Below, piece after piece: positions 1 to 64,000 of a DNA stretch of 64,000 nt. The translations under genes and the position numbers were made by a program. The stretch covers positions 22,739,866 through 22,803,865 of the forward strand of contig NC_088644.1 of assembly GCF_964019385.1 (NCBI RefSeq), given 5' to 3'. Within the stretch, counting starts at the first letter, position 1; each line of letters starts with the position of its first letter. The notes beneath the pieces were generated by a model. It worked only from the letters and a program-made list of their open reading frames with translations. It searched no databases and was not told where the DNA came from. Source of the stretch: Sycon ciliatum. Lineage: Eukaryota > Porifera > Calcarea > Leucosolenida > Sycettidae.

Positions 1-2
1 AG

Positions 3-243
3 GAGGAGCAGTTATTGCAGGATAATAAGCCCCTGCCTGGCATGATCGGAAACGTTTCAAATGCATTGGTGTTAGAACTGATGAAGTTCAAAGCGGACCA
101 CCACCAGGATCATAATCTACTTGTCGAACTCTTCTTGTCTTGGAGAATGGTCAAATCACAACTCATACTTCGGCTACTCTTCAACAGTCTTCTTGAATTT
201 CTCCAACAGTTTGCAGCAACAAAAAAAAAACAGTACAGCTACG
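3..243 (+). CDS. First visible exon of the Gln-rich gene (partial)
   Basis: The frame starting at position 3 is open from the window edge to a consensus donor (TACG|gtatgt at 244). About 80 codons encode an acidic start followed by a long Leu/Phe-rich segment and a lysine-rich end. The exon ends in phase 1. It can join directly to the 2751 exon (phase fits) or to the microexon at 916. No domain recognised. Confidence 0.55.
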
Positions 244-3200
244 GTATGTACATTTTGTACAGTGCGCAAGATTATTCATGAGCCGCGATCCCTGTTGTCA
301 AGACCGATTTTGTGCCGTGGTGAGATCTGGTTTGTGTACAGTGCGGCATGGTGCTTTTCGACAATGGCGGCGCTTACCCCGCGCACTCTAAACTGGAATA
401 AGTCCACTATATTTGCTCCGATTTGCTTCAAACTTTGCCAGTATACTCTACTTGTCTTCAGGAATCGGATGGTATTACAATATTTGCCCGATTCTCAAAA
501 CAGAAATTTACCCTGACATCGCTATCCTTAGTGACCTCAAAGCACGTAAACCCCCTCCCCCCCCCCCCAAGAAAAGAAACCGTGGGGGGGGGGGGGGGGG
601 GTGGAGCAAAGTCTGTTCATTTGGATTAGGGATATTAGCAAGTGTGCATAACCCTCAGACTGTGAAGCTCTGCATGCGGAGTCTCCGAATTCCGAAATCA
701 CATGATGTGTTCCAAATCCGTTTCAAATCCGTTTAGTCATAGTCAGAAATTTACCATTGCACTAGTTTTTTGGAGGAGATGGAGGGGTAAATCCTATAAG
801 AACTTGGTTTGTTTTGAGGAGAATTCAAAGAATTTTGATAAAACTCCTACCTTTTTACAGACTTGCAGTTTTAAAGGTGACATTTTGTGAATATTTTTCT
901 CTTGTGTTCTTGCAGGAATGACGTTTGCGAACCTTGTAAGTTTCCCAATACCTGTTTTGATTACATATGGCATAGAAATGAGCTGTGCGTACGTGTTTGT
1001 GTACGCGCGTGTGTGTGTGTAGAGAGAGAGGGGGGGGGGGGGGGTGCTTGTGTATGTAGATTATATTTCACTTTATAAGGGTCTGCAGTTCAACCTGGCC
1101 TGTGAGCGTAGCATTGGCCTTGTAGTGATAGTGTGTTCACCCAGACCAACGTGAGTGTGTCACGCACCCAGAGACATGTGCCACCTATTCAAGCTAGGGC
1201 TGAAAAACGATCACCGAGCATTGGATATCGATTATCTAGATTTGGTAACGACCAAGTTTACGGTTTATATGGTGACTATCTTAAAGGGGAAGTTAAGGCA
1301 AAAATTAAAATTTCACCAGTTGTAGTCTTCGGGGTGCTGAGTCGAATGGTCTTGGTCCGAGAAAGCTGAGACGCTCCCTTCCTACTTGAATCCCAATCGA
1401 ACTCGCGCACTTCCACCGAAACTGGGTGACTGCGCCCTACTAGATGGGGATTTGTATGCAAAATGTCACTAAAAGCGCCATTTCGTTCTTATAAAAGCAC
1501 GGATGACCGCGATTGGCCCATATGTTGTAGTCCTTTGGACGCTGAGTCGACTGGTTTTGGTCCGAAAAGGCTGCGATGCAGCGTTCCTCCTTTATTCCCA
1601 ATCGAACATGGTTGAAGAAGCGGTCACGTGCTCCTGGGTGCCAAAATCACCTGGTCACCACGCCAGCAGGCGACAACTTTCACACCAAGGTTCAACTCGA
1701 GTGACAGGACTGCACCCAAAAAAGGTCAAAACAGGCTGTAAGTTGTACCCTGCAGGCACGGTGACCAGGTGACTGGTGTACGCAGGAGCACGTGACCACT
1801 TGTTCAACCATGTTCGATTGGGAATTAGGGGCGAACGCTGCATCGCAGCCTTTTCGGACCAAAACCAGTCGACTCAGCGTCCAAAAGACTACAACATATG
1901 GGCCAATCGCGGTCATCCGTGCTTTTATAAGAACGAAATGGCGCTTTTAGTGACATTTTGCATACAAATCCCCATCTCGTAGGGCGCAGTCACCCAGTTT
2001 CGGTGGAAGTGCGCGAGTTCGATTGGGACTCAAGTAGGAAGGGAGCGTCTCAGCTTCCTCGGACCACGACCATTCGACTCAGCACCCCGAAGACTACAAC
2101 TGGTGAAATTTTAATTTTTGCCTTAACTTCCCCTTTAAGGTAAATTTGAAATATTTGTAGTTTCCTCTCTTTTTGTGAGAATACAATAAAGAAGCACGTC
2201 AGCGTAACGAGGCCAGTGATGCCCAACCACTTGAAATCGCAGTTCTCCATCGTATTATATATTATCATGATTCAAGTTGTGTGGCTTGCTCTGCAAGTTT
2301 TTCTCCTGTATTTTGGTGCCTGAAAAGTCTTTCCAATACTTGATAAGCAAGAACTCCTAGTGAATATTGAGGACACGTGTAACGAGTACGTGGTGAGTCA
2401 TGAGCATGATGTTGTACCCTGTCCTTAATTCAAGCATGAACCTTCCTAGATAGCGTCAATCAGGGAAAAGAAAGAATGCTCAATAGAAAGCAAGTGATGG
2501 CATGCCCATGGAGAATGTCCTGATGCACACTGTTGCAGCTAACGAATCCCGAGAACTTGTGGAGAATCACCTGTTCGGAGAGAGAGTTAGAGCAGCCAAC
2601 AAAACTACTCTGGCCTGTCAATGTGTGATGCGTGCACACTCAGATAGCCACGATGTGGCAGAAAGCGGATCCTGTCACCATGCTTTTTTAACGTTTTGCG
2701 TTGTATGTGGGTATGCTTGTGTACGTGTTTGTGTTTGCTTCTCTGCCCAGTTCCTTTTTCCTTCTTCGATGGCTACAAGGAGGAGTTTCCTGATTTACCC
2801 GAGTTGGATTTCGATGTACGTCCTGGCATTGGTTGTCGTGTGATTTCTTTCCGACAAGTGCAATTGACTTACAGTCCATTCAGAAAAAGATGGACTTCTA
2901 GCTTTTGGCCATAAACGGGTCAAACTTTTAGAATTTTTTTTTGCCGTCCCCTATGTAATCCTCTTCCAATTATGTTTCTGAAGTTTTTTTATCCAAAAAG
3001 TAAGCCATATCAAGAATAGGATTTCGGCCAGGTTTCACCCCAAAAGCACTGAACCGGGAAAACCATCAAAATCCAGGCCGTTTGACCCCGCCTGCAACAG
3101 TGCATTGTGCGGTTCGAACCCCAGTTCAGGTACCTTTTTGGACCCTCTTTCAAATTTCGCAAGTTCGCAGCACTGCACTGTGTACGATGAAATCACGAAA

Positions 3201-6200
3201 AATCGCCAAATACGGGAGCTCGCCAGAGCCAGGGCCCATCTTTTTATGAATGGACTGTAGTTGTAGTGCTTGCATGGTGCACTGTAGACTATTACTGCCG
3301 GGTGCTAAAGAACGGGGGAGGTCAGCTTCCTAGCCTATGCCGTTGTTATTTTCATGTACTACAGTCTATCCACAGTTGAGTCACTGTGTAGACTTTGGTA
3401 TGCTATGCTTGTTGAAATCCTAGCCTGTTCATTCTTCGGCACTCCGTTCTTCGGCACCCGACAGGACTGTATGCTAACAACTGCCTAGTTGTCCCATGTA
3501 TTCGTCTTCCAAGACAAATTTCTCCAAGAGCTAGCAGAAATAAGAACGCACCCTAATGTGTAGATGGAAGAATATGTCTACCAGGGTCTGCATTGTATTA
3601 CGGTAGTCTACTGGACATTCAATTTAAACTGTCTTCCTGTTCTGTTTCTGTCTTCTTGTGGTGGTAGTTTTCACACCGGTTGACGCCAGATTCGTCTTCA
3701 CCCTCCGTTTCCAGCCCTAGTATCCCCAAAGACAGTACTGCTAATACTGCAACCACTCCACCTAGTGCCGAAAGAGCCCTGGCCGATGAGCTATGTCGGA
3801 TCTTTGCTGGCGGCCCCGGGTAAGCTATTTGTATTGGTTTCCTTTTTGGGGGTTGAATTTTAGTGGTTAGCTGTCAGAGAAGCAGATTTCTGCTAACGTG
3901 TGTTTGCAGCACTTTTTTGTGTTGCGTGATAACTTGATCCAGAAAGATGAATAGAAAAATCCAAAGTCAACACATGGTCGAGATGAATAGAAAAATCCGC
4001 ATTGATCAGCGTCATACTTGTGAATGTAGTCACTGTGTCTTGCACTAGTGCACAGCCCAATGGTTGTACTGGGCTGCTCAATGAAATCTGATCGATTGAG
4101 TCAAGTACACGCCGTTCGCTGTGCAGCCCTAGGCCCTATGAACGCGTTGCAAGGCGCAAACTTGACTACTGTAAAAGCCATATATATAACGAAGTGCTAA
4201 CTCTAACCGTTAGAGTTAACAAAGAGAAATCTGTCGTTAAAATAGAAATCGTTATACAGAAATCGATACATATACTGTCCTATTGAGCGTTGAGAATGAG
4301 TGAGCATCGTTACCTTTGGTACACGTAAACTAGTCAATTGTGGGAAATCGTTATATGAGGCATCGGCAGCAAGAACCGGGGTGCTGGCGATTTTTAAAAA
4401 TGCCAATATTTGCGAAAAACCGAACCGATGTCGTTTTTTAGTCACCGCGTTCAAAGCGAAAAGACTTTTTGCACTATCGCTTTGAAAGTGCCTTCCTCTT
4501 GGTGGCTTCACTATTATTTTGTTGTCCTTGCAGTTGTAGTTTATCCGCCAAGCACTTGGGACATCCAGGTAGGCGTTTTCAGCCACCATGGAGGCGTTTG
4601 CGCTCAGGGTAGCATCTGCAAATCATGCGCTCAAAAGAGAGCGAAACAAATAATTTCTTGGCGGAACGATCCCGTCACAAATTCTTGATGGAGCAAGAGC
4701 GACTAGAATATTTGGCAGCTGGATCTCCAGAGATACTCCGCTGCCTGTGATAGTCCCCCGCAAGAAGAATCAGGTGAAAGTGAAGAGGCTTCACTCAGAT
4801 GACAAGCCATCAGCGGAGGCAGCGGAGACGCTGAGTTTGAGAGCTCCGTGACACGAAGTGGCGACGCGGACAGCAGCGCTGAGAGTGCCGAACGAGATTC
4901 AGTACTCCGTGGCGACTATTCGCAGCTGGATAAGTTGGTGAGATACGTGAGACAGCCCTGAATGAACTAAACCTTACTTGATACAAGATCTTTTGTGAAT
5001 AAAATTGTTGCAACGAGAGAGCTTGGAAGCTCTGGGCCCTACGCTATGCTTTTTTGCCTTGATGACCTAGACAAAAAAGCATAGGGATGTTATAAATTCT
5101 TAAAAAAAATTTTTTTTTTAAGACATAACCTGGGATTCGAACCCGCACTATCGCGCCCTGCATGCATCCCCCGGTCTTTAAAAAATTCCTTTTTTTTAAA
5201 GACATAAGGCCTCGGTCACTCTACGGCAAAAATGCTGCGTCAGCGTCAGAATCATGAGCTTTTCCATGGCAACTGACGCAAACGCGGCAAGTTTCAGCGT
5301 CAGACGCTGCTGCGTCTGACGTGGGGAAATCGGCTGCGTTGCCGCTGGTGGGAGTGACGCTTGGCGAAAAACAGTGTCTTTCAAGTAAAATTAGTTTCAA
5401 CCAGGGAGTGTACGTATACGACTCCCTGGTTTCAAGACAGTTGCTCGAGTTGAGCAGTCATTCAACATTCGTCTCTTCAAGGTTTGTTTTGTTTCCTCTT
5501 TTTTTTCGAGATGAGTCAGTCCGTGGACCTACGAGGCCGATGCTGCTCTGCTCCGAACCTGGCGGAAGAGCGAGGCGTTTTCTGAGAAGAAAATAAAGTC
5601 GAGAAAGGACCAGTTGTTTGAGTGGGTTATCGGCCAACTGGAGCCTGTTGACTTGTGAGTGTTGTGTTGTCGTCAAGAGCCCCAAAAAGGACAACCAGTA
5701 TGACGAAGTCAGGAGAAACACTGCTGCGATGCGGACTTTTCTTGCCTGATCCATGACACTACAACTGAAAATGGCTTCAAATTCGGAAAGAAACAACAAC
5801 GATCGTGCACGCGTGGACCTTTCGTCTTCTTGTAATCAAAAATCAATGAAAAATTTGAAAACTTTGTCCGACAATTTTTTGTATAATAAGCAAAAGGCCG
5901 GTTTCCGTGGGGATCCGTGTCGTCATTGAGTTTCCCTGGTGATTTTGTGACGTAGACAAATGCGCCAGGCCGCGGCAGTCATGAGCGGAAAGAAAAACAA
6001 AACACTGTGTGACCCCGCGTCTGCGTCGAGTGCTGCGACTTGACGCTGCGTCCAGCTTCAAACTTGCCGTAGTGTGACCGAGGCCTAACCTGGGATTCGA
6101 ACCCGCACTATCGCGGCCTGCATGCATCCCCCGATACACTTCGCATATGATGGTACGGTACGGTAGGGATAGATACGGGACAGGTACCGTACCATCAAAC

Positions 6201-9200
6201 ACAGCTGGCCACATACAGCTGCCCGCAATATTCAAATAGGGCTTTCAAACGCAAGATCATAACGTGAAGCAACTTGGAAGAATGGGTATGAATGCGAAGT
6301 GTATGGGGGAATGCATGTAGGGCGATAGTGCGGGTTCGAATCCCAGGATATGCCTGAAAAAATAGGAGAATTGAAAAAATTATAACATCCCTATGATTTT
6401 TTGCCGTCAGATACGGGATAGCGCCAGGCGTGACACAAACAAACAAACAAACAAATACCAAATTAAAGCTGTGTGGACCCTGGCTAGCGCCAGACGTTAC
6501 TGAAGTAACGTCTTCTGCATAGCTACGGGAATAATATTATAATAATCATGCACGCTTGCAGTGCTCATGAAATTTATCACAGTATAATGCATGTATCTAC
6601 GAGCTCCTGTACGTAGGATCCAGGAGAGCAAGGCATGCTTGGTGGATGTATCTGGCTTGGCCCAGCATGCATATCTAGTCTTGTAGGTTCTTCCCAGCCA
6701 TGTAAAACATCAGTTGCTTGGCTTCTTTCTGTCTGACAAGTCTGCATACAACACCACACCTGCACATGACAGGGATTGAGTTTTCAAGCATAGCAGCAAG
6801 TGCAGGCCATGATGTTACTATAATTATCAACTAGAGTACTCTGTGCTTCCCTCAAGACCTATAAATATGCTAAATCAGTCTCAACCACTCCATCAGAGCC
6901 AACTGTAACTGCATTCCATTTTGCCTTTTTGCTGACCATTTTTGTCAACCTTCACCCATCATTTCGGGCGTTTTTTTACTATCTTGGTAGGTGCCCAGAG
7001 TTCCAAAATTTGGCCCATAGATCGCTCATTTAGTGGACAGTTCAAACCCATCAAAAACTCATTTTCGCCAAATATCACCTAACCCTGGTTTTTGCTGCCC
7101 ATGCCTCATATATGCGCCTCGTTAGAATAATGTCTTTTACAGTAACTGGATTGGATTCCATTGAGCAGTACTGTAGCGTTGGGGCTGCACAGCACTAGCC
7201 ACTACTAGTAGTTTGTCTGCATGTTGTCTGGGTTTGTTGAGCATGTCTGTAGTGAATGAATCCCGGTGGTCTAGTTCAGTGCACCTGTGCATGCACCCTG
7301 CCTGCCTTTGCCTTTGTCGGGCGAACATGACAGTGGTCTGTGATGTACAGATAGCTATGCCAGTGATTAGATCACTGCCTTCCGGTGAGCAAGCCATGCT
7401 TTTGGAGTTCTCTTTGCTACAGCCAAGCATGTTTTACCTACTGCCTGCAACTTGCAATATCATAATTGTTTGACGTATTCTTCAATTTTGTTTTTGCTTT
7501 ATTCTCCTTCAATAGAACCCCGCAGGCTGCTAATGCCCCTAAATCACCATCAGTCGCATCCACGTCAAGTGCTGGACACACAGAGAGCCAGCCCGGTAAA
7601 GACTCATTTCGTTGTTACTTTGTCTTCTGGGGCTATTTCAGGTTCTTGCTTGTGCAGTTGTATGTACATGTTTTGTCATCATGAGATGTTGGTCCCTCTT
7701 CTTTTTTGTTGCCACATCTCCCACTTGCTCTGTATGTTGACTGTACTCTTCAGCTCTGTGTTGTGTTTCCTTGTACGATAGTTTAGCCCTATGACAGCCA
7801 GCCATCAGTGCTTGGATGTGTTGTAAACAACAATAACAAAAAAGTTCACAGTTCGCGTGAGACCCAGTCAGACTTAAGTTTTCCGCACTTGTAGGAACGT
7901 CACCACCCTCGTGGGTCAAGGAACTGCACAACATCCCAATCTAAGAACTAGCTGTCACTGACAACACTCCATGAAGCACCACAATTGACGGTTTTCTGAG
8001 GTGAATTACTCGCAATTTATGCTGTGATCGTGGCCGCTTGGTGGAATTTCGAGATTTTTTCACACTGATTTACACCAGTTCGCATGGGTTTTCTCTTATG
8101 ATTTTCATCAGAGCATAGTGAAAAAAACAGGAACCCATTGATGAAATGATATAGCTGAAGTAGGGCGAAAATGCTTGCATTTGGGAGCGTCATCGCTGGT
8201 CCTGGAGTGGATTGTCCTGGCCATCATGGTCGACCCTACTCTCTTTCTGTTGCAAAGACCTTTCCAGATAGCCCAAAAGGTGCATTGGACACACTTTTAG
8301 GATTTGCTGAATGTGCTGTCTAGTGCCATTTCATGTTCTAATAGTGCCATGCCGTTGTGTCTCTGTGTGTGTATCTGTGTGTGCATTTGTGTGTGTATCT
8401 GTGTGTGTATCTGTGTGCATTTGTTTGTGTATGGTCATGTATGTACAATATCATGTAGCTGACCATACACAGAATGTTGATGGCCAATCAGCAAGACATC
8501 CAGCGCCACCGATGGAGCCCAGTGCGGCCTCCGTTCGTAATATTGAGTTGCTGCTCGAGCGTATTCCCCCCACGCAGCAGCAAGACTCCAGCTTTATAGC
8601 ATCAGTGCAAGGCCTTCTGGGACAAAGGTCTGATAACAGTGCTGCACAGCCAGAAGGTGCTGTGCATCCAGACTTTGCAATGGAGTGCCAGCTGCAACAG
8701 CAACGGCAGCCTCAGCAGCTGCAAGACTTTCATCACCAACAGCAGCAGTTTCAAAGCCAGCAGCTACTTTCCCAGCAGCAGCAGCAACTCGCATTGCGTA
8801 ACCAACAGGAACTCGCTGTGCGCAAGCACCGTCAACAGAAGCATCTAGAGCAACAGCAGCGGCAACAACTATTACAACAACAACAATTAATTTACCAACA
8901 AAATCTGTTGCAGCAGCAGCAACATCAAGCGCACCATCACCAGCAGCCTCATATGTTGGCTGACAATATCCTTCCCAGGCCGAGGGACAGTTTATTCCCT
9001 CTAACCCAGACCCAACTGCCACGTTCAGATGGCATGGCGGCGCCGCATGCCATTCTCCACCCTGCTGCTGCTGGTGCCTTGCCAGGTGTACATGCAGCTA
9101 TGAGTGCTTCCAATGCACAATGTAGCCATACTGAGTCGGGAATGTCGTACCCGCTTGATGACAGCCAGTATCAACTCTTAGTAGCCGAGCATCAAAGGGA

Positions 9201-10980
9201 CGCGGCAGCTGCTGTTGCTGTTGCTAATACAGCTGGTGGTAGTCACCACCATGCCATGGCACAGAGCTCGCAGCCAACCCCAGGTCACAGTGCATTATCT
9301 GCTCAACTCCAAGGTGCTGCCAACTTCCCCCTCCCATCCTCTACGAAAGGCCCAGTTGCTATGAATGCGAGCACTCCGCGCCAGCAGAAGCCAAGGGCAC
9401 AGCTTGCACAGCTGCAGCCCAATGATGTATCGGCCATGTTCCCCTTTGCTTCAAACTCAACTGCCCCCATTGGCCAGTCCGTGATAATGCCGCCTGATCA
9501 TCCACAGCAAAGGCATGCTGTCGCTGCTTCTGCTACTTCTGGACCAACACCGAATAGCTTGTACCAACAGCAACAGCAGCAGAAAGAGCACTACTGTCGC
9601 ATGCGGCAGTACTACCATGCGCAGCTGCTGCGCCAGCAACATCTGAAGCAAGCTGGTGCTCATCCTCAGCAGCACATGATGCATGGCCCGTATGATGGAG
9701 ATGCACTGCTCGCCTTCCGTGGTGACCATTCCACTGGCCAAGATGGCATGCCGGAAGACATGGCTCGGCAAATGCTAGTGGCTGGCCAGCAGCAAGCCAG
9801 CAATCGGCAAATGCACACCTTCAAGCAGAATTCTCTGAGAAGAAGACGCAGCTCAAGCATTTGCAACGTCCAGGCTTCTTTGCCCTTGGACCCTCTGATG
9901 TTATCAAAGCAATCGTCAGGCGGCAGCAGCACTATGACCACTGCTACCACCACCGCTAGCACCACAGCCAGCACTGTCGGCGTTAATTTGGGTAAGTTCT
10001 TTTCTGATCATTCCTGACAAGTACTGAATTTTCCAGGGTGTTGCGCCATACTGCTGTGTAAGCACGAGATAAACACATTTTTGTTCGCGTACACCTCCAT
10101 TCAGTGGTATAGATAACCAGAAGGCTGGACTTGGCCCTGCAAGCATTAAAATAATTTCGGAGATAAAATGTTGTTTTGTGGAGATGGTGAGCCGTGCATG
10201 TGCTGGCACAGACAGTTGCTGCATGTACAGTAGTGCTGTACAAAGTGGCGGAGGGGCTTGTTTTCTTACTTTGTTACTGAACGCTGGAGCCAGGAGGAGT
10301 ACATGAACGCGAGAGTGTGTAGCTGGGATGGGTGGCGATCACAGCGATATTCCTGGTTTGCATCAAGCCGACGATCTTGTGTTGCACGGTTGCAGCTCAG
10401 TTGGATGCTGTAGGACACTTCGGATCTCAATCAACTACCGTATAGTCCTGTATAAAGGCCTCGGCTTATATGATTTTTTGGGGGAATTTTTGCAGGCTTC
10501 TATACAAGACAGGTATTTCTGTGTATGTCAACACTAAAACCAGGCTTATGTGGCGACAGTGAATCTTGAAAATCGGGCTTCTATTCAAGACAGCCTTCTA
10601 TATGAGACAGGCTTTAATACAAGACACTACGGTACATGATGTAGTGCATGGGTTTCACCATGACTGACAGCAATACGGTGTGAACACTAGTTGCACACTC
10701 TGGTTTTCCTGTATCCATGCTAGAGCTAGCTGCAACACTTTTGGGTTACTGCCTTTTTACAAGTAGCCTTCTTTGGTGTGTGTGTGTCTGTGTGCTCGTG
10801 CGCGCGTGTGTGTGTGTCTGTGTCTGTGTTTGCTCGTGCACGTGTGTGTGTATCTGTGTGCGTGTGACTTTTTACTCCGCATTCGGTTTCTGTCATATGT
10901 CTTCAGGTGAGGCTATGCAGCAACCCCTGCCGCCGTCTCAGTGGCACTATTTGCCACAGCTACCTGAGAGCCAACAATAG
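3..10980 (+). CDS. Gln-rich low-complexity protein, multi-exon gene, 5' end outside window
   Basis: I do not recognise this gene. Supported exons are <3-243, 2751-about 2830, 3690-3819, 7516-7595, 8459-9991 and 10907-10980 (stop TAG). A 20-nt microexon at 916-935 is possible. The first exon encodes a leucine-rich, probably helical segment. Exon 2751 encodes an acidic FPDLPELDFD stretch, and later exons are Ser/Thr/Pro-rich, then very Gln-rich. Phases agree exactly for 3690-3819 to 7516 (2+1), 7516-7595 to 8459 (1+2) and 9991 to 10907 (1+2). The joins 243/2751/3690 are less certain: the strong donor at 2816 gives the wrong phase for 3690, while a weak donor near 2831 fits. Composition suggests a transcription co-regulator or scaffold, which is inference only. 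No AATAAA was seen in the 300 bp after the stop. Confidence 0.6.
916..935 (+). CDS. Possible 20-nt microexon of the Gln-rich gene
   Basis: A good acceptor (ttcttgcag) and a perfect donor (gtaagt) enclose 20 nt. Joined to the exon ending at 243 it keeps the frame open (GMTFANL) and leaves phase 0. The next convincing exon (2751) needs phase 1, so use of this microexon would require another exon or alternative splicing. Confidence 0.3.
1281..2138. mobile_element. Palindromic TTAA element, copy 1
   Basis: An 858-bp sequence that is almost entirely one inverted repeat. It begins TTAAAGGGGAAGTTAAGGC and ends with the reverse complement of this. The two arms, about 400 bp each, meet in a short unpaired centre near 1700-1740. 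Each arm is itself made of two related units, both starting TTGTAGTC and continuing GCTGAGTCGA, about 225 bp apart. TTAA at both ends fits a piggyBac or Kolobok type target site. The 60-90 codon open frames inside occur on both strands because the element is a palindrome, and are not genes. Confidence 0.85.
2751..2830 (+). CDS. Acidic exon of the Gln-rich gene
   Basis: Polypyrimidine tract and acceptor (ctctgcccag) at 2750. The open frame encodes FFDGYKEEFPDLPELDFD and similar acidic residues. Two donors are possible: gtacgt at 2816 is strong but ends in phase 0; gttgtc near 2831 is weak but gives the phase 1 that the next exon needs. Confidence 0.5.
2872..3257. mobile_element. MITE with TA target duplication
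   Basis: A 386-bp intronic element with terminal inverted repeats of about 22 bp, CAGTCCATTC... at the left and the reverse complement at the right, one mismatch. It is flanked by TA on both sides, as for Tc1/mariner/pogo-type elements. No transposase open frame. Confidence 0.75.
3690..3819 (+). CDS. Ser/Pro-rich exon of the Gln-rich gene
   Basis: Acceptor gacgccag and donor gtaagc. The frame is Ser/Thr/Pro-rich and then forms a short helix-like segment (ERALADELCRIFAGG). It ends in phase 2 and joins exactly to the exon at 7516. No known domain recognised. Confidence 0.6.
3820..5049. other. Intron sequence, mostly unique
   Basis: First part of the intron 3820-7515. Positions 4060-4140 carry a fragment of the short palindromic MITE seen whole at 17392 and 62137 (CTCAATGAAATCTGATC). 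No other supported feature here. Confidence 0.4.
5050..5178 (-). mobile_element. tRNA-derived SINE fragment
   Basis: On the minus strand this contains GGGTTCGAATCCCAGG, a canonical RNA polymerase III B box like the T-arm of a tRNA. A GGGGGATGCATGCAGGG stretch precedes it, and an A/T-rich tail with ATAACATCCCTATG follows. The same blocks occur at 6086-6135 (minus) and 6265-6400 (plus), so this is a dispersed family. It is not a working tRNA gene: no acceptor or anticodon arms can be folded. Confidence 0.6.
5208..6085. mobile_element. Harbinger-like non-autonomous DNA transposon
   Basis: Terminal inverted repeats of about 22 bp start GGCCTCGGTCAC (21 of 22 match) and the element is flanked by TAA on both sides. 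A 3-bp TWA target duplication is the hallmark of PIF/Harbinger elements. At 878 bp it is too short for a transposase, and I recognise none in its open frames. It contains CGTCAGCGTC repeats near both ends. It sits inside a SINE copy, splitting it at CATAA|CCTGGG. Confidence 0.75.
6086..6135 (-). mobile_element. SINE fragment split by the Harbinger-like element
   Basis: Continuation, on the other side of the insertion, of the SINE piece at 5190-5207. It carries the B box (GGTTCGAATCC on the minus strand) and the same ATGCATGCAGG block as the copy at 5050-5178. Confidence 0.55.
6265..6400 (+). mobile_element. tRNA-derived SINE copy, plus orientation
   Basis: Contains GCGAAGTGTATGGGGGAATG, the B box GGGTTCGAATCCCAGG at about 6324-6345, and a tail with ATAACATCCCTATGATTTTTTGCC. 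It is the opposite orientation of the two copies nearby. Confidence 0.55.
7516..7595 (+). CDS. Short disordered exon of the Gln-rich gene
   Basis: Acceptor ccttcaatag, donor gtaaag. The frame set by both neighbours encodes a Pro/Ala/Ser/Thr-rich linker (TPQAANAPKSPS...). Phases 2 in and 1 out fit the exons at 3690 and 8459. A second frame is also open but does not fit the flanking phases. Confidence 0.6.
8459..9991 (+). CDS. Large polyglutamine-rich exon
   Basis: A 1,533-nt open exon (511 codons). It opens with a helix-like segment (NIELLLERIPPTQQQ), followed by long Q-rich tracts mixed with H, L and R (about 8690-8960), an Ala/His/Ser-rich middle, a second Q-rich tract near 9565-9700, and a basic-serine patch (SLRRRRSSS) near 9835. 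The Thr/Ser-rich end leads to donor gtaagt at 9992. CAG and CAA codons are mixed, so this is not a pure unstable repeat. Such composition is common in transcription co-regulators; function here is not established. Confidence 0.75.
10436..10634. mobile_element. Short MITE with TACCGTA ends
   Basis: About 199 bp in the last intron of the Gln-rich gene. Left end TACCGTATAGTCCTGTATAA, right end the imperfect reverse complement. The interior repeats CTTCTAT-CAAGACAG units. Confidence 0.6.
10786..10862. repeat. TG-rich microsatellite
   Basis: Degenerate (TG)n with CTGTG and CGTG variants, just before the acceptor of the last exon at 10907. Confidence 0.8.
10907..10980 (+). CDS. Last exon of the Gln-rich gene
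   Basis: Acceptor tatgtcttcag, phase fits the donor at 9992. It encodes a short Pro/Gln-rich C-terminus ending LPESQQ and the stop TAG. Confidence 0.6.
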
Positions 10981-11889
10981 CGAGAATATCATCATCAACA
11001 CACAATCAGTGATGGCATTAATGCTAGCATTGAGTGTTGCCGTTGCTACTGTGGAATAGCCCCACTGATTAACGCCGTATGTGCACAGAGCGGCCAGTAC
11101 TTTCCGCATCACGGGACAGTGGCTAGTTACAGTTCCGACTTTATTCTATCACTGTGTGGAGTGTTGCAATGCATACGCGCGCGCACACACAGCCAACAGA
11201 CCATTCGTGTTGCAGGCAGTAGTGTCCTAGTAGTGCTGCGGCTCACATTTCCCCATAGGTATCCCATAGGCTACATCCATTCAGCACTAACCCTCCCTCC
11301 CCCTCTCTCCACCCACCCACCCACCCACGCACACGCTGTACAAGAGTAGTCGTACTGTGTCAGTTATACTCACTCTTGCTGGCCTTTTTAGCGGCAAGCA
11401 TCCCCATATATATACAAACATTGTACATGTAGTAGCTATAGTAATAGTTGAAGTAGTTTCTTAGTCTCATTGACTTGACAAAACCTTTAGGCTTGTACGT
11501 GTGGCAGTGTGTGTTATGCTGACCAAGCACATAGTCGTGTGCGCGCACCGCATGGCACCACGTGGCTGTCAATAGATTGCATTGGCCTATAACACACTAG
11601 TTACTACTCCAACCGACCATCTTACTCATTATCTTTCTTATCATCAACTTCGTGCTCAACCCGCTCGGGCTAGCATGGCTCCGGATATCGGCTGAGTTTC
11701 CCATTCTAACAGGGCATTGCTGTAGTCCTCTAGGGCTCAAATCAAGACGAACACTGTGGCCATGTCAAGCCACCTCTTACGCTCCAGTTCTTTTCTTTTC
11801 TGTTTTACCAACTATAGTCGCTTTAGCTTTTATCACTTCTGTTCTTCTGTTTTTTTTCTTCGGACACCTGCACACGCATGTCTACTACT
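10981..11889. other. Intergenic sequence, no gene seen
   Basis: Probable 3' UTR and flank of the Gln-rich gene. No AATAAA close to the stop, and no convincing open frame. Confidence 0.4.
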
Positions 11890-12040
<151 letters not shown>

Positions 12041-13028
12041 TCTTGACCGTTGCTTTTTTAAATGATCTGTCTCACCCAGTCGCCCAGTTTCTACTGGTTT
12101 ACTGTAGTACCATGCTTGGTTTCTTGCTACCAAAGTGCTTTCTCCTCTCTTCATCTTTTTTCTTCTTCTTTTTTCTCGTTATCTGGCCTTTCCGCTGTCT
12201 TTTCATGAATGCCTGATCTCTGTTCAGGCAATTCTGCTGCTTCCTTTTCTCACCCTACATCTGGACATATACATGGCACGTCCGTTATAGAGTGCAGGGC
12301 ACCTGATTTCTGTTCGGGTCATGTAGCTCCCTTTTTCTCGTCCTATATTTGTGCACGTGCATGTCATGTCCGTGCTAGAATGTAGGGCTTCAGTTGTTTT
12401 ACTGCTGACATGCTGCCATTACCATTGTCATATTCTCCCCATACTAGTAGTGCTAGTAGTACGGCTGCCTCGTCTATTTTCACACCCTTTTCTTCCTCAT
12501 TGCTTTTATAAGTTTTATAGTAACACCGTTTCCTTCCCTGTTGCCTCATTGATGTTCATCCAATACATACAATCATGTATTGTTTTGCATGGGCTGTTTT
12601 CGAGCTTGTATTGCAGAACTGTTTTGCATGCGCGCTGTGTAAGAGTTCGTAGTGCAGCACTCGCAGCTACAGCTCGACAGTATGGCGAGCGTAGCCTTCT
12701 CTGCTATTTACCTCCCCTCGTGTATGTTGCACCATCCTTTCACCCCGTTGATCTTCCCGCCGCAGTTTGCAACGCCTCGTTCTTTCTTGAATAGATCAGC
12801 CACCTCTGTTTTAACCTTTTTTTTCCCAAGAGCAATGTCCTTTTGCACACGAAAATATTTAATGCTACATAAAGTTGCGGTGAGCACCCTTTTCCCTTAT
12901 TTCATGCACTCTTGCTGAACATATTTGCATGGAAACGACAGCAAATTTATACGATAAAGTGCACTTGTATGCCGGCGGGCAAACACAGAAGCAGAATCGT
13001 TGAGTGTGTTGGTCGCTGCCTCTGTGCG

Positions 13029-13115
<87 letters not shown>
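13029..13115. repeat. (GT)n microsatellite
   Basis: About 87 bp of pure GT dinucleotide. A smaller GT tract lies at 13318-13340. Confidence 0.95.
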
Positions 13116-13120
<5 letters not shown>

Positions 13121-13569
13121 CCAAAATATAGGGATTCACTGGCCAGAAAAAAGTCACTTCAAAATAGCTGTATGGTGTAGACCAGGCTGAATAGTGACGG
13201 TCAATTCTTCAGCCTTGCAAGCTGTTGAATGGTGCAATCCCAGCACAAGTTGCTATGGCTTCTGCCGTAGCATTGCTATCATCGCCTCCGGCGATGGGCG
13301 TCAAAGGTCAGGTCAGGTGTGTGTGTGTGTGTGTGTGTGTGCGGTTCACACTGTTGTCATTTTGTAGGTGAGTGCAGTACTGTCCAAGACTGTTCAGTTA
13401 GTGTTGGGGAAGGCCAATGTGGAAAGTGTTCCTACATGTGAACTCTCATACATGATACTGTACCTCTCCAAAGCCTTTGGTGGATGGTGGGACACTTTTA
13501 GAAAGTGCAGCAGATTTATAAACTGCAGAAAGTGTTGCAGTGTACTAGACTGAAAATGTTCGCACCACG

Positions 13570-13626
13570 TACCAGGGCGTCGTAAAAATTAATACATTCT
13601 TTTACATTGTTTTTACGACTCCCTGA
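13570..13626. repeat. Small hairpin element
   Basis: Imperfect inverted repeat CAGGGCGTCGTAAAAA / TTTTTACGACTCCCTG with an AT-rich loop of about 20 nt. Likely a very short MITE; a microRNA-like hairpin cannot be excluded. Confidence 0.5.
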
Positions 13627-14672
13627 TCTAGCTGCACACATTCACTTCCGCTCCATTCAGGCAATGATATCGTACGATCGTGCGTGTAGCATTGCACAGT
13701 GGATAGCTCGATGTGGAGTGCATTATTATGCATGGCTGGAGTAAGCTACGTCTAGTATGGTATGGGTGCTTGATGACTCGATTAGTGGTTACCGTGGTTA
13801 CTTCCATTCTAGGAGAGGCCATGACGTCATCGACAACAGGATGTACAAGTCATGTATTGATACACGCTTCGATTTTCATGCCCGCCTGGACCTGTCCGCT
13901 TGGTCAGGTTATTACAGGACCAACGTTTCCGCCATTAACACATGTTTACTACTGTGGAGGGGCATGTGTATCCACCATATCGGCGATATACAAACTGTAT
14001 GAAAGGCCACAGTACTACCGGACTAATTGAAAACTGCTTCCGGCGGTCCTGAATTTATTTACACATGGCTCAATGTATCCGGCTATGGAATGTGTGGACA
14101 TGTATCACAGTGGGCATGGTGAGCCCGGCGGAGATGATGAAATTTGAGACTGGCAAAACGTGAACCAGGCACAAGTTGAGATAGAAGAGTCCATTTTTTT
14201 CTCTCAAATCTTTAGACTCGTATCACATGAGTCTATGATATTACGTAGTGGATAGCAATTTATAAATACATGCTTGGTCTCGAGCATGTCACGGACAATG
14301 GCTCTGAACATAAAAAAGGATATGCCGCTTGAGAAGTAGACATCCAGCAGACTGCTGGTGGCCTGCAACGTGTTCACTGGCAGTGGAAAACCCCCACTGA
14401 GCTACAACAGCACAGCAAATCCTGCTCTCAAGTAAAAATAATATAATTTAGTACTGTGGCGGACTTTGAAGCCTGTTGAGAGGTCAAGCGGCCACGGGGC
14501 GCTGCCCTTGCAGTCACGAGCACTGCTGGTCAATTTTTACAGCGTCATGGTACGGGAACTACTGACTACTGTACAGTGCTTGTACGGGCTAAACGCAGTA
14601 AGGCCAAGGGTTCCGGCCCCGGTCATCCTATCGGATTTCAAACTGTCCATGACACGGTGCAGTCACAAGTAT
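13627..14672. other. Intergenic sequence, no gene seen
   Basis: Short open frames only, none with coding-like composition or splice context. It would hold the 3' UTR of the minus-strand gene at 14673-15344. Confidence 0.4.
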
Positions 14673-15344
14673 CTAGCTGTCTGGTGATTGAGCATAAGGA
14701 GAACTGTTAGGAGTAGGTAGATAGGCTGTGGTTAAATCGGTAACTGGCTGTGGCGCATCATCATAGGCAGGTGGTAGTTCTGGTATGCTTTCTGCATCAA
14801 GCCTAGCCCCCCGGTGCGGAGTTAAGCCAGTACTGCCGTACGTTGCAGCATGTGCCAGCTCAGTACCGCTGTGTATCCCTTGATACCCAAAACGGTCAGT
14901 GCCACCGCTCGCTGTAGAACTGTAAGCAGGAGGAAGCTCGCTTCCATGTACCACGTGACACCGTGCAGTTTGATTTGCCAGCGTACTTTGGTGCAACATT
15001 GAGTTTGCATACTGCTGCTGCTGCTGTGGCTGAGGCTGTGGCAGCTGTTGCTGCTGCTGCTGCTGTTGGGTTTGATCTTCTTGGTAAGACGGACATGCAT
15101 CGGTGACGTTCACCTGTAACTCTATTCTCTGCCTCCGCTTCCGACAGAATCGCAGTACTACCACCAGACAGGCGATAAGGACACTTGCAGATGAAATGCC
15201 AACAGCCACCCATTGGCCCGGCGGACCGAGGTAAAACCCCAGGACGAGGAGTGGTGCAAGGATTGCTGCTCCCACACACAGGCAGCAAGCTGCGAGGAGC
15301 ACAGAAAGCAGAAGCACGGCCACACATGCACAACCGGCACACAT
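14673..15344 (-). CDS. Two-helix membrane protein with PPAY motifs
   Basis: A 223-residue open frame without introns. It starts with a Cys-rich hydrophobic segment (about residues 6-38), a short GPPGQW turn, a second hydrophobic segment (about 45-66) and then RFCRKRRQR, which by the positive-inside rule places the tail in the cytoplasm. The tail holds a polyQ/PQ tract (about 91-112) and two ELPPAY motifs (PPAY at 138-141 and 191-194). PPxY motifs bind WW domains of NEDD4-family ubiquitin ligases. Small membrane proteins with such tails (Shisa, WBP1/VOPP1, NDFIP types) act as adaptors for trafficking or degradation. I cannot assign one of these families. The start ATG lies just after a microsatellite and homopolymer, so a 5' exon could be missing. 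Confidence 0.6.
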   Translation of the reverse strand: MCAGCACVAVLLLSVLLAACCLCVGAAILAPLLVLGFYLGPPGQWVAVGISSASVLIACLVVVLRFCRKRRQRIELQVNVTDACPSYQEDQTQQQQQQQQLPQPQPQQQQQYANSMLHQSTLANQTARCHVVHGSELPPAYSSTASGGTDRFGYQGIHSGTELAHAATYGSTGLTPHRGARLDAESIPELPPAYDDAPQPVTDLTTAYLPTPNSSPYAQSPDS

Positions 15345-16265
15345 AATTATATGCAGACACGCTCACACATACCCCCCCCCCCCCCCCGCCACACACACGC
15401 ATACACACATGCACACACATTCACACATGCCCGCACACAGCCGGATTGTTAGTCTTGAGTAGTACCCACATAATTATTATGGTCATTACCAAGAGTACAT
15501 AAACCAGAGTGTGGAACTCGGGATGGTTCCTGTGGGAGCGTAATTCGTGCAGTGCGTCATTTCTGATGGCATGGTAAGCCACAGGTACGGTGAAAAGTTG
15601 CGTAGCCAGTCACGGTGGTGCAGGTCACTGAGTTTGTCCTGATTTCGGTTTTTTTTGATACGGATAGCCTAGTGAATTTGCTTGCCAGCGGATGTACGCA
15701 GCACACGCAGTCACACAAAACACCGAAATCCTAAAACAGGACGTCTAAAATCATGCAAACTTGGCCGCAGTGATTTCCGAGCTGTGAAACATGAACATTT
15801 GAGCTGTACGCAAGTTGCAGCTTGGCTGACCTCATCAGGGTGCCGTAGTGCACGAACTGCGCTGTTTCAGATCTGATACCCACAATTGCACACGCTAAGT
15901 TATATATATTTTAGTGTACTCTTGTCATTACCAGTCTCACTTGTTTGTGACACACACTGAGTCCTTGCTGTGGCAAGCGTACAATGACTAAAGTATTTGT
16001 AACGGTCTCTGTGCGGCAAATCGAGATTTCACGTGATACGTTGGTGATCACATCCAGTAGGCCGCAAAATACTGTCACCATGCCGCACATGTTACCGCGA
16101 GCACATTAGCATGTTGTACGCATTTACAGCTCTTCCTAACTCCACCAGTCCACCAGTCCACCAGCTTTACAGCGCTAAAGTCCATTCGCCTTATAGCGCT
16201 CAAGTTCATTAGCCTTCAGTGGTCAAGTCCGGCCAGCCTTGCAGTGATACCTCACTCAGCTACAG
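15345..16265. other. 5' flank of the PPAY gene and intergenic DNA
   Basis: Contains a C-homopolymer (about 15371-15388) and CA-rich microsatellite (15389-15440). No supported gene. Confidence 0.4.
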
Positions 16266-16341
16266 TGCATGCCTGAATCCAGGCTACCAGGCTACCTTGC
16301 ATGCCTGAATCCAGGCTACACTGCATGCCTGAATCCAGGCT
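16266..16341. repeat. Short tandem repeat, three units
   Basis: Three copies of TGCATGCCTGAATCCAGGCT with short variable spacers. A 10-bp CCACCAGTC tandem lies just upstream at 16142-16163. Confidence 0.8.
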
Positions 16342-17104
16342 CTAGTGTTTACATAGATGTTTCACCCTGCAGTGTAGGAAGAAACGCATCACCGGCTGAG
16401 TTCAACTCGGTGTGTACAAAAACACCGGCCTGCGGAATGAAACTCCCCCAGGGTAGACTTTCAACTCAACGGACTGGGAGGCCAAGTTGAAACTGATCCC
16501 AGGCCGGGAACCCACACAATGTCCACATTCTCATTGGCGGATTTGCCATGGGATGGAAGTTGTGTAGACATATGAGTGAAGATTTGACAGCTGAGAAACA
16601 ACTCACTACCATAGGTAAATCTTCATGTGAGTAGAGGTTTTCCGATCATGCTATTAAAAATATTTCATTCAGCCTTCTGCTTCAAAAGTTGCGGGCTCTG
16701 CATGCGTTTTTGACATCGCTTTTAATAGCTCATCCAATGTTCAAAGTAGCGTGGGCTTTGAAGTAGAAGTGTCCGATGAACACGAAGTTCGTTTTAGGCA
16801 AGAATCCGAGATTGAAATTTCTTGCTGGTCTAAATTTGAATTCCCCGCAAGTTCCCAGTGCTGTCACAGAAATGACGCCAACTACAGAATCAGCGGACTC
16901 GGTGTGCTCAGGAAACTGGTGTCGTCTTCGAGTTTGACCACACAAGATACGTAAACGGTGGATAGGAAGCTCTCTAACTCGTATAGCCCATAACCATTCT
17001 GGTCGTAGGAGCACCATGTGTGTCATAAGGCAGCAGCATCAAAAGAACAGAGAAATCTAACTACATTGATAAACAAGCTGCCTATACCTATCATGATCAG
17101 CAGC

Positions 17105-17107
<3 letters not shown>

Positions 17108-17178
<71 letters not shown>
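17108..17178. repeat. (GA)n microsatellite
   Basis: About 71 bp of pure GA dinucleotide. Confidence 0.95.
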
Positions 17179-17183
<5 letters not shown>

Positions 17184-17391
17184 AAACAGAGAGAGAATTG
17201 TACGATTCATTGGTCCAGTTTTTGATGTTGGTGAACCAATTGTGACGGGGGCGACCACGGGGCTTAATCCAGGCACCATTCCATCCAAGAAATAGTGGGA
17301 TGTGTCACTTTTTAAAAAGCAGGCTGGCTCATACAGTGATGAAAAGTGCCATGTTAAAATCTCGCCAGAGCCTGACTTTTGACCAATCTGC

Positions 17392-17546
17392 TACTTCAGT
17401 GCCGCTCAACGAAATCCGGTCGCGTCTCGTCACGTCAAGTTTGCGCCTTGCACCATTTCACAGCCCAGTGTTCGCAGGTCTAGGGCAGCGCAGCACCCGG
17501 CGCATACTTGAGTGACTCGACTGGATTTCATTGAGCAGTGCTGTAG
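17392..17546. mobile_element. Short palindromic MITE
   Basis: Inverted repeat of about 30 bp: CAGTGCCGCTCAACGAAATC at the left and GGATTTCATTGAGCAGTGCT at the right, with inner complementary CGAGTCACTCAAG-like blocks. Related copies or halves lie at 4060-4140, 7140-7195, 48838-48875 and 62137-62288. Confidence 0.65.
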
Positions 17547-17790
17547 TGCTAATGATAACAGTGTATGTACTTCACAGCCAGTCTTGTATCTGACTTGTAT
17601 CTGACCAACTGCTTGGCAATACGACTGCATGCAAACTCACCACAAGTATTGAATGCTGTACTATGACTTGAAGGTGTCAATCCTGGTCGGCGGAGTTCAT
17701 TACGCCGCAGAACGCTTTGACGGTCCAACTCGCGTGCAAGACTGGTTGGCACCCTTTCTGAGCGCTGACTTTGGACCCAAAGAAATACGT

Positions 17791-17794
<4 letters not shown>

Positions 17795-17850
<56 letters not shown>

Positions 17851-17862
17851 GCGCGCGCGAAC
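17795..17862. repeat. (CA)n / (CG)n microsatellite
   Basis: About 52 bp of CA followed by a CGCGCGCG run. Confidence 0.95.
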
Positions 17863-18520
17863 ATACAGACACCCACACCCACCCACATAAGCAGACAGAC
17901 CAGGCAGGCAGGCAGACAGACACACATGCATACAGACATGCTATCACTTGTGATCACATACAAAGTTAGTTATGCTCAGAATCAGCAGGCATTGATTTAG
18001 CAGCTTTTATTGTACATGCAACATGAATGTTTCAACGTCCAGTTTTGATCTTCAATGAATTCTTGTCCGAACTCCAAAGTACACGTGCACCATGCAGGCT
18101 CAAGAGTATTAACAGTGAATTCTCACGTGTATCAAGCTGTGATTGTGCACTCTCGCGCCTTGAGCAGGCAGTAGGCAATCTGATGTCTCTAGTTCCTGTG
18201 GAAATGCAGTTCACTGAGTAGTTGTAACATAGTACCTTGGTGAGGGTGACACATGATATTGTGTTGTGCTCACTGACGCTGGACGATGCAGTGCACTGAA
18301 GCTCGGCGGAGCAGGTGGTCGTCGAGGTCGCCGGGGTGGGTTCAGTGGCCCTTCTGGGCAGTAGAAAGGTGCGTACCGCTCCGGCATGCTGGCAAACCCT
18401 GTGACTAGCTGGCTCTTACCTGCACATTACGTGACACAGACACACAGCACAAGATCATGTTGTCACGAGAATGCAATTAGGAGAGTAGTAATATTATAAT
18501 AAACGAGGGTTAGCATGAAA

Positions 18521-18700
18521 GTGGCTTGTGAGCAACACTGGCTCACACTCAATCACTGCTTTCACAAATTCATTTCAGAAATAAATTTCAACGTTTCGGT
18601 CAACCATCATCAGGAATGAAGTGGGCATACTGGTTAGGATGGGTATATAAATGGGTTTATAAATGAGGAGCACTGCGTTGCGGTGTTGCTCACAAGTCAC
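18521..18700. mobile_element. Short element with 18-bp terminal inverted repeats
   Basis: GTGGCTTGTGAGCAACAC at the left and its reverse complement (one mismatch) at the right, 180 bp apart. On the minus strand the interior holds CTGATGATGG...CCGAAACG, also present at 30663-30700 beside the Penelope-like element. Confidence 0.55.
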
Positions 18701-19321
18701 TTTTTTACTTATGAAGCTGCATTATGAAGCTGCATGACACCTCCTACAAGATTATAAAGAGGATTAGTATGGTTGTGGCAAATCTTGGCACTACAGTACT
18801 CGGTACGAGGGAGTCTCCCTCGTACTTAACGGTACTATACAAAGGAGAATGTAGACTATAGAGGAATACTGATTAGGATAGCACGTCAGGAAGTGAACTG
18901 CAATGCAAGACAATCATGGACTTTAATTAATAAAGTGTTCAATTGTGTCCTTTGCACTGGTCAGGTGTCTCTTTGCTTGTCACACAGTGCTTGCAGTTGA
19001 GACTAGCAAGTTGATACATGTCTTGGGAGTACTGAATCCCTGTTAATCAGCTGATGTACAACACACTTGTATCAATGCTAGGCATGCATTTGGGATTGTT
19101 TTATACGTCTACTGTTCCATGTGCTTCCCGCATCCCCCCTCCCCTCCCCTTTAAACTATGGCCTGCGGTTATCACCTCCATTAGGCAGCTTCTGCGGCTG
19201 GGCACCCATGATCGTTCATATTCCGACTGCCGCTTTGTACAGGGTCTTTACTGAGGCTCATGGGCTGGTGAAATCGGACTTTGCTCCTCACTTTCAGTCA
19301 TGCTTTCTTTGTGTCGGCAGG

Positions 19322-19662
19322 TATCACAACCATGGCATGATGCATGTTGCTGGCCTACTTGTACAGTCATGCTCTTGTACATACGGATTCAAGTCATACA
19401 TGATGGATGCCACTGGAATGTGCTGCCACGAGATACACAGCCCAATGTCCGACCACAGGGGTACAATCCTGATCCAGTGGATATGCACATTATACAGTAC
19501 AATGACCTTGCCAATAAGTACGACGGATCGGGTTTCACTATTAATTTTTACCAGAATGACAATCATCTGTTGCCTTTGAATCGTGACCTTTTAGTCTCCC
19601 GGCAAATTCGTGTTGTTTTCAGACCGTCACAGCATCATGATTTGCGGTGTGATAGACAATAA
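19322..19662 (+). CDS. Possible exon of an unknown gene
   Basis: An acceptor-like tgtgtcggcag precedes an open frame of about 113 codons ending in a stop at 19662. The second half has mixed, coding-like composition (for example GYNPDPVDMHIIQYNDLANK). No partner exons, start or domain found, so it may be chance. Confidence 0.2.
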
Positions 19663-19679
19663 TAATATATATAATTATT

Positions 19680-21835
19680 ATCTAAAAAGATTTCGAAAAC
19701 CTCAAACAAAGTAACTAAGGGCCATGATGAATCGATCATCATTCATGTATCAAGCACCGACATGACTTACGCAACGCACAGAATCAGTCGGTTGAATTGA
19801 AGTGCCTTGAAGTCCAGTCTGTCGACTCTGCATCGACCGAAACACCTACAGTTGCAGTTGCAGTTGCAACGCGCCTTCTTATCTGCACGCTGCGCGCTGA
19901 TAGCGATACGAGTCAAGCTTGCAATGTGAAGATGATTGCAAATAAATCACTGTGTGCATCTCTTGACCCTTGCAGTTTGGGATGGTGCAGGCAAATGATT
20001 ACGAATACGAGGTGAAGGCGGTAGCACAGCTCTCCTTTGACAGAGGCGCCAGCCGTTGCCGGTTACTTCAGCGTGTTCAACAGCAGCAGCGATGGCGGAA
20101 ACTGAGTTTACCGGTACTATTGTAGAGAAGGTGCTGGCAGGTGGATTTATGTCCGTCGGCTCGTGATGGAAGAAGCTGCGCTACCGGAGGTGCGATGTGG
20201 AGATCCGGACAAAAATGTTGAAGTGCACTGGTGCGCTTCAGAGTCAGAATCAGATCCTTGAATGTCAACCTGCAGCGGCTCTTGATTTACCTCCAGCGAG
20301 TAGACTACGGAGCAGTTAGCTGTAGGCCCCAGCCCACGGCCTAATAAGCTCCTGATTTCATGGAAAACTCGAGTCATAATCCTGCAACAGCGGCGTTTAG
20401 TTGCTTGCCGATGCCGATGCTTGGAAGCCTTGCTGAGCAGTGGTTGACTAGTGGCAGTGACTAGCTGTGCGCCCAGCGGGGAAACCCAAAGAAGTACGGT
20501 AGATTTCGCGATGAATGATGACTAGTCTATTCGACTATTACTAAATTACTAGACTGTGACCGGAGAAAACAGTGCTGCATGCTAGTACATGTATGAGCAT
20601 TGAGCGTGTGTCATGTCTTGTGACTTTTGATCAAGCCTGGACTCCCGGATCGAGTGTGCACTGATTGTGCAGATGTAACTCACTGAACAGGTAGCAGAGG
20701 ATCTACGACTACGAGTTCGAATCAAAGAGGTCTACATCACCATGTCCATGGTCGATCAGAGACAAGTAAAGACTAAGTGTACAAGTCATGTACATGTAGT
20801 AGAATTATGTACGTGATGGAGCACGTGCAGCTGTGAAGACTGAAATGTTACCTTATACTAAGACTTAGTTATAGTTATCAGTCATGATGTGCACCAAGAC
20901 TGCAAGAGAGCTTGGACCTCCACATACATTCATTCCTGCTTGTGGGGATGTGGATATGCCAAGACATAATGAGCTGGCTGGCTGCAGGCTGCAGCAGCAT
21001 AGCTAGTGACGTTTGACAATAGCTACTACACAGACACCGACTCATCACATGCGGCTGGAAGCTTCAAATCACGTACCATTGACTGATATTATGGTATCCT
21101 AAACAGGCCAACATGCCAAGTGAGTTTGACTGTTGACATCCCATGTCAATCCAGCAGACCTTTCTCAATGGTGTTGCGCGCAGCTTGGCTGCTCGTGCAG
21201 GAACGTATACAAGTCACGAGGAATGACCGAAGTAGGCCTGAACAATTTTATTTTGTGCCACGGATGGCTGGCACTGACATGACGGATAGCAGCTGAATTC
21301 ACCTAGCTCTGCATGCTACATGTAATTCACTGTCACACTGGTCACTGCGTAGCCTCTTTTGAGAGTCTTCCTGGTGAGGCTTCTGATAGTGGCTGCCAAT
21401 AAAGACATGGAACAAACCAACACAGGTTATCAAATATCACTATAATTATAATTATTGTCAATCACTCCGCCAGTCTAGTGATAATACATTATGGGCAACG
21501 TTGTGGCTATTTTCTCTTCTCGACTAGCTCAGGGACTACTACGACGTAGTCAGTTTATGCTGTGAACAATAAAAAGTTGCCTTCAAAGTCAGATCATTGT
21601 GAAAGATGCCAAAGTCACGGGTGCCTACCTGTGAATAGTATATAACTAGTAGAACTATTTAGACGGTTGTGAATCGTTGCTGCATTCAACTCAACTGTGC
21701 AGTTGGCAGCTAAACGATCCTCTGGTCCTTTTTAACCAAGAGCCGGACTGCTGTATGTGATCTTTACTTTCTCTCTGCAAGATCTCAAGATCAAGATCAA
21801 CTCTGCTCTGTGTATGAGATCTAGTGCACCTTCAT
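19680..21835. other. Intergenic sequence, no clear gene
   Basis: Many short palindromic words (ACATGTA, GTACATGTAC) but no repeat block. A 76-codon minus-strand frame (20147-20377) has plausible composition, but no splice partners or domain. Confidence 0.35.
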
Positions 21836-21871
21836 TTCAGAACAAGTCAGTTTTAACTGACTTGTTCTGAA
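21836..21871. repeat. Perfect 17-bp inverted repeat
   Basis: TTCAGAACAAGTCAGTT, a 2-nt spacer TT, then the exact reverse complement. It could form a tight hairpin or cruciform, or be a binding site. Confidence 0.85.
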
Positions 21872-22170
21872 GTTTACTCGCATGACGTTATGACGTACGA
21901 TCAAACACTCCTGAGAGAGCTTACAGTCCTTTGTTAAATGTACTGAAGTAGATTTATTTAGCTTTTATACTGCAATTAGTTTGCACCTGTAAACTTGGAT
22001 AGTTGTACAGCGGTCTCCATGATTGTGTTATTACAGTAGTTGAAAACAAGCTGAAGGCGAAGTGCAGAGAGAACAGAGTACTAACACACAAGTCAGTGAC
22101 CATGCACCATGCATATTTATGCCCGGAGTGTCCATGGTGAATGGCCTGATCCCCCCCCCCCCCCCCCCCT

Positions 22171-22370
22171 AGGGTCCGGCGGATTCTCCGGCAGAAAAAT
22201 TGGCAGAATTCGGTACTTTTTCTGGTAAGTTTCATTCATGTTTGGTATGTGGATAAAAAATGGAGCAGACTTCGAGGAATTTCCCGCCATAAGGTTTGTA
22301 TCGTTCTGCCAATTTCACTGCTTTTCGAGCAGAATCTGCCACCTTTTCGAGCAGAATCCGCCGTTCCCTA
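22171..22370. mobile_element. Foldback MITE between C-homopolymers
   Basis: Left end AGGGTCCGGCGGATTCT and right end AGAATCCGCCGTTCCCT are inverted repeats. Inner GGCAGAA / TTCTGCC blocks also pair. A C19 run lies at the left and a C-rich run at the right. Confidence 0.55.
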
Positions 22371-22936
22371 TGGACCCCCCCCCACCCCCCGAACCAGGGG
22401 TCGGGTCTTACCATTCCCTGGTCTGGGACACGCACCAGATCAGACCAGGTAAAAGAGAACCGGATGTGACCATGGTGACGGCACGGCTGCTAGCTAGCCG
22501 CGCAGCCTATCTATACTATAGCTGCTCTGTGTTCTTCACTATTGGTGTTGGTGTGTTGGCCTGGCCGGAGTCGCAGTGACTCGCACTCGCAGTGACCATG
22601 GTGACAGGCCCAGGGTCAGTACAGTCAGTGCGGTCGACCAGACCCAAGGATCAGGAAGTAACTGTTGCAACTATTGACTTATTGTACTTTTCACTCATGC
22701 TCAGCACTATGCAGGGCCTTCACCATGTTCAGAGGCTTCGCACTTACTAAGTAGTTACTGACTTAGCACTCACACACTCAGTGACACAGAACATGCAGAA
22801 ACCTGAGAAAGTCACACAGTCAGTGTCAGTACAGACAGTAGTCAGTAGTGAGCGAGTGAAGGATACACACGGTCACAGGGTTGTGAGGTTCCAGACCAGA
22901 CCAGTAAACCATGGAAACGATGACCAGCGACATACA

Positions 22937-23005
22937 CTGTCAGTTTAGCACTTCGCTCTCTCACACAATCAGATTGTGTGAGAGAGCGAAGTGCTAAACT
23001 GACAG
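22937..23005. repeat. Perfect 69-bp palindrome
   Basis: Two 34-bp arms, CTGTCAGTTTAGCACTTCGC... and its exact reverse complement, around a single central A (22971). It lies 368 bp upstream of the ATG of the WD40 gene. Perfect identity over 34 bp with no spacer is unusual and suggests recent origin or strong maintenance. Confidence 0.95.
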
Positions 23006-23372
23006 ATTCTGTCAATCATAATCATTTACACAGTCACCAGGTCACAGGAGTGTTGTGGAGGATGCACATGATAACTACGGACCACGGTATTTACGCCTGG
23101 AGTGGAAGCAGTTCTTTCCCTTCTTTTTTTGAGCCTGTGCTAGTGGTCAGTGCTGATGTGTCGTTGAACTGCTCACGTCTTCTCTAGTCTTGGCTATTAC
23201 AGTATTAGTATTACCGCCGGCAGGCACAGTGGCCATGTCCAAGGCACAATGAGACAGGGGCCGATAACTGCTTCCCTCGACAGTTGTGAGTGCCAGTAGC
23301 TTGTGCGAGTTCTTCCTCAGTTCATTGTCAAGACGCAACGCCGCGTCACATGAAGCAAATCCGTAGCAAACA
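23006..23372 (+). promoter_or_regulatory. Putative 5' flank/UTR of the WD40 gene
   Basis: The 367 bp between the palindrome and the first ATG. No TATA box clearly placed. The region becomes more GC- and CG-rich towards the first exon. Promoter role is inferred from position only. Confidence 0.3.
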
Positions 23373-23677
23373 ATGGAGGAGTCGGACGAGACAAGCGCTA
23401 GCGACGCACCCACGTCTGAAGGTTCAACCGTCACGCCCGACTCAAGCCTGGAGTTCGAAGACGAGGACTTCATTGAGGATTTGCTGGGCGCTAGGACCCC
23501 GTCAACCCCGTCGCTGTCGGATATCCACAAACCGGGTGCGGTGCCGGAAGAAGAGGACTTGGCGGAAAGAGCGCTTGCTCGAAGCATAGACGAACTGCAG
23601 TCAGCGCAGAAGCGAGGAAAGGGAAGGTCCAGGGTTGCACGCTTTTGGCTGGACGCGGCACAAGCCGAGGACGAGAA
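23373..23677 (+). CDS. WD40 gene exon 1, acidic N-terminus
   Basis: ATG at 23373 opens a Ser/Glu/Asp-rich frame (MEESDETSASD...), then a basic-acidic helix ending AEDE. Donor gtaaga at 23678 gives phase 2, which joins the 29837 exon to make an in-frame Asn codon. If unspliced the frame would stop four bases later. The second residue onwards is highly acidic and probably disordered. Confidence 0.75.
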
Positions 23678-26600
23678 GTAAGAAAGTATTTTTCAGGGAG
23701 GGTTGGATGGGGTCACTGCTCTGACCCAAATTTCGTTTATATTTTATATATTTATTACAACATCTCAAGACCCAGTGGAAACACCGGCCAATGTTAAAGG
23801 GGAAGTTAAAGGGGAAGTTAAGGCAAAAATTAAAATTTCACCAGTTGTAGTCTTCGGGGTGCTGAGTCGAATGGTCGTGGTCCGAGGAAGCTGAGACGCT
23901 CCCTTCCTACTTGAATCCCAATCGAACTCGCGCACTTCCACCGAAACTGGGTGACTGCGCCCTACTAGATGGGGATTTGTATGCAAAATGTCACTAAAAG
24001 CGCCATTTCGTTCTTATAAAAGCACGGATGACCGCGATTGGCCCATATGTTGTAGTCTTTGGGACGCTGAGTGGACTGGTTTTGGTCCGAAAAGGCTGCG
24101 ATGCAGCGTTCCTCCTTTATTCCCAATCGAACATGGTTGAAGAAGCGGTCACGTGGTCCTGGGTGCCCAAATCACCTGGTCACCACGCCAGCAGGTGACA
24201 ACTTTCACACCAAGGTTCAACTCGGGTTCAACTCGAGTGACAGGACTGCACCCAAAAAAGGTCAAACAGGCTAGTAAGTTGTACCCTGCAGGCACGGTGA
24301 CCAGGTGACTGGTGTACGCAGGAGCACGTGACCGCTTCTTCAACCATGTTCGATTGGGAATAAAGGAGGAACGCTGCATCGCAGCCTTTTCGGACCAAAA
24401 CCAGTCGACTCAGCGTCCAAAAGACTACAACATATGGGCCAATCGCGGTTATCCGTGCTTTTATAAGAACGAAATGGCGCTTTTAGTGACATTTTGCATA
24501 CAAATCCCCATCTAGTAGGGCGCAGTCACCCAGTTTCGGTGGAAGTGCGCGAGTTCGATTGGGATTCAAGTAGGAAGGGAGCGTCTCAGCTTTCTCGGAC
24601 CAAGACCATTCGACTCAGCACCCCGAAGACTACAACTGGTGAAATTTTAATTTTTGCCTTAACTTCCCCTTTAAGGCAAAAATTAAAATTTCACCAGTTG
24701 TAGTCTTCGGGGTGCTGAGTCGAATGGTCGTGGTCCGAGGAAGCTGAGACGCTCCCTTCCTACTTGAATCCCAATCGAACTCGCGCACTTCCACCGAAAC
24801 TGGGTGACTGCGCCCTACTAGATGGGGATTTGTATGCAAAATGTCACTAAAAGCGCCATTTCGTTCTTATAAAAGCACGGATGACCGCGATTGGCCCGTA
24901 TGTTGTAGTCTTTTGGACGCTGAGTCGACTGGTTTTGGTCCGAAAAGGCTGCGATGCAGCGTTCCTCCTTTATTCCCAATCGAACATGGTTGAACAAGCG
25001 GTCACGTGCTCCTGGGTGCCCAAATCACCTGGTCACCACGCCAGCAGGCGACAACTTTAACACCAAGGTTCAACTCGAGTTCAACTCGAGTGACAGGATT
25101 GCACCCAAAAAAGGTCAAACAGGCTAGTAAGTTGTACCCTGCAGGCACGGTGACCAGGTGACTGGCGTACGCAGGAGCACGTGACCGCTTGTTCAACCAT
25201 GTTCGATTGGGAATAAAGGAGGAACGCTGCATCGCAGCCTTTTCGGACCAAAACCAATCGACTCAGCGTCCAAAAGTCTACAACATATGGGCCAATCGCG
25301 GTCATCCATGCTTTTATAAGAACGAAATGGCGCTTTTAGTGAGATTTTGCATACAAATCCCCATATAGTAGGGCGCAGTCACCCAGTTTCGGTGGAAGTG
25401 CGCGAGTTCGATTGGGATTCAAGCAGGAAGGGAGCGTCTCAGCTTCCTCGGACCACGACCATTCGACTCAGCACCCCGAAGACTACAACTGGTGAAATTT
25501 TAATTTTTGCCTTAACTTCCCCTTTAAGAGAGTGGGTGATTGCCAACCACGGCGATAAATAAAAGTAAGGGGAGGGAAAAAGAAGGAGTAGCAAAATGAA
25601 CAGCAACAACAACTCCGTAAAGAAAGATAATGTCAAGTAAAAACATTGAAAAATACAGAGACGCAAAGGACATGTGGATAATGAGCTATTTATGTCGTAG
25701 TAAATAAGGGGCGGCACGGATCTTAAACAGGCGGAGTGAGGTCAGATCCTTAACTTCTCTGGGTAGAGTGAGCCAAACAGAATAAGCAATACAGAGAGGG
25801 GAGCGCAAAAGAGTGGATGAGTTACACTTAGGGAGTAAGAGCGAGTTGCTAGTTCTTAGAGAAGAGAACCAATTAAAACACATGAGATGAGGTGGGCACA
25901 ACTCAAGCTTAATAGAATGGACAAGAGAAGCCAGGTGTGCACTGCGTCCATTTGATAACGGGGTTGTGTGAGCGATTTTATAAAGGGCGGATGATGAGAG
26001 CATGCGGGGTTGACGGAGGAGAATTTTAAGGATTTTCTTGTGGTGTATTTCAAGCTTTGCAGCAGCGGAAGAGGAGAATTCCTAAGGATTTACTTGATTT
26101 TTTACAGATATATTCGATGTGGGGTACCCAAGAGAGTGCAGAGTCAATCACAATGCCAAGGTGTTTGTGAGAAGACACTATGTCAATTGGATTTGGAAAG
26201 TTGGCATGGATGAGGGTTGTGAACTCTGGCTGGGGCGGGAAGAGCATGATCTTTGTTTTTGATAGATTTGGGGACAATCTCCAGGACGACATCCAGGAAA
26301 GAACTTCCTGAATGCCAGCACGCAAGTTGTTTTTCAGGCCAGTGAGGGAAGGTGATGAGGTGAGAAGGGTCGTGTCGTCAGCAAACAGAGACGTTCCGGG
26401 GAAGACTGCAGGTAAATCGTTTACGTAAATTATAAATAGTAGGGGACCAAAAATTGATCCTTGAGGAACGCCTGACAATACTGGCTCTGCAGCCGAGGAT
26501 GTGCCAAGCACAGCTACGTACTGATAACGCCCAGAGAGATAAGATTTCAGCCAGGAGAGTGGTTGTTTACGTACCCCGAATGCATGCTCGAGCTTGGCCA

Positions 26601-29600
26601 AAAGTCCTCGATGCCAGACGGTATCAAACGCCTTGGCCAGTCAAAGAAGCAAATACCAGCAAGCGCTCTGTTATCCCTATGCTGGCACACCTGCTGCACG
26701 ATGCGGATCAGTTGAAGGGAGGTGGAGTCGCCTTTACGAAACCATGATTGCGCGGGACTCAGAAACGGCGAAACATGTCTGTATAAGTGATCATAAAAGA
26801 TGCGTTCACATACTTTGTGTTGTGTATGCACTACCGTATTTATGCATGTACTCTTATGGACTGCCCTGTCCATGTATGATGCTCCCCTACACTGTGCTGC
26901 ATCTACTGTGTTCTATGTATGTAACTCACATGTCTTATTATGCATTCTTGTTGTACCCTGCACGCACTGCGCTCCGTATGCGTGTCTTACACATACCCGT
27001 GTCCTACCTAACTAGGATTCTATGCGTATGCATCTGGACACTCTCGCGATTCCCGTCTCTGTACTGCCTTCTTTGTACCAACGCTTATCCTTGTAGTTTT
27101 ATTAGTTTCCTTTGTCTTTTGTCCTTGTTCATGCAAGATAACAGAACAACATAACACTTTGGACACGCAGGGAAAAAGAGAGATAGGGCGGTAGTTTGCA
27201 GGTTCGTGGCGGGAACCTTTCCTGTGTACAGGTATGACTTTCGCTGTTTTCCATGCAGAAGGGAATATGCCCGTGGTAAATGACATGTTGAAAATATGGC
27301 ACAAAGGGAATGCTATGGATGGTGCCAGGGCCTTGAGGATCCGGTTGGGGATGCCGTCGGGACCAGATGCCTTGCACGTCGGAAGCTTCTTCAGATGACG
27401 CCGGACAGTGGCAATTGTGGTGATGACGGACGTGAAACAAGCTGAGGGCTCCGAGGCGGTGAGAATAAGGGGAATAGAGAGCAACGGGTCATCTGGCCGA
27501 GTCACAGAGGCAAACGGGGCGTTTAATGCGGTAGTTTTGGCCAAAGGGTCAGCCGCCTGCTGAGTCCCTGTTGTGAGTGACGGAATTTCCCGTGATACGT
27601 TTCGAATTCTTGCTTGTCTCACAAACTGGTGAAGCGATGGACGGTGTCTACCTGCAAAGTAGTTTGCACTGAGCGGATATAAGCTCTGTACTTTGTCCGC
27701 GTCAGGGTTTTCACTATATTTCGCTGCTGTTGGTATGCTTGATTGTTTTGTTGTGTTGGGTACTTCTTAAAAATGCTATAGAGATCATATTTCCACTTGA
27801 TTGCTGTGCGGAGATGGGCATCAACCCAGGGTGGCTGACTGGGCCGTGGGCAGCGGTGAGAATACGGCTGCTTTCCGAATGGCCAGAGGTGCTTCTCAAG
27901 GGCACTGTTGAGAATGGAAGAAAAGTGCGAAAGCGCATCATTGACGTTGCTGGCACGCAGATGCCAGCTCCAGTCAATATCAGCGAGCTCTGCATTCACA
28001 CTATCCCAGACGGAAGATTCACACTATCCCAGAAGGATTTAAAGTCATATTCCGGCTTTGCAGGAACATTCCTGAAGTGGTATTGGGGTGCAGCAGGTTC
28101 CTCACGATAAGCAGCATCAGTAGGCAGTAGGAAGTGACTGAGGATCTGTGCGTGGTCAGATGCACCAAGAGGAGCAAGAGATGTAACAGAAAGTAGAAGG
28201 TGAGAATGATCCGTTAGCACAACGTCAATACACGATGTTGAGGCGTGGGAGGTAAAGTGTGTGGGGAATGTCACCATTTGCTCAAGGCCAAAACAAGAGA
28301 AGAGGTTACGGAACTCCCTTCCAGCACGATTCGTGGTGTCTCTAGGAGACCAGTCAGAGTGGCGAGCATTCAAGTCTCCTGCAAGTACAATTGCAGAATC
28401 GGGAAGGCTAGTATTGGACAGACAGTCCTCTAGGAGGTCACTAAATGCCTGGACTTGGGAGATGCTGTCTCCAGGGTGTCTGTAAACAGAGCATATGATG
28501 AGGGGGAGTGAGGGAAGGGTCACTGGCCGCAATTCAAGCCAAACCGCCTCCAGTCCACAGCGCTCAAGGTCCAAGCGGCGCTTAATGGACATGAACGACC
28601 TGTCAGCTACAAGAGTAGCAACACCGCCATAGCCTCTTGCTGGCAGGTTATCAGAGCTGGTCGTAGGTGGGCGGTCCAGGCGGTATGACGTGTAGCCTGG
28701 AATTGAGACGTCTATGGCAGCTGTCAGCCACGTTTCACATAGGCAGATTATGTCTGGAGAATACTGCTCACAGACGACTAAGCTCAGCTAGCTTATTTAC
28801 TATGGAGCGGCAGTTAAGTGAGAGCACTGAGAAGGCCGATGATGAAGGTAATTAGGCAGGTTGATTAGGAGTTTTAGTAGTTTGTCGTCCAGAATCGGGA
28901 AGGAATGGTGGTGCAAGTGGAATATGACCAATAGATATAGAAGGATATGTAACGCAATGAGGGGAAGGGTGTGATGAACTTGCGTGGGGCACAAAGGGTT
29001 GGGCAAGAGGATTTAGCTGTTGGCTAGGTGACCGAGGACCCATCAAGTAAGGCCGAGCCAGTGGATTCAGCTGTTTGCTTCTCTTCAAGTTCTTTTCAGT
29101 TATGTGTGGATACGCACATGCATGGTCGTCGGAACTATTCCTTGAAATAATCACCTCGATCCATTTTACTACGTTTCAATGGTCCGAAGGTAGCAAATGG
29201 CAGGGGAAAATGGTTCCATTCTGCGAACTGAAATTGCAATGTTTGAAGCTCGTAACCACTAGGAACGGGTAAGGTGACCCCGAATGTATATTGCGGGTTG
29301 AGAAGGAGTATGCTGCGAATACCGCAGGCCTCGCCACCACTGCCGTTTCTGTGCTGCCTTCTTGATACATATTTATGTACACTGTATATCATGTGCACAT
29401 TCACATGTCTGAAGGTTTGTGGTTTTTCATTAAAAAAAATAAATAAACCGGAAATCGTTTGTTCCAGGTTAAGTTAGCGATTTGCGAGCACTGACCAATT
29501 TACACCTGGAAATAGCCGCGAAGTGAATTTCAGTACAGTGGAGATTGGATGTAAGGACCTCGCATATAACGACAAATTGAGCAATGCAGATTTGTACAAC

Positions 29601-32600
29601 TAACACTAACACACTAACAACAACACTACACTAAACACACGTACTTTGCTCAGACTTCCTCTTCAGTTTCACGCTGGCTGAAACCAGTGTACCTGATTGT
29701 ACTATTCTCTTAGCTGAACCCAGTGCCAGGATCTTAGCTCACGAATGCTCAGACCTCACCTGTGGATGGCACTGCAAACGCGAATTCTAACGCAGTACCC
29801 GGCTTGTGCCTGCTTCTTTATGTTTAAATATAGCAGTGGAGTGGACAAGCCCCCGCTCGTCGAGCTGCTGATTGCGTCAGACCTACGGGTACTGAAAGGT
29901 CTGCTTCAGGTGAGGCCATATCAAACACAACGACATAGCGGCGCATAACCACATAGCAGCCAGTCCCTATGGTTTGTCCTGGCCATGTCACTTTTCGTGT
30001 CAACATTACACATATTTACAACATCCACAACAAGTTACAAATGAATTCAAACAAATAGACATCTTTCTTGTTCCTGCAGAACTGGCGGTTTGGAAAGGAG
30101 GAGTTCCGGAGTGTAATGCACGAGGCCTTGTCGGTGCACCTGGGTGCAAATTTCCGTGGCAAATTCAGCCTGGAAGAGGTACGTACCTGTCTTTGATTGT
30201 TCTCAGTAGTTTCTCATATTCTATCTTTTCTGCCGCCTGTCCGTGATGCTGCATCTTGAGTTCTTGATTTTTACCTTTTTTTTTCTTCAAATAGAGTGAG
30301 ACTTGTTACACACCGTCATCAGGGGCCGTCCGAGGTTACCAATAGTAGTTCCAAAACGAAAAGTTTTCGTTTGGGGATGGGTGGGTTTAGGAGTTTCGTT
30401 TTGAAAATAATTATTGCATGCAGATGGAGAATGCCCAGTTACTTCTGGTGCCGAGAATTAACATCAATACTTTGTTGGAATTCGTATTACCTGCAGAAAA
30501 GGTAGGTAGGTGGGTGGGTGGGGCTGAAAAATACTAAACCTTTTCGTTTTCAAGATGCGCAGACTCCACTGCAGCCAATTCATTTTAAAATTCATTTTAA
30601 AAGATCGCTCAAAACACACACATATCCGGTCTCTGAACTGCAATTATTGAAAAAATTAAAATTAAATTCTCCATCAATATTTCGGCCCTGGGCCATCATC
30701 AGGATTGATAAGAAACAGACAGTGAGGTGAACCTACTATACATGTACATGCACATGTACGTGCTCATACTACATCCAGTGAGAAGATTACATCTATGGCG
30801 CGGAAATATCAGGTATGTTGAGAAAAACGATGAACTTACTTACTCTTACATTATTTTAAACATTGCAGCTGATGTGATAAAGCTGGTGTGTGAAACGGTG
30901 CAGAGGTGAGGCCAAACATATCACAGGGTACACTGTAGTAGCATTAGTGCCACTCAACAGCACTCACACAACCCACTACAACTAGCCAGTCATGTACATG
31001 CATTATACTACGGGACAAAAACGTGACAGCTCTACACCGTGTCGAGAAGCTTCCAACCACGGTCATTGTTGACAGCTGGACGGCGATGACGAATGTGGAT
31101 AGCCTCACGAATACGACGGTTGACAAGTGACATTTCCCTTGTGAGGATGGATGGTGTGGTGAAAGGAATGAATGGTGTAGCGGTTGGGTGTTGATGCTGA
31201 TGTGATGCGTAGTGTTGTCCCCAGGGCTTGAGTGGTGTGCATGCCCTTGCCTCGCGGTAGTGCTCCTGGAAACGCTCTCGCACACATCTTTCTGTCTCGC
31301 CGACATATTCCTCACCGCAAATGGAACAAAACATTGAGTAGACCATAATTCTGGGACATACACTCACCACTCTGCATACCCACATCACAAGCACGACACT
31401 CGACAGGCCTTCCCCTTCTCTTCTTCTTTCGGTAGACATCGCGTGGGAAACGACGATGATACTAACATATCTTTCAGGGACGAGCCAGACTGAAAGACGA
31501 CACGGACATTCTTGCTATACGAACGAACAGCACGGCGAACAGCACGGGCCAGGCGATCATTGATGTATGGGAGTTTCACCATGGACGTGAATGTCTTCTT
31601 CTGGCGGTTGGGTGTTCGGCTGGGCATTGATGCGCTGTATTTGGATGCTTGTATGACAGGTTGCGGGTAGTCGTTTCCCTTCAGCAGCTTCTCACTCTTC
31701 TTCTCTCCTCGTTCTCGGCCCTCTTGCGTGGATGCGTTGCGGTGTGCCCTTCGGAACTGCTCTCGGGCAACCGATTCCTTTAACTCCACTGGCAGCGCTG
31801 ACGAATACGACAGATGTACACCACTATGACTGGGCTTGACAAACAGCTCCGTTCGACAACACTGATCGACAAGTCAAGATAGCTGATTTTTGACGACCAT
31901 GCTTTTCGTTTTGTAAAAACAATCGGTAACCCCGGACGGCCTGTTAGTTATTGTGCAAGGGGAAAAAATGCTCATATCAAGGAGCCGGAGGAAGGGGTTG
32001 GATGAGTGCACTCAAGATGACAACAAGCCGAACAGCAAATGGAGAATGTTGGATATGACGGAAAGATGATGGTACAAGGAAGACCATGGACGCTCATTCA
32101 GAAAGGGAGGGCGCTGCCCCCCCCCCCCCTCCTTTGGTTAGAGTGGGAAGATTCTACTGGGCAGAACGGTTGTAGGAAGACCATGGACGCTCATTCAGAA
32201 AGGGAGGGCACTGCCCCCCCCCTCCTTTGGTTAGAGTGGGAAGATTCTACTGGGCAGAACGGTTGTAGGGCGGCACAAATGAAAACGCAATGCAAGGCTG
32301 TGTGGAAAAAGGTGCGGTGGATATGGAAAATAGAACACAAAGCAATGCAAAAGAACACAATGGATGAAAAAATGTGGATGTAATGGTGGAATAGGTGTAG
32401 AAGGACCGTCCAAAGGTAAAATTGGTTACAAGCTTGTTTCGTTATCATTAGGGTAACTCATCAGACCAATGGCGGTTCTGTGTTGCGGGAACGGTCCCTT
32501 ATCAGTAAAACAACTTAAAAGTGGAAGAACGACAATTGCAGAGGTGTGAATTTATACATGCTTGTGTGTAAGGTAGTTTGATAGATACTTTGTCTTTTTC

Positions 32601-35600
32601 CACGCAATGAAAGGTGCGGGGCCCAGTTTAGTGTCGAGTCGATGCTTAGTCCAGAGATGTTTCATCACCTTGTTTATGCCAGTGAGATGTTGAACGTGGC
32701 TATTAACAATCAGTTGTCTCAGCCGCTCTACACATTACCCACAATACTAGACCCACACGCCTTAAGCGCAGGGCGCGAAATAACGGTCGGACATCGGACA
32801 ATTTCTGACCGTTTACAGTCAGTTTCCGGATGTTTTGTGCACATCCGGACAAAGTATCCGCGCACTTTTTTGCAAAGTGCAAAAAAGAAAAGGCATGGCA
32901 ATCCTTTGTTTCGTAGTCATTAGTGATGTCGTCTGGCAAGAGAAAGCCAAGCACCGCTGATGCGGGTGCTCCTCTGGGAAAGAAGCCCAGAGGAGTCAAG
33001 ACGACCACTTGTGACAAGTGGGTCGCCGAGTATGATAATTGATAGGGAGCTTTCAACTTCTGTTTGGCTGAGCTATGAGCGCAGTCCCTCAGATCGTAGC
33101 GTTGTCGAAAATTTGAAGTGTAAGATGTGTTCCCGTTTTGTTGATAAAATTCGCAGCAGCAAAAATTTTTCTGACTCCTTCGTTGTTGGCTCAAGGAACC
33201 TGAAAACGTCAGCCTTCACAGATCATGCTGCTTCTGAAATGCATCGCCATGAGGTGGCATTGTTTGGCAAGGAGCAGTCAAGCGGAAATCCAATAGAGTA
33301 TGCGCCAATCGCTCGAGCCTTGTGCAAACTTGACGACGCAGCAGCAGAAAATTTGCATGTCCGGACATGTCCGGCCATTTTTGCAACTGGCAGGACATTG
33401 TGTCAGAGCACATTTTAATCCTTAGCGCATGCCCTGTAAGCGCAACATTACACCTCCATTGATTATTCCCTACCACCCTAGTCTCACCGGCATAAACAAA
33501 TTGATGAAAAATCTCTGGACGGCTAAGCATAGACTCGACACTAAACTGGGCCCCGCACCTTTCATTGCGTGGAAAAAGACAAAGTATCTATCAAACTACC
33601 TTACACACAAGCATGTATAAATTCACACCTCTGCAATTGTCGTTCTTCCACTTTTAAATTTTTTTACTGATAAGGGACCGTTCCCGCAACACAGAACCGC
33701 CATTGGTCTGATGAGTTACCCTAATGATAACGAAACAAGCTTGTAACCAATTTTACCTTTGGACGGTCCTTCTACACCTATTCCACCATTACATCCACAT
33801 TTTTTCATCCATTGTGTTCTTTTGCATTGCTTTGTGTTCTATTTTCCATATCCATCGCACCTTTTTCCACACAGCCTTGCATTGCGTTTTCATTTGTGCC
33901 GCCCTACAACCGTTCTGCCCAGCAGAATCTTCCAACCCTGTGATGACTGTCATTCTTTGAACGCTCACTGAATGCAATGGAGCTGCAATGTACGCCTTTG
34001 TTCTTGTATTTGGATGCGGTGTGTCTTTTCCTTAGATTGACCAGTTTTATGACCTAGTCAATCCATTGTTGGAAGACACAATATCATGGGTAAGGGCGCG
34101 ATCGCCACGATGCATTTCAGTATCTGTCTTCAGCGGTTACTATTCTCGAGCACGCTTCACGTGTAGTTTCTCTAAATGGCTCCGCGGTTTATTCCTAATC
34201 CTTTGTGACATGCATAGTTTATAGGCTTATAGGCCTAGCACAAGATGAAACCCATAGAAGGATTTTCCTGATATGACACGGACTGGACGAGTTAGCATTC
34301 AGATAGGATGAGATGAATCGGAGGCCAACGGATCAGCCCAAGAGTATTCCAATGAAAGAACATACCCACAGCACAGTTTAATCATCAACAATAATTCCGT
34401 ATTGGCATAATTGTATTGAGCTGAAGTCTGCTTGTTTTCAGATGCAAGGTCTTTTTGTCGTCTCCCTTTTTTTCATCCAAAAGAAAGGACAAAGGAACTA
34501 CAAGTTACGCTATACTGTCCACTGACACCACCAGTTACATACGTTATATAACTTAGAACCTTCCAAGTTGGAAGGCTGTTGGAGTGCACATCCAAGATGT
34601 GCTAGAGCTGTTAGCCAGTTAGTTGTAGAACGTCTGTACCGTCTGTCAGTGTCGTGCAATGTTATCGCACGAGCTAATTGTTTAGTAACTGGTGGTGTTA
34701 GTGGACAGTATAGCGTAAGTTGTAGTTCCTTGGTCCTTTCTCTTTTGTATAAATTAAACCTTGGATCTCCATCCGAGTCCATTCCCTTTTTTTTCTTTTG
34801 GTATTTTCACCTACCGGCAGGAGCACATCTGTAGCTATGCATTTGAGCAGCATCTAGCAAAGGATGAGATCAGGGTAGTATCTCAAGTAAGTGCTAACTT
34901 ACATAATAAATGTACCTGCGCCCTTTCAACCGGTTGCCTTTTGAATCTAATCTTTCACTACTACGACTCCAAGTATGTACACTTGTGCATTGACTGTCAG
35001 TGTGTTTCACTGTAAAGTTCGTTTGCTTTGCTTCTTTGAAGTTGAGTAATGACACAATGTTTGCCAGCTTCTTTATTCTACCTTTCACCTGTTCGTAAGG
35101 GAACATCCTCTGTGGGAGTACTCTTTGTGACTCCCCAGAATTTCTCTTCGTATTGCCGTGATATGTTGGAGCGTTGTAGTCCCGAAGTAAGATACCAACT
35201 ATTCATTGTTGCTTTCACCTCTCCAAGCTACTTTTTGCTAACCATGGTTGAAAAATGCAAACCATATCACCAACACTCGAACCCAACCCATGTTTGCAAT
35301 TGCTTTTAAAAGTCGTGCTGTACCGACACCTTGATTCTTGAGGGTGGTGGCGTTCTCCTCGGTGTGGAAACTCTGTCTGGCTGGGTCTCATGCAGACCAC
35401 AAAGTTAAAGGGGAGGATACCCTAAAGTCAAATTGTTACCACTTGTAGTCTTCGGGGTGCTGAGTCGAATGGTCTTGGTCCGAGGAAGCTGAGGCGCTCC
35501 CTTCCTCCTTTATTTCCAATAGAACGCGCGCACTTCCACCGAAACTGGGTGCCTGCGCCCTACTAGATAGCGATTTGTATGGAAAAAGTCACTAAAAGCG

Positions 35601-38600
35601 CCGTTTTGGCTTATAAAAGCATGGATGACCGCGATTGGTCCATAATATTTTGTAGTCTTTTGGACGCTGAGTCGACTGGTTTTGGTCTGAAAAGGCACGG
35701 GTGAGTAAGCGGTCACGTGCTCATGCGTACACCAGTCACCTGGTCACCGTGCCTGGCACTGCCTGCAGGCTACACTTTTCACAGCGTCCATGTCACTCGA
35801 GTTGAACCTTTGAACTTTTGAGTTGAACCTTTGTGTGAAAGTTGTAGCCTGCAGGCACCGTGACCAGGTGACTGTGTACGCATGAGCACGTGACTGCTTA
35901 CTCACCCGTGTTCGATTGGGAATACGGGCCGAACGCTACATCGCAGCCTTTTCGGACCAAAACCAGTTGACTCGGCATCTAAAAGACAACATCTGGGCTT
36001 ATCGCGGGCATCCATACTTTTATAAGAACGAAACGGCGCTTTTAGTGACTTTTGCATACGAATCCACATCTAATGGGGCGCAGTCGCCCAGTTTCGGTGG
36101 AAGTGCGCAAGTTCGATTGGGAATAAAGGAGGAAGGGAGGGTCCCGGCTTCCTCGGACCAAGACCATTCGACTCAGCACCCCGAAGACTACAACTGGTGA
36201 AAATTTGATTTTAGGGTATACGTCCCCTTTAATTTTAGCTGTGGTTGGCGGAAGTGGTTGGAATTTTTGGATTTTGCACGTGGCAAGTTGTGATGGCTGC
36301 ATTCTGATTGTTTGACTGAGCTGCATCTGGTGCATTCACTGTTCCTGAACATTTAGATACCGGAATGGGGAGAATTTACGCAGCTCATGCCGTAAGTTAT
36401 TGGAGAATTGTCACAAGGACTGCAGTTTGATCTGGTTTGCAGGGGTATTGTGCTAATCCTGGGCCGAGATTTCAAGTACAGTCAAACCTCGTTAGAACGA
36501 ACTTCAAGGGACTGAACACATTTGTTTGTCTTATCGGGAGTTCTTATTATCCAGATCTGACAAAAAATCGATATGCACATCAGATGGATTGTATTTACGT
36601 GAAGGTGCATGCTGTGGTACATGGGAAGCATGTTATTCTTAGCATAAGCCAGAAACAGGTAAGTACAATGACAAAGTGCAATGAATCACGACTGTGTCGA
36701 AAGTTCGTACAACGCACTGATTATTTTGTTAAAAACACGCTTGAAAACAATTAAGCGCTGTACGTACAATATGACCTCGACTATTGAAAAAAAAGAAGGA
36801 AAAAGGCAGCCAGCGCACGCGCACGCTCGAGGACCGAAAGTTCGTACTACATGTACATGACCACACTGACTTTGTTCAAATCACACTTGAAAATAGTTCG
36901 TCTTCGCGAAAGTTCGCTGTATACAGAAGTTCGTCGTAAACAAATAATTTTGACTTGAATTGATGCCTGGCCAACCATAGGATTGGCCTTAGTTTGTACT
37001 AATGGAAAGTTTGCCTTATCAGTGTTCGTCCTAACGAGGTTTGACTGTACTTCAAAAAGAAGTACCAATTAAGTAGATGTTCTTTTAAAGCCACACATTC
37101 ATTTATTTATTTTATTTATTTATTTATTCAATATCTCCTGGCTCGTCGTAAGACTGCCAATATAACATGCCAAATGAAAGTCACAAACACACGGCGGGAA
37201 AGAGCTAATGGTTGAGACGGAAGTCCAGCAAATTTCTGAGTTTGATGTCACCCATTCAGCGCCGTGTAGTGGCCAGTAGTAGATGACACCAGGTAGTCTC
37301 TTGACCTGGGTTTACCTGTGCAGGGAAAATAACTGGTTGTGGTTCAGGTTACATAGTCAGTTGGCTGCTTTCTTGTTCTAAATCGGAATACCCATCCGTG
37401 CTCAAGCTCTAAAGAACACTGAAACTGGGGGCCGATTGGGAATGCGGAGGGGAAAAGCGCGGAAACGAGGACTGAGGTGGCTGAAAAAGGAAAATAGAAA
37501 TGCATGAAAATGTAAGCCGGTCTCGTAAGGAAGAAAAGTAAATTCAGAAGACAAAAATAAGAGAAAAAGATGAAAGAAGGAAAGAGCTCATGCATTCCGT
37601 ATTTTCACCGACGATCTGCCACTGATGGGCCTTCGAATTTAAAACTTTACATGTATACAACCAATGGACAATGTGAACCACTGACCTAGGACCTGGTGTT
37701 TTCACTGTACAAGTGAAAGAGATTGCCTGCTTTCAGATGGATCCTTACGGGGGTTAGGCGTTGCCCACCCTCTCAAAATGAAAGGAAAGTACCGGCGTAT
37801 TTTCCGGAGTACACAACGCGCTGAAGTATAAGCCGCACCCCCATTTTTTTGCCACAAAATATAGACACACATAATTATACCCTATTTATCACCGTTATTT
37901 TGATCATGGGAGATGAGCATAAGCCGCACCCCTTTTTTGGCTTAATCTGGAGTGTTCAAAGTGCGAAGTGCACAAATATACTTGAAGTAACACAGAAGGC
38001 ACATGCTCTGCACCGGACACGTCCCAGTTCGTTTCCTACTCAAGAGTTGCATGGCTGACTGGTGACTCTCTTCACAGTGTGCTTGTGTGTTCAATCCTGG
38101 GTGTTCATTCCTGGGTGTTTCTGCATAATCTGGCGTGTATGTATGTGTGTACATGGACTCGTCTGCAATGTTGTTGGCTGTGATCTGTTTCTACTGTTGA
38201 TCAGCGAAGGCCGAGAAAGGGTAGCTGCCATAGTGCTGCACTGCGGCGGACAAAGACGACCACACTATATGATAGTCTCAAGGGTAAGTAGACTATATTA
38301 TTGAGTTGCCATGCAGCAGTTCATTATGTTAAAGCTGCGTTTACACGACAACGCTGGGGATGAAAACGCAACTTGTTTAAATGTACATTCCACCAAATTT
38401 TCGGTCCAGTGAGCGATTGTAAAAGTGAAAAGTAGTATTTAATGTGTAAGTGGTTGCATTGGAGTTTACAGATAATTCAAAAAAGAGTAAAAACTTTCCG
38501 AACAAAGAGCCTTATTGACATTATTTTTTATTGACATACATGTATGTGCATGCATGACAATCTTCTTGGTTTTCTTGTTCCCACAGCCGGGTGTGATCAC

Positions 38601-41600
38601 ACGGCTTGATGCTAACTTTCGAGTTCAACAAACCAAGCAGGTAAGAGGGTTCTAATCCACTTCATGCGTCCCAGCACTGTGTGTATGTGCATGTCGGGTA
38701 GCTGGATGCTTCTCTGCAATCATACAGTCCAGGATAGGTAGCGGAATGCAGCAGTGGCATGCTAATGTGCATGATACACGTAGGTAGCTGGGCTTTGTGG
38801 GGAGATGCGATGACTCTCGAGAAGCCCTAGGTTGAATAAACCTTGCAGCAACCATAAACTATCCCAGCGAGGTGGGTAGGTCACCCATGATTCCGCAATA
38901 TGATCCTATAGCACAGATCAGCGGCAAGGGACCTCTTTGTAAGTCGGAGTTAAAATAATCACAAATTTAATAATCTCCAGTGAATCCCAGGCATCTTCAT
39001 GCTTGTTCAATGATCAGTAAGCTTGTGTGTAGTGGTTGCCGTTTTTGGGAGAAATGGCTCCTATAAACAGGGTCTGTTTTCGGTGTCTGTTACAGGGATC
39101 AAGATAGTGCGCAGCATGCGGGCTGAAATATTTCTCTGTGATAGGGATGATCAGGGATTATGGCCGTGTTAATCCTTCATTGTCACAGGTAGAGGAGCTG
39201 CTGCTGCCAAGAAAGACAATATGGGTCCACGATGCAGTTATAATGGGCACACTGCAGAAGATGGCTGTGGCTCTCAGCACCAAATGTGTATGTAAGAGCA
39301 GAGAATTCTCTTCCTATCACAATCTAGTACATGTACTGTATGGGTGGAACAGTCCTCATCTGACATGCCTGCACTGTAGGTGAACAGGTCACGATTCAGT
39401 CAAATAGGGAGTCATGTGTATTTGGAGTGACTTGCACATATTATCCGGCCTGGTTCAGTCAGGCACCCATCACCGCTTCTTTTTGACTGTCCAACTTCTT
39501 CAGGATAGGGTCATTACCTCCAACGGTTAAATGTGTCCATGAATACCTGGCCATGCATACCTGTCCACCATGCATATCGTATGGGCGAAAGAAGTATCCG
39601 AGTCGAGCAGTTTATGGTGAAGTGATCCTAAAGGAGGATTCTGTTTGCAGGTGTATGAACTAGGAGTACAACTAAACTGGTACATGTATGTGTACGTGTA
39701 GGGTCGTATCAGTGCTTGAGTGGTATGATGCCATACCCAGATGCAGTGCTTGTCGGTATCATTACTGTGTTCATATTTACACCTGCAGTGATATACGACA
39801 TAGAAAGGGATGCCTTGTCAAAATCAGGCAGGCATCGTGTGCTCGGCTTTCCATTGATCCACCGAATCAGCGGCTTCACGGATAACGTCCTTACCAAGCT
39901 CTTCTTCTGGTAAGGTTCCGTTTTGTCATGGTGCCTGAAGTCTAATGCGGATTCGCAGGTACTTTGAGTGGCTATCAATGAAATCTAAAGCCAAGTTTTT
40001 GTTGCACACCCAACCCCTGGGTACTGTAGTTATGTGTCACTGTTGTCTTATGGTACCTCTCGGGTTTATCTCGTCGAAATGCGTGAAACATTTAAAAAAT
40101 CCCGCTTTTATTGCTGGATCAAGCACAGGGAGATGTACAAACCCGGAAGAGGACACAGTATGCGAAAGCTCCGGTGATACGTGCCTCACGGTTTTGGGAA
40201 GAAATCACAGGAACTTCAGAGCGTGATGACACTTCAAGTTTTTGTTTGAACACAAAAAATGAGCGTTGATGATTCTGCCCTGGGTCACCCATTCATTCAC
40301 CTACATGTATTTACACATTTTGTTATCACAGGCAAGACGAGGAACATGCCAAGAAATGCAAGCTGATCGTGTGTGATGATGGAGGGTTGGTGAGTGTGTT
40401 CCACTTCTACAATGCCTTCAACACTTTGCTCCTGACGGATACCGAGAAGTGGAGACAAAACATTGGTGAGTGCTATGGCAGTGCTCCATATGTGGCTCAG
40501 TAGATCAACATACCATCTCTTGATGTTGGTGAAGTGATGAAGCACTGAAATGTGCGTGGATATGGATGCCAGAGCAGGTTTCCATGGAAAATTTGACTTG
40601 TTGTAAAAAGGTTTTCCTTGCTTGAATCCTTCACATTGTGCATCTCAACGATGCTCATACATTTGCACTCCTACTGATTACAGGTCTACAAGTCTTACAC
40701 CTGTTAGGATTGCCCCTAAATGGTTACCAGTATTACTGTCTTACTGATGCGGCATAAGTATCCTTGTTGACCCGGGTGTTTGTTTTTGCGCTCTCCAATT
40801 GTTTGTTGCTTCACTGGTTGTTGCTTACAGGTGCTGATCAGCGCACAGATGAAGTCAATGTACTTCTTTGTAATGGCAAGTTTGAGAAGTCTTGCGTCGA
40901 CGCGAAGTTCAACCAGTTCCAACCACATGCTGAGCCTGCCAGGCATGGTAAAGCATGCAGTTACTTGTAATTCTACTAACCCACCACCCGCATTCATATA
41001 GTGCCTGTCATGGTAGTGATGTGCCCGGTACACTGTCCAGCAGGCCAGTGGGTGGATGCACCACCTCACAAACTCACTTCACACTACTACCTATCATTGC
41101 CCTGCCGCCCCGTTGTCTCCAGTCTTATGTTGACATTGAACCCTTCCCTCTCCGTTATCGCAGTAGGTCGGTGGACACGTGCATCCTCTGATTAAAATAA
41201 AACCCAGAAACAAACAAACAGCGCATTTTAGTACCTTTTAGAATACTATTCATACTACACATGGTTAACATTTCATACTACACATGGTTAACATTTCATA
41301 CTACACATGGTTAACATTTCACACACATCACAGAAATCAGAGCACAGACAATGGATTTCCAACCAGTTCTAGTTTATCATTGCTAGTCGTCAGTGTGGCC
41401 GGTGTTTGGTGCATGTATCGTCATGCCAAACGATACGAAGACAATGAATTTATCGATCGCCTGCGTAAGATATGCCATTTTGTAGTGCGTCAGGGTAAAG
41501 AGGAATCAATTTCATCAATATGGTATATAGGCGTACTCATTACACAGACCCATGGCGTGCTGCTAAGTCTGCAAGTTGCACTATGAAGGTCAGGACCATT

Positions 41601-44600
41601 GTCCTTCCTTTACGTACCCTGTCTATATCAAGGCTGCGTGTCATCGCCTTTTGGGATATGTAGGCATCGGTGTGATCGTGTGTGCGTGTGCGTGTGTGTG
41701 TGTGTATGTGGTCATGTATGTGCATGTGCGAATGCAGCATCAGTTGGCACTTTCTTGTGCAAATGCAGTATTTTTTTGTTTTGCCACACGGTCACCACTC
41801 CTCAAATTCTTCTGCCGTTATCATCTGTTCACAACATGCACAGTTCTGTACCTGCCGTCCGTGAAGGCCTATATCACATGCCACCCCATTACCAAGGGTT
41901 CTATTGTCATAACCTACGCCAGGAGCAGAAGAAGGCAAGTACCTTTGGCTTCTCGGTCGTGTGTTCCTCCATCTGGTGGGCTTTTGTAACTTGTAGACAG
42001 TTGATGAGCATTTCACCAAACTTGGATTGTTAGCCGGATTCCCGGGATGGGCTTTGCTTGTGCAATTGTGCAATAGTTTTCCCTCGTCTGTCATTTCTGG
42101 CTATTCCATAACAACATTTTGAAGGGCAGAAATTGGGCCTAGCAGAAATCATCTACCATGAAGCCTACAAAGCAATGTCGGTATGCTTATACGTGGGAAT
42201 GGATTGCTTTTCTTTTGGTATGGTCCCAATGTACATGTGGAGCAACGTTCCTTTCGGGCTGTAGTTCGGTCTTATATGGCACTGGGACACTACTACTTTG
42301 GAAGTGTATCACTAGACGGGAGTGTTTGGGGCTCAGTTGCTTAGCTCCTCTAGTTCCTCGTTCTGTACAGTCGGTAGAATGGTGAGAGCACTGGTCTGTG
42401 TGCAAGTTGGATTCACGTTGGAGACACCACTCCTCCCTAGGAAGTTTTTAGTACACCTGACTTTGCCTGGCTACCCTTGTGGGACTTAGTGCACTCACGG
42501 ACTGGACATTGTTCTGCTTTGCATTGTATTCTTATTGCAGCAAACACATGAGAATATTGGGCGGGTGTGACGTCTTTGCGTATGACAATGCACACGGAAT
42601 GCTAGGTAAGCGGCTGGTGTATATATTGAGATGTGCATGTGCTTGTTCCATTGAACCATGATTGTCACAATTCCCGGATAATGGACTGAGCAGGCAGACT
42701 GTAGGTCAAATGCTTTGTTGTAGTAAGTAAAATTGGGTCCACTGCCACAGTACTTATCTTGTTAGTGCATTTCTTCCTAAACTACTTGTGGCCAATAAAT
42801 AGTTGAACAAATACCCCATGTTAAGTTACCATACTAAGTGGAGGGGGGGGGGGGGGGACTCGACATCTAGTAGAGTTGCTTACTTGTATGAAGGGGGGGG
42901 GGGGGGGAAGCAAGGTGATCCTGTAGCAGTATATGGACATGTGCAGGAAATTTGCGAGGCCGGTTCCACACTAAATGATTCAATACCGTTCTTATATCAT
43001 TGCTACATCAGTGAATATGCTCAAAGCACATTGCTACTCTCCCCAGGGTGTCCTGTACTAGTACTTAAATACCGTATTTTCCACTATAAGCCGTTACCCC
43101 CATTTGTTTGCCACGAAATACAGTCATCTACCCTATTTATCACGGTTAATTTGATCATCGGAGTACATGTATAAGCCGCACCCCCCCCCCCCTTCTGGGG
43201 TAAAGTTAGTGTTCAAAGTGCGGTTTATCCTCCGATAATACGGTATATGGCAGTCCTGGTGTGAAGCACCCCATGGTTCTGATTTCTCGGTAGCGCTCAG
43301 TACAGTAACATCAATGTCTATATGCCATGGTGTCTGTGTGACTTTCTGCCCTGCACCGGAGACCAGCCACAGGAGGCTATGATGGCCATATACGCTTGTG
43401 GCGGCCTTTCCACTCGCCGGAACCGATCTGTGTAAGTACTCCTCTCACTGAGAACATAGCACGGCGATTGTTGTATTTTGCGATACAGCTTTCTATCCTC
43501 ACAGGCACGGGGCATATACTTTATGTAATGATCTGCACTGTAGCTGGTCCAGGCTGCAAGGTTCCTCAACAACAGGTCAAATACCAGCTTTTCCTCTCAC
43601 GAACATGGGTCTCATCGTTGTTGGTAGAGTCTACAGCGCTTGGTGTGTGGGTCATGTAGTTTCTGTAATGTACTAATGATCTGCACTGTAGCTGGTTCAG
43701 GCTGTAATGTACTAATGATGTGCACTGTAGCTGGTTCAGGCTGTAATGTACTAATGATCTGCACTGTAGCTGGTTCAGCCTCGGGGCTGCAAGGTTCCTC
43801 CAGGTCTAATACCTGTACATACATTTGACTTGTTCACTTGGTTGATCCCTGGGTCACTGCTGCTCACAGGAACACTGATGAATGTCTACCTCCTTTACCT
43901 CCTTGGGATTTGGCACAGTCCACTGAGCCTCATCATTCAGTACTGGTAGAGTCTACAGCGCTTGGTGGCCTCCAGAGCACACAATCAAATATCATCCAAT
44001 GCTTTGCGGAGCTGGCGAGAGCCGTTCCATTGCTCTTTCACTAGCGGATAGACACAGCGTCAGAGCGCAGTCAACCAATGCAAGCCACAGATCACAACTG
44101 CAACAAGTACCAAGTACCCAGTGGGAAGAGCTGACGTGGTACATAGTCGCCTTGTGCTGCCGTGTTAATCTCTACCAGTGTGTTATATGATCCTCTTGGG
44201 TTGACTGCGGGCTCCCTGCTGCCTTAAAGGGGAAGTTAAGGCAAAAATTAAAATTTCACCAGTTGTAGTCTTCGGGGTGCTGAGTCGAATGGTCGTGGTC
44301 CGAGGAAGCTGAGACGCTCCCTTCCTACTTGAATCCCAATCGAACTCGCGCACTTCCACCGAAACTGGGTGACTGCGCCCTACTAGATGGGGATTTGTAT
44401 GCAAAATGTCACTAAAAGCGCCATTTCGTTCTTATAAAAGCACGGATGATCGCGATTGGCCCATATGTTGTAGTCTTTTGGACGCTGAGTCAATTGGTTT
44501 TGGTCCGAAAAGGCTGCGACGCGGCGTTCCTCCTTTATTCCCAATCGAACATGGTTGAACAAGCGGTCACGTGCTCCTGCGTACACCAGTCACCTGGTCA

Positions 44601-47600
44601 CCGTGCCTGCAGGGTACAACTTACTAGCCTGTTTGACCTTTTTTGGGTGCAGTCCTGTCACTCGAGTTGAACTCGAGTTGAACCTTGGTGTGAAAGTTGT
44701 CACCTGCTGGCGTGGTGACCAGGTGATTTGGGCACCCAGGAGCACGTGACCGCTTGTTCAACCATGTTCGATTGGGAATAAAGGAGGAACGCTGCATCGC
44801 AGCCTTTTCGGACCAAAACCAGTCGACTCAGCGTCCAAAAGACTACAACATATGGGCCAATCGCGGTCATCCGTGCTTTTATAAGAACGAAATGGCGCTT
44901 TTAGTGACATTTTGCATACAAATCCCCATCTAGTAGGGCGCAGTCACCCAGTTTCGGTGGAAGTGCGCGAGTTCGATTGGGATTTAAGTAGGAAGGGAGC
45001 GTCTCAGCTTCCTTGGACCACGACCATTCGACTCAGCACCCCGAAGACAACTGGTGAAATTTTAATTTTTGCCTTAACTTCCCCTTTAAGGCGAAAGACA
45101 CTGGGGCTGCACCGGACTGGGCAAGTTCCCACCGCCAGATCTGCTGGCATTGATTGATGGTTGATATGCTCGCGTATGGTTCCGTGCCATTGCTGTTCAG
45201 AGCCAGGATGTGTACAGTGTATGTACATGTATGTCCTAGGCTAAGCCCACCGACAGGAACTGTCAGACTGCCATACATGTTACTGTCAAGCAGGAATGAA
45301 GGCAGGTATGCTATCCGAGAGCATCAGACCTCAGTAGTGTTGTTGCAATACTGGTGTTGGCAAACACGACATTCAGTGCTATCGTATAGGACTGGATACT
45401 CGCTTGTGTTCCTGAGGAGCCTTGGCATCAGCTGACACCATATTCTTATGCTCGATAGCCAGCACCCTCGATAGACCAGCATATTTTTCCATTTCCCTAG
45501 CGGCTCACACACCGCATGTGGCTGCTGTATGTGATGACATTCAAAGCAACACGACCTTTTTGTCTTCTCGAAGAGAACGATGGAATTCAGGCACACCATC
45601 GCTGCAGCCCACTGAGTAATGTTACTCACTGGTGCTCTAGTTGACGTTGCACATCAGTAGTTTATGCATAAAACAGTGGCAGTGAAATAGGGAAGCATTC
45701 AATTGAGAATAAGGATTGAATGACGGTCCGCATCTTTCCTAGATCGTTAGCACTATTCAGATTAGCGTGCCGAAGACATACAGGTTCTAGATGGCATCTT
45801 CGTCTATACTTCTGCGGTGAAACATAGTTAAGAAGAACATTGATATGACAATCTTTCGCTTTAGAAAACTCTCCCCAGCCTGTGTACAGTTACAGGAAGT
45901 GTGAAGAAGATATTGAACGATTTCTACTGGGACAAAACACCATTGCTCAGTGCTAAGAGCATTGCTGGCCTCAATTGAAGGTCCCTGGTTCGACCCCTAT
46001 TGGCGACGGTAAACATTTTCTTCAGACTCCCCCCCAAACCCTCAAGTAATGGATATTTTAGAAGAACGCAACCATGTATGGATAAGAAGAATGATTGCGA
46101 ACAAATTCCATCAGTCCTTTGGTATTCGGTATTACATTTTGGTATTTTGGTTTGACTATATAAGAACGAAGTGACCAGCAGGGTTCACTATTCCCATTAT
46201 GTATGCCGCAAAAGTATGGGACCTTGTTCCAATTATCGCCTTACAAAACAGCCTTTGTTCGCACTCGGGGTGGTCGTTCGGGGTGGCACTCGGGGTGGTC
46301 GTTCGGGGTGGCACTCGGGGTGGTCGTTCGGGGTGGCACTCGGGGTGGTCGCTCGGGGTGGCACTCGGGGTGGTCGCTCAAAAACCAGGTTTCAGTGCAC
46401 CTCCCCTTTTCCTGTTTACCAGTTTCAAGTTTTCGGGGAGAGGATAATGGATTCCGTTTTGAATATGATTCTCAACACTACCGTAATTTACCGGTTGTAA
46501 GTCGACCCCGGTTATAGGTCGACCCCCGTATCCGGAGGTCTCAATTCTGGTTTTTAAAGTTTTCACCCAACGAAGCACTACTAACCACTCCCTGCCACTA
46601 ACACATGAACAGATCATGGAAACATTTCTTATTGGAGGGTATAATGTCCCAATTCTTGAAAAAAGGCCAATAAACTGGCAAAAAATGTGTACACATGGTG
46701 CACTCGTGCATGCAGTGCAGGTCATTTTTTGTAAGATACAGATAGTTCCCGGTTATAAGTCGAATCCCGGTTGTAAGTCGATCCACAACCTTTCTCCTTC
46801 TATTTTTAGTCGTAAAAGGTCGACTTACAACCGGAAAAATATGGCATGTGTTTTTGTTTGTCTGTTTCAAGATAATGAAAGGACATATCAAACCAGTAAT
46901 ACAACTACTGATGTTGACGAACCCAGCGGATTTTCTTCTCAGCCTGTGCAGAGATGCGGTGAGGTCGGTGTGCGTGTGTGAAAGTGTGTGGTTCCCCTAT
47001 TATTGCAGATTGACTATGCATAATGCATTGATGTGAATGGAATCCATGCATGAGTAATGTTCACCTCCTTTCCAGTATCTGTCCATTAGTTAGAACAGCT
47101 CATTCTCCTTCTAGTATACGTATATCCGGTGCTGTTCGTTGCTGTTTACACTGCAGGTAATTCGGGTATGGGATATGCTCGGCCACTCGTGTATCCAAGT
47201 GCTGCAAGCATTTCCTCTGGTCAAGGATGACTTCTGTAAGTCATGTCGTGCCGTTTCAATAGCCACTGAATTGGCACACATTACACGCAGAGTGAAACCC
47301 AGTCACCGAAGTAAGAAGAACACTGTTAAGACCAACTTTTTTGCTTTGGAAGAACTAGATTTCGTATTGAATACTCAATCTCCGGACAACAGCTGTTTCG
47401 ACCATACTATGTCTCCTTAGTGGAGCTCAGAACTACTGGCCGGACTGATGGCAATGAGGTCCAATGAACAACAAAGCATTTTTAGACCTTTTAAACAGTC
47501 AGAGTGCTCTAACTGCATCAAACACAGCGAGTGCACCAGGGCAGGCAACTTCAACGCTAACCGGAAAAGAGTGCTCAACCAAGCAGAGGCGAGAGAGTGT

Positions 47601-50600
47601 ATTACTCGCTGGATAAATCACTGGGTATTCACTGTGTATTCACTGGGTGCAAATTCCGTCGGTGCGAGCAAATACCCTCGATCCCTTGGTGTTCGTCCCA
47701 CACCTGCTTACACTTAAATTATAGAACTCATTTCTCTCATACGCCTCTGTTCGCTTCTCAATTCTGTGTGAAAGACAACTGTTTGATGCTCCACGACACT
47801 ATCCACGACCGATTGGTGTTCTCTTTTGATGAAAAGGTAGGTCAACTTTGGTGTGAATTTACTAGCCACCTTACGAATATGTGCAAGGTTGCTACTCTGG
47901 TTGTCTTTGCTGGTTGGTACTAAAGAGTTCCTGCTGCGGTGATTTACTTGCTTGCTTCGCACCAGTTACCCGTAAAGTGGCGTTTCAGGTGATAGACATG
48001 TATATGCCACCAGAAACGAGGGAATTCGTGTGTTGCCAAGTCCTGAACTCGGACTACTCTGGGTGGTGGTGGTGGTGGTGGGGGGATTGGATGGAGTCAT
48101 TTTGAAATGACAGCTTCCTTGCTTGTAACTTTTGCGGTAGCATTGCTGTGCCTTGCTTCTGCGGTAGCATTGCTGTGCCTTGCTTCTGCGGTAGCATTGC
48201 TGTGCCTTGCTTCTGCGGAAGCATTGCTGTGCCTTGCTTCTGCGGTAGCATTGCTGTGCCTTGCTTCTGCGGTAGCATTGCTGTGCCTTGCTTCTGCGGT
48301 AGCATTGCTGTGCCTTGCTTCTGCGGTAGCATTGCTGTACCTTGCTTCCACTGTAGCATTTCTTGATTCCACAATTGCGTTGCTGTGTCTTGCTTCTCCT
48401 AGAGTATTGCTGTGCCTTGCTGTATGTCTAGATGTATCATGTTCGCCTGGCTGGCCCCAGGGATCTTGGACCACGCAGTCATGCGGCAACAGTGACTGGT
48501 TGTGTGTACAAGCAGTCCACCGAACAGGTAAGCATTGTGCTGCATGTGTGCTGCATTCAGCACACCAAGCCACGCAGCCTACCCGATTGTCTGACCCTGT
48601 GAACGCACCAGTCATTCTAGCCGATTACCTGAGCTGTGTGACGTCGGTGGCAAGTGGCCAGTTTTTTGTCGCCAGTCGTATCTGATGTGATGTTATGCGA
48701 CATGCAACACGAGTACAGTGCTGTTCATTTAGATGCAGCCTCCAATGACTTGCCGAGCACTGGACACCGCACCTCCTTGCTAGTTCAGTGAGCACTGGTC
48801 CGTGCACTGGACAGAGATGACAACCCATACCCTCACATAATCGGATTTCATTGAGCAGTGCTGTAGCTTGCGTGACACTGATGTGTAGGGGACAGTACAA
48901 TGCATCTGCATGACGTTGTGTACGAGCCGATGTAATACATGATCTGCATGGTGCCAAGTAGGCCTCTCTGTTCACTACCAGCTAAGTATAAGTACAGTCG
49001 TCCCTCTCTAATCCGGCACTTTATAATCCAGCACCCTCGATAAACCAGCACAATTTTCAGTAGCCAAAATGTCCTCTTCATGCACATTGCAGCAGTAAAT
49101 CAGATTTGTTAATCCAGCACCCTCCCTAATCCAGCAGATTTTCGTGGCACAAATGGTGCCGGATTATAGAGGGACCACTGTATTGAAGTATTTTCACAGT
49201 GCTTGTAGTTGCACTGATGAGGTGTCATTGGCCGAAACAGTTCGCTGTCTGCGATTTAAGAGTATCAAGTAGTCTTCAGAACCCCCCCGTAATTCTCATA
49301 TGAAGCTGCAGCAAGAGTCTACATTCGCTTTTCGGCGGTGATAACCAATGCATGCGTTCTTCATGGGTTTGCACAGCTTATAACCGCCGCGTGGGATTCA
49401 TCAATTAGCTTCTGGGCTATATCAAGCGGTCAGCGTGTACACAAGGTGAGCAGTTCCCTTTGCAGTGCAACATGTACTAATCATGGCTATCAGATGACAA
49501 GTACAAAGACTGTGTGCAGGGTTCAATCGAATAACACCGTACATACACGATATGCATGGAACACCAGTCGATTTAGAGGTAACATGCAGTGGTGTTTGTG
49601 TATTAATGTTTGGCCAACACTTTGGGTGATGTGTGTCAAGTCTCACACTTTGGGTGATGTGTGTCAAGTCTCACACTTTGGGTGATGTGTGTCAAGTCTC
49701 ACACTTTGGGTGATGTGTGTCAAGTCTCACACTTTGGGTGATGTGTGTCAAGTCTCACACTTTGGGTGATGTGTGTCAAGTCTCACACTTTGGGTGATGT
49801 GTGTCAAGTCTCACACTTTGGGTGATGTGTGTCAAGTCTCACACTTTGGGTGATGTGTGTCAAGTCTCACACTTTGGGTGATGTGTGTCAAGTCTCACAC
49901 TTTGGGTGATGTGTGTCAAGTCTCACACTTTGGGTGATGTGTGTCAAGTCTCACACTTTGGGTGATGTGTGTCAAGTCTCACACTTTGGGTGATGTGTGT
50001 CAAGTCTCACACTTTGGGTGATGTGTGTCAAGTCTCACACTTTGGGTGATGTGTGTCAAGTCTCACACTTTGGGTGATGTGTGTCAAGTCTCACACTTTG
50101 GGTGATGTGTGTCAAGTCTCACACTTTGGGTGATGTGTGTCAAGTCTCACACTTTGGGTGATGTGTGTCAAGTCTCACACTTTGGGTGATGTGTGTCAAG
50201 TCTCACACTTTGGGTGATGTGTGTCAAGTCTCACACTTTGGGTGATGTGTGTCAAGTCTCACACTTTGGGTGATGTGTGTCAAGTCTCACACTTTGGGTG
50301 ATGTGTGTCAAGTCTCACACTTTGGGTGATGTGTGTCAAGTCTCACACTTTGGGTGATGTGTGTCAAGTCTCACACTTTGGGTGATGTGTGTCAAGTCTC
50401 ACACTTTGGGTGATGTGTGTCAAGTCTCACACTTTGGGTGATGTGTGTCAAGTCTCACACTTTGGGTGATGTGTGTCAAGTCTCACACTTTGGGTGATGT
50501 GTGTCAAGTCTCACACTTTGGGTGATGTGTGTCAAGTCTCACACTTTGGGTGATGTGTGTCAAGTCTCACACTTTGGGTGATGTGTGTCAAGTCTCACAC

Positions 50601-53600
50601 TTTGGGTGATGTGTGTCAAGTCTCACACTTTGGGTGATGTGTGTCAAGTCTCACACTTTGGGTGATGTGTGTCAAGTCTCACACTTTGGGTGATGTGTGT
50701 CAAGTCTCACACTTTGGGTGATGTGTGTCAAGTCTCACACTTTGGGTGATGTGTGTCAAGTCTCACACTTTGGGTGATGTGTGTCAAGTCTCACACTTTG
50801 GGTGATGTGTGTCAAGTCTCACACTTTGGGTGATGTGTGTCAAGTCTCACACTTTGGGTGATGTGTGTCAAGTCTCACACTTTGGGTGATGTGTGTCAAG
50901 TCTCACACTTTGGGTGATGTGTGTCAAGTCTCACACTTTGGGTGATGTGTGTCAAGTCTCACACTTTGGGTGATGTGTGTCAAGTCTCACACTTTGGGTG
51001 ATGTGTGTCAAGTCTCACACTTTGGGTGATGTGTGTCAAGTCTCACACTTTGGGTGATGTGTGTCAAGTCTCACACTTTGGGTGATGTGTGTCAAGTCTC
51101 ACACTTTGGGTGATGTGTGTCAAGTCTCACACTTTGGGTGATGTGTGTCAAGTCTCACACTTTGGGTGATGTGTGTCAAGTCTCACACTTTGGGTGATGT
51201 GTGTCAAGTCTCACACTTTGGGTGATGTGTGTCAAGTCTCACACTTTGGGTGATGTGTGTCAAGTCTCACACTTTGGGTGATGTGTGTCAAGTCTCACAC
51301 TTTGGGTGATGTGTGTCAAGTCTCACACTTTGGGTGATGTGTGTCAAGTCTCACACTTTGGGTGATGTGTGTCAAGTCTCACACTTTGGGTGATGTGTGT
51401 CAAGTCTCACACTTTGGGTGATGTGTGTCAAGTCTCACACTTTGGGTGATGTGTGTCAAGTCTCACACTTTGGGTGATGTGTGTCAAGTCTCACACTTTG
51501 GGTGATGTGTGTCAAGTCTCACACTTTGGGTGATGTGTGTCAAGTCTCACACTTTGGGTGATGTGTGTCAAGTCTCACACTTTGGGTGATGTGTGTCAAG
51601 TCTCACACTTTGGGTGATGCGTGTCAAGTCTCACACTTTGGGTGATGTGTGTCAAGTCTCAATTGGATACGATTTTGTGGACCGTACCGAACCAATACAC
51701 ATAGTCCTTAGCAAGCGCATCCTGCTCTTGTTCCAAGTACAAGTGTCTGTAGGGTGTCGTGGTATTCCAAATTCTGACATGCATGCAGATGGAAGGCTGT
51801 CATCGCAAGGCTGCCATCACAAGCCTGGCATTGAGCGTCAATGAAAAGTTTCTGATATCTGGTGGAGATGATCGCATCATCAAAGTAAGAGCTTTCAATA
51901 TGCTTCTTTCCCCACAGTGATGTAAGCAAAACTCTGGAGCAGGGTTGATGCTCGTACTTGTAGCATAGCAGTTCTAACAGGATTTTATAAATATAGTCAA
52001 CACCGATTACAGTGTGATATCCAGCTCATAATGGCTAGACTATGTAGAGTGTTAGAGTTGGGATTAGGATTGAGATTACAGCTGACCAAGTTATCCCCCC
52101 CCCCCCCTCACCCCGACCCCGCCCCACCCCGGCCTCACTTTGAGGATAAATTGAAAACATTTGAGACCCGAGAAATTGCTGTGAGAAAGTGTTTCAGCAA
52201 ATCCAATGTTATCACACAATCAAGAAAGTCGATTAATGTATTGCTTCGACTGTACAGCGCTGACATGAGCACCACTGTGCTGTGATTCTTTTTTCTATTG
52301 TATTAGCTAGCTAGGCTTGTGACTGGCTGATATATCTTGTGGTCATAAGACCATTGCATGCAGTGCAAATTCGCATCATTTAACTTAGTATGCTGTTTTT
52401 GTTCACACTGTCGCGTGCCTGTCAGGTCTGGGATGTTAGCACATACGGCATTGTTCATGCTTTTGACCCGGAGCACTGTGTTTGCGGCGGGGCTGTGAAC
52501 TCACTAATTGCCATGCAGGGCAAGGTCATCGCTGTCGGCTGGGCAAGGCAAGGAGCTAACATGTCATGTCCTTCATGATAGATTTTATTTTCTATTCAAC
52601 AATGTTGTTGATATTTGGTTAGCGCAGAAATCTGGGGTTGGTCTTTCTAAACAGGTCAAGGTATGTGTTGATGTATGATATGGGGGATGAGGTGATCGGT
52701 TTTTCAACGGTGGGTAAGTGGGCTTTCATAAACAGGTCTGAATGCATGTTGAAGCAAGGTCTGGGGTCTGACGTGAGTGGTCTCTTAAACAGGTAGTCTC
52801 CTATTCCGGTGGTCACACAGGTTTTAGTATAATGTTCGTCAGGGAGTCAGAGCATTTTGGAAGATGACATATCTCAATATCCGAAATGATGTTCGGTTAA
52901 CCCCAAATCATGAGAGCCTGAGTGGAATTGGCGCATACTGGCTCATGTTGCCAACCACTGGTGGATGCCCACATGAGTAGCATCAGCCGAGTCCGAAATA
53001 GGATTTGACTTGTCAACCTTTTCCATCGAATTTTGCAAAGTTCAACTGTGGTTTTGACTCTCAAACCCAGTTTCCGTTGAAGCTTTCAAAAATTCAAAAC
53101 ACTTTAATATCTATACTATTACAGTGTGATTTTCTGGCTATGCGCTTCCTGTATTAGCACCGTCCCATGGAGGTTGCATTGTGAGTGACCCCCCCCCCCC
53201 CCTCCAGATATGGTCGTCTTTGCATACGGAAAATTGCTGACAGACTCCGGCCTGTTGTTCTTTCAGATTTCTCACGCAGTACGAAGTAAATAGCTGCTCA
53301 AGTTTTGTGATACACCCCACCTTTCTGGACAGTGCAAATGTAAGTTAGTGTTTTCCTGGCAGCATCCTGCTGTGCGTTAGGTTTTGATGTACGCTTGAAG
53401 CGCTTTTACGATTGTTTCTTCTGTACATGTAAAGGTGAAAGAAGGAGTATTGCCCCGTAAAGTACTGCATTAGCGCGCCACCATTCACCACTCCCTTTTG
53501 TGGTCGTGTTTGGAGGTGATGTCCTGTCTCCTGTCTGTACCGTACCGGGCCCACATTGCACACTCTGCAGTCAATACGTACTCAGTTCACATTTGAGCTC

Positions 53601-56319
53601 CACACAAGAACATGCTAAGTGTGAACTTAGTACACAAGGGTTCTCAAACCGTACAAACTTGTTGCACTCTGCCCTTTCCCTGGCTGCATAATCTAGGTGG
53701 GGCACTCTCGCGAGACGGGGCGTTCTCGCGGTACATTTCGGTAATTGGAATTATCTTGCTCTTACCTTCTGGAGTTTCTATTTGCCAATGCATGAAGTTT
53801 TGAAGCCACCAAGGGTCTGCACAAAAACAATGAAAATCATGTGTGAGAGGTAAGGCCTTGTACATGAGAAATTGGTGGTCACGTTTCTCCCTGTTGTATG
53901 TGCCTTGCTCTATTGTCAGTGTCTGCTCCAGCGCCGGGTGAGCCGGGTTTATCCACCCGGTTGGGCGGCGCTTGGACCCGGTTGAAAATATAGTACCGGG
54001 TCACCTGTGACCCGGTTGGTACTTTACACTTTCGAACTTTGAAAGGACTGACTACATGGCTTATTATTCAGTATTATTATTATAGACAACACCTCATGGC
54101 ATGAAAAGAAAATCAGCCAGTACGGGAGATGTGGGTGTTAACCAACCATGGTGAATAAAAGAAGAAAAGAAGAAATGTAATGGTCAAGACGGAGAAGCAT
54201 GGGAGGGACAGGTGATGGTGAATCTAGTGAGCAGATTTAAATGCGTCCAGGGTACTGGCGTTGCGCGTAGTACCGGGCAGCGCAAGCCAAGCAGAGTAGG
54301 CAACAAAGAGTGGAGAGTGTACAAGGGAGGACGTTTTAGCCAAGGGGAGGGCAACAGAGCATCTTGTCTGGGAGCCATCTATGATTCGGCACCAGTTATA
54401 CACGCTAAGATGGGGAGGATGTAGAGCTAGTTTAAATTTGTGAGCAAAAGTGAAAATTAATTTTTGACGGTGGGTCGACAGTGGGCAAGCATTTGCAAGG
54501 ACATACAGGGAAGCAGAAGAGTAGAGAGGGGGTAGACTAAACAGGATACGAAGCATTTTTCTATGGTGGATTTCGAGACGCTCAGCGAGAACCGAGGACA
54601 AGCCACACCAGCGTACATGAAAAGAGGCAGGATGTACAGTTTGTAAAGCTTGTATGTGTCAGATACTTCTTCTTTCGTAATTTTCTAATTCCTGTCCTCT
54701 CTTTCTAAATGCGGCTTATCCATTCGCCTTTATATTATTAGGCCTAGTTCCCGTTTATTGTCCGAATTAAAATAAACCAACCAACCAGTTAAATCATGTG
54801 ACTCGGCTGGTGAGACAGCGCCAGGTACACGTGTACCCGGCTCTGACCCGGTTGAAATGGTTGCGCCAGATACACGTGTACCCGGCTGTCCTACAATCCT
54901 AGAGCAGACACTGATTGTGTCTGACTGCACTGCACTGCAGGGACACAACACATACATCTGCCGGGCGGTGGTCGTCTCCAAGGCACACATTGTCACCGTG
55001 TCCTTCAATCTGGAGATCATAGTGTGGAATCTCCGCACCGGAGCGGTCGTGTCACGCATCAACTGCATGAGTGAGTCATCACAGCGGGTGCGGCACACCT
55101 CACAGCATGGCCGCAAGGACAACGTGCAGGGCAAAATCAGGACAGGACCAGCAACTCTCCTGAAAATGTTCCCGTTTTCCGTTCATACCACCAGTAAGGG
55201 TGTCGCTAGTAATATGAGCATGCCTAACAGCCTGTCTACAGCGCAGGAAATCTATGAAGGAGATCAGTCGGCTAAAGTAAGGAGCAGGGGCACTGCACAG
55301 AGCAGGGCCACTGCACAGAGAGGCCGAGCATCAGCCTTCCGTCGTCAACCTCGTGTGCCCAGGCGTCCACTAATTCTACAGGATCCAAAGGACAGACTCA
55401 CAATGGCGGGTCTCCGCGGTTCTCCTCGACGCTCCGACCAACTCAGTAAGGGCCAGGTGAGCGCGATACTGCAGGATTGGCTATGGCACCAGGTGACATG
55501 TTGTTTACAATGGATGGTTTTATGTGTGTGAGTGTGGGGTGGGGGTGTTTGTGTGTGTACGTTTGCGTGTGTGTAAGTTATGTAAGTTCTTTCATGCATG
55601 CCCATGTGCCTGTGTGAGAGAGTGCAGTGCTCGCCGATGGTACTAAACGTGTCAGTGCAGGTTTGTCTTTGGAAGACGGAACACCAGGTTTCCTTACCTG
55701 ATCAATCTTTTGTCTTTTGCAAGCTTCTGTAGGATATTTGTCTGATGTACCTTGCTGTAGTTAAATTATGTTATCGCCCTTTTGTCTATTGTAACTACTT
55801 GTACGTGGCAGAGGAGGTTAGTACAGAACATCTCAGAGCGTGAGTACATGCTGGATGCTGAGGCAATGGGAAAGGTGGGCAGCAACGATGGACACTACTG
55901 CTCATCTAAACAGGTATTTGTGGTTTCTGTAGCAGAACAAGAGAGTGCTTCTGCTAAGAATAGACCAAGTGAATGTACTGGTGTGCTGAACCATGACTCA
56001 ATGTGTGCTGCCCAATGCCACATCTGGTTTATACTGTGACTCTTCAGGCGACAACAAAATGATAATTTTTTCAAGAAACATCGGAGTGGCAACTCAAGTC
56101 TCAGGTGTCCATATTTGAATTGAATGTATATACAAAATAGAACTATGAAGTACAAGTAGACAGTCTTGTACTCTTCTCCTCCAGAATTTCACGATTATTA
56201 TAGTATTGATGCCCAGTCTTGGGTACTCTTTACAAGTATTTGAACCCATGAAAGATTCCTTTGTCATAAACGCATTTTGAAGTTGCCTTTACCGTTACAA
56301 GGAACGTACTTCAGTGCAC

Positions 56320-56370
<51 letters not shown>

Positions 56371-58148
56371 TTTCAGTTTAGCAGCTGACTGACTTAAAAG
56401 GTGATTATATTCTGCATGATAAAATGCTTTTGAATTGCGTTTGCACAATGGTATATTGGTGATTGTTTTCTACCCACAGCACATTGACGCCTTTCGAGTA
56501 TGCTGCGCGATCTACTTGGAGGGTCGCAAGGGTACCCACGCTAACCTTGTCACATCTGGTCATGATAGACATGTACGTAAGAATATGCTGGTACAGAGAC
56601 AGTCACAGGTTTGCTTGTCTGTGCTGGTACAAATACAGAGCTGTTTAAAACTTCTTTGCAGAAGTGAAGAGCTCAGTTTTTAGCCCTATGGGGTTAGTTC
56701 AGAGCTGTTTACCTCCATTGGGCCAGTGCAGGGCTATTTAGCGCCACTGCAGATGTGCGTGCAGAGCTCGGTTTAACAGCTCTGCACAAGTGCAGAGCTG
56801 TCAGCATCTTATTCAAGACTTGAAGTGCACTATTGACATGAGTAGTGGGCGATAGGTACAACGGTTGAGATTGGACTGCGATGGCATTCCCAGTGCCCAT
56901 GTGTTGTTCCTGCATGTAGAAGTTTGATTGTTTTTTAAAAGCATCATCCAAGATCACTGCATGTATTTCTGTGTGTGGTTGATGGATAATGGTGATGATA
57001 GTGGCACTAGGAAGAATGAAGCTCTGTAAACTAGCGAAGCTCATGACGTCTATTTTTCGCATTGATTTTCTTTTCCATTACAGGTGTACTTCTGGAACTT
57101 GATCACAGGGAGATGTCAAACAAAGTTTTGTCCCTTCCCTGAAGGTGAGGCTAGAAAGGCACAATAGCATTTCTCAGAATTAACCAGGTTAGCTCTACAG
57201 TACAAGCGAGTATTTTGCAGAAACCTGTGACTGGACGCATCTCCTTCTTCACGTCCAAATTTCAGAAGTCCACCTTCTTTCTTGTCGTCATTGCCCAATG
57301 GTCTCCTTCCGTCTGTTCCTGACTCGTGCAGTCCTGTTGTGTGTGTGTGGTTGACATCTTTTGTGCTGTGTCTTCTCGTCCAGTGGGAGGAAATGGGTTT
57401 GTATTGTGCGCCGGCAGTCCAGTTGGCAGGTATTTGGCCACGGCGAACGACAATGGCGATGTGATTCTATGGAGTTTGCACCAGTATGCAACTGTGAAGA
57501 AGCTTTCCGACCTGTTCTCCAGGCCCCACACCGAGGATGTGGCACCAAGTAAGACAGTCAATGTTTAGTGCTGCACTAGGCAATCCTGTAGACCTCTTAC
57601 AATGGGAAATATGGGAAATACAAAATACTCCACCTCCCACTGCAATACACATTCATTTTAGGTCTATTAGGGTGATGGCCTAGCTTTGCTAGGCACATTG
57701 GGTGCAGTATAGATCCTCTATGTCCGCAGACTGTATCCTCATTATTTTCATACTCAGTTCAGAGTTAGTCGAAATGGTGATTTCAAAACATGCAAATGAA
57801 TTTGCAGCCTGGAATATGTGAGGCAGTCGTGCCTGCAAAGCTAGCCACGGTTACCCATTCCAGGAGTCATTTTGAATGTGTCTTTGTATGCAGAGCACAC
57901 ATTCTGTGTAAAATGCTCTGCATTCAGCGCATCAAGCACTTGCAGCTGTCCATGCACTTGTGCTTGAATGTTTGCAGAGCGACATGTGGCATGGAGGGCT
58001 CACGGTGAGGAGATCTCCTCCCTTCTGTTTGTGCGCCACATTTACAGCCCACTGCTAGTTACGGCTAGTGTGAGTGGTGTAGTGGGGCTGTGGAACGTCT
58101 CGGGAGAGAGCATTGGGCTCTTTGGCCAGGTGGGTAGTAAAGGCTATT

Positions 58149-58215
<67 letters not shown>

Positions 58216-61200
58216 GTGTGTGTGTGTGTGTGTGTGTGTGCGCACGTGCATGCGCATGTGTGTGTGCGTGTGTGTGGGAGTATGACCTCCCCCCCCCCCC
58301 CCACATGAACTTCATGTGCCACTCTTGAGTCTTAGCCTGGCTGCAACTACCTCACATTCACTTAGCCTGGCTGCAACTACCTCACCGTCTTAGCCTGGTT
58401 GCAACTACCTCACATTCATTTCATGTGCCCTTCTTTGAACCTCCTGCTAGAAAGGTTTTAGCAATTAGGCACAATATAGCTGATAGTCTTTGTGTTCTAC
58501 ATGTAGTCAAGTTGGCATACTAACTGAACTGTATTCCTTTTGAAGCTGAATTGATTCATTACTACACTGGTTGTAGCAGCTGTGTGAACGGCAGAGTGCT
58601 TCAGGTGTAACCTGATCAAGAGGCCACCTGGTGAGTTCAGTCGCCACTCGGTGTACAAGAAGAGTGAAGAAAAGAATGCTGTTCCTTGGCACCGCATGTG
58701 TTCAAGGCATACACTTGTTTCTGAGACTGTCCACATTCCCAAAACAATGATAGACTGGTCAGTGAGCAGCGAGATCTTTCACCTGACGTCATGTTGAAGT
58801 TCCATTTTCGTTATCTCATCTCCTGCACAGAAACTCCATTGGGATCTGGAGAAGAGAGTCACCGCAACATACAAGAGGACACTGGCCTATGCTCGGGGGA
58901 ACGTACGAGAATTATCTCCTAGTAATCGTAAGGCGTACACGGTAACACTAAAACCAGCCAGCGGCACTTTCCGGTCAGACTATACAGACCAGCAAAACAA
59001 ACACGTGACCTCTGCTGCTAATGGCAGATTTCCTTCTGGCCCAAAGTTGGCATTTGGCAATGCTGGATCCTCTGATGCCAACACAACCTCAGCAAATGAT
59101 AGGAAGAAGCAGCAACCTAGCAATCAAAAGTCAACTGCCAATGGGGTGTCGAAGCCATCATCTGACAGAACTAAGGCATGTGGCACTGAAAGACAACCGG
59201 TTTGTGCAGGACAGCAATCTAGTTCTGCAAAACAACCGTCCACTGCTGAGAAACCATCGACTCGTAATCGTAGTGGCCAGCCACCGACTGTGGGCCAGCA
59301 ATCCTCTCCAGGCAATCGCAGGCCATCTGCTGCTAGTATACCAGTATCACCTGCAAGCCACACTCAGTCCTCATCACACTCATCTCATGCTCATCAACAC
59401 CAGCCAACTGGTCAACGATCAGCAGACAATATCCAGATACAGGATGGTGGAAAGCAGAGCCGTGGTTTAGGTACCAAACCACAGCCAGACAACCGCAGAT
59501 TACCTGCCACTGGTGTTACAAGAAAGGCATCCTCAAGCCTCCTTAGGTCATCTGATGGTGGACACCCTACTTACAAGCAGAATCAAATGTTTAGAGCACG
59601 TCGACAATCGGTCTTAAAAGAAACCCCGGCCGTCGAACGTCTGTCATCTGTGCAGCGAAGTCAAAGTTCCATGGAGCCAATTTCGGATGCACAGAAACTG
59701 CTGGTATACGTGGGTTCTAAATCAGCGATGGCGAGGAGGAGTTATGAAAAGTCACCAGAAAAGGTAGGTCCAATGCAACAATCCTGTATCCGACAACAAG
59801 CCTTGGGAATGTTCTCCCATCTGGATATCTGGATAACTAGGTTTCATTTTGCCAAGGTTTCAGAATTAAGAAGAAACATGCACATTTCCAAATTCCAACC
59901 AGTTCAGGAAGTGCTTTACAACCCGTCTTAACCATCACTGTGAGCACCTACTGTAAATATACAAAATTTCGGCGCTGCAAAATTTCGGCACTTCACGATT
60001 TTTGACATTTCGGCGGCGATTTATTTTCGGCGTGGGGTAGAGGGCATGGTATAGTGCGACAGATACTGTGAAAAATTTCATCGGCGTTTTAATTTAGGCG
60101 TTTTGGGTCGGTGCCGAATATAGCCGAAATTAAATAGCTGCCGAAAATTTGTATATTTACAGTCTTCTACTTTCTCCAAATCACATGTGTACAATCATGT
60201 TCTATCCCCTTTTACTCTTCTTCTCTCCTTCTCTGTCTCTGTCTCTGTCTCTCCTTCTCTCTGTCTCTGTTGCTGTCGCTTTTTCTATGCCTCTCCCCTC
60301 CACAACACACTCTCCCATTTCTTCTATGCCGTCTAATCAGTCCTCTGTCTGTCTGTACTGCAATTGGTTTGATTGTGTGTGTGTGTGTGTGTGTGTGTCT
60401 CTATCATCGCGGCATGATTTATATACACTCCAGTGGTTCAGTGTTTGGCTATTCTGGGGTTGATCCATGTTCTCTTTTTCCGCTGCAGGACCAGACACCA
60501 TGTCTGACTATTGATCGGCTTACGGTACATGACGACAGACTAAGCACAGAACGGTCGAGGACGAGTTCACTGCCGTTGGCCATGCAGGTGACCATGAGGA
60601 GTGGCATAGGTATGGTGTGGAATGACGAAATACCCACCACACAGGCTGTGGACGACTTGTACTGCGGGTACGATTTGCCGTCTTGTGAAGAAGCCAAAGT
60701 CGACGTGGCAGTCCAGCACACTCCTACTCAACGCCAGGCAGCACGTCTAAAGTGGGAGAACGAGGGTTTCAAGGAGAGTGCGGATCAGTTGCTGAATCAC
60801 GAACGTAGAACATACAGGAAGAACTCGAGAAGAAGAAGCAGACGGAGGTCTTCTTCAGGAATTCCCAAAGAGGATGACCCACTGTATAGAGAGAGTGACG
60901 GTAAGTTATTTACCTGTGCCCCTTCTCTCCTTCTCCTGATACAGGCTTTATAAGTATGCCGTGTTAGAAGATTCCTTTATGAAACTGACAGTTTCTTTGG
61001 CTTCCGTTCTGGTAATCAAGCTAACATGGGGCTGACTAAAAAAATTGCCCTATGTCCTTGGCATGGCCCTTCTCTTGAAAGTTAATGGTGATCTTTCCTC
61101 TATTCTCTACCCTCTACTCTACATACATGGATGTGGATCTAAGTAAAGGGAAGGAAAAGACCAAAAGATGGCTCAACATCCGAGTTTGGATGTGAATCTG

Positions 61201-62584
61201 TTCACTGTCCTTCATTCTGCAGTTTTCTCCGATGCAAGTGATGAAAGTCTGTTCAGTGCAAGTCCCAGAGCGGCCAGTCGCCAACATGCCGCCGCTGGTG
61301 CCGGAATTATTGAGATGCGTGACGGCGATGGCACTTTCAGGAGCATCGATCAAGAAAGTTTTCGCAGCCTTAGCAGAGGATCTGATGCTCCCATTGCGCA
61401 CCGAGTGAACAACACGCAGCCACAGCAAGATCCGGTAAAGGTATAGGCAGCTTGAGTTGAAACTAGAAACTGATGATGGTGCACCGGCAATCGTGCCTTC
61501 TCACCTTAGTTCGATCAGTTCCGCATGCAGAAACACATTACTGGTTTGTGCATACTAGAGGGTGTCTTGATGCCGTTTGAAGTTTAGCCTGAAGAGCTAG
61601 TACTTGCCTTCTTGCATGCCCTACAGACCTTGATGCTCTAATAACAAAGTAAAGCTGCATGCCAATTTGATTCAGAGCAGAATGGATGCCAAACACAAAA
61701 ATGTGTTTAACACTCCCAGCTGATTTAAATTCGTCTAAGAAAGAGACTCTTGGAGAAGCACGATTTGAGCAGCGGCATGAAAGTAGAGGCTGCAAGTTGA
61801 AACCTTGCATCTTTGTTCACAGGTTGTGCATAACGCTAAAACAGAAGGCAGGCAGGAAAGTAGTTGTTAGCATTCCCCTTCCCCTCCAAATACAATCAAA
61901 TGAGTCGGGTTGGCCTGCAATCAGAGTTGGCCGTTTGAGTCTAAGAATCTAATCATGGCTCAGGCTGAGGTAGAATACCAACCTCCTAATTTCTTTCTGT
62001 TACGCAAACACCTTGGCGAATGCCCTGGCCTGAACCCACCCCATACGACCATAAGCATTGGTTTTACTCAGCTATACATATGCACGGCACCTTCTTTAGA
62101 CTGTATATCTGTAAGGAGTGGTTTGAGAACCTGCTGCAGTGTCACTGAGTCGCTCAATGAAATCTGATCATGTGAGTCAAGAACGTGCCGAATGTTGTGC
62201 AGCCCTAGACGCAGCTGTGTACACTGGGATTTGGACAGGTGCAAGACTTTTGTGATCGGATTTCATCATTTTTGAGCACTGCATTGTGCATGTACTTCTT
62301 GCATTGACCCTACCGTATATTTATTGTTTATGCTCTTGCTGCACCCCACCCAGGTGCCACTAGTGTCCATGGCCGCCAAACATACCCAGGATCCATCCAC
62401 TGCGTCTAGTTCCTTCACGCGCACAGTGGCCACTGTGTCGTCCGGGTTTGACCATGACACACTCAACAAGCACCATCCCGGCAAGAGGCGTAGCAAGCCT
62501 CCGTCACTGCAGACCAGGGTTTACGAGGAGGATTCCGACGAACCTCAGGAAGCATTTTGGGATAGAGATTCAGATTCAGAATGA
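23373..62584 (+). CDS. WDR49/WDR64/EFCAB8-type WD40 protein, about 36 exons
   Basis: Exons: 23373-23677, 29837-29909, 30080-30178, 30424-30501, 34036-34089, 34821-34886, 35139-35186, 36357-36391, 38205-38283, 38587-38640, 39189-39291, 39789-39909, 40332-40465, 40831-40947, 41844-41934, 42541-42605, 43373-43431, 46872-46958, 47157-47235, 47775-47836, 47989-(about 48060), 49377-49445, 51789-51884, 52426-52547, 53267-53339, 54941-55456, 55661-55687, 55812-55913, 56480-56572, 57084-57144, 57384-57548, 57978-58129, 58831-59763, 60489-60900, 61223-61440, 62354-62584. All junction phases agree except 47989/49377. The order of EF-hand-like region then WD40 blades, with signatures such as GGYDGHIRLWRPF, HIKPVIQLLM, AAWDSSISFW, GGDDRIIK and AVGWARF, is typical of the WDR49/WDR64/EFCAB8 family. 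Members are linked to cilia and sperm; a ciliary role is inference. At about 1,700 residues it is longer than I expect for the family because of its disordered tail. Confidence 0.85.
23794..24674. mobile_element. Palindromic TTAA element, copy 2
   Basis: Same whole-element inverted repeat as copy 1, in intron 1. The left end carries an extra tandem TTAAAGGGGAAG (23794-23805) before the regular end at 23806. Right end TTAA at 24671-24674 is shared with copy 3. Confidence 0.85.
24671..25527. mobile_element. Palindromic TTAA element, copy 3, abutting copy 2
   Basis: Begins at the inner TTAAGGCAAAAATT of the normal end, so it lacks the outer 12 bp and shares its TTAA with copy 2. The right end is complete (CTTCCCCTTTAA). 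Copies 2 and 3 form a head-to-tail tandem of palindromes. Confidence 0.85.
26050..27622 (-). pseudogene. LINE reverse transcriptase domain, split by an insertion
   Basis: The fingers part (KLPTCKASGPDGIPN, PANYRPIS) ends at 27161 and the palm part (KVCERIFYDHL onwards) resumes at 26811. The catalytic YADD-type motif is FADD. A further frame break lies near 26600-26640, at the DLAKAFD-like motif. Confidence 0.8.
26817..27155. mobile_element. 339-bp insertion inside the LINE
   Basis: Flanked by the 5-bp direct repeat ACTTT (26812-26816 and 27156-27160). Its ends, GTGTTGTGTATG and GAACAACATAAC, are weak inverted repeats. Excising it with one ACTTT restores the RT reading frame exactly across the conserved SKVCER region. 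Superfamily not assigned; it has a T/C-rich right end and no coding potential. Confidence 0.75.
27996..28850 (-). pseudogene. LINE APE endonuclease domain
   Basis: Contains the family landmarks NCRS, CLCETWL, SVYRHPG, GDLNARHSDW (metal-binding and phosphate-contact region) and SDH (catalytic histidine region). At least one frame break near 28770 separates the first block from the rest. Confidence 0.8.
29837..36391 (+). CDS. WD40 gene exons 2-8, EF-hand-like region
   Basis: Seven short exons: 29837-29909, 30080-30178, 30424-30501, 34036-34089, 34821-34886, 35139-35186 and 36357-36391. Most begin and end in phase 0. They encode helical segments (KPPLVELLIASDLRVLKGLL, NWRFGKEEFRSVMHEAL, ININTLLEFVLPAEK, DQFYDLVNPLLEDTISWEH, IPEWGEFTQLM) that resemble degenerate paired EF-hands. 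The usual calcium-binding Asp/Glu loops are not evident, so calcium binding is doubtful. Confidence 0.75.
30660..31930 (-). mobile_element. Penelope-like element, 5'-truncated, GIY-YIG end
   Basis: On the minus strand: YLDLSI (end of the RT palm), ELFVKPSHSGVHLSYSSALP, a conserved connector with NDYP, LPYIND and RAVRSYSKN (31700-31490), then a zinc-like Cys block and a GIY-YIG endonuclease core (VYSMFCSICGEEYVGETERC, 31343-31284, followed by RERFQEHYREA). This order is diagnostic for Penelope-like elements. The RT is nearly all missing, and there is a frameshift near 31440. The element is dead. Confidence 0.85.
32085..32268. repeat. Tandem duplication of about 92 bp
   Basis: Two copies (about 32080-32173 and 32175-32268) of a unit running from GAAGACCATGGACGCTC to GCAGAACGGTTGTAG, each with a C-run of 9-12. 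The second copy runs into the inverted-repeat arm. Confidence 0.8.
32238..32765 (-). repeat. Left arm of large inverted repeat with hammerhead ribozyme
   Basis: Nearly identical in reverse complement to 33425-33933 over the outer 400 bp (from AGATTCTRCTGGGCAGAACG inward), with diverging inner ends. It holds a hammerhead ribozyme on the minus strand (32403-32497). Confidence 0.9.
32403..32497 (-). ncRNA. Type I hammerhead ribozyme (minus-strand copy)
   Basis: Exact reverse complement of the plus-strand ribozyme at 33675-33769 through the core. On the minus strand it reads outer helix GGGACCGT, inner stem I ATTGGT, core CTGATGA, stem II GTTA/TAAC, GAAA, short stem III closed by AGCT, then ACCAAT. 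All core nucleotides are intact. Predicted cleavage lies on the 5' side of ACCAAT. Confidence 0.88.
32926..33418 (+). pseudogene. Broken zinc-finger gene fragment (hAT/ZNF862-like N-terminus)
   Basis: ATG at 32926 starts a basic region (SGKRKPS...KKPRG) and KWVAEYDN, then the frame is broken near 33042 by one extra base (stop TGA). The next frame continues with VWLSYER, KCKMCSRF, FVVGSRNLKTSAFTDHAASEM and HRHEV. CxxC followed about 30 residues later by H...H, after a short SxxWL segment, is the N-terminal zinc finger found in hAT-derived proteins such as ZNF862 relatives. No transposase core follows. It lies exactly between the ribozyme-bearing arms. Confidence 0.65.
33425..33933 (+). repeat. 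Right arm of large inverted repeat with hammerhead ribozyme
   Basis: Partner of 32238-32765. The two arms enclose about 660 bp. Differences are a few substitutions, one 6-bp indel near 32510/33655 and a 2-bp indel near 33521. Confidence 0.9.
33675..33769 (+). ncRNA. Type I hammerhead ribozyme (plus-strand copy)
   Basis: Outer helix GGACCGT (33675-33681) pairs with ACGGTCC (33763-33769). Inner stem I ATTGGT (33702-33707) pairs with ACCAAT (33746-33751). Core CTGATGA 33708-33714; stem II GTTA/TAAC (33715-33718 / 33728-33731) with a 9-nt loop; GAAA 33732-33735; stem III ACA/TGT closed by AGCT (33735-33744). H17 is A33745, so cleavage is predicted between 33745 and 33746. All conserved core bases are present and all helices are perfect. 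The internal loop in stem I could contact loop II, as in active natural ribozymes. Short stem III is typical of ribozymes in Penelope-like elements and retrozymes. Confidence 0.9.
35405..36232. mobile_element. Palindromic TTAA element, diverged copy
   Basis: 828 bp, TTAAAGGGGA at the left and TCCCCTTTAA at the right, with the same two-unit arms as the other copies but clearly more substitutions and small deletions. An older member of the family, in the intron between 35186 and 36357. Confidence 0.8.
36479..37047. mobile_element. TA-flanked MITE, CAGTCAAACCTCG ends
   Basis: 569 bp; CAGTCAAACCTCGTTAGAAC at the left and the near reverse complement at the right, with TA on both sides. Several inner GAAAGTTCGT blocks also pair. 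These are Tc1/mariner/pogo-type ends; no transposase. Confidence 0.8.
37790..37965. mobile_element. MITE, TATAAGCCGCACCCCC family, truncated copy
   Basis: Shares with 43070-43245 the blocks GTATTTTCC, TATAAGCCGCACCCC, CCCTATTTATCACCGTTA and GTTCAAAGTGCG. The right terminal repeat is missing. Confidence 0.65.
38205..43431 (+). CDS. WD40 gene exons 9-17, first WD40 blades
   Basis: Exons 38205-38283, 38587-38640, 39189-39291, 39789-39909, 40332-40465, 40831-40947, 41844-41934, 42541-42605 and 43373-43431. Residues include YMIVSRPGVITRLD (first blade), KTIWVHDAVIMGTLQKMAVA followed by VLIYDIERD (the family's landmark second blade), CDDGGLVSVFHF, VLYLPSVKAYITC, GCDVFAYD and GGYDGHIRLWRPF. Every junction phase agrees. 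The donor after 41934 is GC (gcaagt) rather than GT. Confidence 0.85.
41250..41319. repeat. 23-bp tandem repeat, three copies
   Basis: Unit CATACTACACATGGTTAACATTT, three perfect copies within an intron. Confidence 0.9.
43070..43245. mobile_element. MITE, TACCGTATTTTCC ends
   Basis: 176 bp, TACCGTATTTTCCACTATAA at the left and the imperfect reverse complement (TAATACGGTA) at the right; same family as 37790-37965. Confidence 0.7.
43663..43778. repeat. 39-bp tandem repeat, three copies
   Basis: Unit CTGTAATGTACTAATGATCT... ending AGCTGGTTCAGG. A related half unit with GCTGCAAGGTTCCTC lies at 43523-43570, and the phrase GTAGAGTCTACAGCGCTTGG occurs at 43626 and 43949, so the area has seen local duplications. 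Confidence 0.85.
44224..45089. mobile_element. Palindromic TTAA element, copy 4
   Basis: 866 bp, complete ends (TTAAAGGGG ... CCCCTTTAA), same structure as copies 1-3 and very similar in sequence. In the intron 43432-46871. Confidence 0.85.
46262..46380. repeat. 25-bp tandem repeat, nearly five copies
   Basis: Unit ACTCGGGGTGGTCGTTCGGG plus GTGGC; the last copies carry GCTC in place of GTTC. G-rich on the plus strand with regularly spaced GGGG runs. Confidence 0.9.
46479..46845. mobile_element. MITE, ACCGGTTGTAAGTCGACC ends
   Basis: About 367 bp. Left TACCGTAATTTACCGG and TTGTAAGTCGACC, right GGTCGACTTACAACCGG. Internal copies of GGTTATAAGTCGA repeat the end motif. Confidence 0.65.
46872..49445 (+). 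CDS. WD40 gene exons 18-22, middle WD40 blades
   Basis: Exons 46872-46958 (MKGHIKPVIQLLML...LCRDA), 47157-47235 (VIRVWDMLGHS), 47775-47836 (NCLMLHDTIHDRLVFSFDEK), 47989-about 48060 (PPETREFVCCQVLNSDYS) and 49377-49445 (LITAAWDSSISFWAI). Blades follow the WD40 GH...WD pattern. The join 47989 to 49377 is unresolved: every nearby GT in the GGTGGT run ends in phase 2, while 49377 needs phase 0. Either an extra microexon exists or the GGT run contains an assembly error. Confidence 0.75.
48127..48350. repeat. 27-bp minisatellite, about 8 copies
   Basis: Unit GCGGTAGCATTGCTGTGCCTTGCTTCT with few variants; degenerate units continue to about 48425. Because 27 is a multiple of 3, long frames stay open on both strands. 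Confidence 0.92.
48995..49180. mobile_element. pogo/Tigger-like MITE
   Basis: 186 bp; CAGTCGTCCCTCTCTAATCC at the left and GGATTATAGAGGGACCACTG at the right, flanked by TA (48993-48994 and 49181-49182). The interior repeats AATCCAGCACCCTC. These ends resemble pogo/Tigger inverted repeats. Confidence 0.8.
49200..49271 (+). ncRNA. Type I hammerhead ribozyme, second family
   Basis: Outer helix TGCTTG (49200-49205) / CAAGTA (49266-49271). Inner stem I GTTGCA (49208-49213) / TGCGAT (49250-49255), with two G-U pairs. Core CTGATGA 49214-49220; stem II GGT/GCC with a 7-nt loop; GAAA 49234-49237; stem III ACAG/CTGT closed by the stable tetraloop TTCG (49237-49248). H17 is C49249, the preferred base, so cleavage is predicted after 49249. 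Unrelated in stem sequence to the 33675 ribozyme, with the same layout. Confidence 0.8.
49615..51660. repeat. 28-bp satellite array, about 73 copies
   Basis: Unit CACACTTTGGGTGATGTGTG plus TCAAGTCT, repeated almost without variation over about 2,045 bp. The only clear variant is one C for T near 51620. It fills most of the intron 49446-51788. Each reading frame meets a TGA, so it is not coding. Confidence 0.98.
51789..53339 (+). CDS. WD40 gene exons 23-25
   Basis: 51789-51884 (AAITSLALSVNEKFLISGGD, DRIIK), 52426-52547 (VWDVSTYGIVHAF, then AVGWAR) and 53267-53339 (FLTQYEVNSCSSF). A G..D.IIK|VWD blade split by an intron is typical. The donor at 52548 is GC (gcaagg). Phases agree. Confidence 0.85.
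53917..54913. mobile_element. DNA transposon with CAGTGTCTGCTC ends
   Basis: Perfect 12-bp terminal inverted repeats and flanking ATTGT (53912-53916 and 54914-54918). CAGTG ends resemble hAT elements, but hAT duplications are 8 bp, so the superfamily is uncertain. The interior holds repeated ACCCGG(TT) motifs near both ends and a LINE 3' fragment. It ends only 27 bp before exon 54941. Confidence 0.65.
54184..54601 (-). mobile_element. LINE 3' fragment, relative of the intron-1 LINE
   Basis: The minus-strand frame encodes the C-terminal region after the RT (ERLEIHHRKMLRILFSLPP ... LHPPHLSVYNW ... ARLPLAK-type ... VAYSAWLALPGTTRN). It matches 25690-26053 in order (KILKIL, ELCPPHLMCFNW, IAYSVWLTLPREVKD) but with many differences. 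Truncated at the 5' side, nested in the element 53917-54913. Confidence 0.75.
54941..58129 (+). CDS. WD40 gene exons 26-32, last WD40 blades
   Basis: 54941-55456 (GHNTYICRAVVVSKAHIVTV, then IIVWNLRTG; followed by about 120 basic, disordered residues), 55661-55687 (VCLWKTEHQ, a 27-nt microexon with the weak donor gtttcc), 55812-55913, 56480-56572 (LVTSGHDRH), 57084-57144 (VYFWNLITG), 57384-57548 (LATANDNGDVILWSL) and 57978-58129 (WRAHGEEISSLLF ... VVGLWNVSGESIGLFGQ). The closing LFGQ matches the end of the propeller in this family. Phases agree throughout. Confidence 0.85.
56319..56368. repeat. (GAT)n trinucleotide repeat
   Basis: About 16 copies of GAT, in an intron. Confidence 0.95.
58150..58275. 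repeat. (GA)n then (TG)n microsatellite
   Basis: About 65 bp of AG dinucleotide followed by about 60 bp of TG with CATGCG interruptions, then a C-run at 58289-58302. Confidence 0.95.
58330..58422. repeat. Tandem repeat, three units of about 30 bp
   Basis: Three copies of CTTAGCCTGGCTGCAACTAC plus CTCA with variable spacers, in an intron. Confidence 0.85.
58831..62584 (+). CDS. WD40 gene exons 33-36, disordered C-terminal tail
   Basis: 58831-59763 (311 codons), 60489-60900, 61223-61440 and 62354-62584 (stop TGA). The first continues directly from LFGQ with KLHWDLEKR, then becomes Ser/Gln/Pro/Asn-rich (QSSSPG, HTQSSSHSSHAHQHQ). The second holds a charged helix and the basic patch NSRRRSRRRSSSG. 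The last ends in an acidic EEDSDEPQEAFWDRDSDSE. I recognise no domain. Phases agree at all junctions (0, 0, 1+2, 0). The tail is probably a species- or clade-specific extension. Confidence 0.8.
59950..60163. mobile_element. MITE with ACTGTAAATATACAAA ends
   Basis: 214 bp; 24-bp terminal inverted repeats with one mismatch. The interior repeats TTTCGGCG. Located in the intron 59764-60488. Confidence 0.75.
62137..62288. mobile_element. Short palindromic MITE, second full copy
   Basis: CAGTGTCACTGAGTCGCTCA and AATGAAATCTGATCA at the left pair with GATCGGATTTCAT and TTGAGCACTG at the right. Same family as 17392-17546. It ends 66 bp before the last coding exon. Confidence 0.65.
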
Positions 62585-62793
62585 AGAGTGATGGGAACCC
62601 GATATAAAACAGTTTTTATGCAGTCTTTGAACTTGTAGTGGTGCTTTCGCACCGGCTGGTATAGTTCAATTCAGCATTCAGTAAAACGTGTGAGCTCTAC
62701 TTCTAACAAAATGAGAAAGCACACTGCAGACACAATTGTAAACTAGTGCAAGATGTGAATGATGTTCTCATGAATGGTGTGCGAAAAAATACA

Positions 62794-62799
62794 AATAAA
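62794..62799 (+). terminator. Polyadenylation signal of the WD40 gene
   Basis: AATAAA 210 bp after the stop codon, in an A-rich context, the first such signal downstream of 62584. Confidence 0.6.
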
Positions 62800-62948
62800 T
62801 AATGGTGCAGTCGCCAGTTGAGGCAGCTCAAGAAGCTGTGTGATGAGTTAAATTCTGATTCTGATTCTGAATTTCAAGAAAGGGTGAGGATCTCATTATG
62901 TTGTCATGGTTATAAAGTTACAAAAAGCCTTGAAGGTGCTTTGGTATT

Positions 62949-63134
62949 TCAAAACTCTGATACTGTCCTATAACGATGTTTCTTCAGCTTTTTGAGGATG
63001 AACACAGCCGAAACGCCGCCCAGCATGAAGCCAGCTAGTGCGCACAGTGTGCCAATGAGAATTTCTTTTCCTGTCGCACACAAAGAAAGCAAAATCTGCT
63101 TCATACTCCAAAGTGAACCTTTAACGCAATTCAC
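62949..63134 (-). CDS. Possible 3' exon of a small membrane protein
   Basis: A 61-codon minus-strand frame. From an inner Met it encodes MKQILLSLCATGKEILIGTL, a Gly/Ala-rich hydrophobic helix (CALAGFMLGGVSAVFIL) and a basic tail KKLKKHRYRTVSEF, which is convincing for a single-pass membrane segment. Upstream on the minus strand (63205-63465) are other open frames, one Cys-rich, that could be its 5' exon. No splice link is proven. Confidence 0.35.
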   Translation of the reverse strand: MNCVKGSLWSMKQILLSLCATGKEILIGTLCALAGFMLGGVSAVFILKKLKKHRYRTVSEF

Positions 63135-63465
63135 ACTTTCTGCTGGGTTCCAAGCTTATGGTATCCTCTACCGCCGACAACTTCCCACCCAATATTTCTA
63201 TTCATCACATTGTACATGTAGGTGTTGTGTATGAACTGGCAAAAGGCATGATGCTGATAGCGTAACAGCACAGCCAGCCTGGAGTAATGACAATACTGAA
63301 TTTAGGACCACTTGGAACCAGGTTTAGCACAGATTGACGAATGTTTCGAAAAGTGGCGGTTACGACAGGCAGAGTGAAACATCTGCTGGTAGCGACCCAC
63401 TCCTGATACAGAACAATTTGCATCTCCATGCGACACCACATACTATATGGGTGGTGTGGATCCAA

Positions 63466-64000
63466 AGTCGTTATTTGTTTTTACTGGGGTGCCAGGGGTG
63501 TAGTAACACTTTTAGTACACCTACATAATATTATACACCTACCTGGCTGATGGTGGATAATCAGGAGTACGGGGCACACCCTACAGTACTACAGTCACTG
63601 TTGGGGTAGGGGTACTTGCTACAGTACTACTTCAGGGTGTAGACAGTACCTATACACCGACAGTACTTCAGTACTATCAGGGTAGGGTACTTGCTTTCTA
63701 CTGTCTACACCCTGTTCTACAGTATTATTGTTGGGCACCCAAGAACGGCCAGGCTAGAAATTCACTAAGCACAGCATAGCAGTGTATACACGGTGACTCA
63801 ACAGCGCACAGACTGGAGTAATACATGAAGATAAGAACCGGGTCTAGGCTAGGAGGCTAGGTGGCTGGCGCCCCAGTCCTTCGGCGACCAACAGTACTGT
63901 ATGCTTTCTGCTGCCGTATGTACAACAGTGCTGCTGGAAACTGAAACCCGACCCCTGAGCGGTGCACTCACATTGCAGAGACTCAACACAGGATTGTAAC
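63466..64000. other. No gene seen; degenerate TACAGTACT repeats
   Basis: Repeated ACAGTACTAC and GGGTAGG(GG)TACTTGCT words between about 63575 and 63725. No open frame of note. Confidence 0.4.

Follow-up and report, generated by a model that had tools for sequence, protein, structure and literature searches.

Penelope-like elements (PLEs) of the Terminon/Athena type are the closest described systems to the structure reported here, Athena being a name which we take to denote such Terminon-type, endonuclease-deficient PLEs. As far as the published descriptions at hand go, these elements have a reverse transcriptase (RT) without an endonuclease and an ORF upstream of the RT ORF, carry a 3' hammerhead ribozyme followed by reverse-complement telomeric repeats, and occur 5' truncated and in head-to-tail arrays at chromosome ends, features that all have their counterpart in the element described below, family A. 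The Terminons so described are those of bdelloid rotifers, with (ACACCC)n or (TCACCC)n repeats. Penelope elements with a GIY-YIG endonuclease, in the available portions of the accounts from Adineta vaga (PMC3846280) and of PAc from Anolis (PMC11167929), share with family A a hammerhead in the pseudo-LTR (pLTR), head-to-head repeats, a pLTR-ORF-pLTR order with an additional inverted pLTR (our locus L046) and an internal start of reverse transcription, which for family A is a proposal. Head-to-head pLTRs and DNA captured between pLTRs were already on record in the excerpted account of Penelope (PMC3846280); the initial annotation of our locus had known of no divergent pair around captured sequence. 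The part of PMC7761336 that concerns Penelope hammerheads describes them as minimal variants, usually without non-conserved helix III nucleotides, and metazoan non-LTR retrozymes, as excerpted from PMC7229834, have, like the arms described here, a type I hammerhead whose stem III is short and closed by a tetraloop, but are, unlike them, short non-coding tandem repeats.

Within the window, that is the whole stretch of 64,000 nucleotides of Sycon ciliatum DNA that was analysed, we found two inverted arms of 455-458 bp with 97% mutual identity, which are very probably a fossil pair of family A 3' ends that meet head-to-head inside a chromosome and into which a hAT-like transposon inserted afterwards. 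Judging by their coding content, both arms are PLE 3' ends, comprising the end of the RT ORF and the following UTR/pLTR with a hammerhead. The idea of an inverted-LTR Penelope derivative had therefore come close; the inverted arms had been recognised as well, although the approximately 1.7 kb given for the inverted repeat is the full span of the structure. The left copy (32233..32687, minus strand) is 5' truncated and 97% complementary to the right arm; it holds the last 44 amino acids of the RT ORF, with C-terminal codons LTGINKVMKHLWTKHRLDTKLGPAPFIAWKKTKYLSNYLTHKHV at 32555..32686 (minus strand; 70% identity to A_RT 391-434 by tblastn), and then the UTR/pLTR with its hammerhead. The right copy (32688..33939, plus strand), truncated about 40 codons further upstream, contains an in-frame stop (VERGY*) and is interrupted by the hAT-like insertion; with the insertion removed in a script it aligned from the junction onwards with A_RT 351-434 (66%, E 6.7e-32, tblastn), and the RT codons lying 3' of the insertion (33438..33617, plus strand) with A_RT 376-434 (68%, E 1.5e-21). 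The right arm proper, inverted relative to the left, occupies 33482..33939 on the plus strand. The two copies meet at 32687..32688, exactly where the matches of another locus, L049, switch strand (query 1-48 and 49-207).

At its outer end the right copy terminates in AACCCT (33934..33939, plus strand), the telomeric C-strand hexamer, and the left one in a degenerate hexamer, CACTCT (32233-32238), the left arm's outermost 37 bp being taken into a local tandem duplication of 93-97 bp at the left border (32077..32269, plus strand). A Penelope fragment with a GIY-YIG domain, which had been placed directly beside the structure, is indeed present (31032-31514, minus strand), but its distance to the left arm is about 0.4-0.7 kb, and the window search gave it no match to family A or family B. 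Left and right of the head-to-head element we could read, by eye, exon-like stretches of compatible phase, which suggests from the sequence that it lies in an intron; three joined exons, in a query that differed by one letter (S for N), gave no convincing homology in Pfam and PDB searches.

The segment between the copies is a hAT-like insertion (32769..33436, plus strand) with the ends CAGGGC...GCCCTG, a zinc-finger fragment of its own transposase (PF25431, E 2.9e-7) and, in the flanks as read, a target duplication TAAGCG at 32763-32768 and 33437-33442. Copies elsewhere have the same ends (40 of 219 candidates scored), and 5/7 of the other copies examined carry their own target duplications of 5-6 bp; because of these shared ends and separate duplications the zinc-finger piece is, on the evidence of its repeat structure, a later independent insertion and not cargo. 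The initial annotation was thus right that a hAT/ZNF862-like zinc-finger piece lies between the hammerheads, but not that it had been captured, and the composite element built around it falls away. A new composite transposon, in which long terminal inverted repeats with ribozymes would mobilise captured cargo, describes the layout at first sight and is nevertheless scarcely tenable, since the supposed cargo is a repeat in its own right, both arms code for RT C-termini, and the whole unit with the same ends was found at no other locus among the candidates scored (40 of 219), its middle and arms recurring separately. A terminal-inverted-repeat DNA transposon was likewise rejected, the arms being RT C-termini.

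The letters of the two hammerheads are as first described: both are complete, of type I and outward-facing, the left at 32388..32504 on the minus strand (CTGATGA starting at 32464, predicted cleavage after 32427) and the right at 33668..33784 on the plus strand (CTGATGA at 33708, outer helix 33675-33769, predicted cleavage after 33745), and they are letter-identical across the 115 nt aligned. Stem II pairs GTTA with TAAC, inner stem I ATTGGT with ACCAAT and the outer helix GGACCGT with ACGGTCC, while stem III has 3 bp, A15.1-U16.1 counted, and the loop AGCT. A strict descriptor matched both of them and one further site in the window (49214, plus strand), whereas 60 randomised sequences of 64 kb with matching first-order Markov composition gave 0 matches; a hammerhead-pattern scan of viral contigs gave 0 matches. 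The Rfam check that had been proposed made no call: the whole-window scan returned nothing at either arm hammerhead at E<=1, its only hammerhead match being sub-threshold at 4604-4681, a short stretch gave HH9 at 10.8 bits, below the cut-off of 52, and nearest-neighbour folding disfavoured the ribozyme (-10.1 vs -20.4 kcal/mol). On the other hand, an alignment of 31 family members (28 distinct rows after identical sequences were dropped) showed covariation in the outer helix and in stems II and III, with pairing in 92.3% of 587 cells, as against 32-48% in slid controls, and 94 double-change cells against a shuffle mean of 40.7. Residue 17 is G in none of the 28 sequences, and 17 of them no longer pair at the base of stem II. 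A covariance model built from the family (R1) gave 116.1 bits at both window sites, a circular score since both were in its training; among sequences outside the training, a copy lying about 8 kb inside the end of contig C1 scored 108.6 bits, and arms of L041 (minus strand) and L055 (plus strand) scored 99.1 and 97.7 bits. A second alignment, made without the window, was set aside because its stem II columns were misaligned between subfamilies. With their conserved core, three helices and covariation, the arm sequences qualify as covarying type I hammerheads, for which self-cleavage is predicted. They might recall an animal retrozyme, a non-autonomous type I hammerhead repeat of 150-450 bp copied via RNA circles, to which stem III with its tetraloop, an arm GC of 0.42 and the size would be suited; we give this identity very little credence, and rejected it as a short non-coding tandem repeat, since the arm carries RT codons, the family has open RT frames, and the genomic arm matches inspected include no tandem array of arm-only hammerhead units. 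Two overlapping arm pieces without a hammerhead were seen at C11:28383583-28383809.

Searches with family A RT indicate a PLE. RVT_1 was detected with 20.1 bits (E 5.6e-4), short of its curated threshold of 29.6, the RT motifs are presumably of PLE type, and together these identify a PLE-type reverse transcriptase; a solved-structure search returned none. GIY-YIG was absent from the five family A pieces scanned with Pfam at E<=0.01, a search of limited sensitivity, as the same profile found the domain below cut-off in one family B piece (E 0.0019) and missed it in another that appears to contain it. Of the 54 RT homologues, those with GIY-YIG number 4 and are 26-32% identical to A, and family A and B are mostly 21-29% identical (tblastn). 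In a tree of 49/54 homologues (P0057-P0061 left out; proteins without family names) the 10 database proteins in the clade with A have no annotated GIY-YIG. Family A is thus, within the reach of these profile searches, an RT unit lacking an endonuclease, and L046 shows that it possesses pLTRs.

Family A has its 3' end in reverse-complement telomeric repeats: about 190 nt downstream of the hammerhead comes AACCCT, the hexamer of the host's telomeres, whose repeat is TTAGGG (arrays at 3/12 contig ends read). The exact hexamer was present within 20 bases around the end in 15/32 distinct family termini, those with the same following sequence being merged, compared with 16/6400 background 20-mers, and at least 2 repeat-like units occur at 12/32 termini, several of them being junctions to the next ORF1. 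On three large contigs, open-frame relatives are arrayed head-to-tail at a contig end, as seen among the 97 of 1932 candidates that were scored: five copies on the minus strand within 23 kb of the right end of C1, and six copies each, all on the plus strand, within 30 kb of the left ends of C2 and C13. A further array, of nine copies, is on an unplaced contig (C173). In 3/3 placed arrays the 5' end points outward and the 3' end is proximal; the window copy itself is internal. C13 starts with a CCCTAA array, and no telomeric repeat was seen in the outer 600 bases of the array-bearing C1 and C2 ends, which are therefore contig ends and not proven chromosome ends. Units measure about 3.8-3.9 kb, with one C1 spacing of 2.9 kb, and one unit in C1 runs, by eye, from RT stop to hammerhead (scored by the covariance model), AACCCTAACC and the next ORF1. 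By these features family A matches a telomere-associated PLE of the Terminon type, with no endonuclease found. It differs from Terminons, as far as their descriptions extend, in that their hammerhead immediately adjoins the telomeric repeats, in its fuller stem III of 3 bp with tetraloop, its unit size and TTAGGG host, its many head-to-head sister pairs inside chromosomes, and a subfamily (RT about 54% identical) whose hammerhead lies about 500 bp beyond the telomeric repeat; from canonical Penelope it differs in the telomeric terminus and in that no GIY-YIG was found.

The 5'-outward arrays predict exactly the minus-then-plus order of the window, and 10 divergent pairs occur among the window and 20 longer regions fetched from arm matches (left out were four near-duplicates of the C9:2.0-2.9 Mb cluster, C1:34197138 and C5:8071066, five of these six places being kept as short loci). 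If a right had been joined to a left chromosome end, both carrying a family A cap, the relic of this end-to-end fusion would fit both; such an origin is quite improbable all the same, as ten internal pairs would require many fusions, the exon-like stretches around the window element suggest an intron, and the arms are sisters and do not come from two different telomeres. Indeed, arms are nearest relatives at 10/11 inverted pairs tested, including L041 (support 0.31) and L044 (no support value), with L047/L048 outside the test and the arms of L050 not sisters; convergent pairs are found at L040 and L047/L048. Because of this sister relation, and of 97% identity over 455 bp against 85% for the best other genomic match over the whole window arm (shorter pieces reach 92% over 110 bp), independent insertion of the arms, the outcome that would have undone the first interpretation, was rejected.

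Sister arms are also what we would expect if the pair had come from a single copy of the same element, either through snap-back, in which a free 3' end, whether of the cDNA or of a capped chromosome end, folds over and primes on itself, or through fusion of sister ends into a palindrome. This possible, if unlikely, origin agrees with the seamless 6.2-kb palindrome of L044 (99.2%) and with an inverted match that continues past the terminus into flanking DNA at L041 and L042, and self-priming has been proposed for Penelope inverted repeats in the excerpted account (PMC3846280). However, snap-back through a host junction would not give an inverted match that stops at the telomeric terminus with differing flanks, as it does, within about 7 bp, in the window, L043, L045, L050, L051 and L055. 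None of the 7 loci inspected has a convincing target duplication, the best candidates sharing 5-6 bp out of register, which is consistent with endonuclease-free entry and also with other histories.

For the preferred reading, a pair of 3' ends joined head-to-head, we propose that tandem arrays at chromosome ends would be transcribed and that the hammerhead in each unit may cut read-through RNA to unit lengths. Reverse transcription would start where AACCCU in the RNA pairs with a free DNA 3' end in TTAGGG, so that each new copy would be attached to the chromosome by its 3' end, while its 5' end, often truncated, faces outward. If both ends of an internal break were capped in this way and then ligated, head-to-head sister copies with outward ribozymes would result; we give such double-ended capping, taken alone, about an even chance, and the sister pairs inside chromosomes might be what breaks with a cap at each end have left behind. 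In the subfamily with the hammerhead before AACCCT, cleavage would separate the ORFs from AACCCU unless the RNA stays uncut or is circularised. We hypothesise, quite tentatively and as a rather doubtful extension, that in an animal whose telomeres are ordinary TTAGGG ones, internal breaks may be capped in an emergency by a telomere-type element with a canonical hammerhead, both ends priming on AACCCU of circular or tandem RNA before rejoining into head-to-head sisters. If so, the pairs would be a readable record of double-ended telomere-like healing, and the near-identity within the head-to-tail arrays at contig ends would follow from repeated copying of hammerhead-made RNA circles.

Here a canonical hammerhead with covariation belongs to a retroelement for which the searches gave no endonuclease and whose frames stay open in contig-end arrays of a TTAGGG host. 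The many internal head-to-head scars of this element offer a direct test bed for the entry of such elements into broken or terminal DNA, and for the role of the ribozyme in them.

The segment at 32233-33939 of the window holds two inverted arms, 455-458 bp long and 97% complementary to each other; the inverted repeat described in the initial annotation stands, while its length of about 1.7 kb is not that of the arms. The nearest other copy of the arm matches at 85%, a figure valid for whole-arm matches only, and a search of the host genome with the right arm gave 48 matches (40 of 46 candidates scored), the majority of the copies lying in contig interiors. From these matches 20 regions were fetched. 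In the longest, the arm sits 3' of a reverse transcriptase (RT) ORF, and the inner 130-180 bp of the arm encode the RT C-terminus, with HKHV as its last residues. With the hAT-like insertion described below cut out computationally, the right copy matches the RT from residue 351 to its last residue at 66% (E 6.7e-32); it has a single in-frame stop and starts where the left copy stops, at the junction 32687/32688. The RT C-termini and the shared junction indicate that the segment consists of the 3' ends of two copies of one element, both truncated at the 5' side and meeting head-to-head; we refer to this Penelope-like element as family A.

With the whole segment as query, the 40 candidates scored (of 219) from the 538-Mb, 313-contig host genome contained, apart from the window itself, nothing but copies of the middle, which does not support recurrence of the segment as one unit. 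Complete copies have common borders, corresponding to 32768/9 and 33436 of the window, and end in CAGGGC...GCCCTG. Target duplications of 5-6 bp were readable at L002-L004, L006 and L008; none was seen at L005, where one was looked for, and the copy at L007, on the other strand, was left out of the end reading. The window copy (32769-33436) is flanked by TAAGCG on both sides and encodes the zinc-finger piece, which matches PF25431 (E 2.9e-7) and has seven database relatives. Given its own ends, its target duplications and its separate genomic copies, the middle is a later hAT-like insertion, a separate element and not the cargo of a composite one as had been suggested. The hAT label follows from the termini and the family match, together with general background.

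Each arm carries one type I hammerhead, the left on the minus strand and the right on the plus strand, and a strict descriptor together with reading of the sequence confirmed the helices as initially annotated. A set of 60 random sequences, as long as the window and with its first-order composition, gave no match to this descriptor. Motif matching by itself left doubt, since Rfam recognised neither arm site, in the window scan or as a short stretch, and free-energy folding of the arm hammerhead favours a different fold. Covariation was measured among 28 distinct hammerhead sequences, over 21 pairs, with 500 shuffles and slid controls. Standard pairs filled 92.3% of cells (slid controls, 32-48%), 94 cells had double changes where the shuffles averaged 40.7, and the covariation score was 0.397 against 0.213 in shuffles, with 0 of 500 shuffles as high for either of the last two. 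Pairs changed on both sides numbered 10 (shuffle mean 8.0, 31 of 500 as high), and the 19 further pair types were not above shuffles (mean 23.9; all 500 reach 19). The alternations are GC/CG/UA in stem II, CG/UA in stem III, and AU/GC and UA/CG in the outer helix. None of the 28 sequences has G at residue 17, where A, C and T occur; the meaning given to this residue and to the core comes from general background. In 17 of the 28, the bases at the foot of stem II do not pair, which counts against a selected ribozyme; a U-U mismatch at this position is reported for an axolotl hammerhead with weak monomer activity (PMC7229834). The alignment indicates that the family A ribozyme is under selection.

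Other motifs and repeats occur in the window and near family A copies elsewhere. A hammerhead-like motif at 49207-49256 (+), with CTGATGA at 49214, GAAA, a 4-bp stem III and a TTCG loop, had no Rfam match as a short stretch, and at 4604-4681 (+) Rfam placed a sub-threshold Hammerhead_HH9 with a changed core (28.8 bits, cut-off 52). Close to the 3' end of a GIY-YIG Penelope fragment, the stretch CTGATGATGGCCCAGGGCCGAAAT (30675-30710, -) looks by eye like a minimal hammerhead, and Rfam found no hammerhead there; a 40-bp inverted repeat (85%; 30324-30363 and 31902-31941) flanks the fragment. A further hammerhead-like motif, minimal and with ACCGGT replacing stem III, lies near family A copies at L041 (3890 (+), 1605 (-), 1248 (-)), L055 (6653 (+), 5678 (-)) and L059 (8215 (+)). 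The window also contains near-palindromes of about 830-870 bp with ends TTAAAGGGGA(A/G), at 1277-2142, 23803-25530 (two fused copies), 35401-36236 and 44221-45092, and a satellite at 49617-51661 with 73 copies of a 28-bp unit (99% matches).

At the host locus L046, family A is laid out as pseudo-LTR (pLTR), ORF1, RT ORF and pLTR, plus an inverted pLTR on the 5' side, a layout known from Penelope (PMC3846280). The stop codon of ORF1 is TGA, and CAAC(C/T)A comes after it, at four of four loci (L044, L045, L046, L051). The following ORF stays in frame at L044 and L046, and at L051 it is in the ORF1 frame across the short piece available; L045 has a frame shift further downstream. Stop read-through or splicing is possible at this TGA. 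The RT matches Pfam RVT_1 with a score under the Pfam cut-off. Pfam found no GIY-YIG in five family A pieces; in the neighbouring Penelope family B it found the domain in one piece (E 0.0019) and missed it in another bearing the motif by eye, so absence from family A is not proof. None of 10 database proteins sharing a clade with family A has an annotated GIY-YIG. At L042 and L045, family B, which has RT plus GIY-YIG, adjoins the family A copies on their two outer sides, with the 5' parts of B facing A. Terminons share the combined features of family A (PMC6431247). In a literature search mostly confined to papers outside subscription, we recognised no description of an element of this kind with a canonical hammerhead, or of its internal sister pairs.

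The arm terminus is AACCCT. Among 32 distinct family termini, 15 have exact AACCCT within 20 bases around the end (background, 16 of 6400 20-mers) and 12 have at least two repeat-like units, several being junctions to the next ORF1; the L045 terminus has three perfect telomeric repeats. The host telomere is TTAGGG; of 12 contig ends read, three carry arrays of it (C9 start, C13 start, C4 end). With the RT protein as query, 97 of the 1932 candidates were scored, and among these, open-frame relatives lie head to tail in arrays at the ends of contigs. C1 has five copies, 93% identical, on the minus strand in the 23 kb before its right end; C2 and C13 have six copies each (54-55%), on the plus strand in the first 30 kb from the left end. 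Nine more copies form an array on the unplaced contig C173. The 5' end faces outward in all three placed arrays, the orientation predicted by priming on a G-rich overhang. A telomeric array opens C13; none was found in the last 600 bases of C1 or the first 600 of C2. The C1 unit runs RT stop, hammerhead, AACCCTAACC and next ORF1, which is the anatomy of the window. In the C13 subfamily (RT ~54% identical), telomeric repeats come ~60 bp past the RT stop and the hammerhead ~500 bp further; it scores 35.2 bits (E 7.8e-7) with R1, a covariance model built from family A hammerheads, and is outside the model's training set. At L072 (C13:8000-17000), an array of 3819-bp units that are 99.96% alike, from a divergent A subfamily, has the hammerhead beyond the telomeric repeats, not before them.

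The arm tree joins sister arms at 10 of the 11 inverted pairs tested (L050 is the exception, and the L041 pair has support of 0.31 only), which contradicts independent insertion of the arms. For the window pair and those of L043, L045, L050, L051 and L055, the inverted match goes no further than the telomeric terminus, with unlike flanks on the two sides. This suits two RT starts on one break, in which both ends would start reverse transcription and the outward 5' ends would then be joined, and we give such double-ended capping an even chance of being the origin of the pairs. Snap-back, against which the same terminus-bound matches speak, is less likely as the origin; it or sister fusion would suit L041 and L042, where the palindrome takes in part of the flanks, and the L044 palindrome, which is seamless and has a truncated left end. 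Chromosome fusion as the origin we consider very improbable. At L040 and L047/L048 the arms are convergent.

In arrays, the predicted hammerhead cleavage would trim read-through RNA to unit length. In family A the predicted cut falls between the ORFs and AACCCU, so that a cut linear unit would not be fully copyable from AACCCU. The template could be either uncut RNA, as found for PAc in vitro (PMC11167929), or circularised units, since animal retrozyme RNAs are reported to be circularised (PMC7229834). We infer that uncut or circularised RNA may serve as the template of family A.
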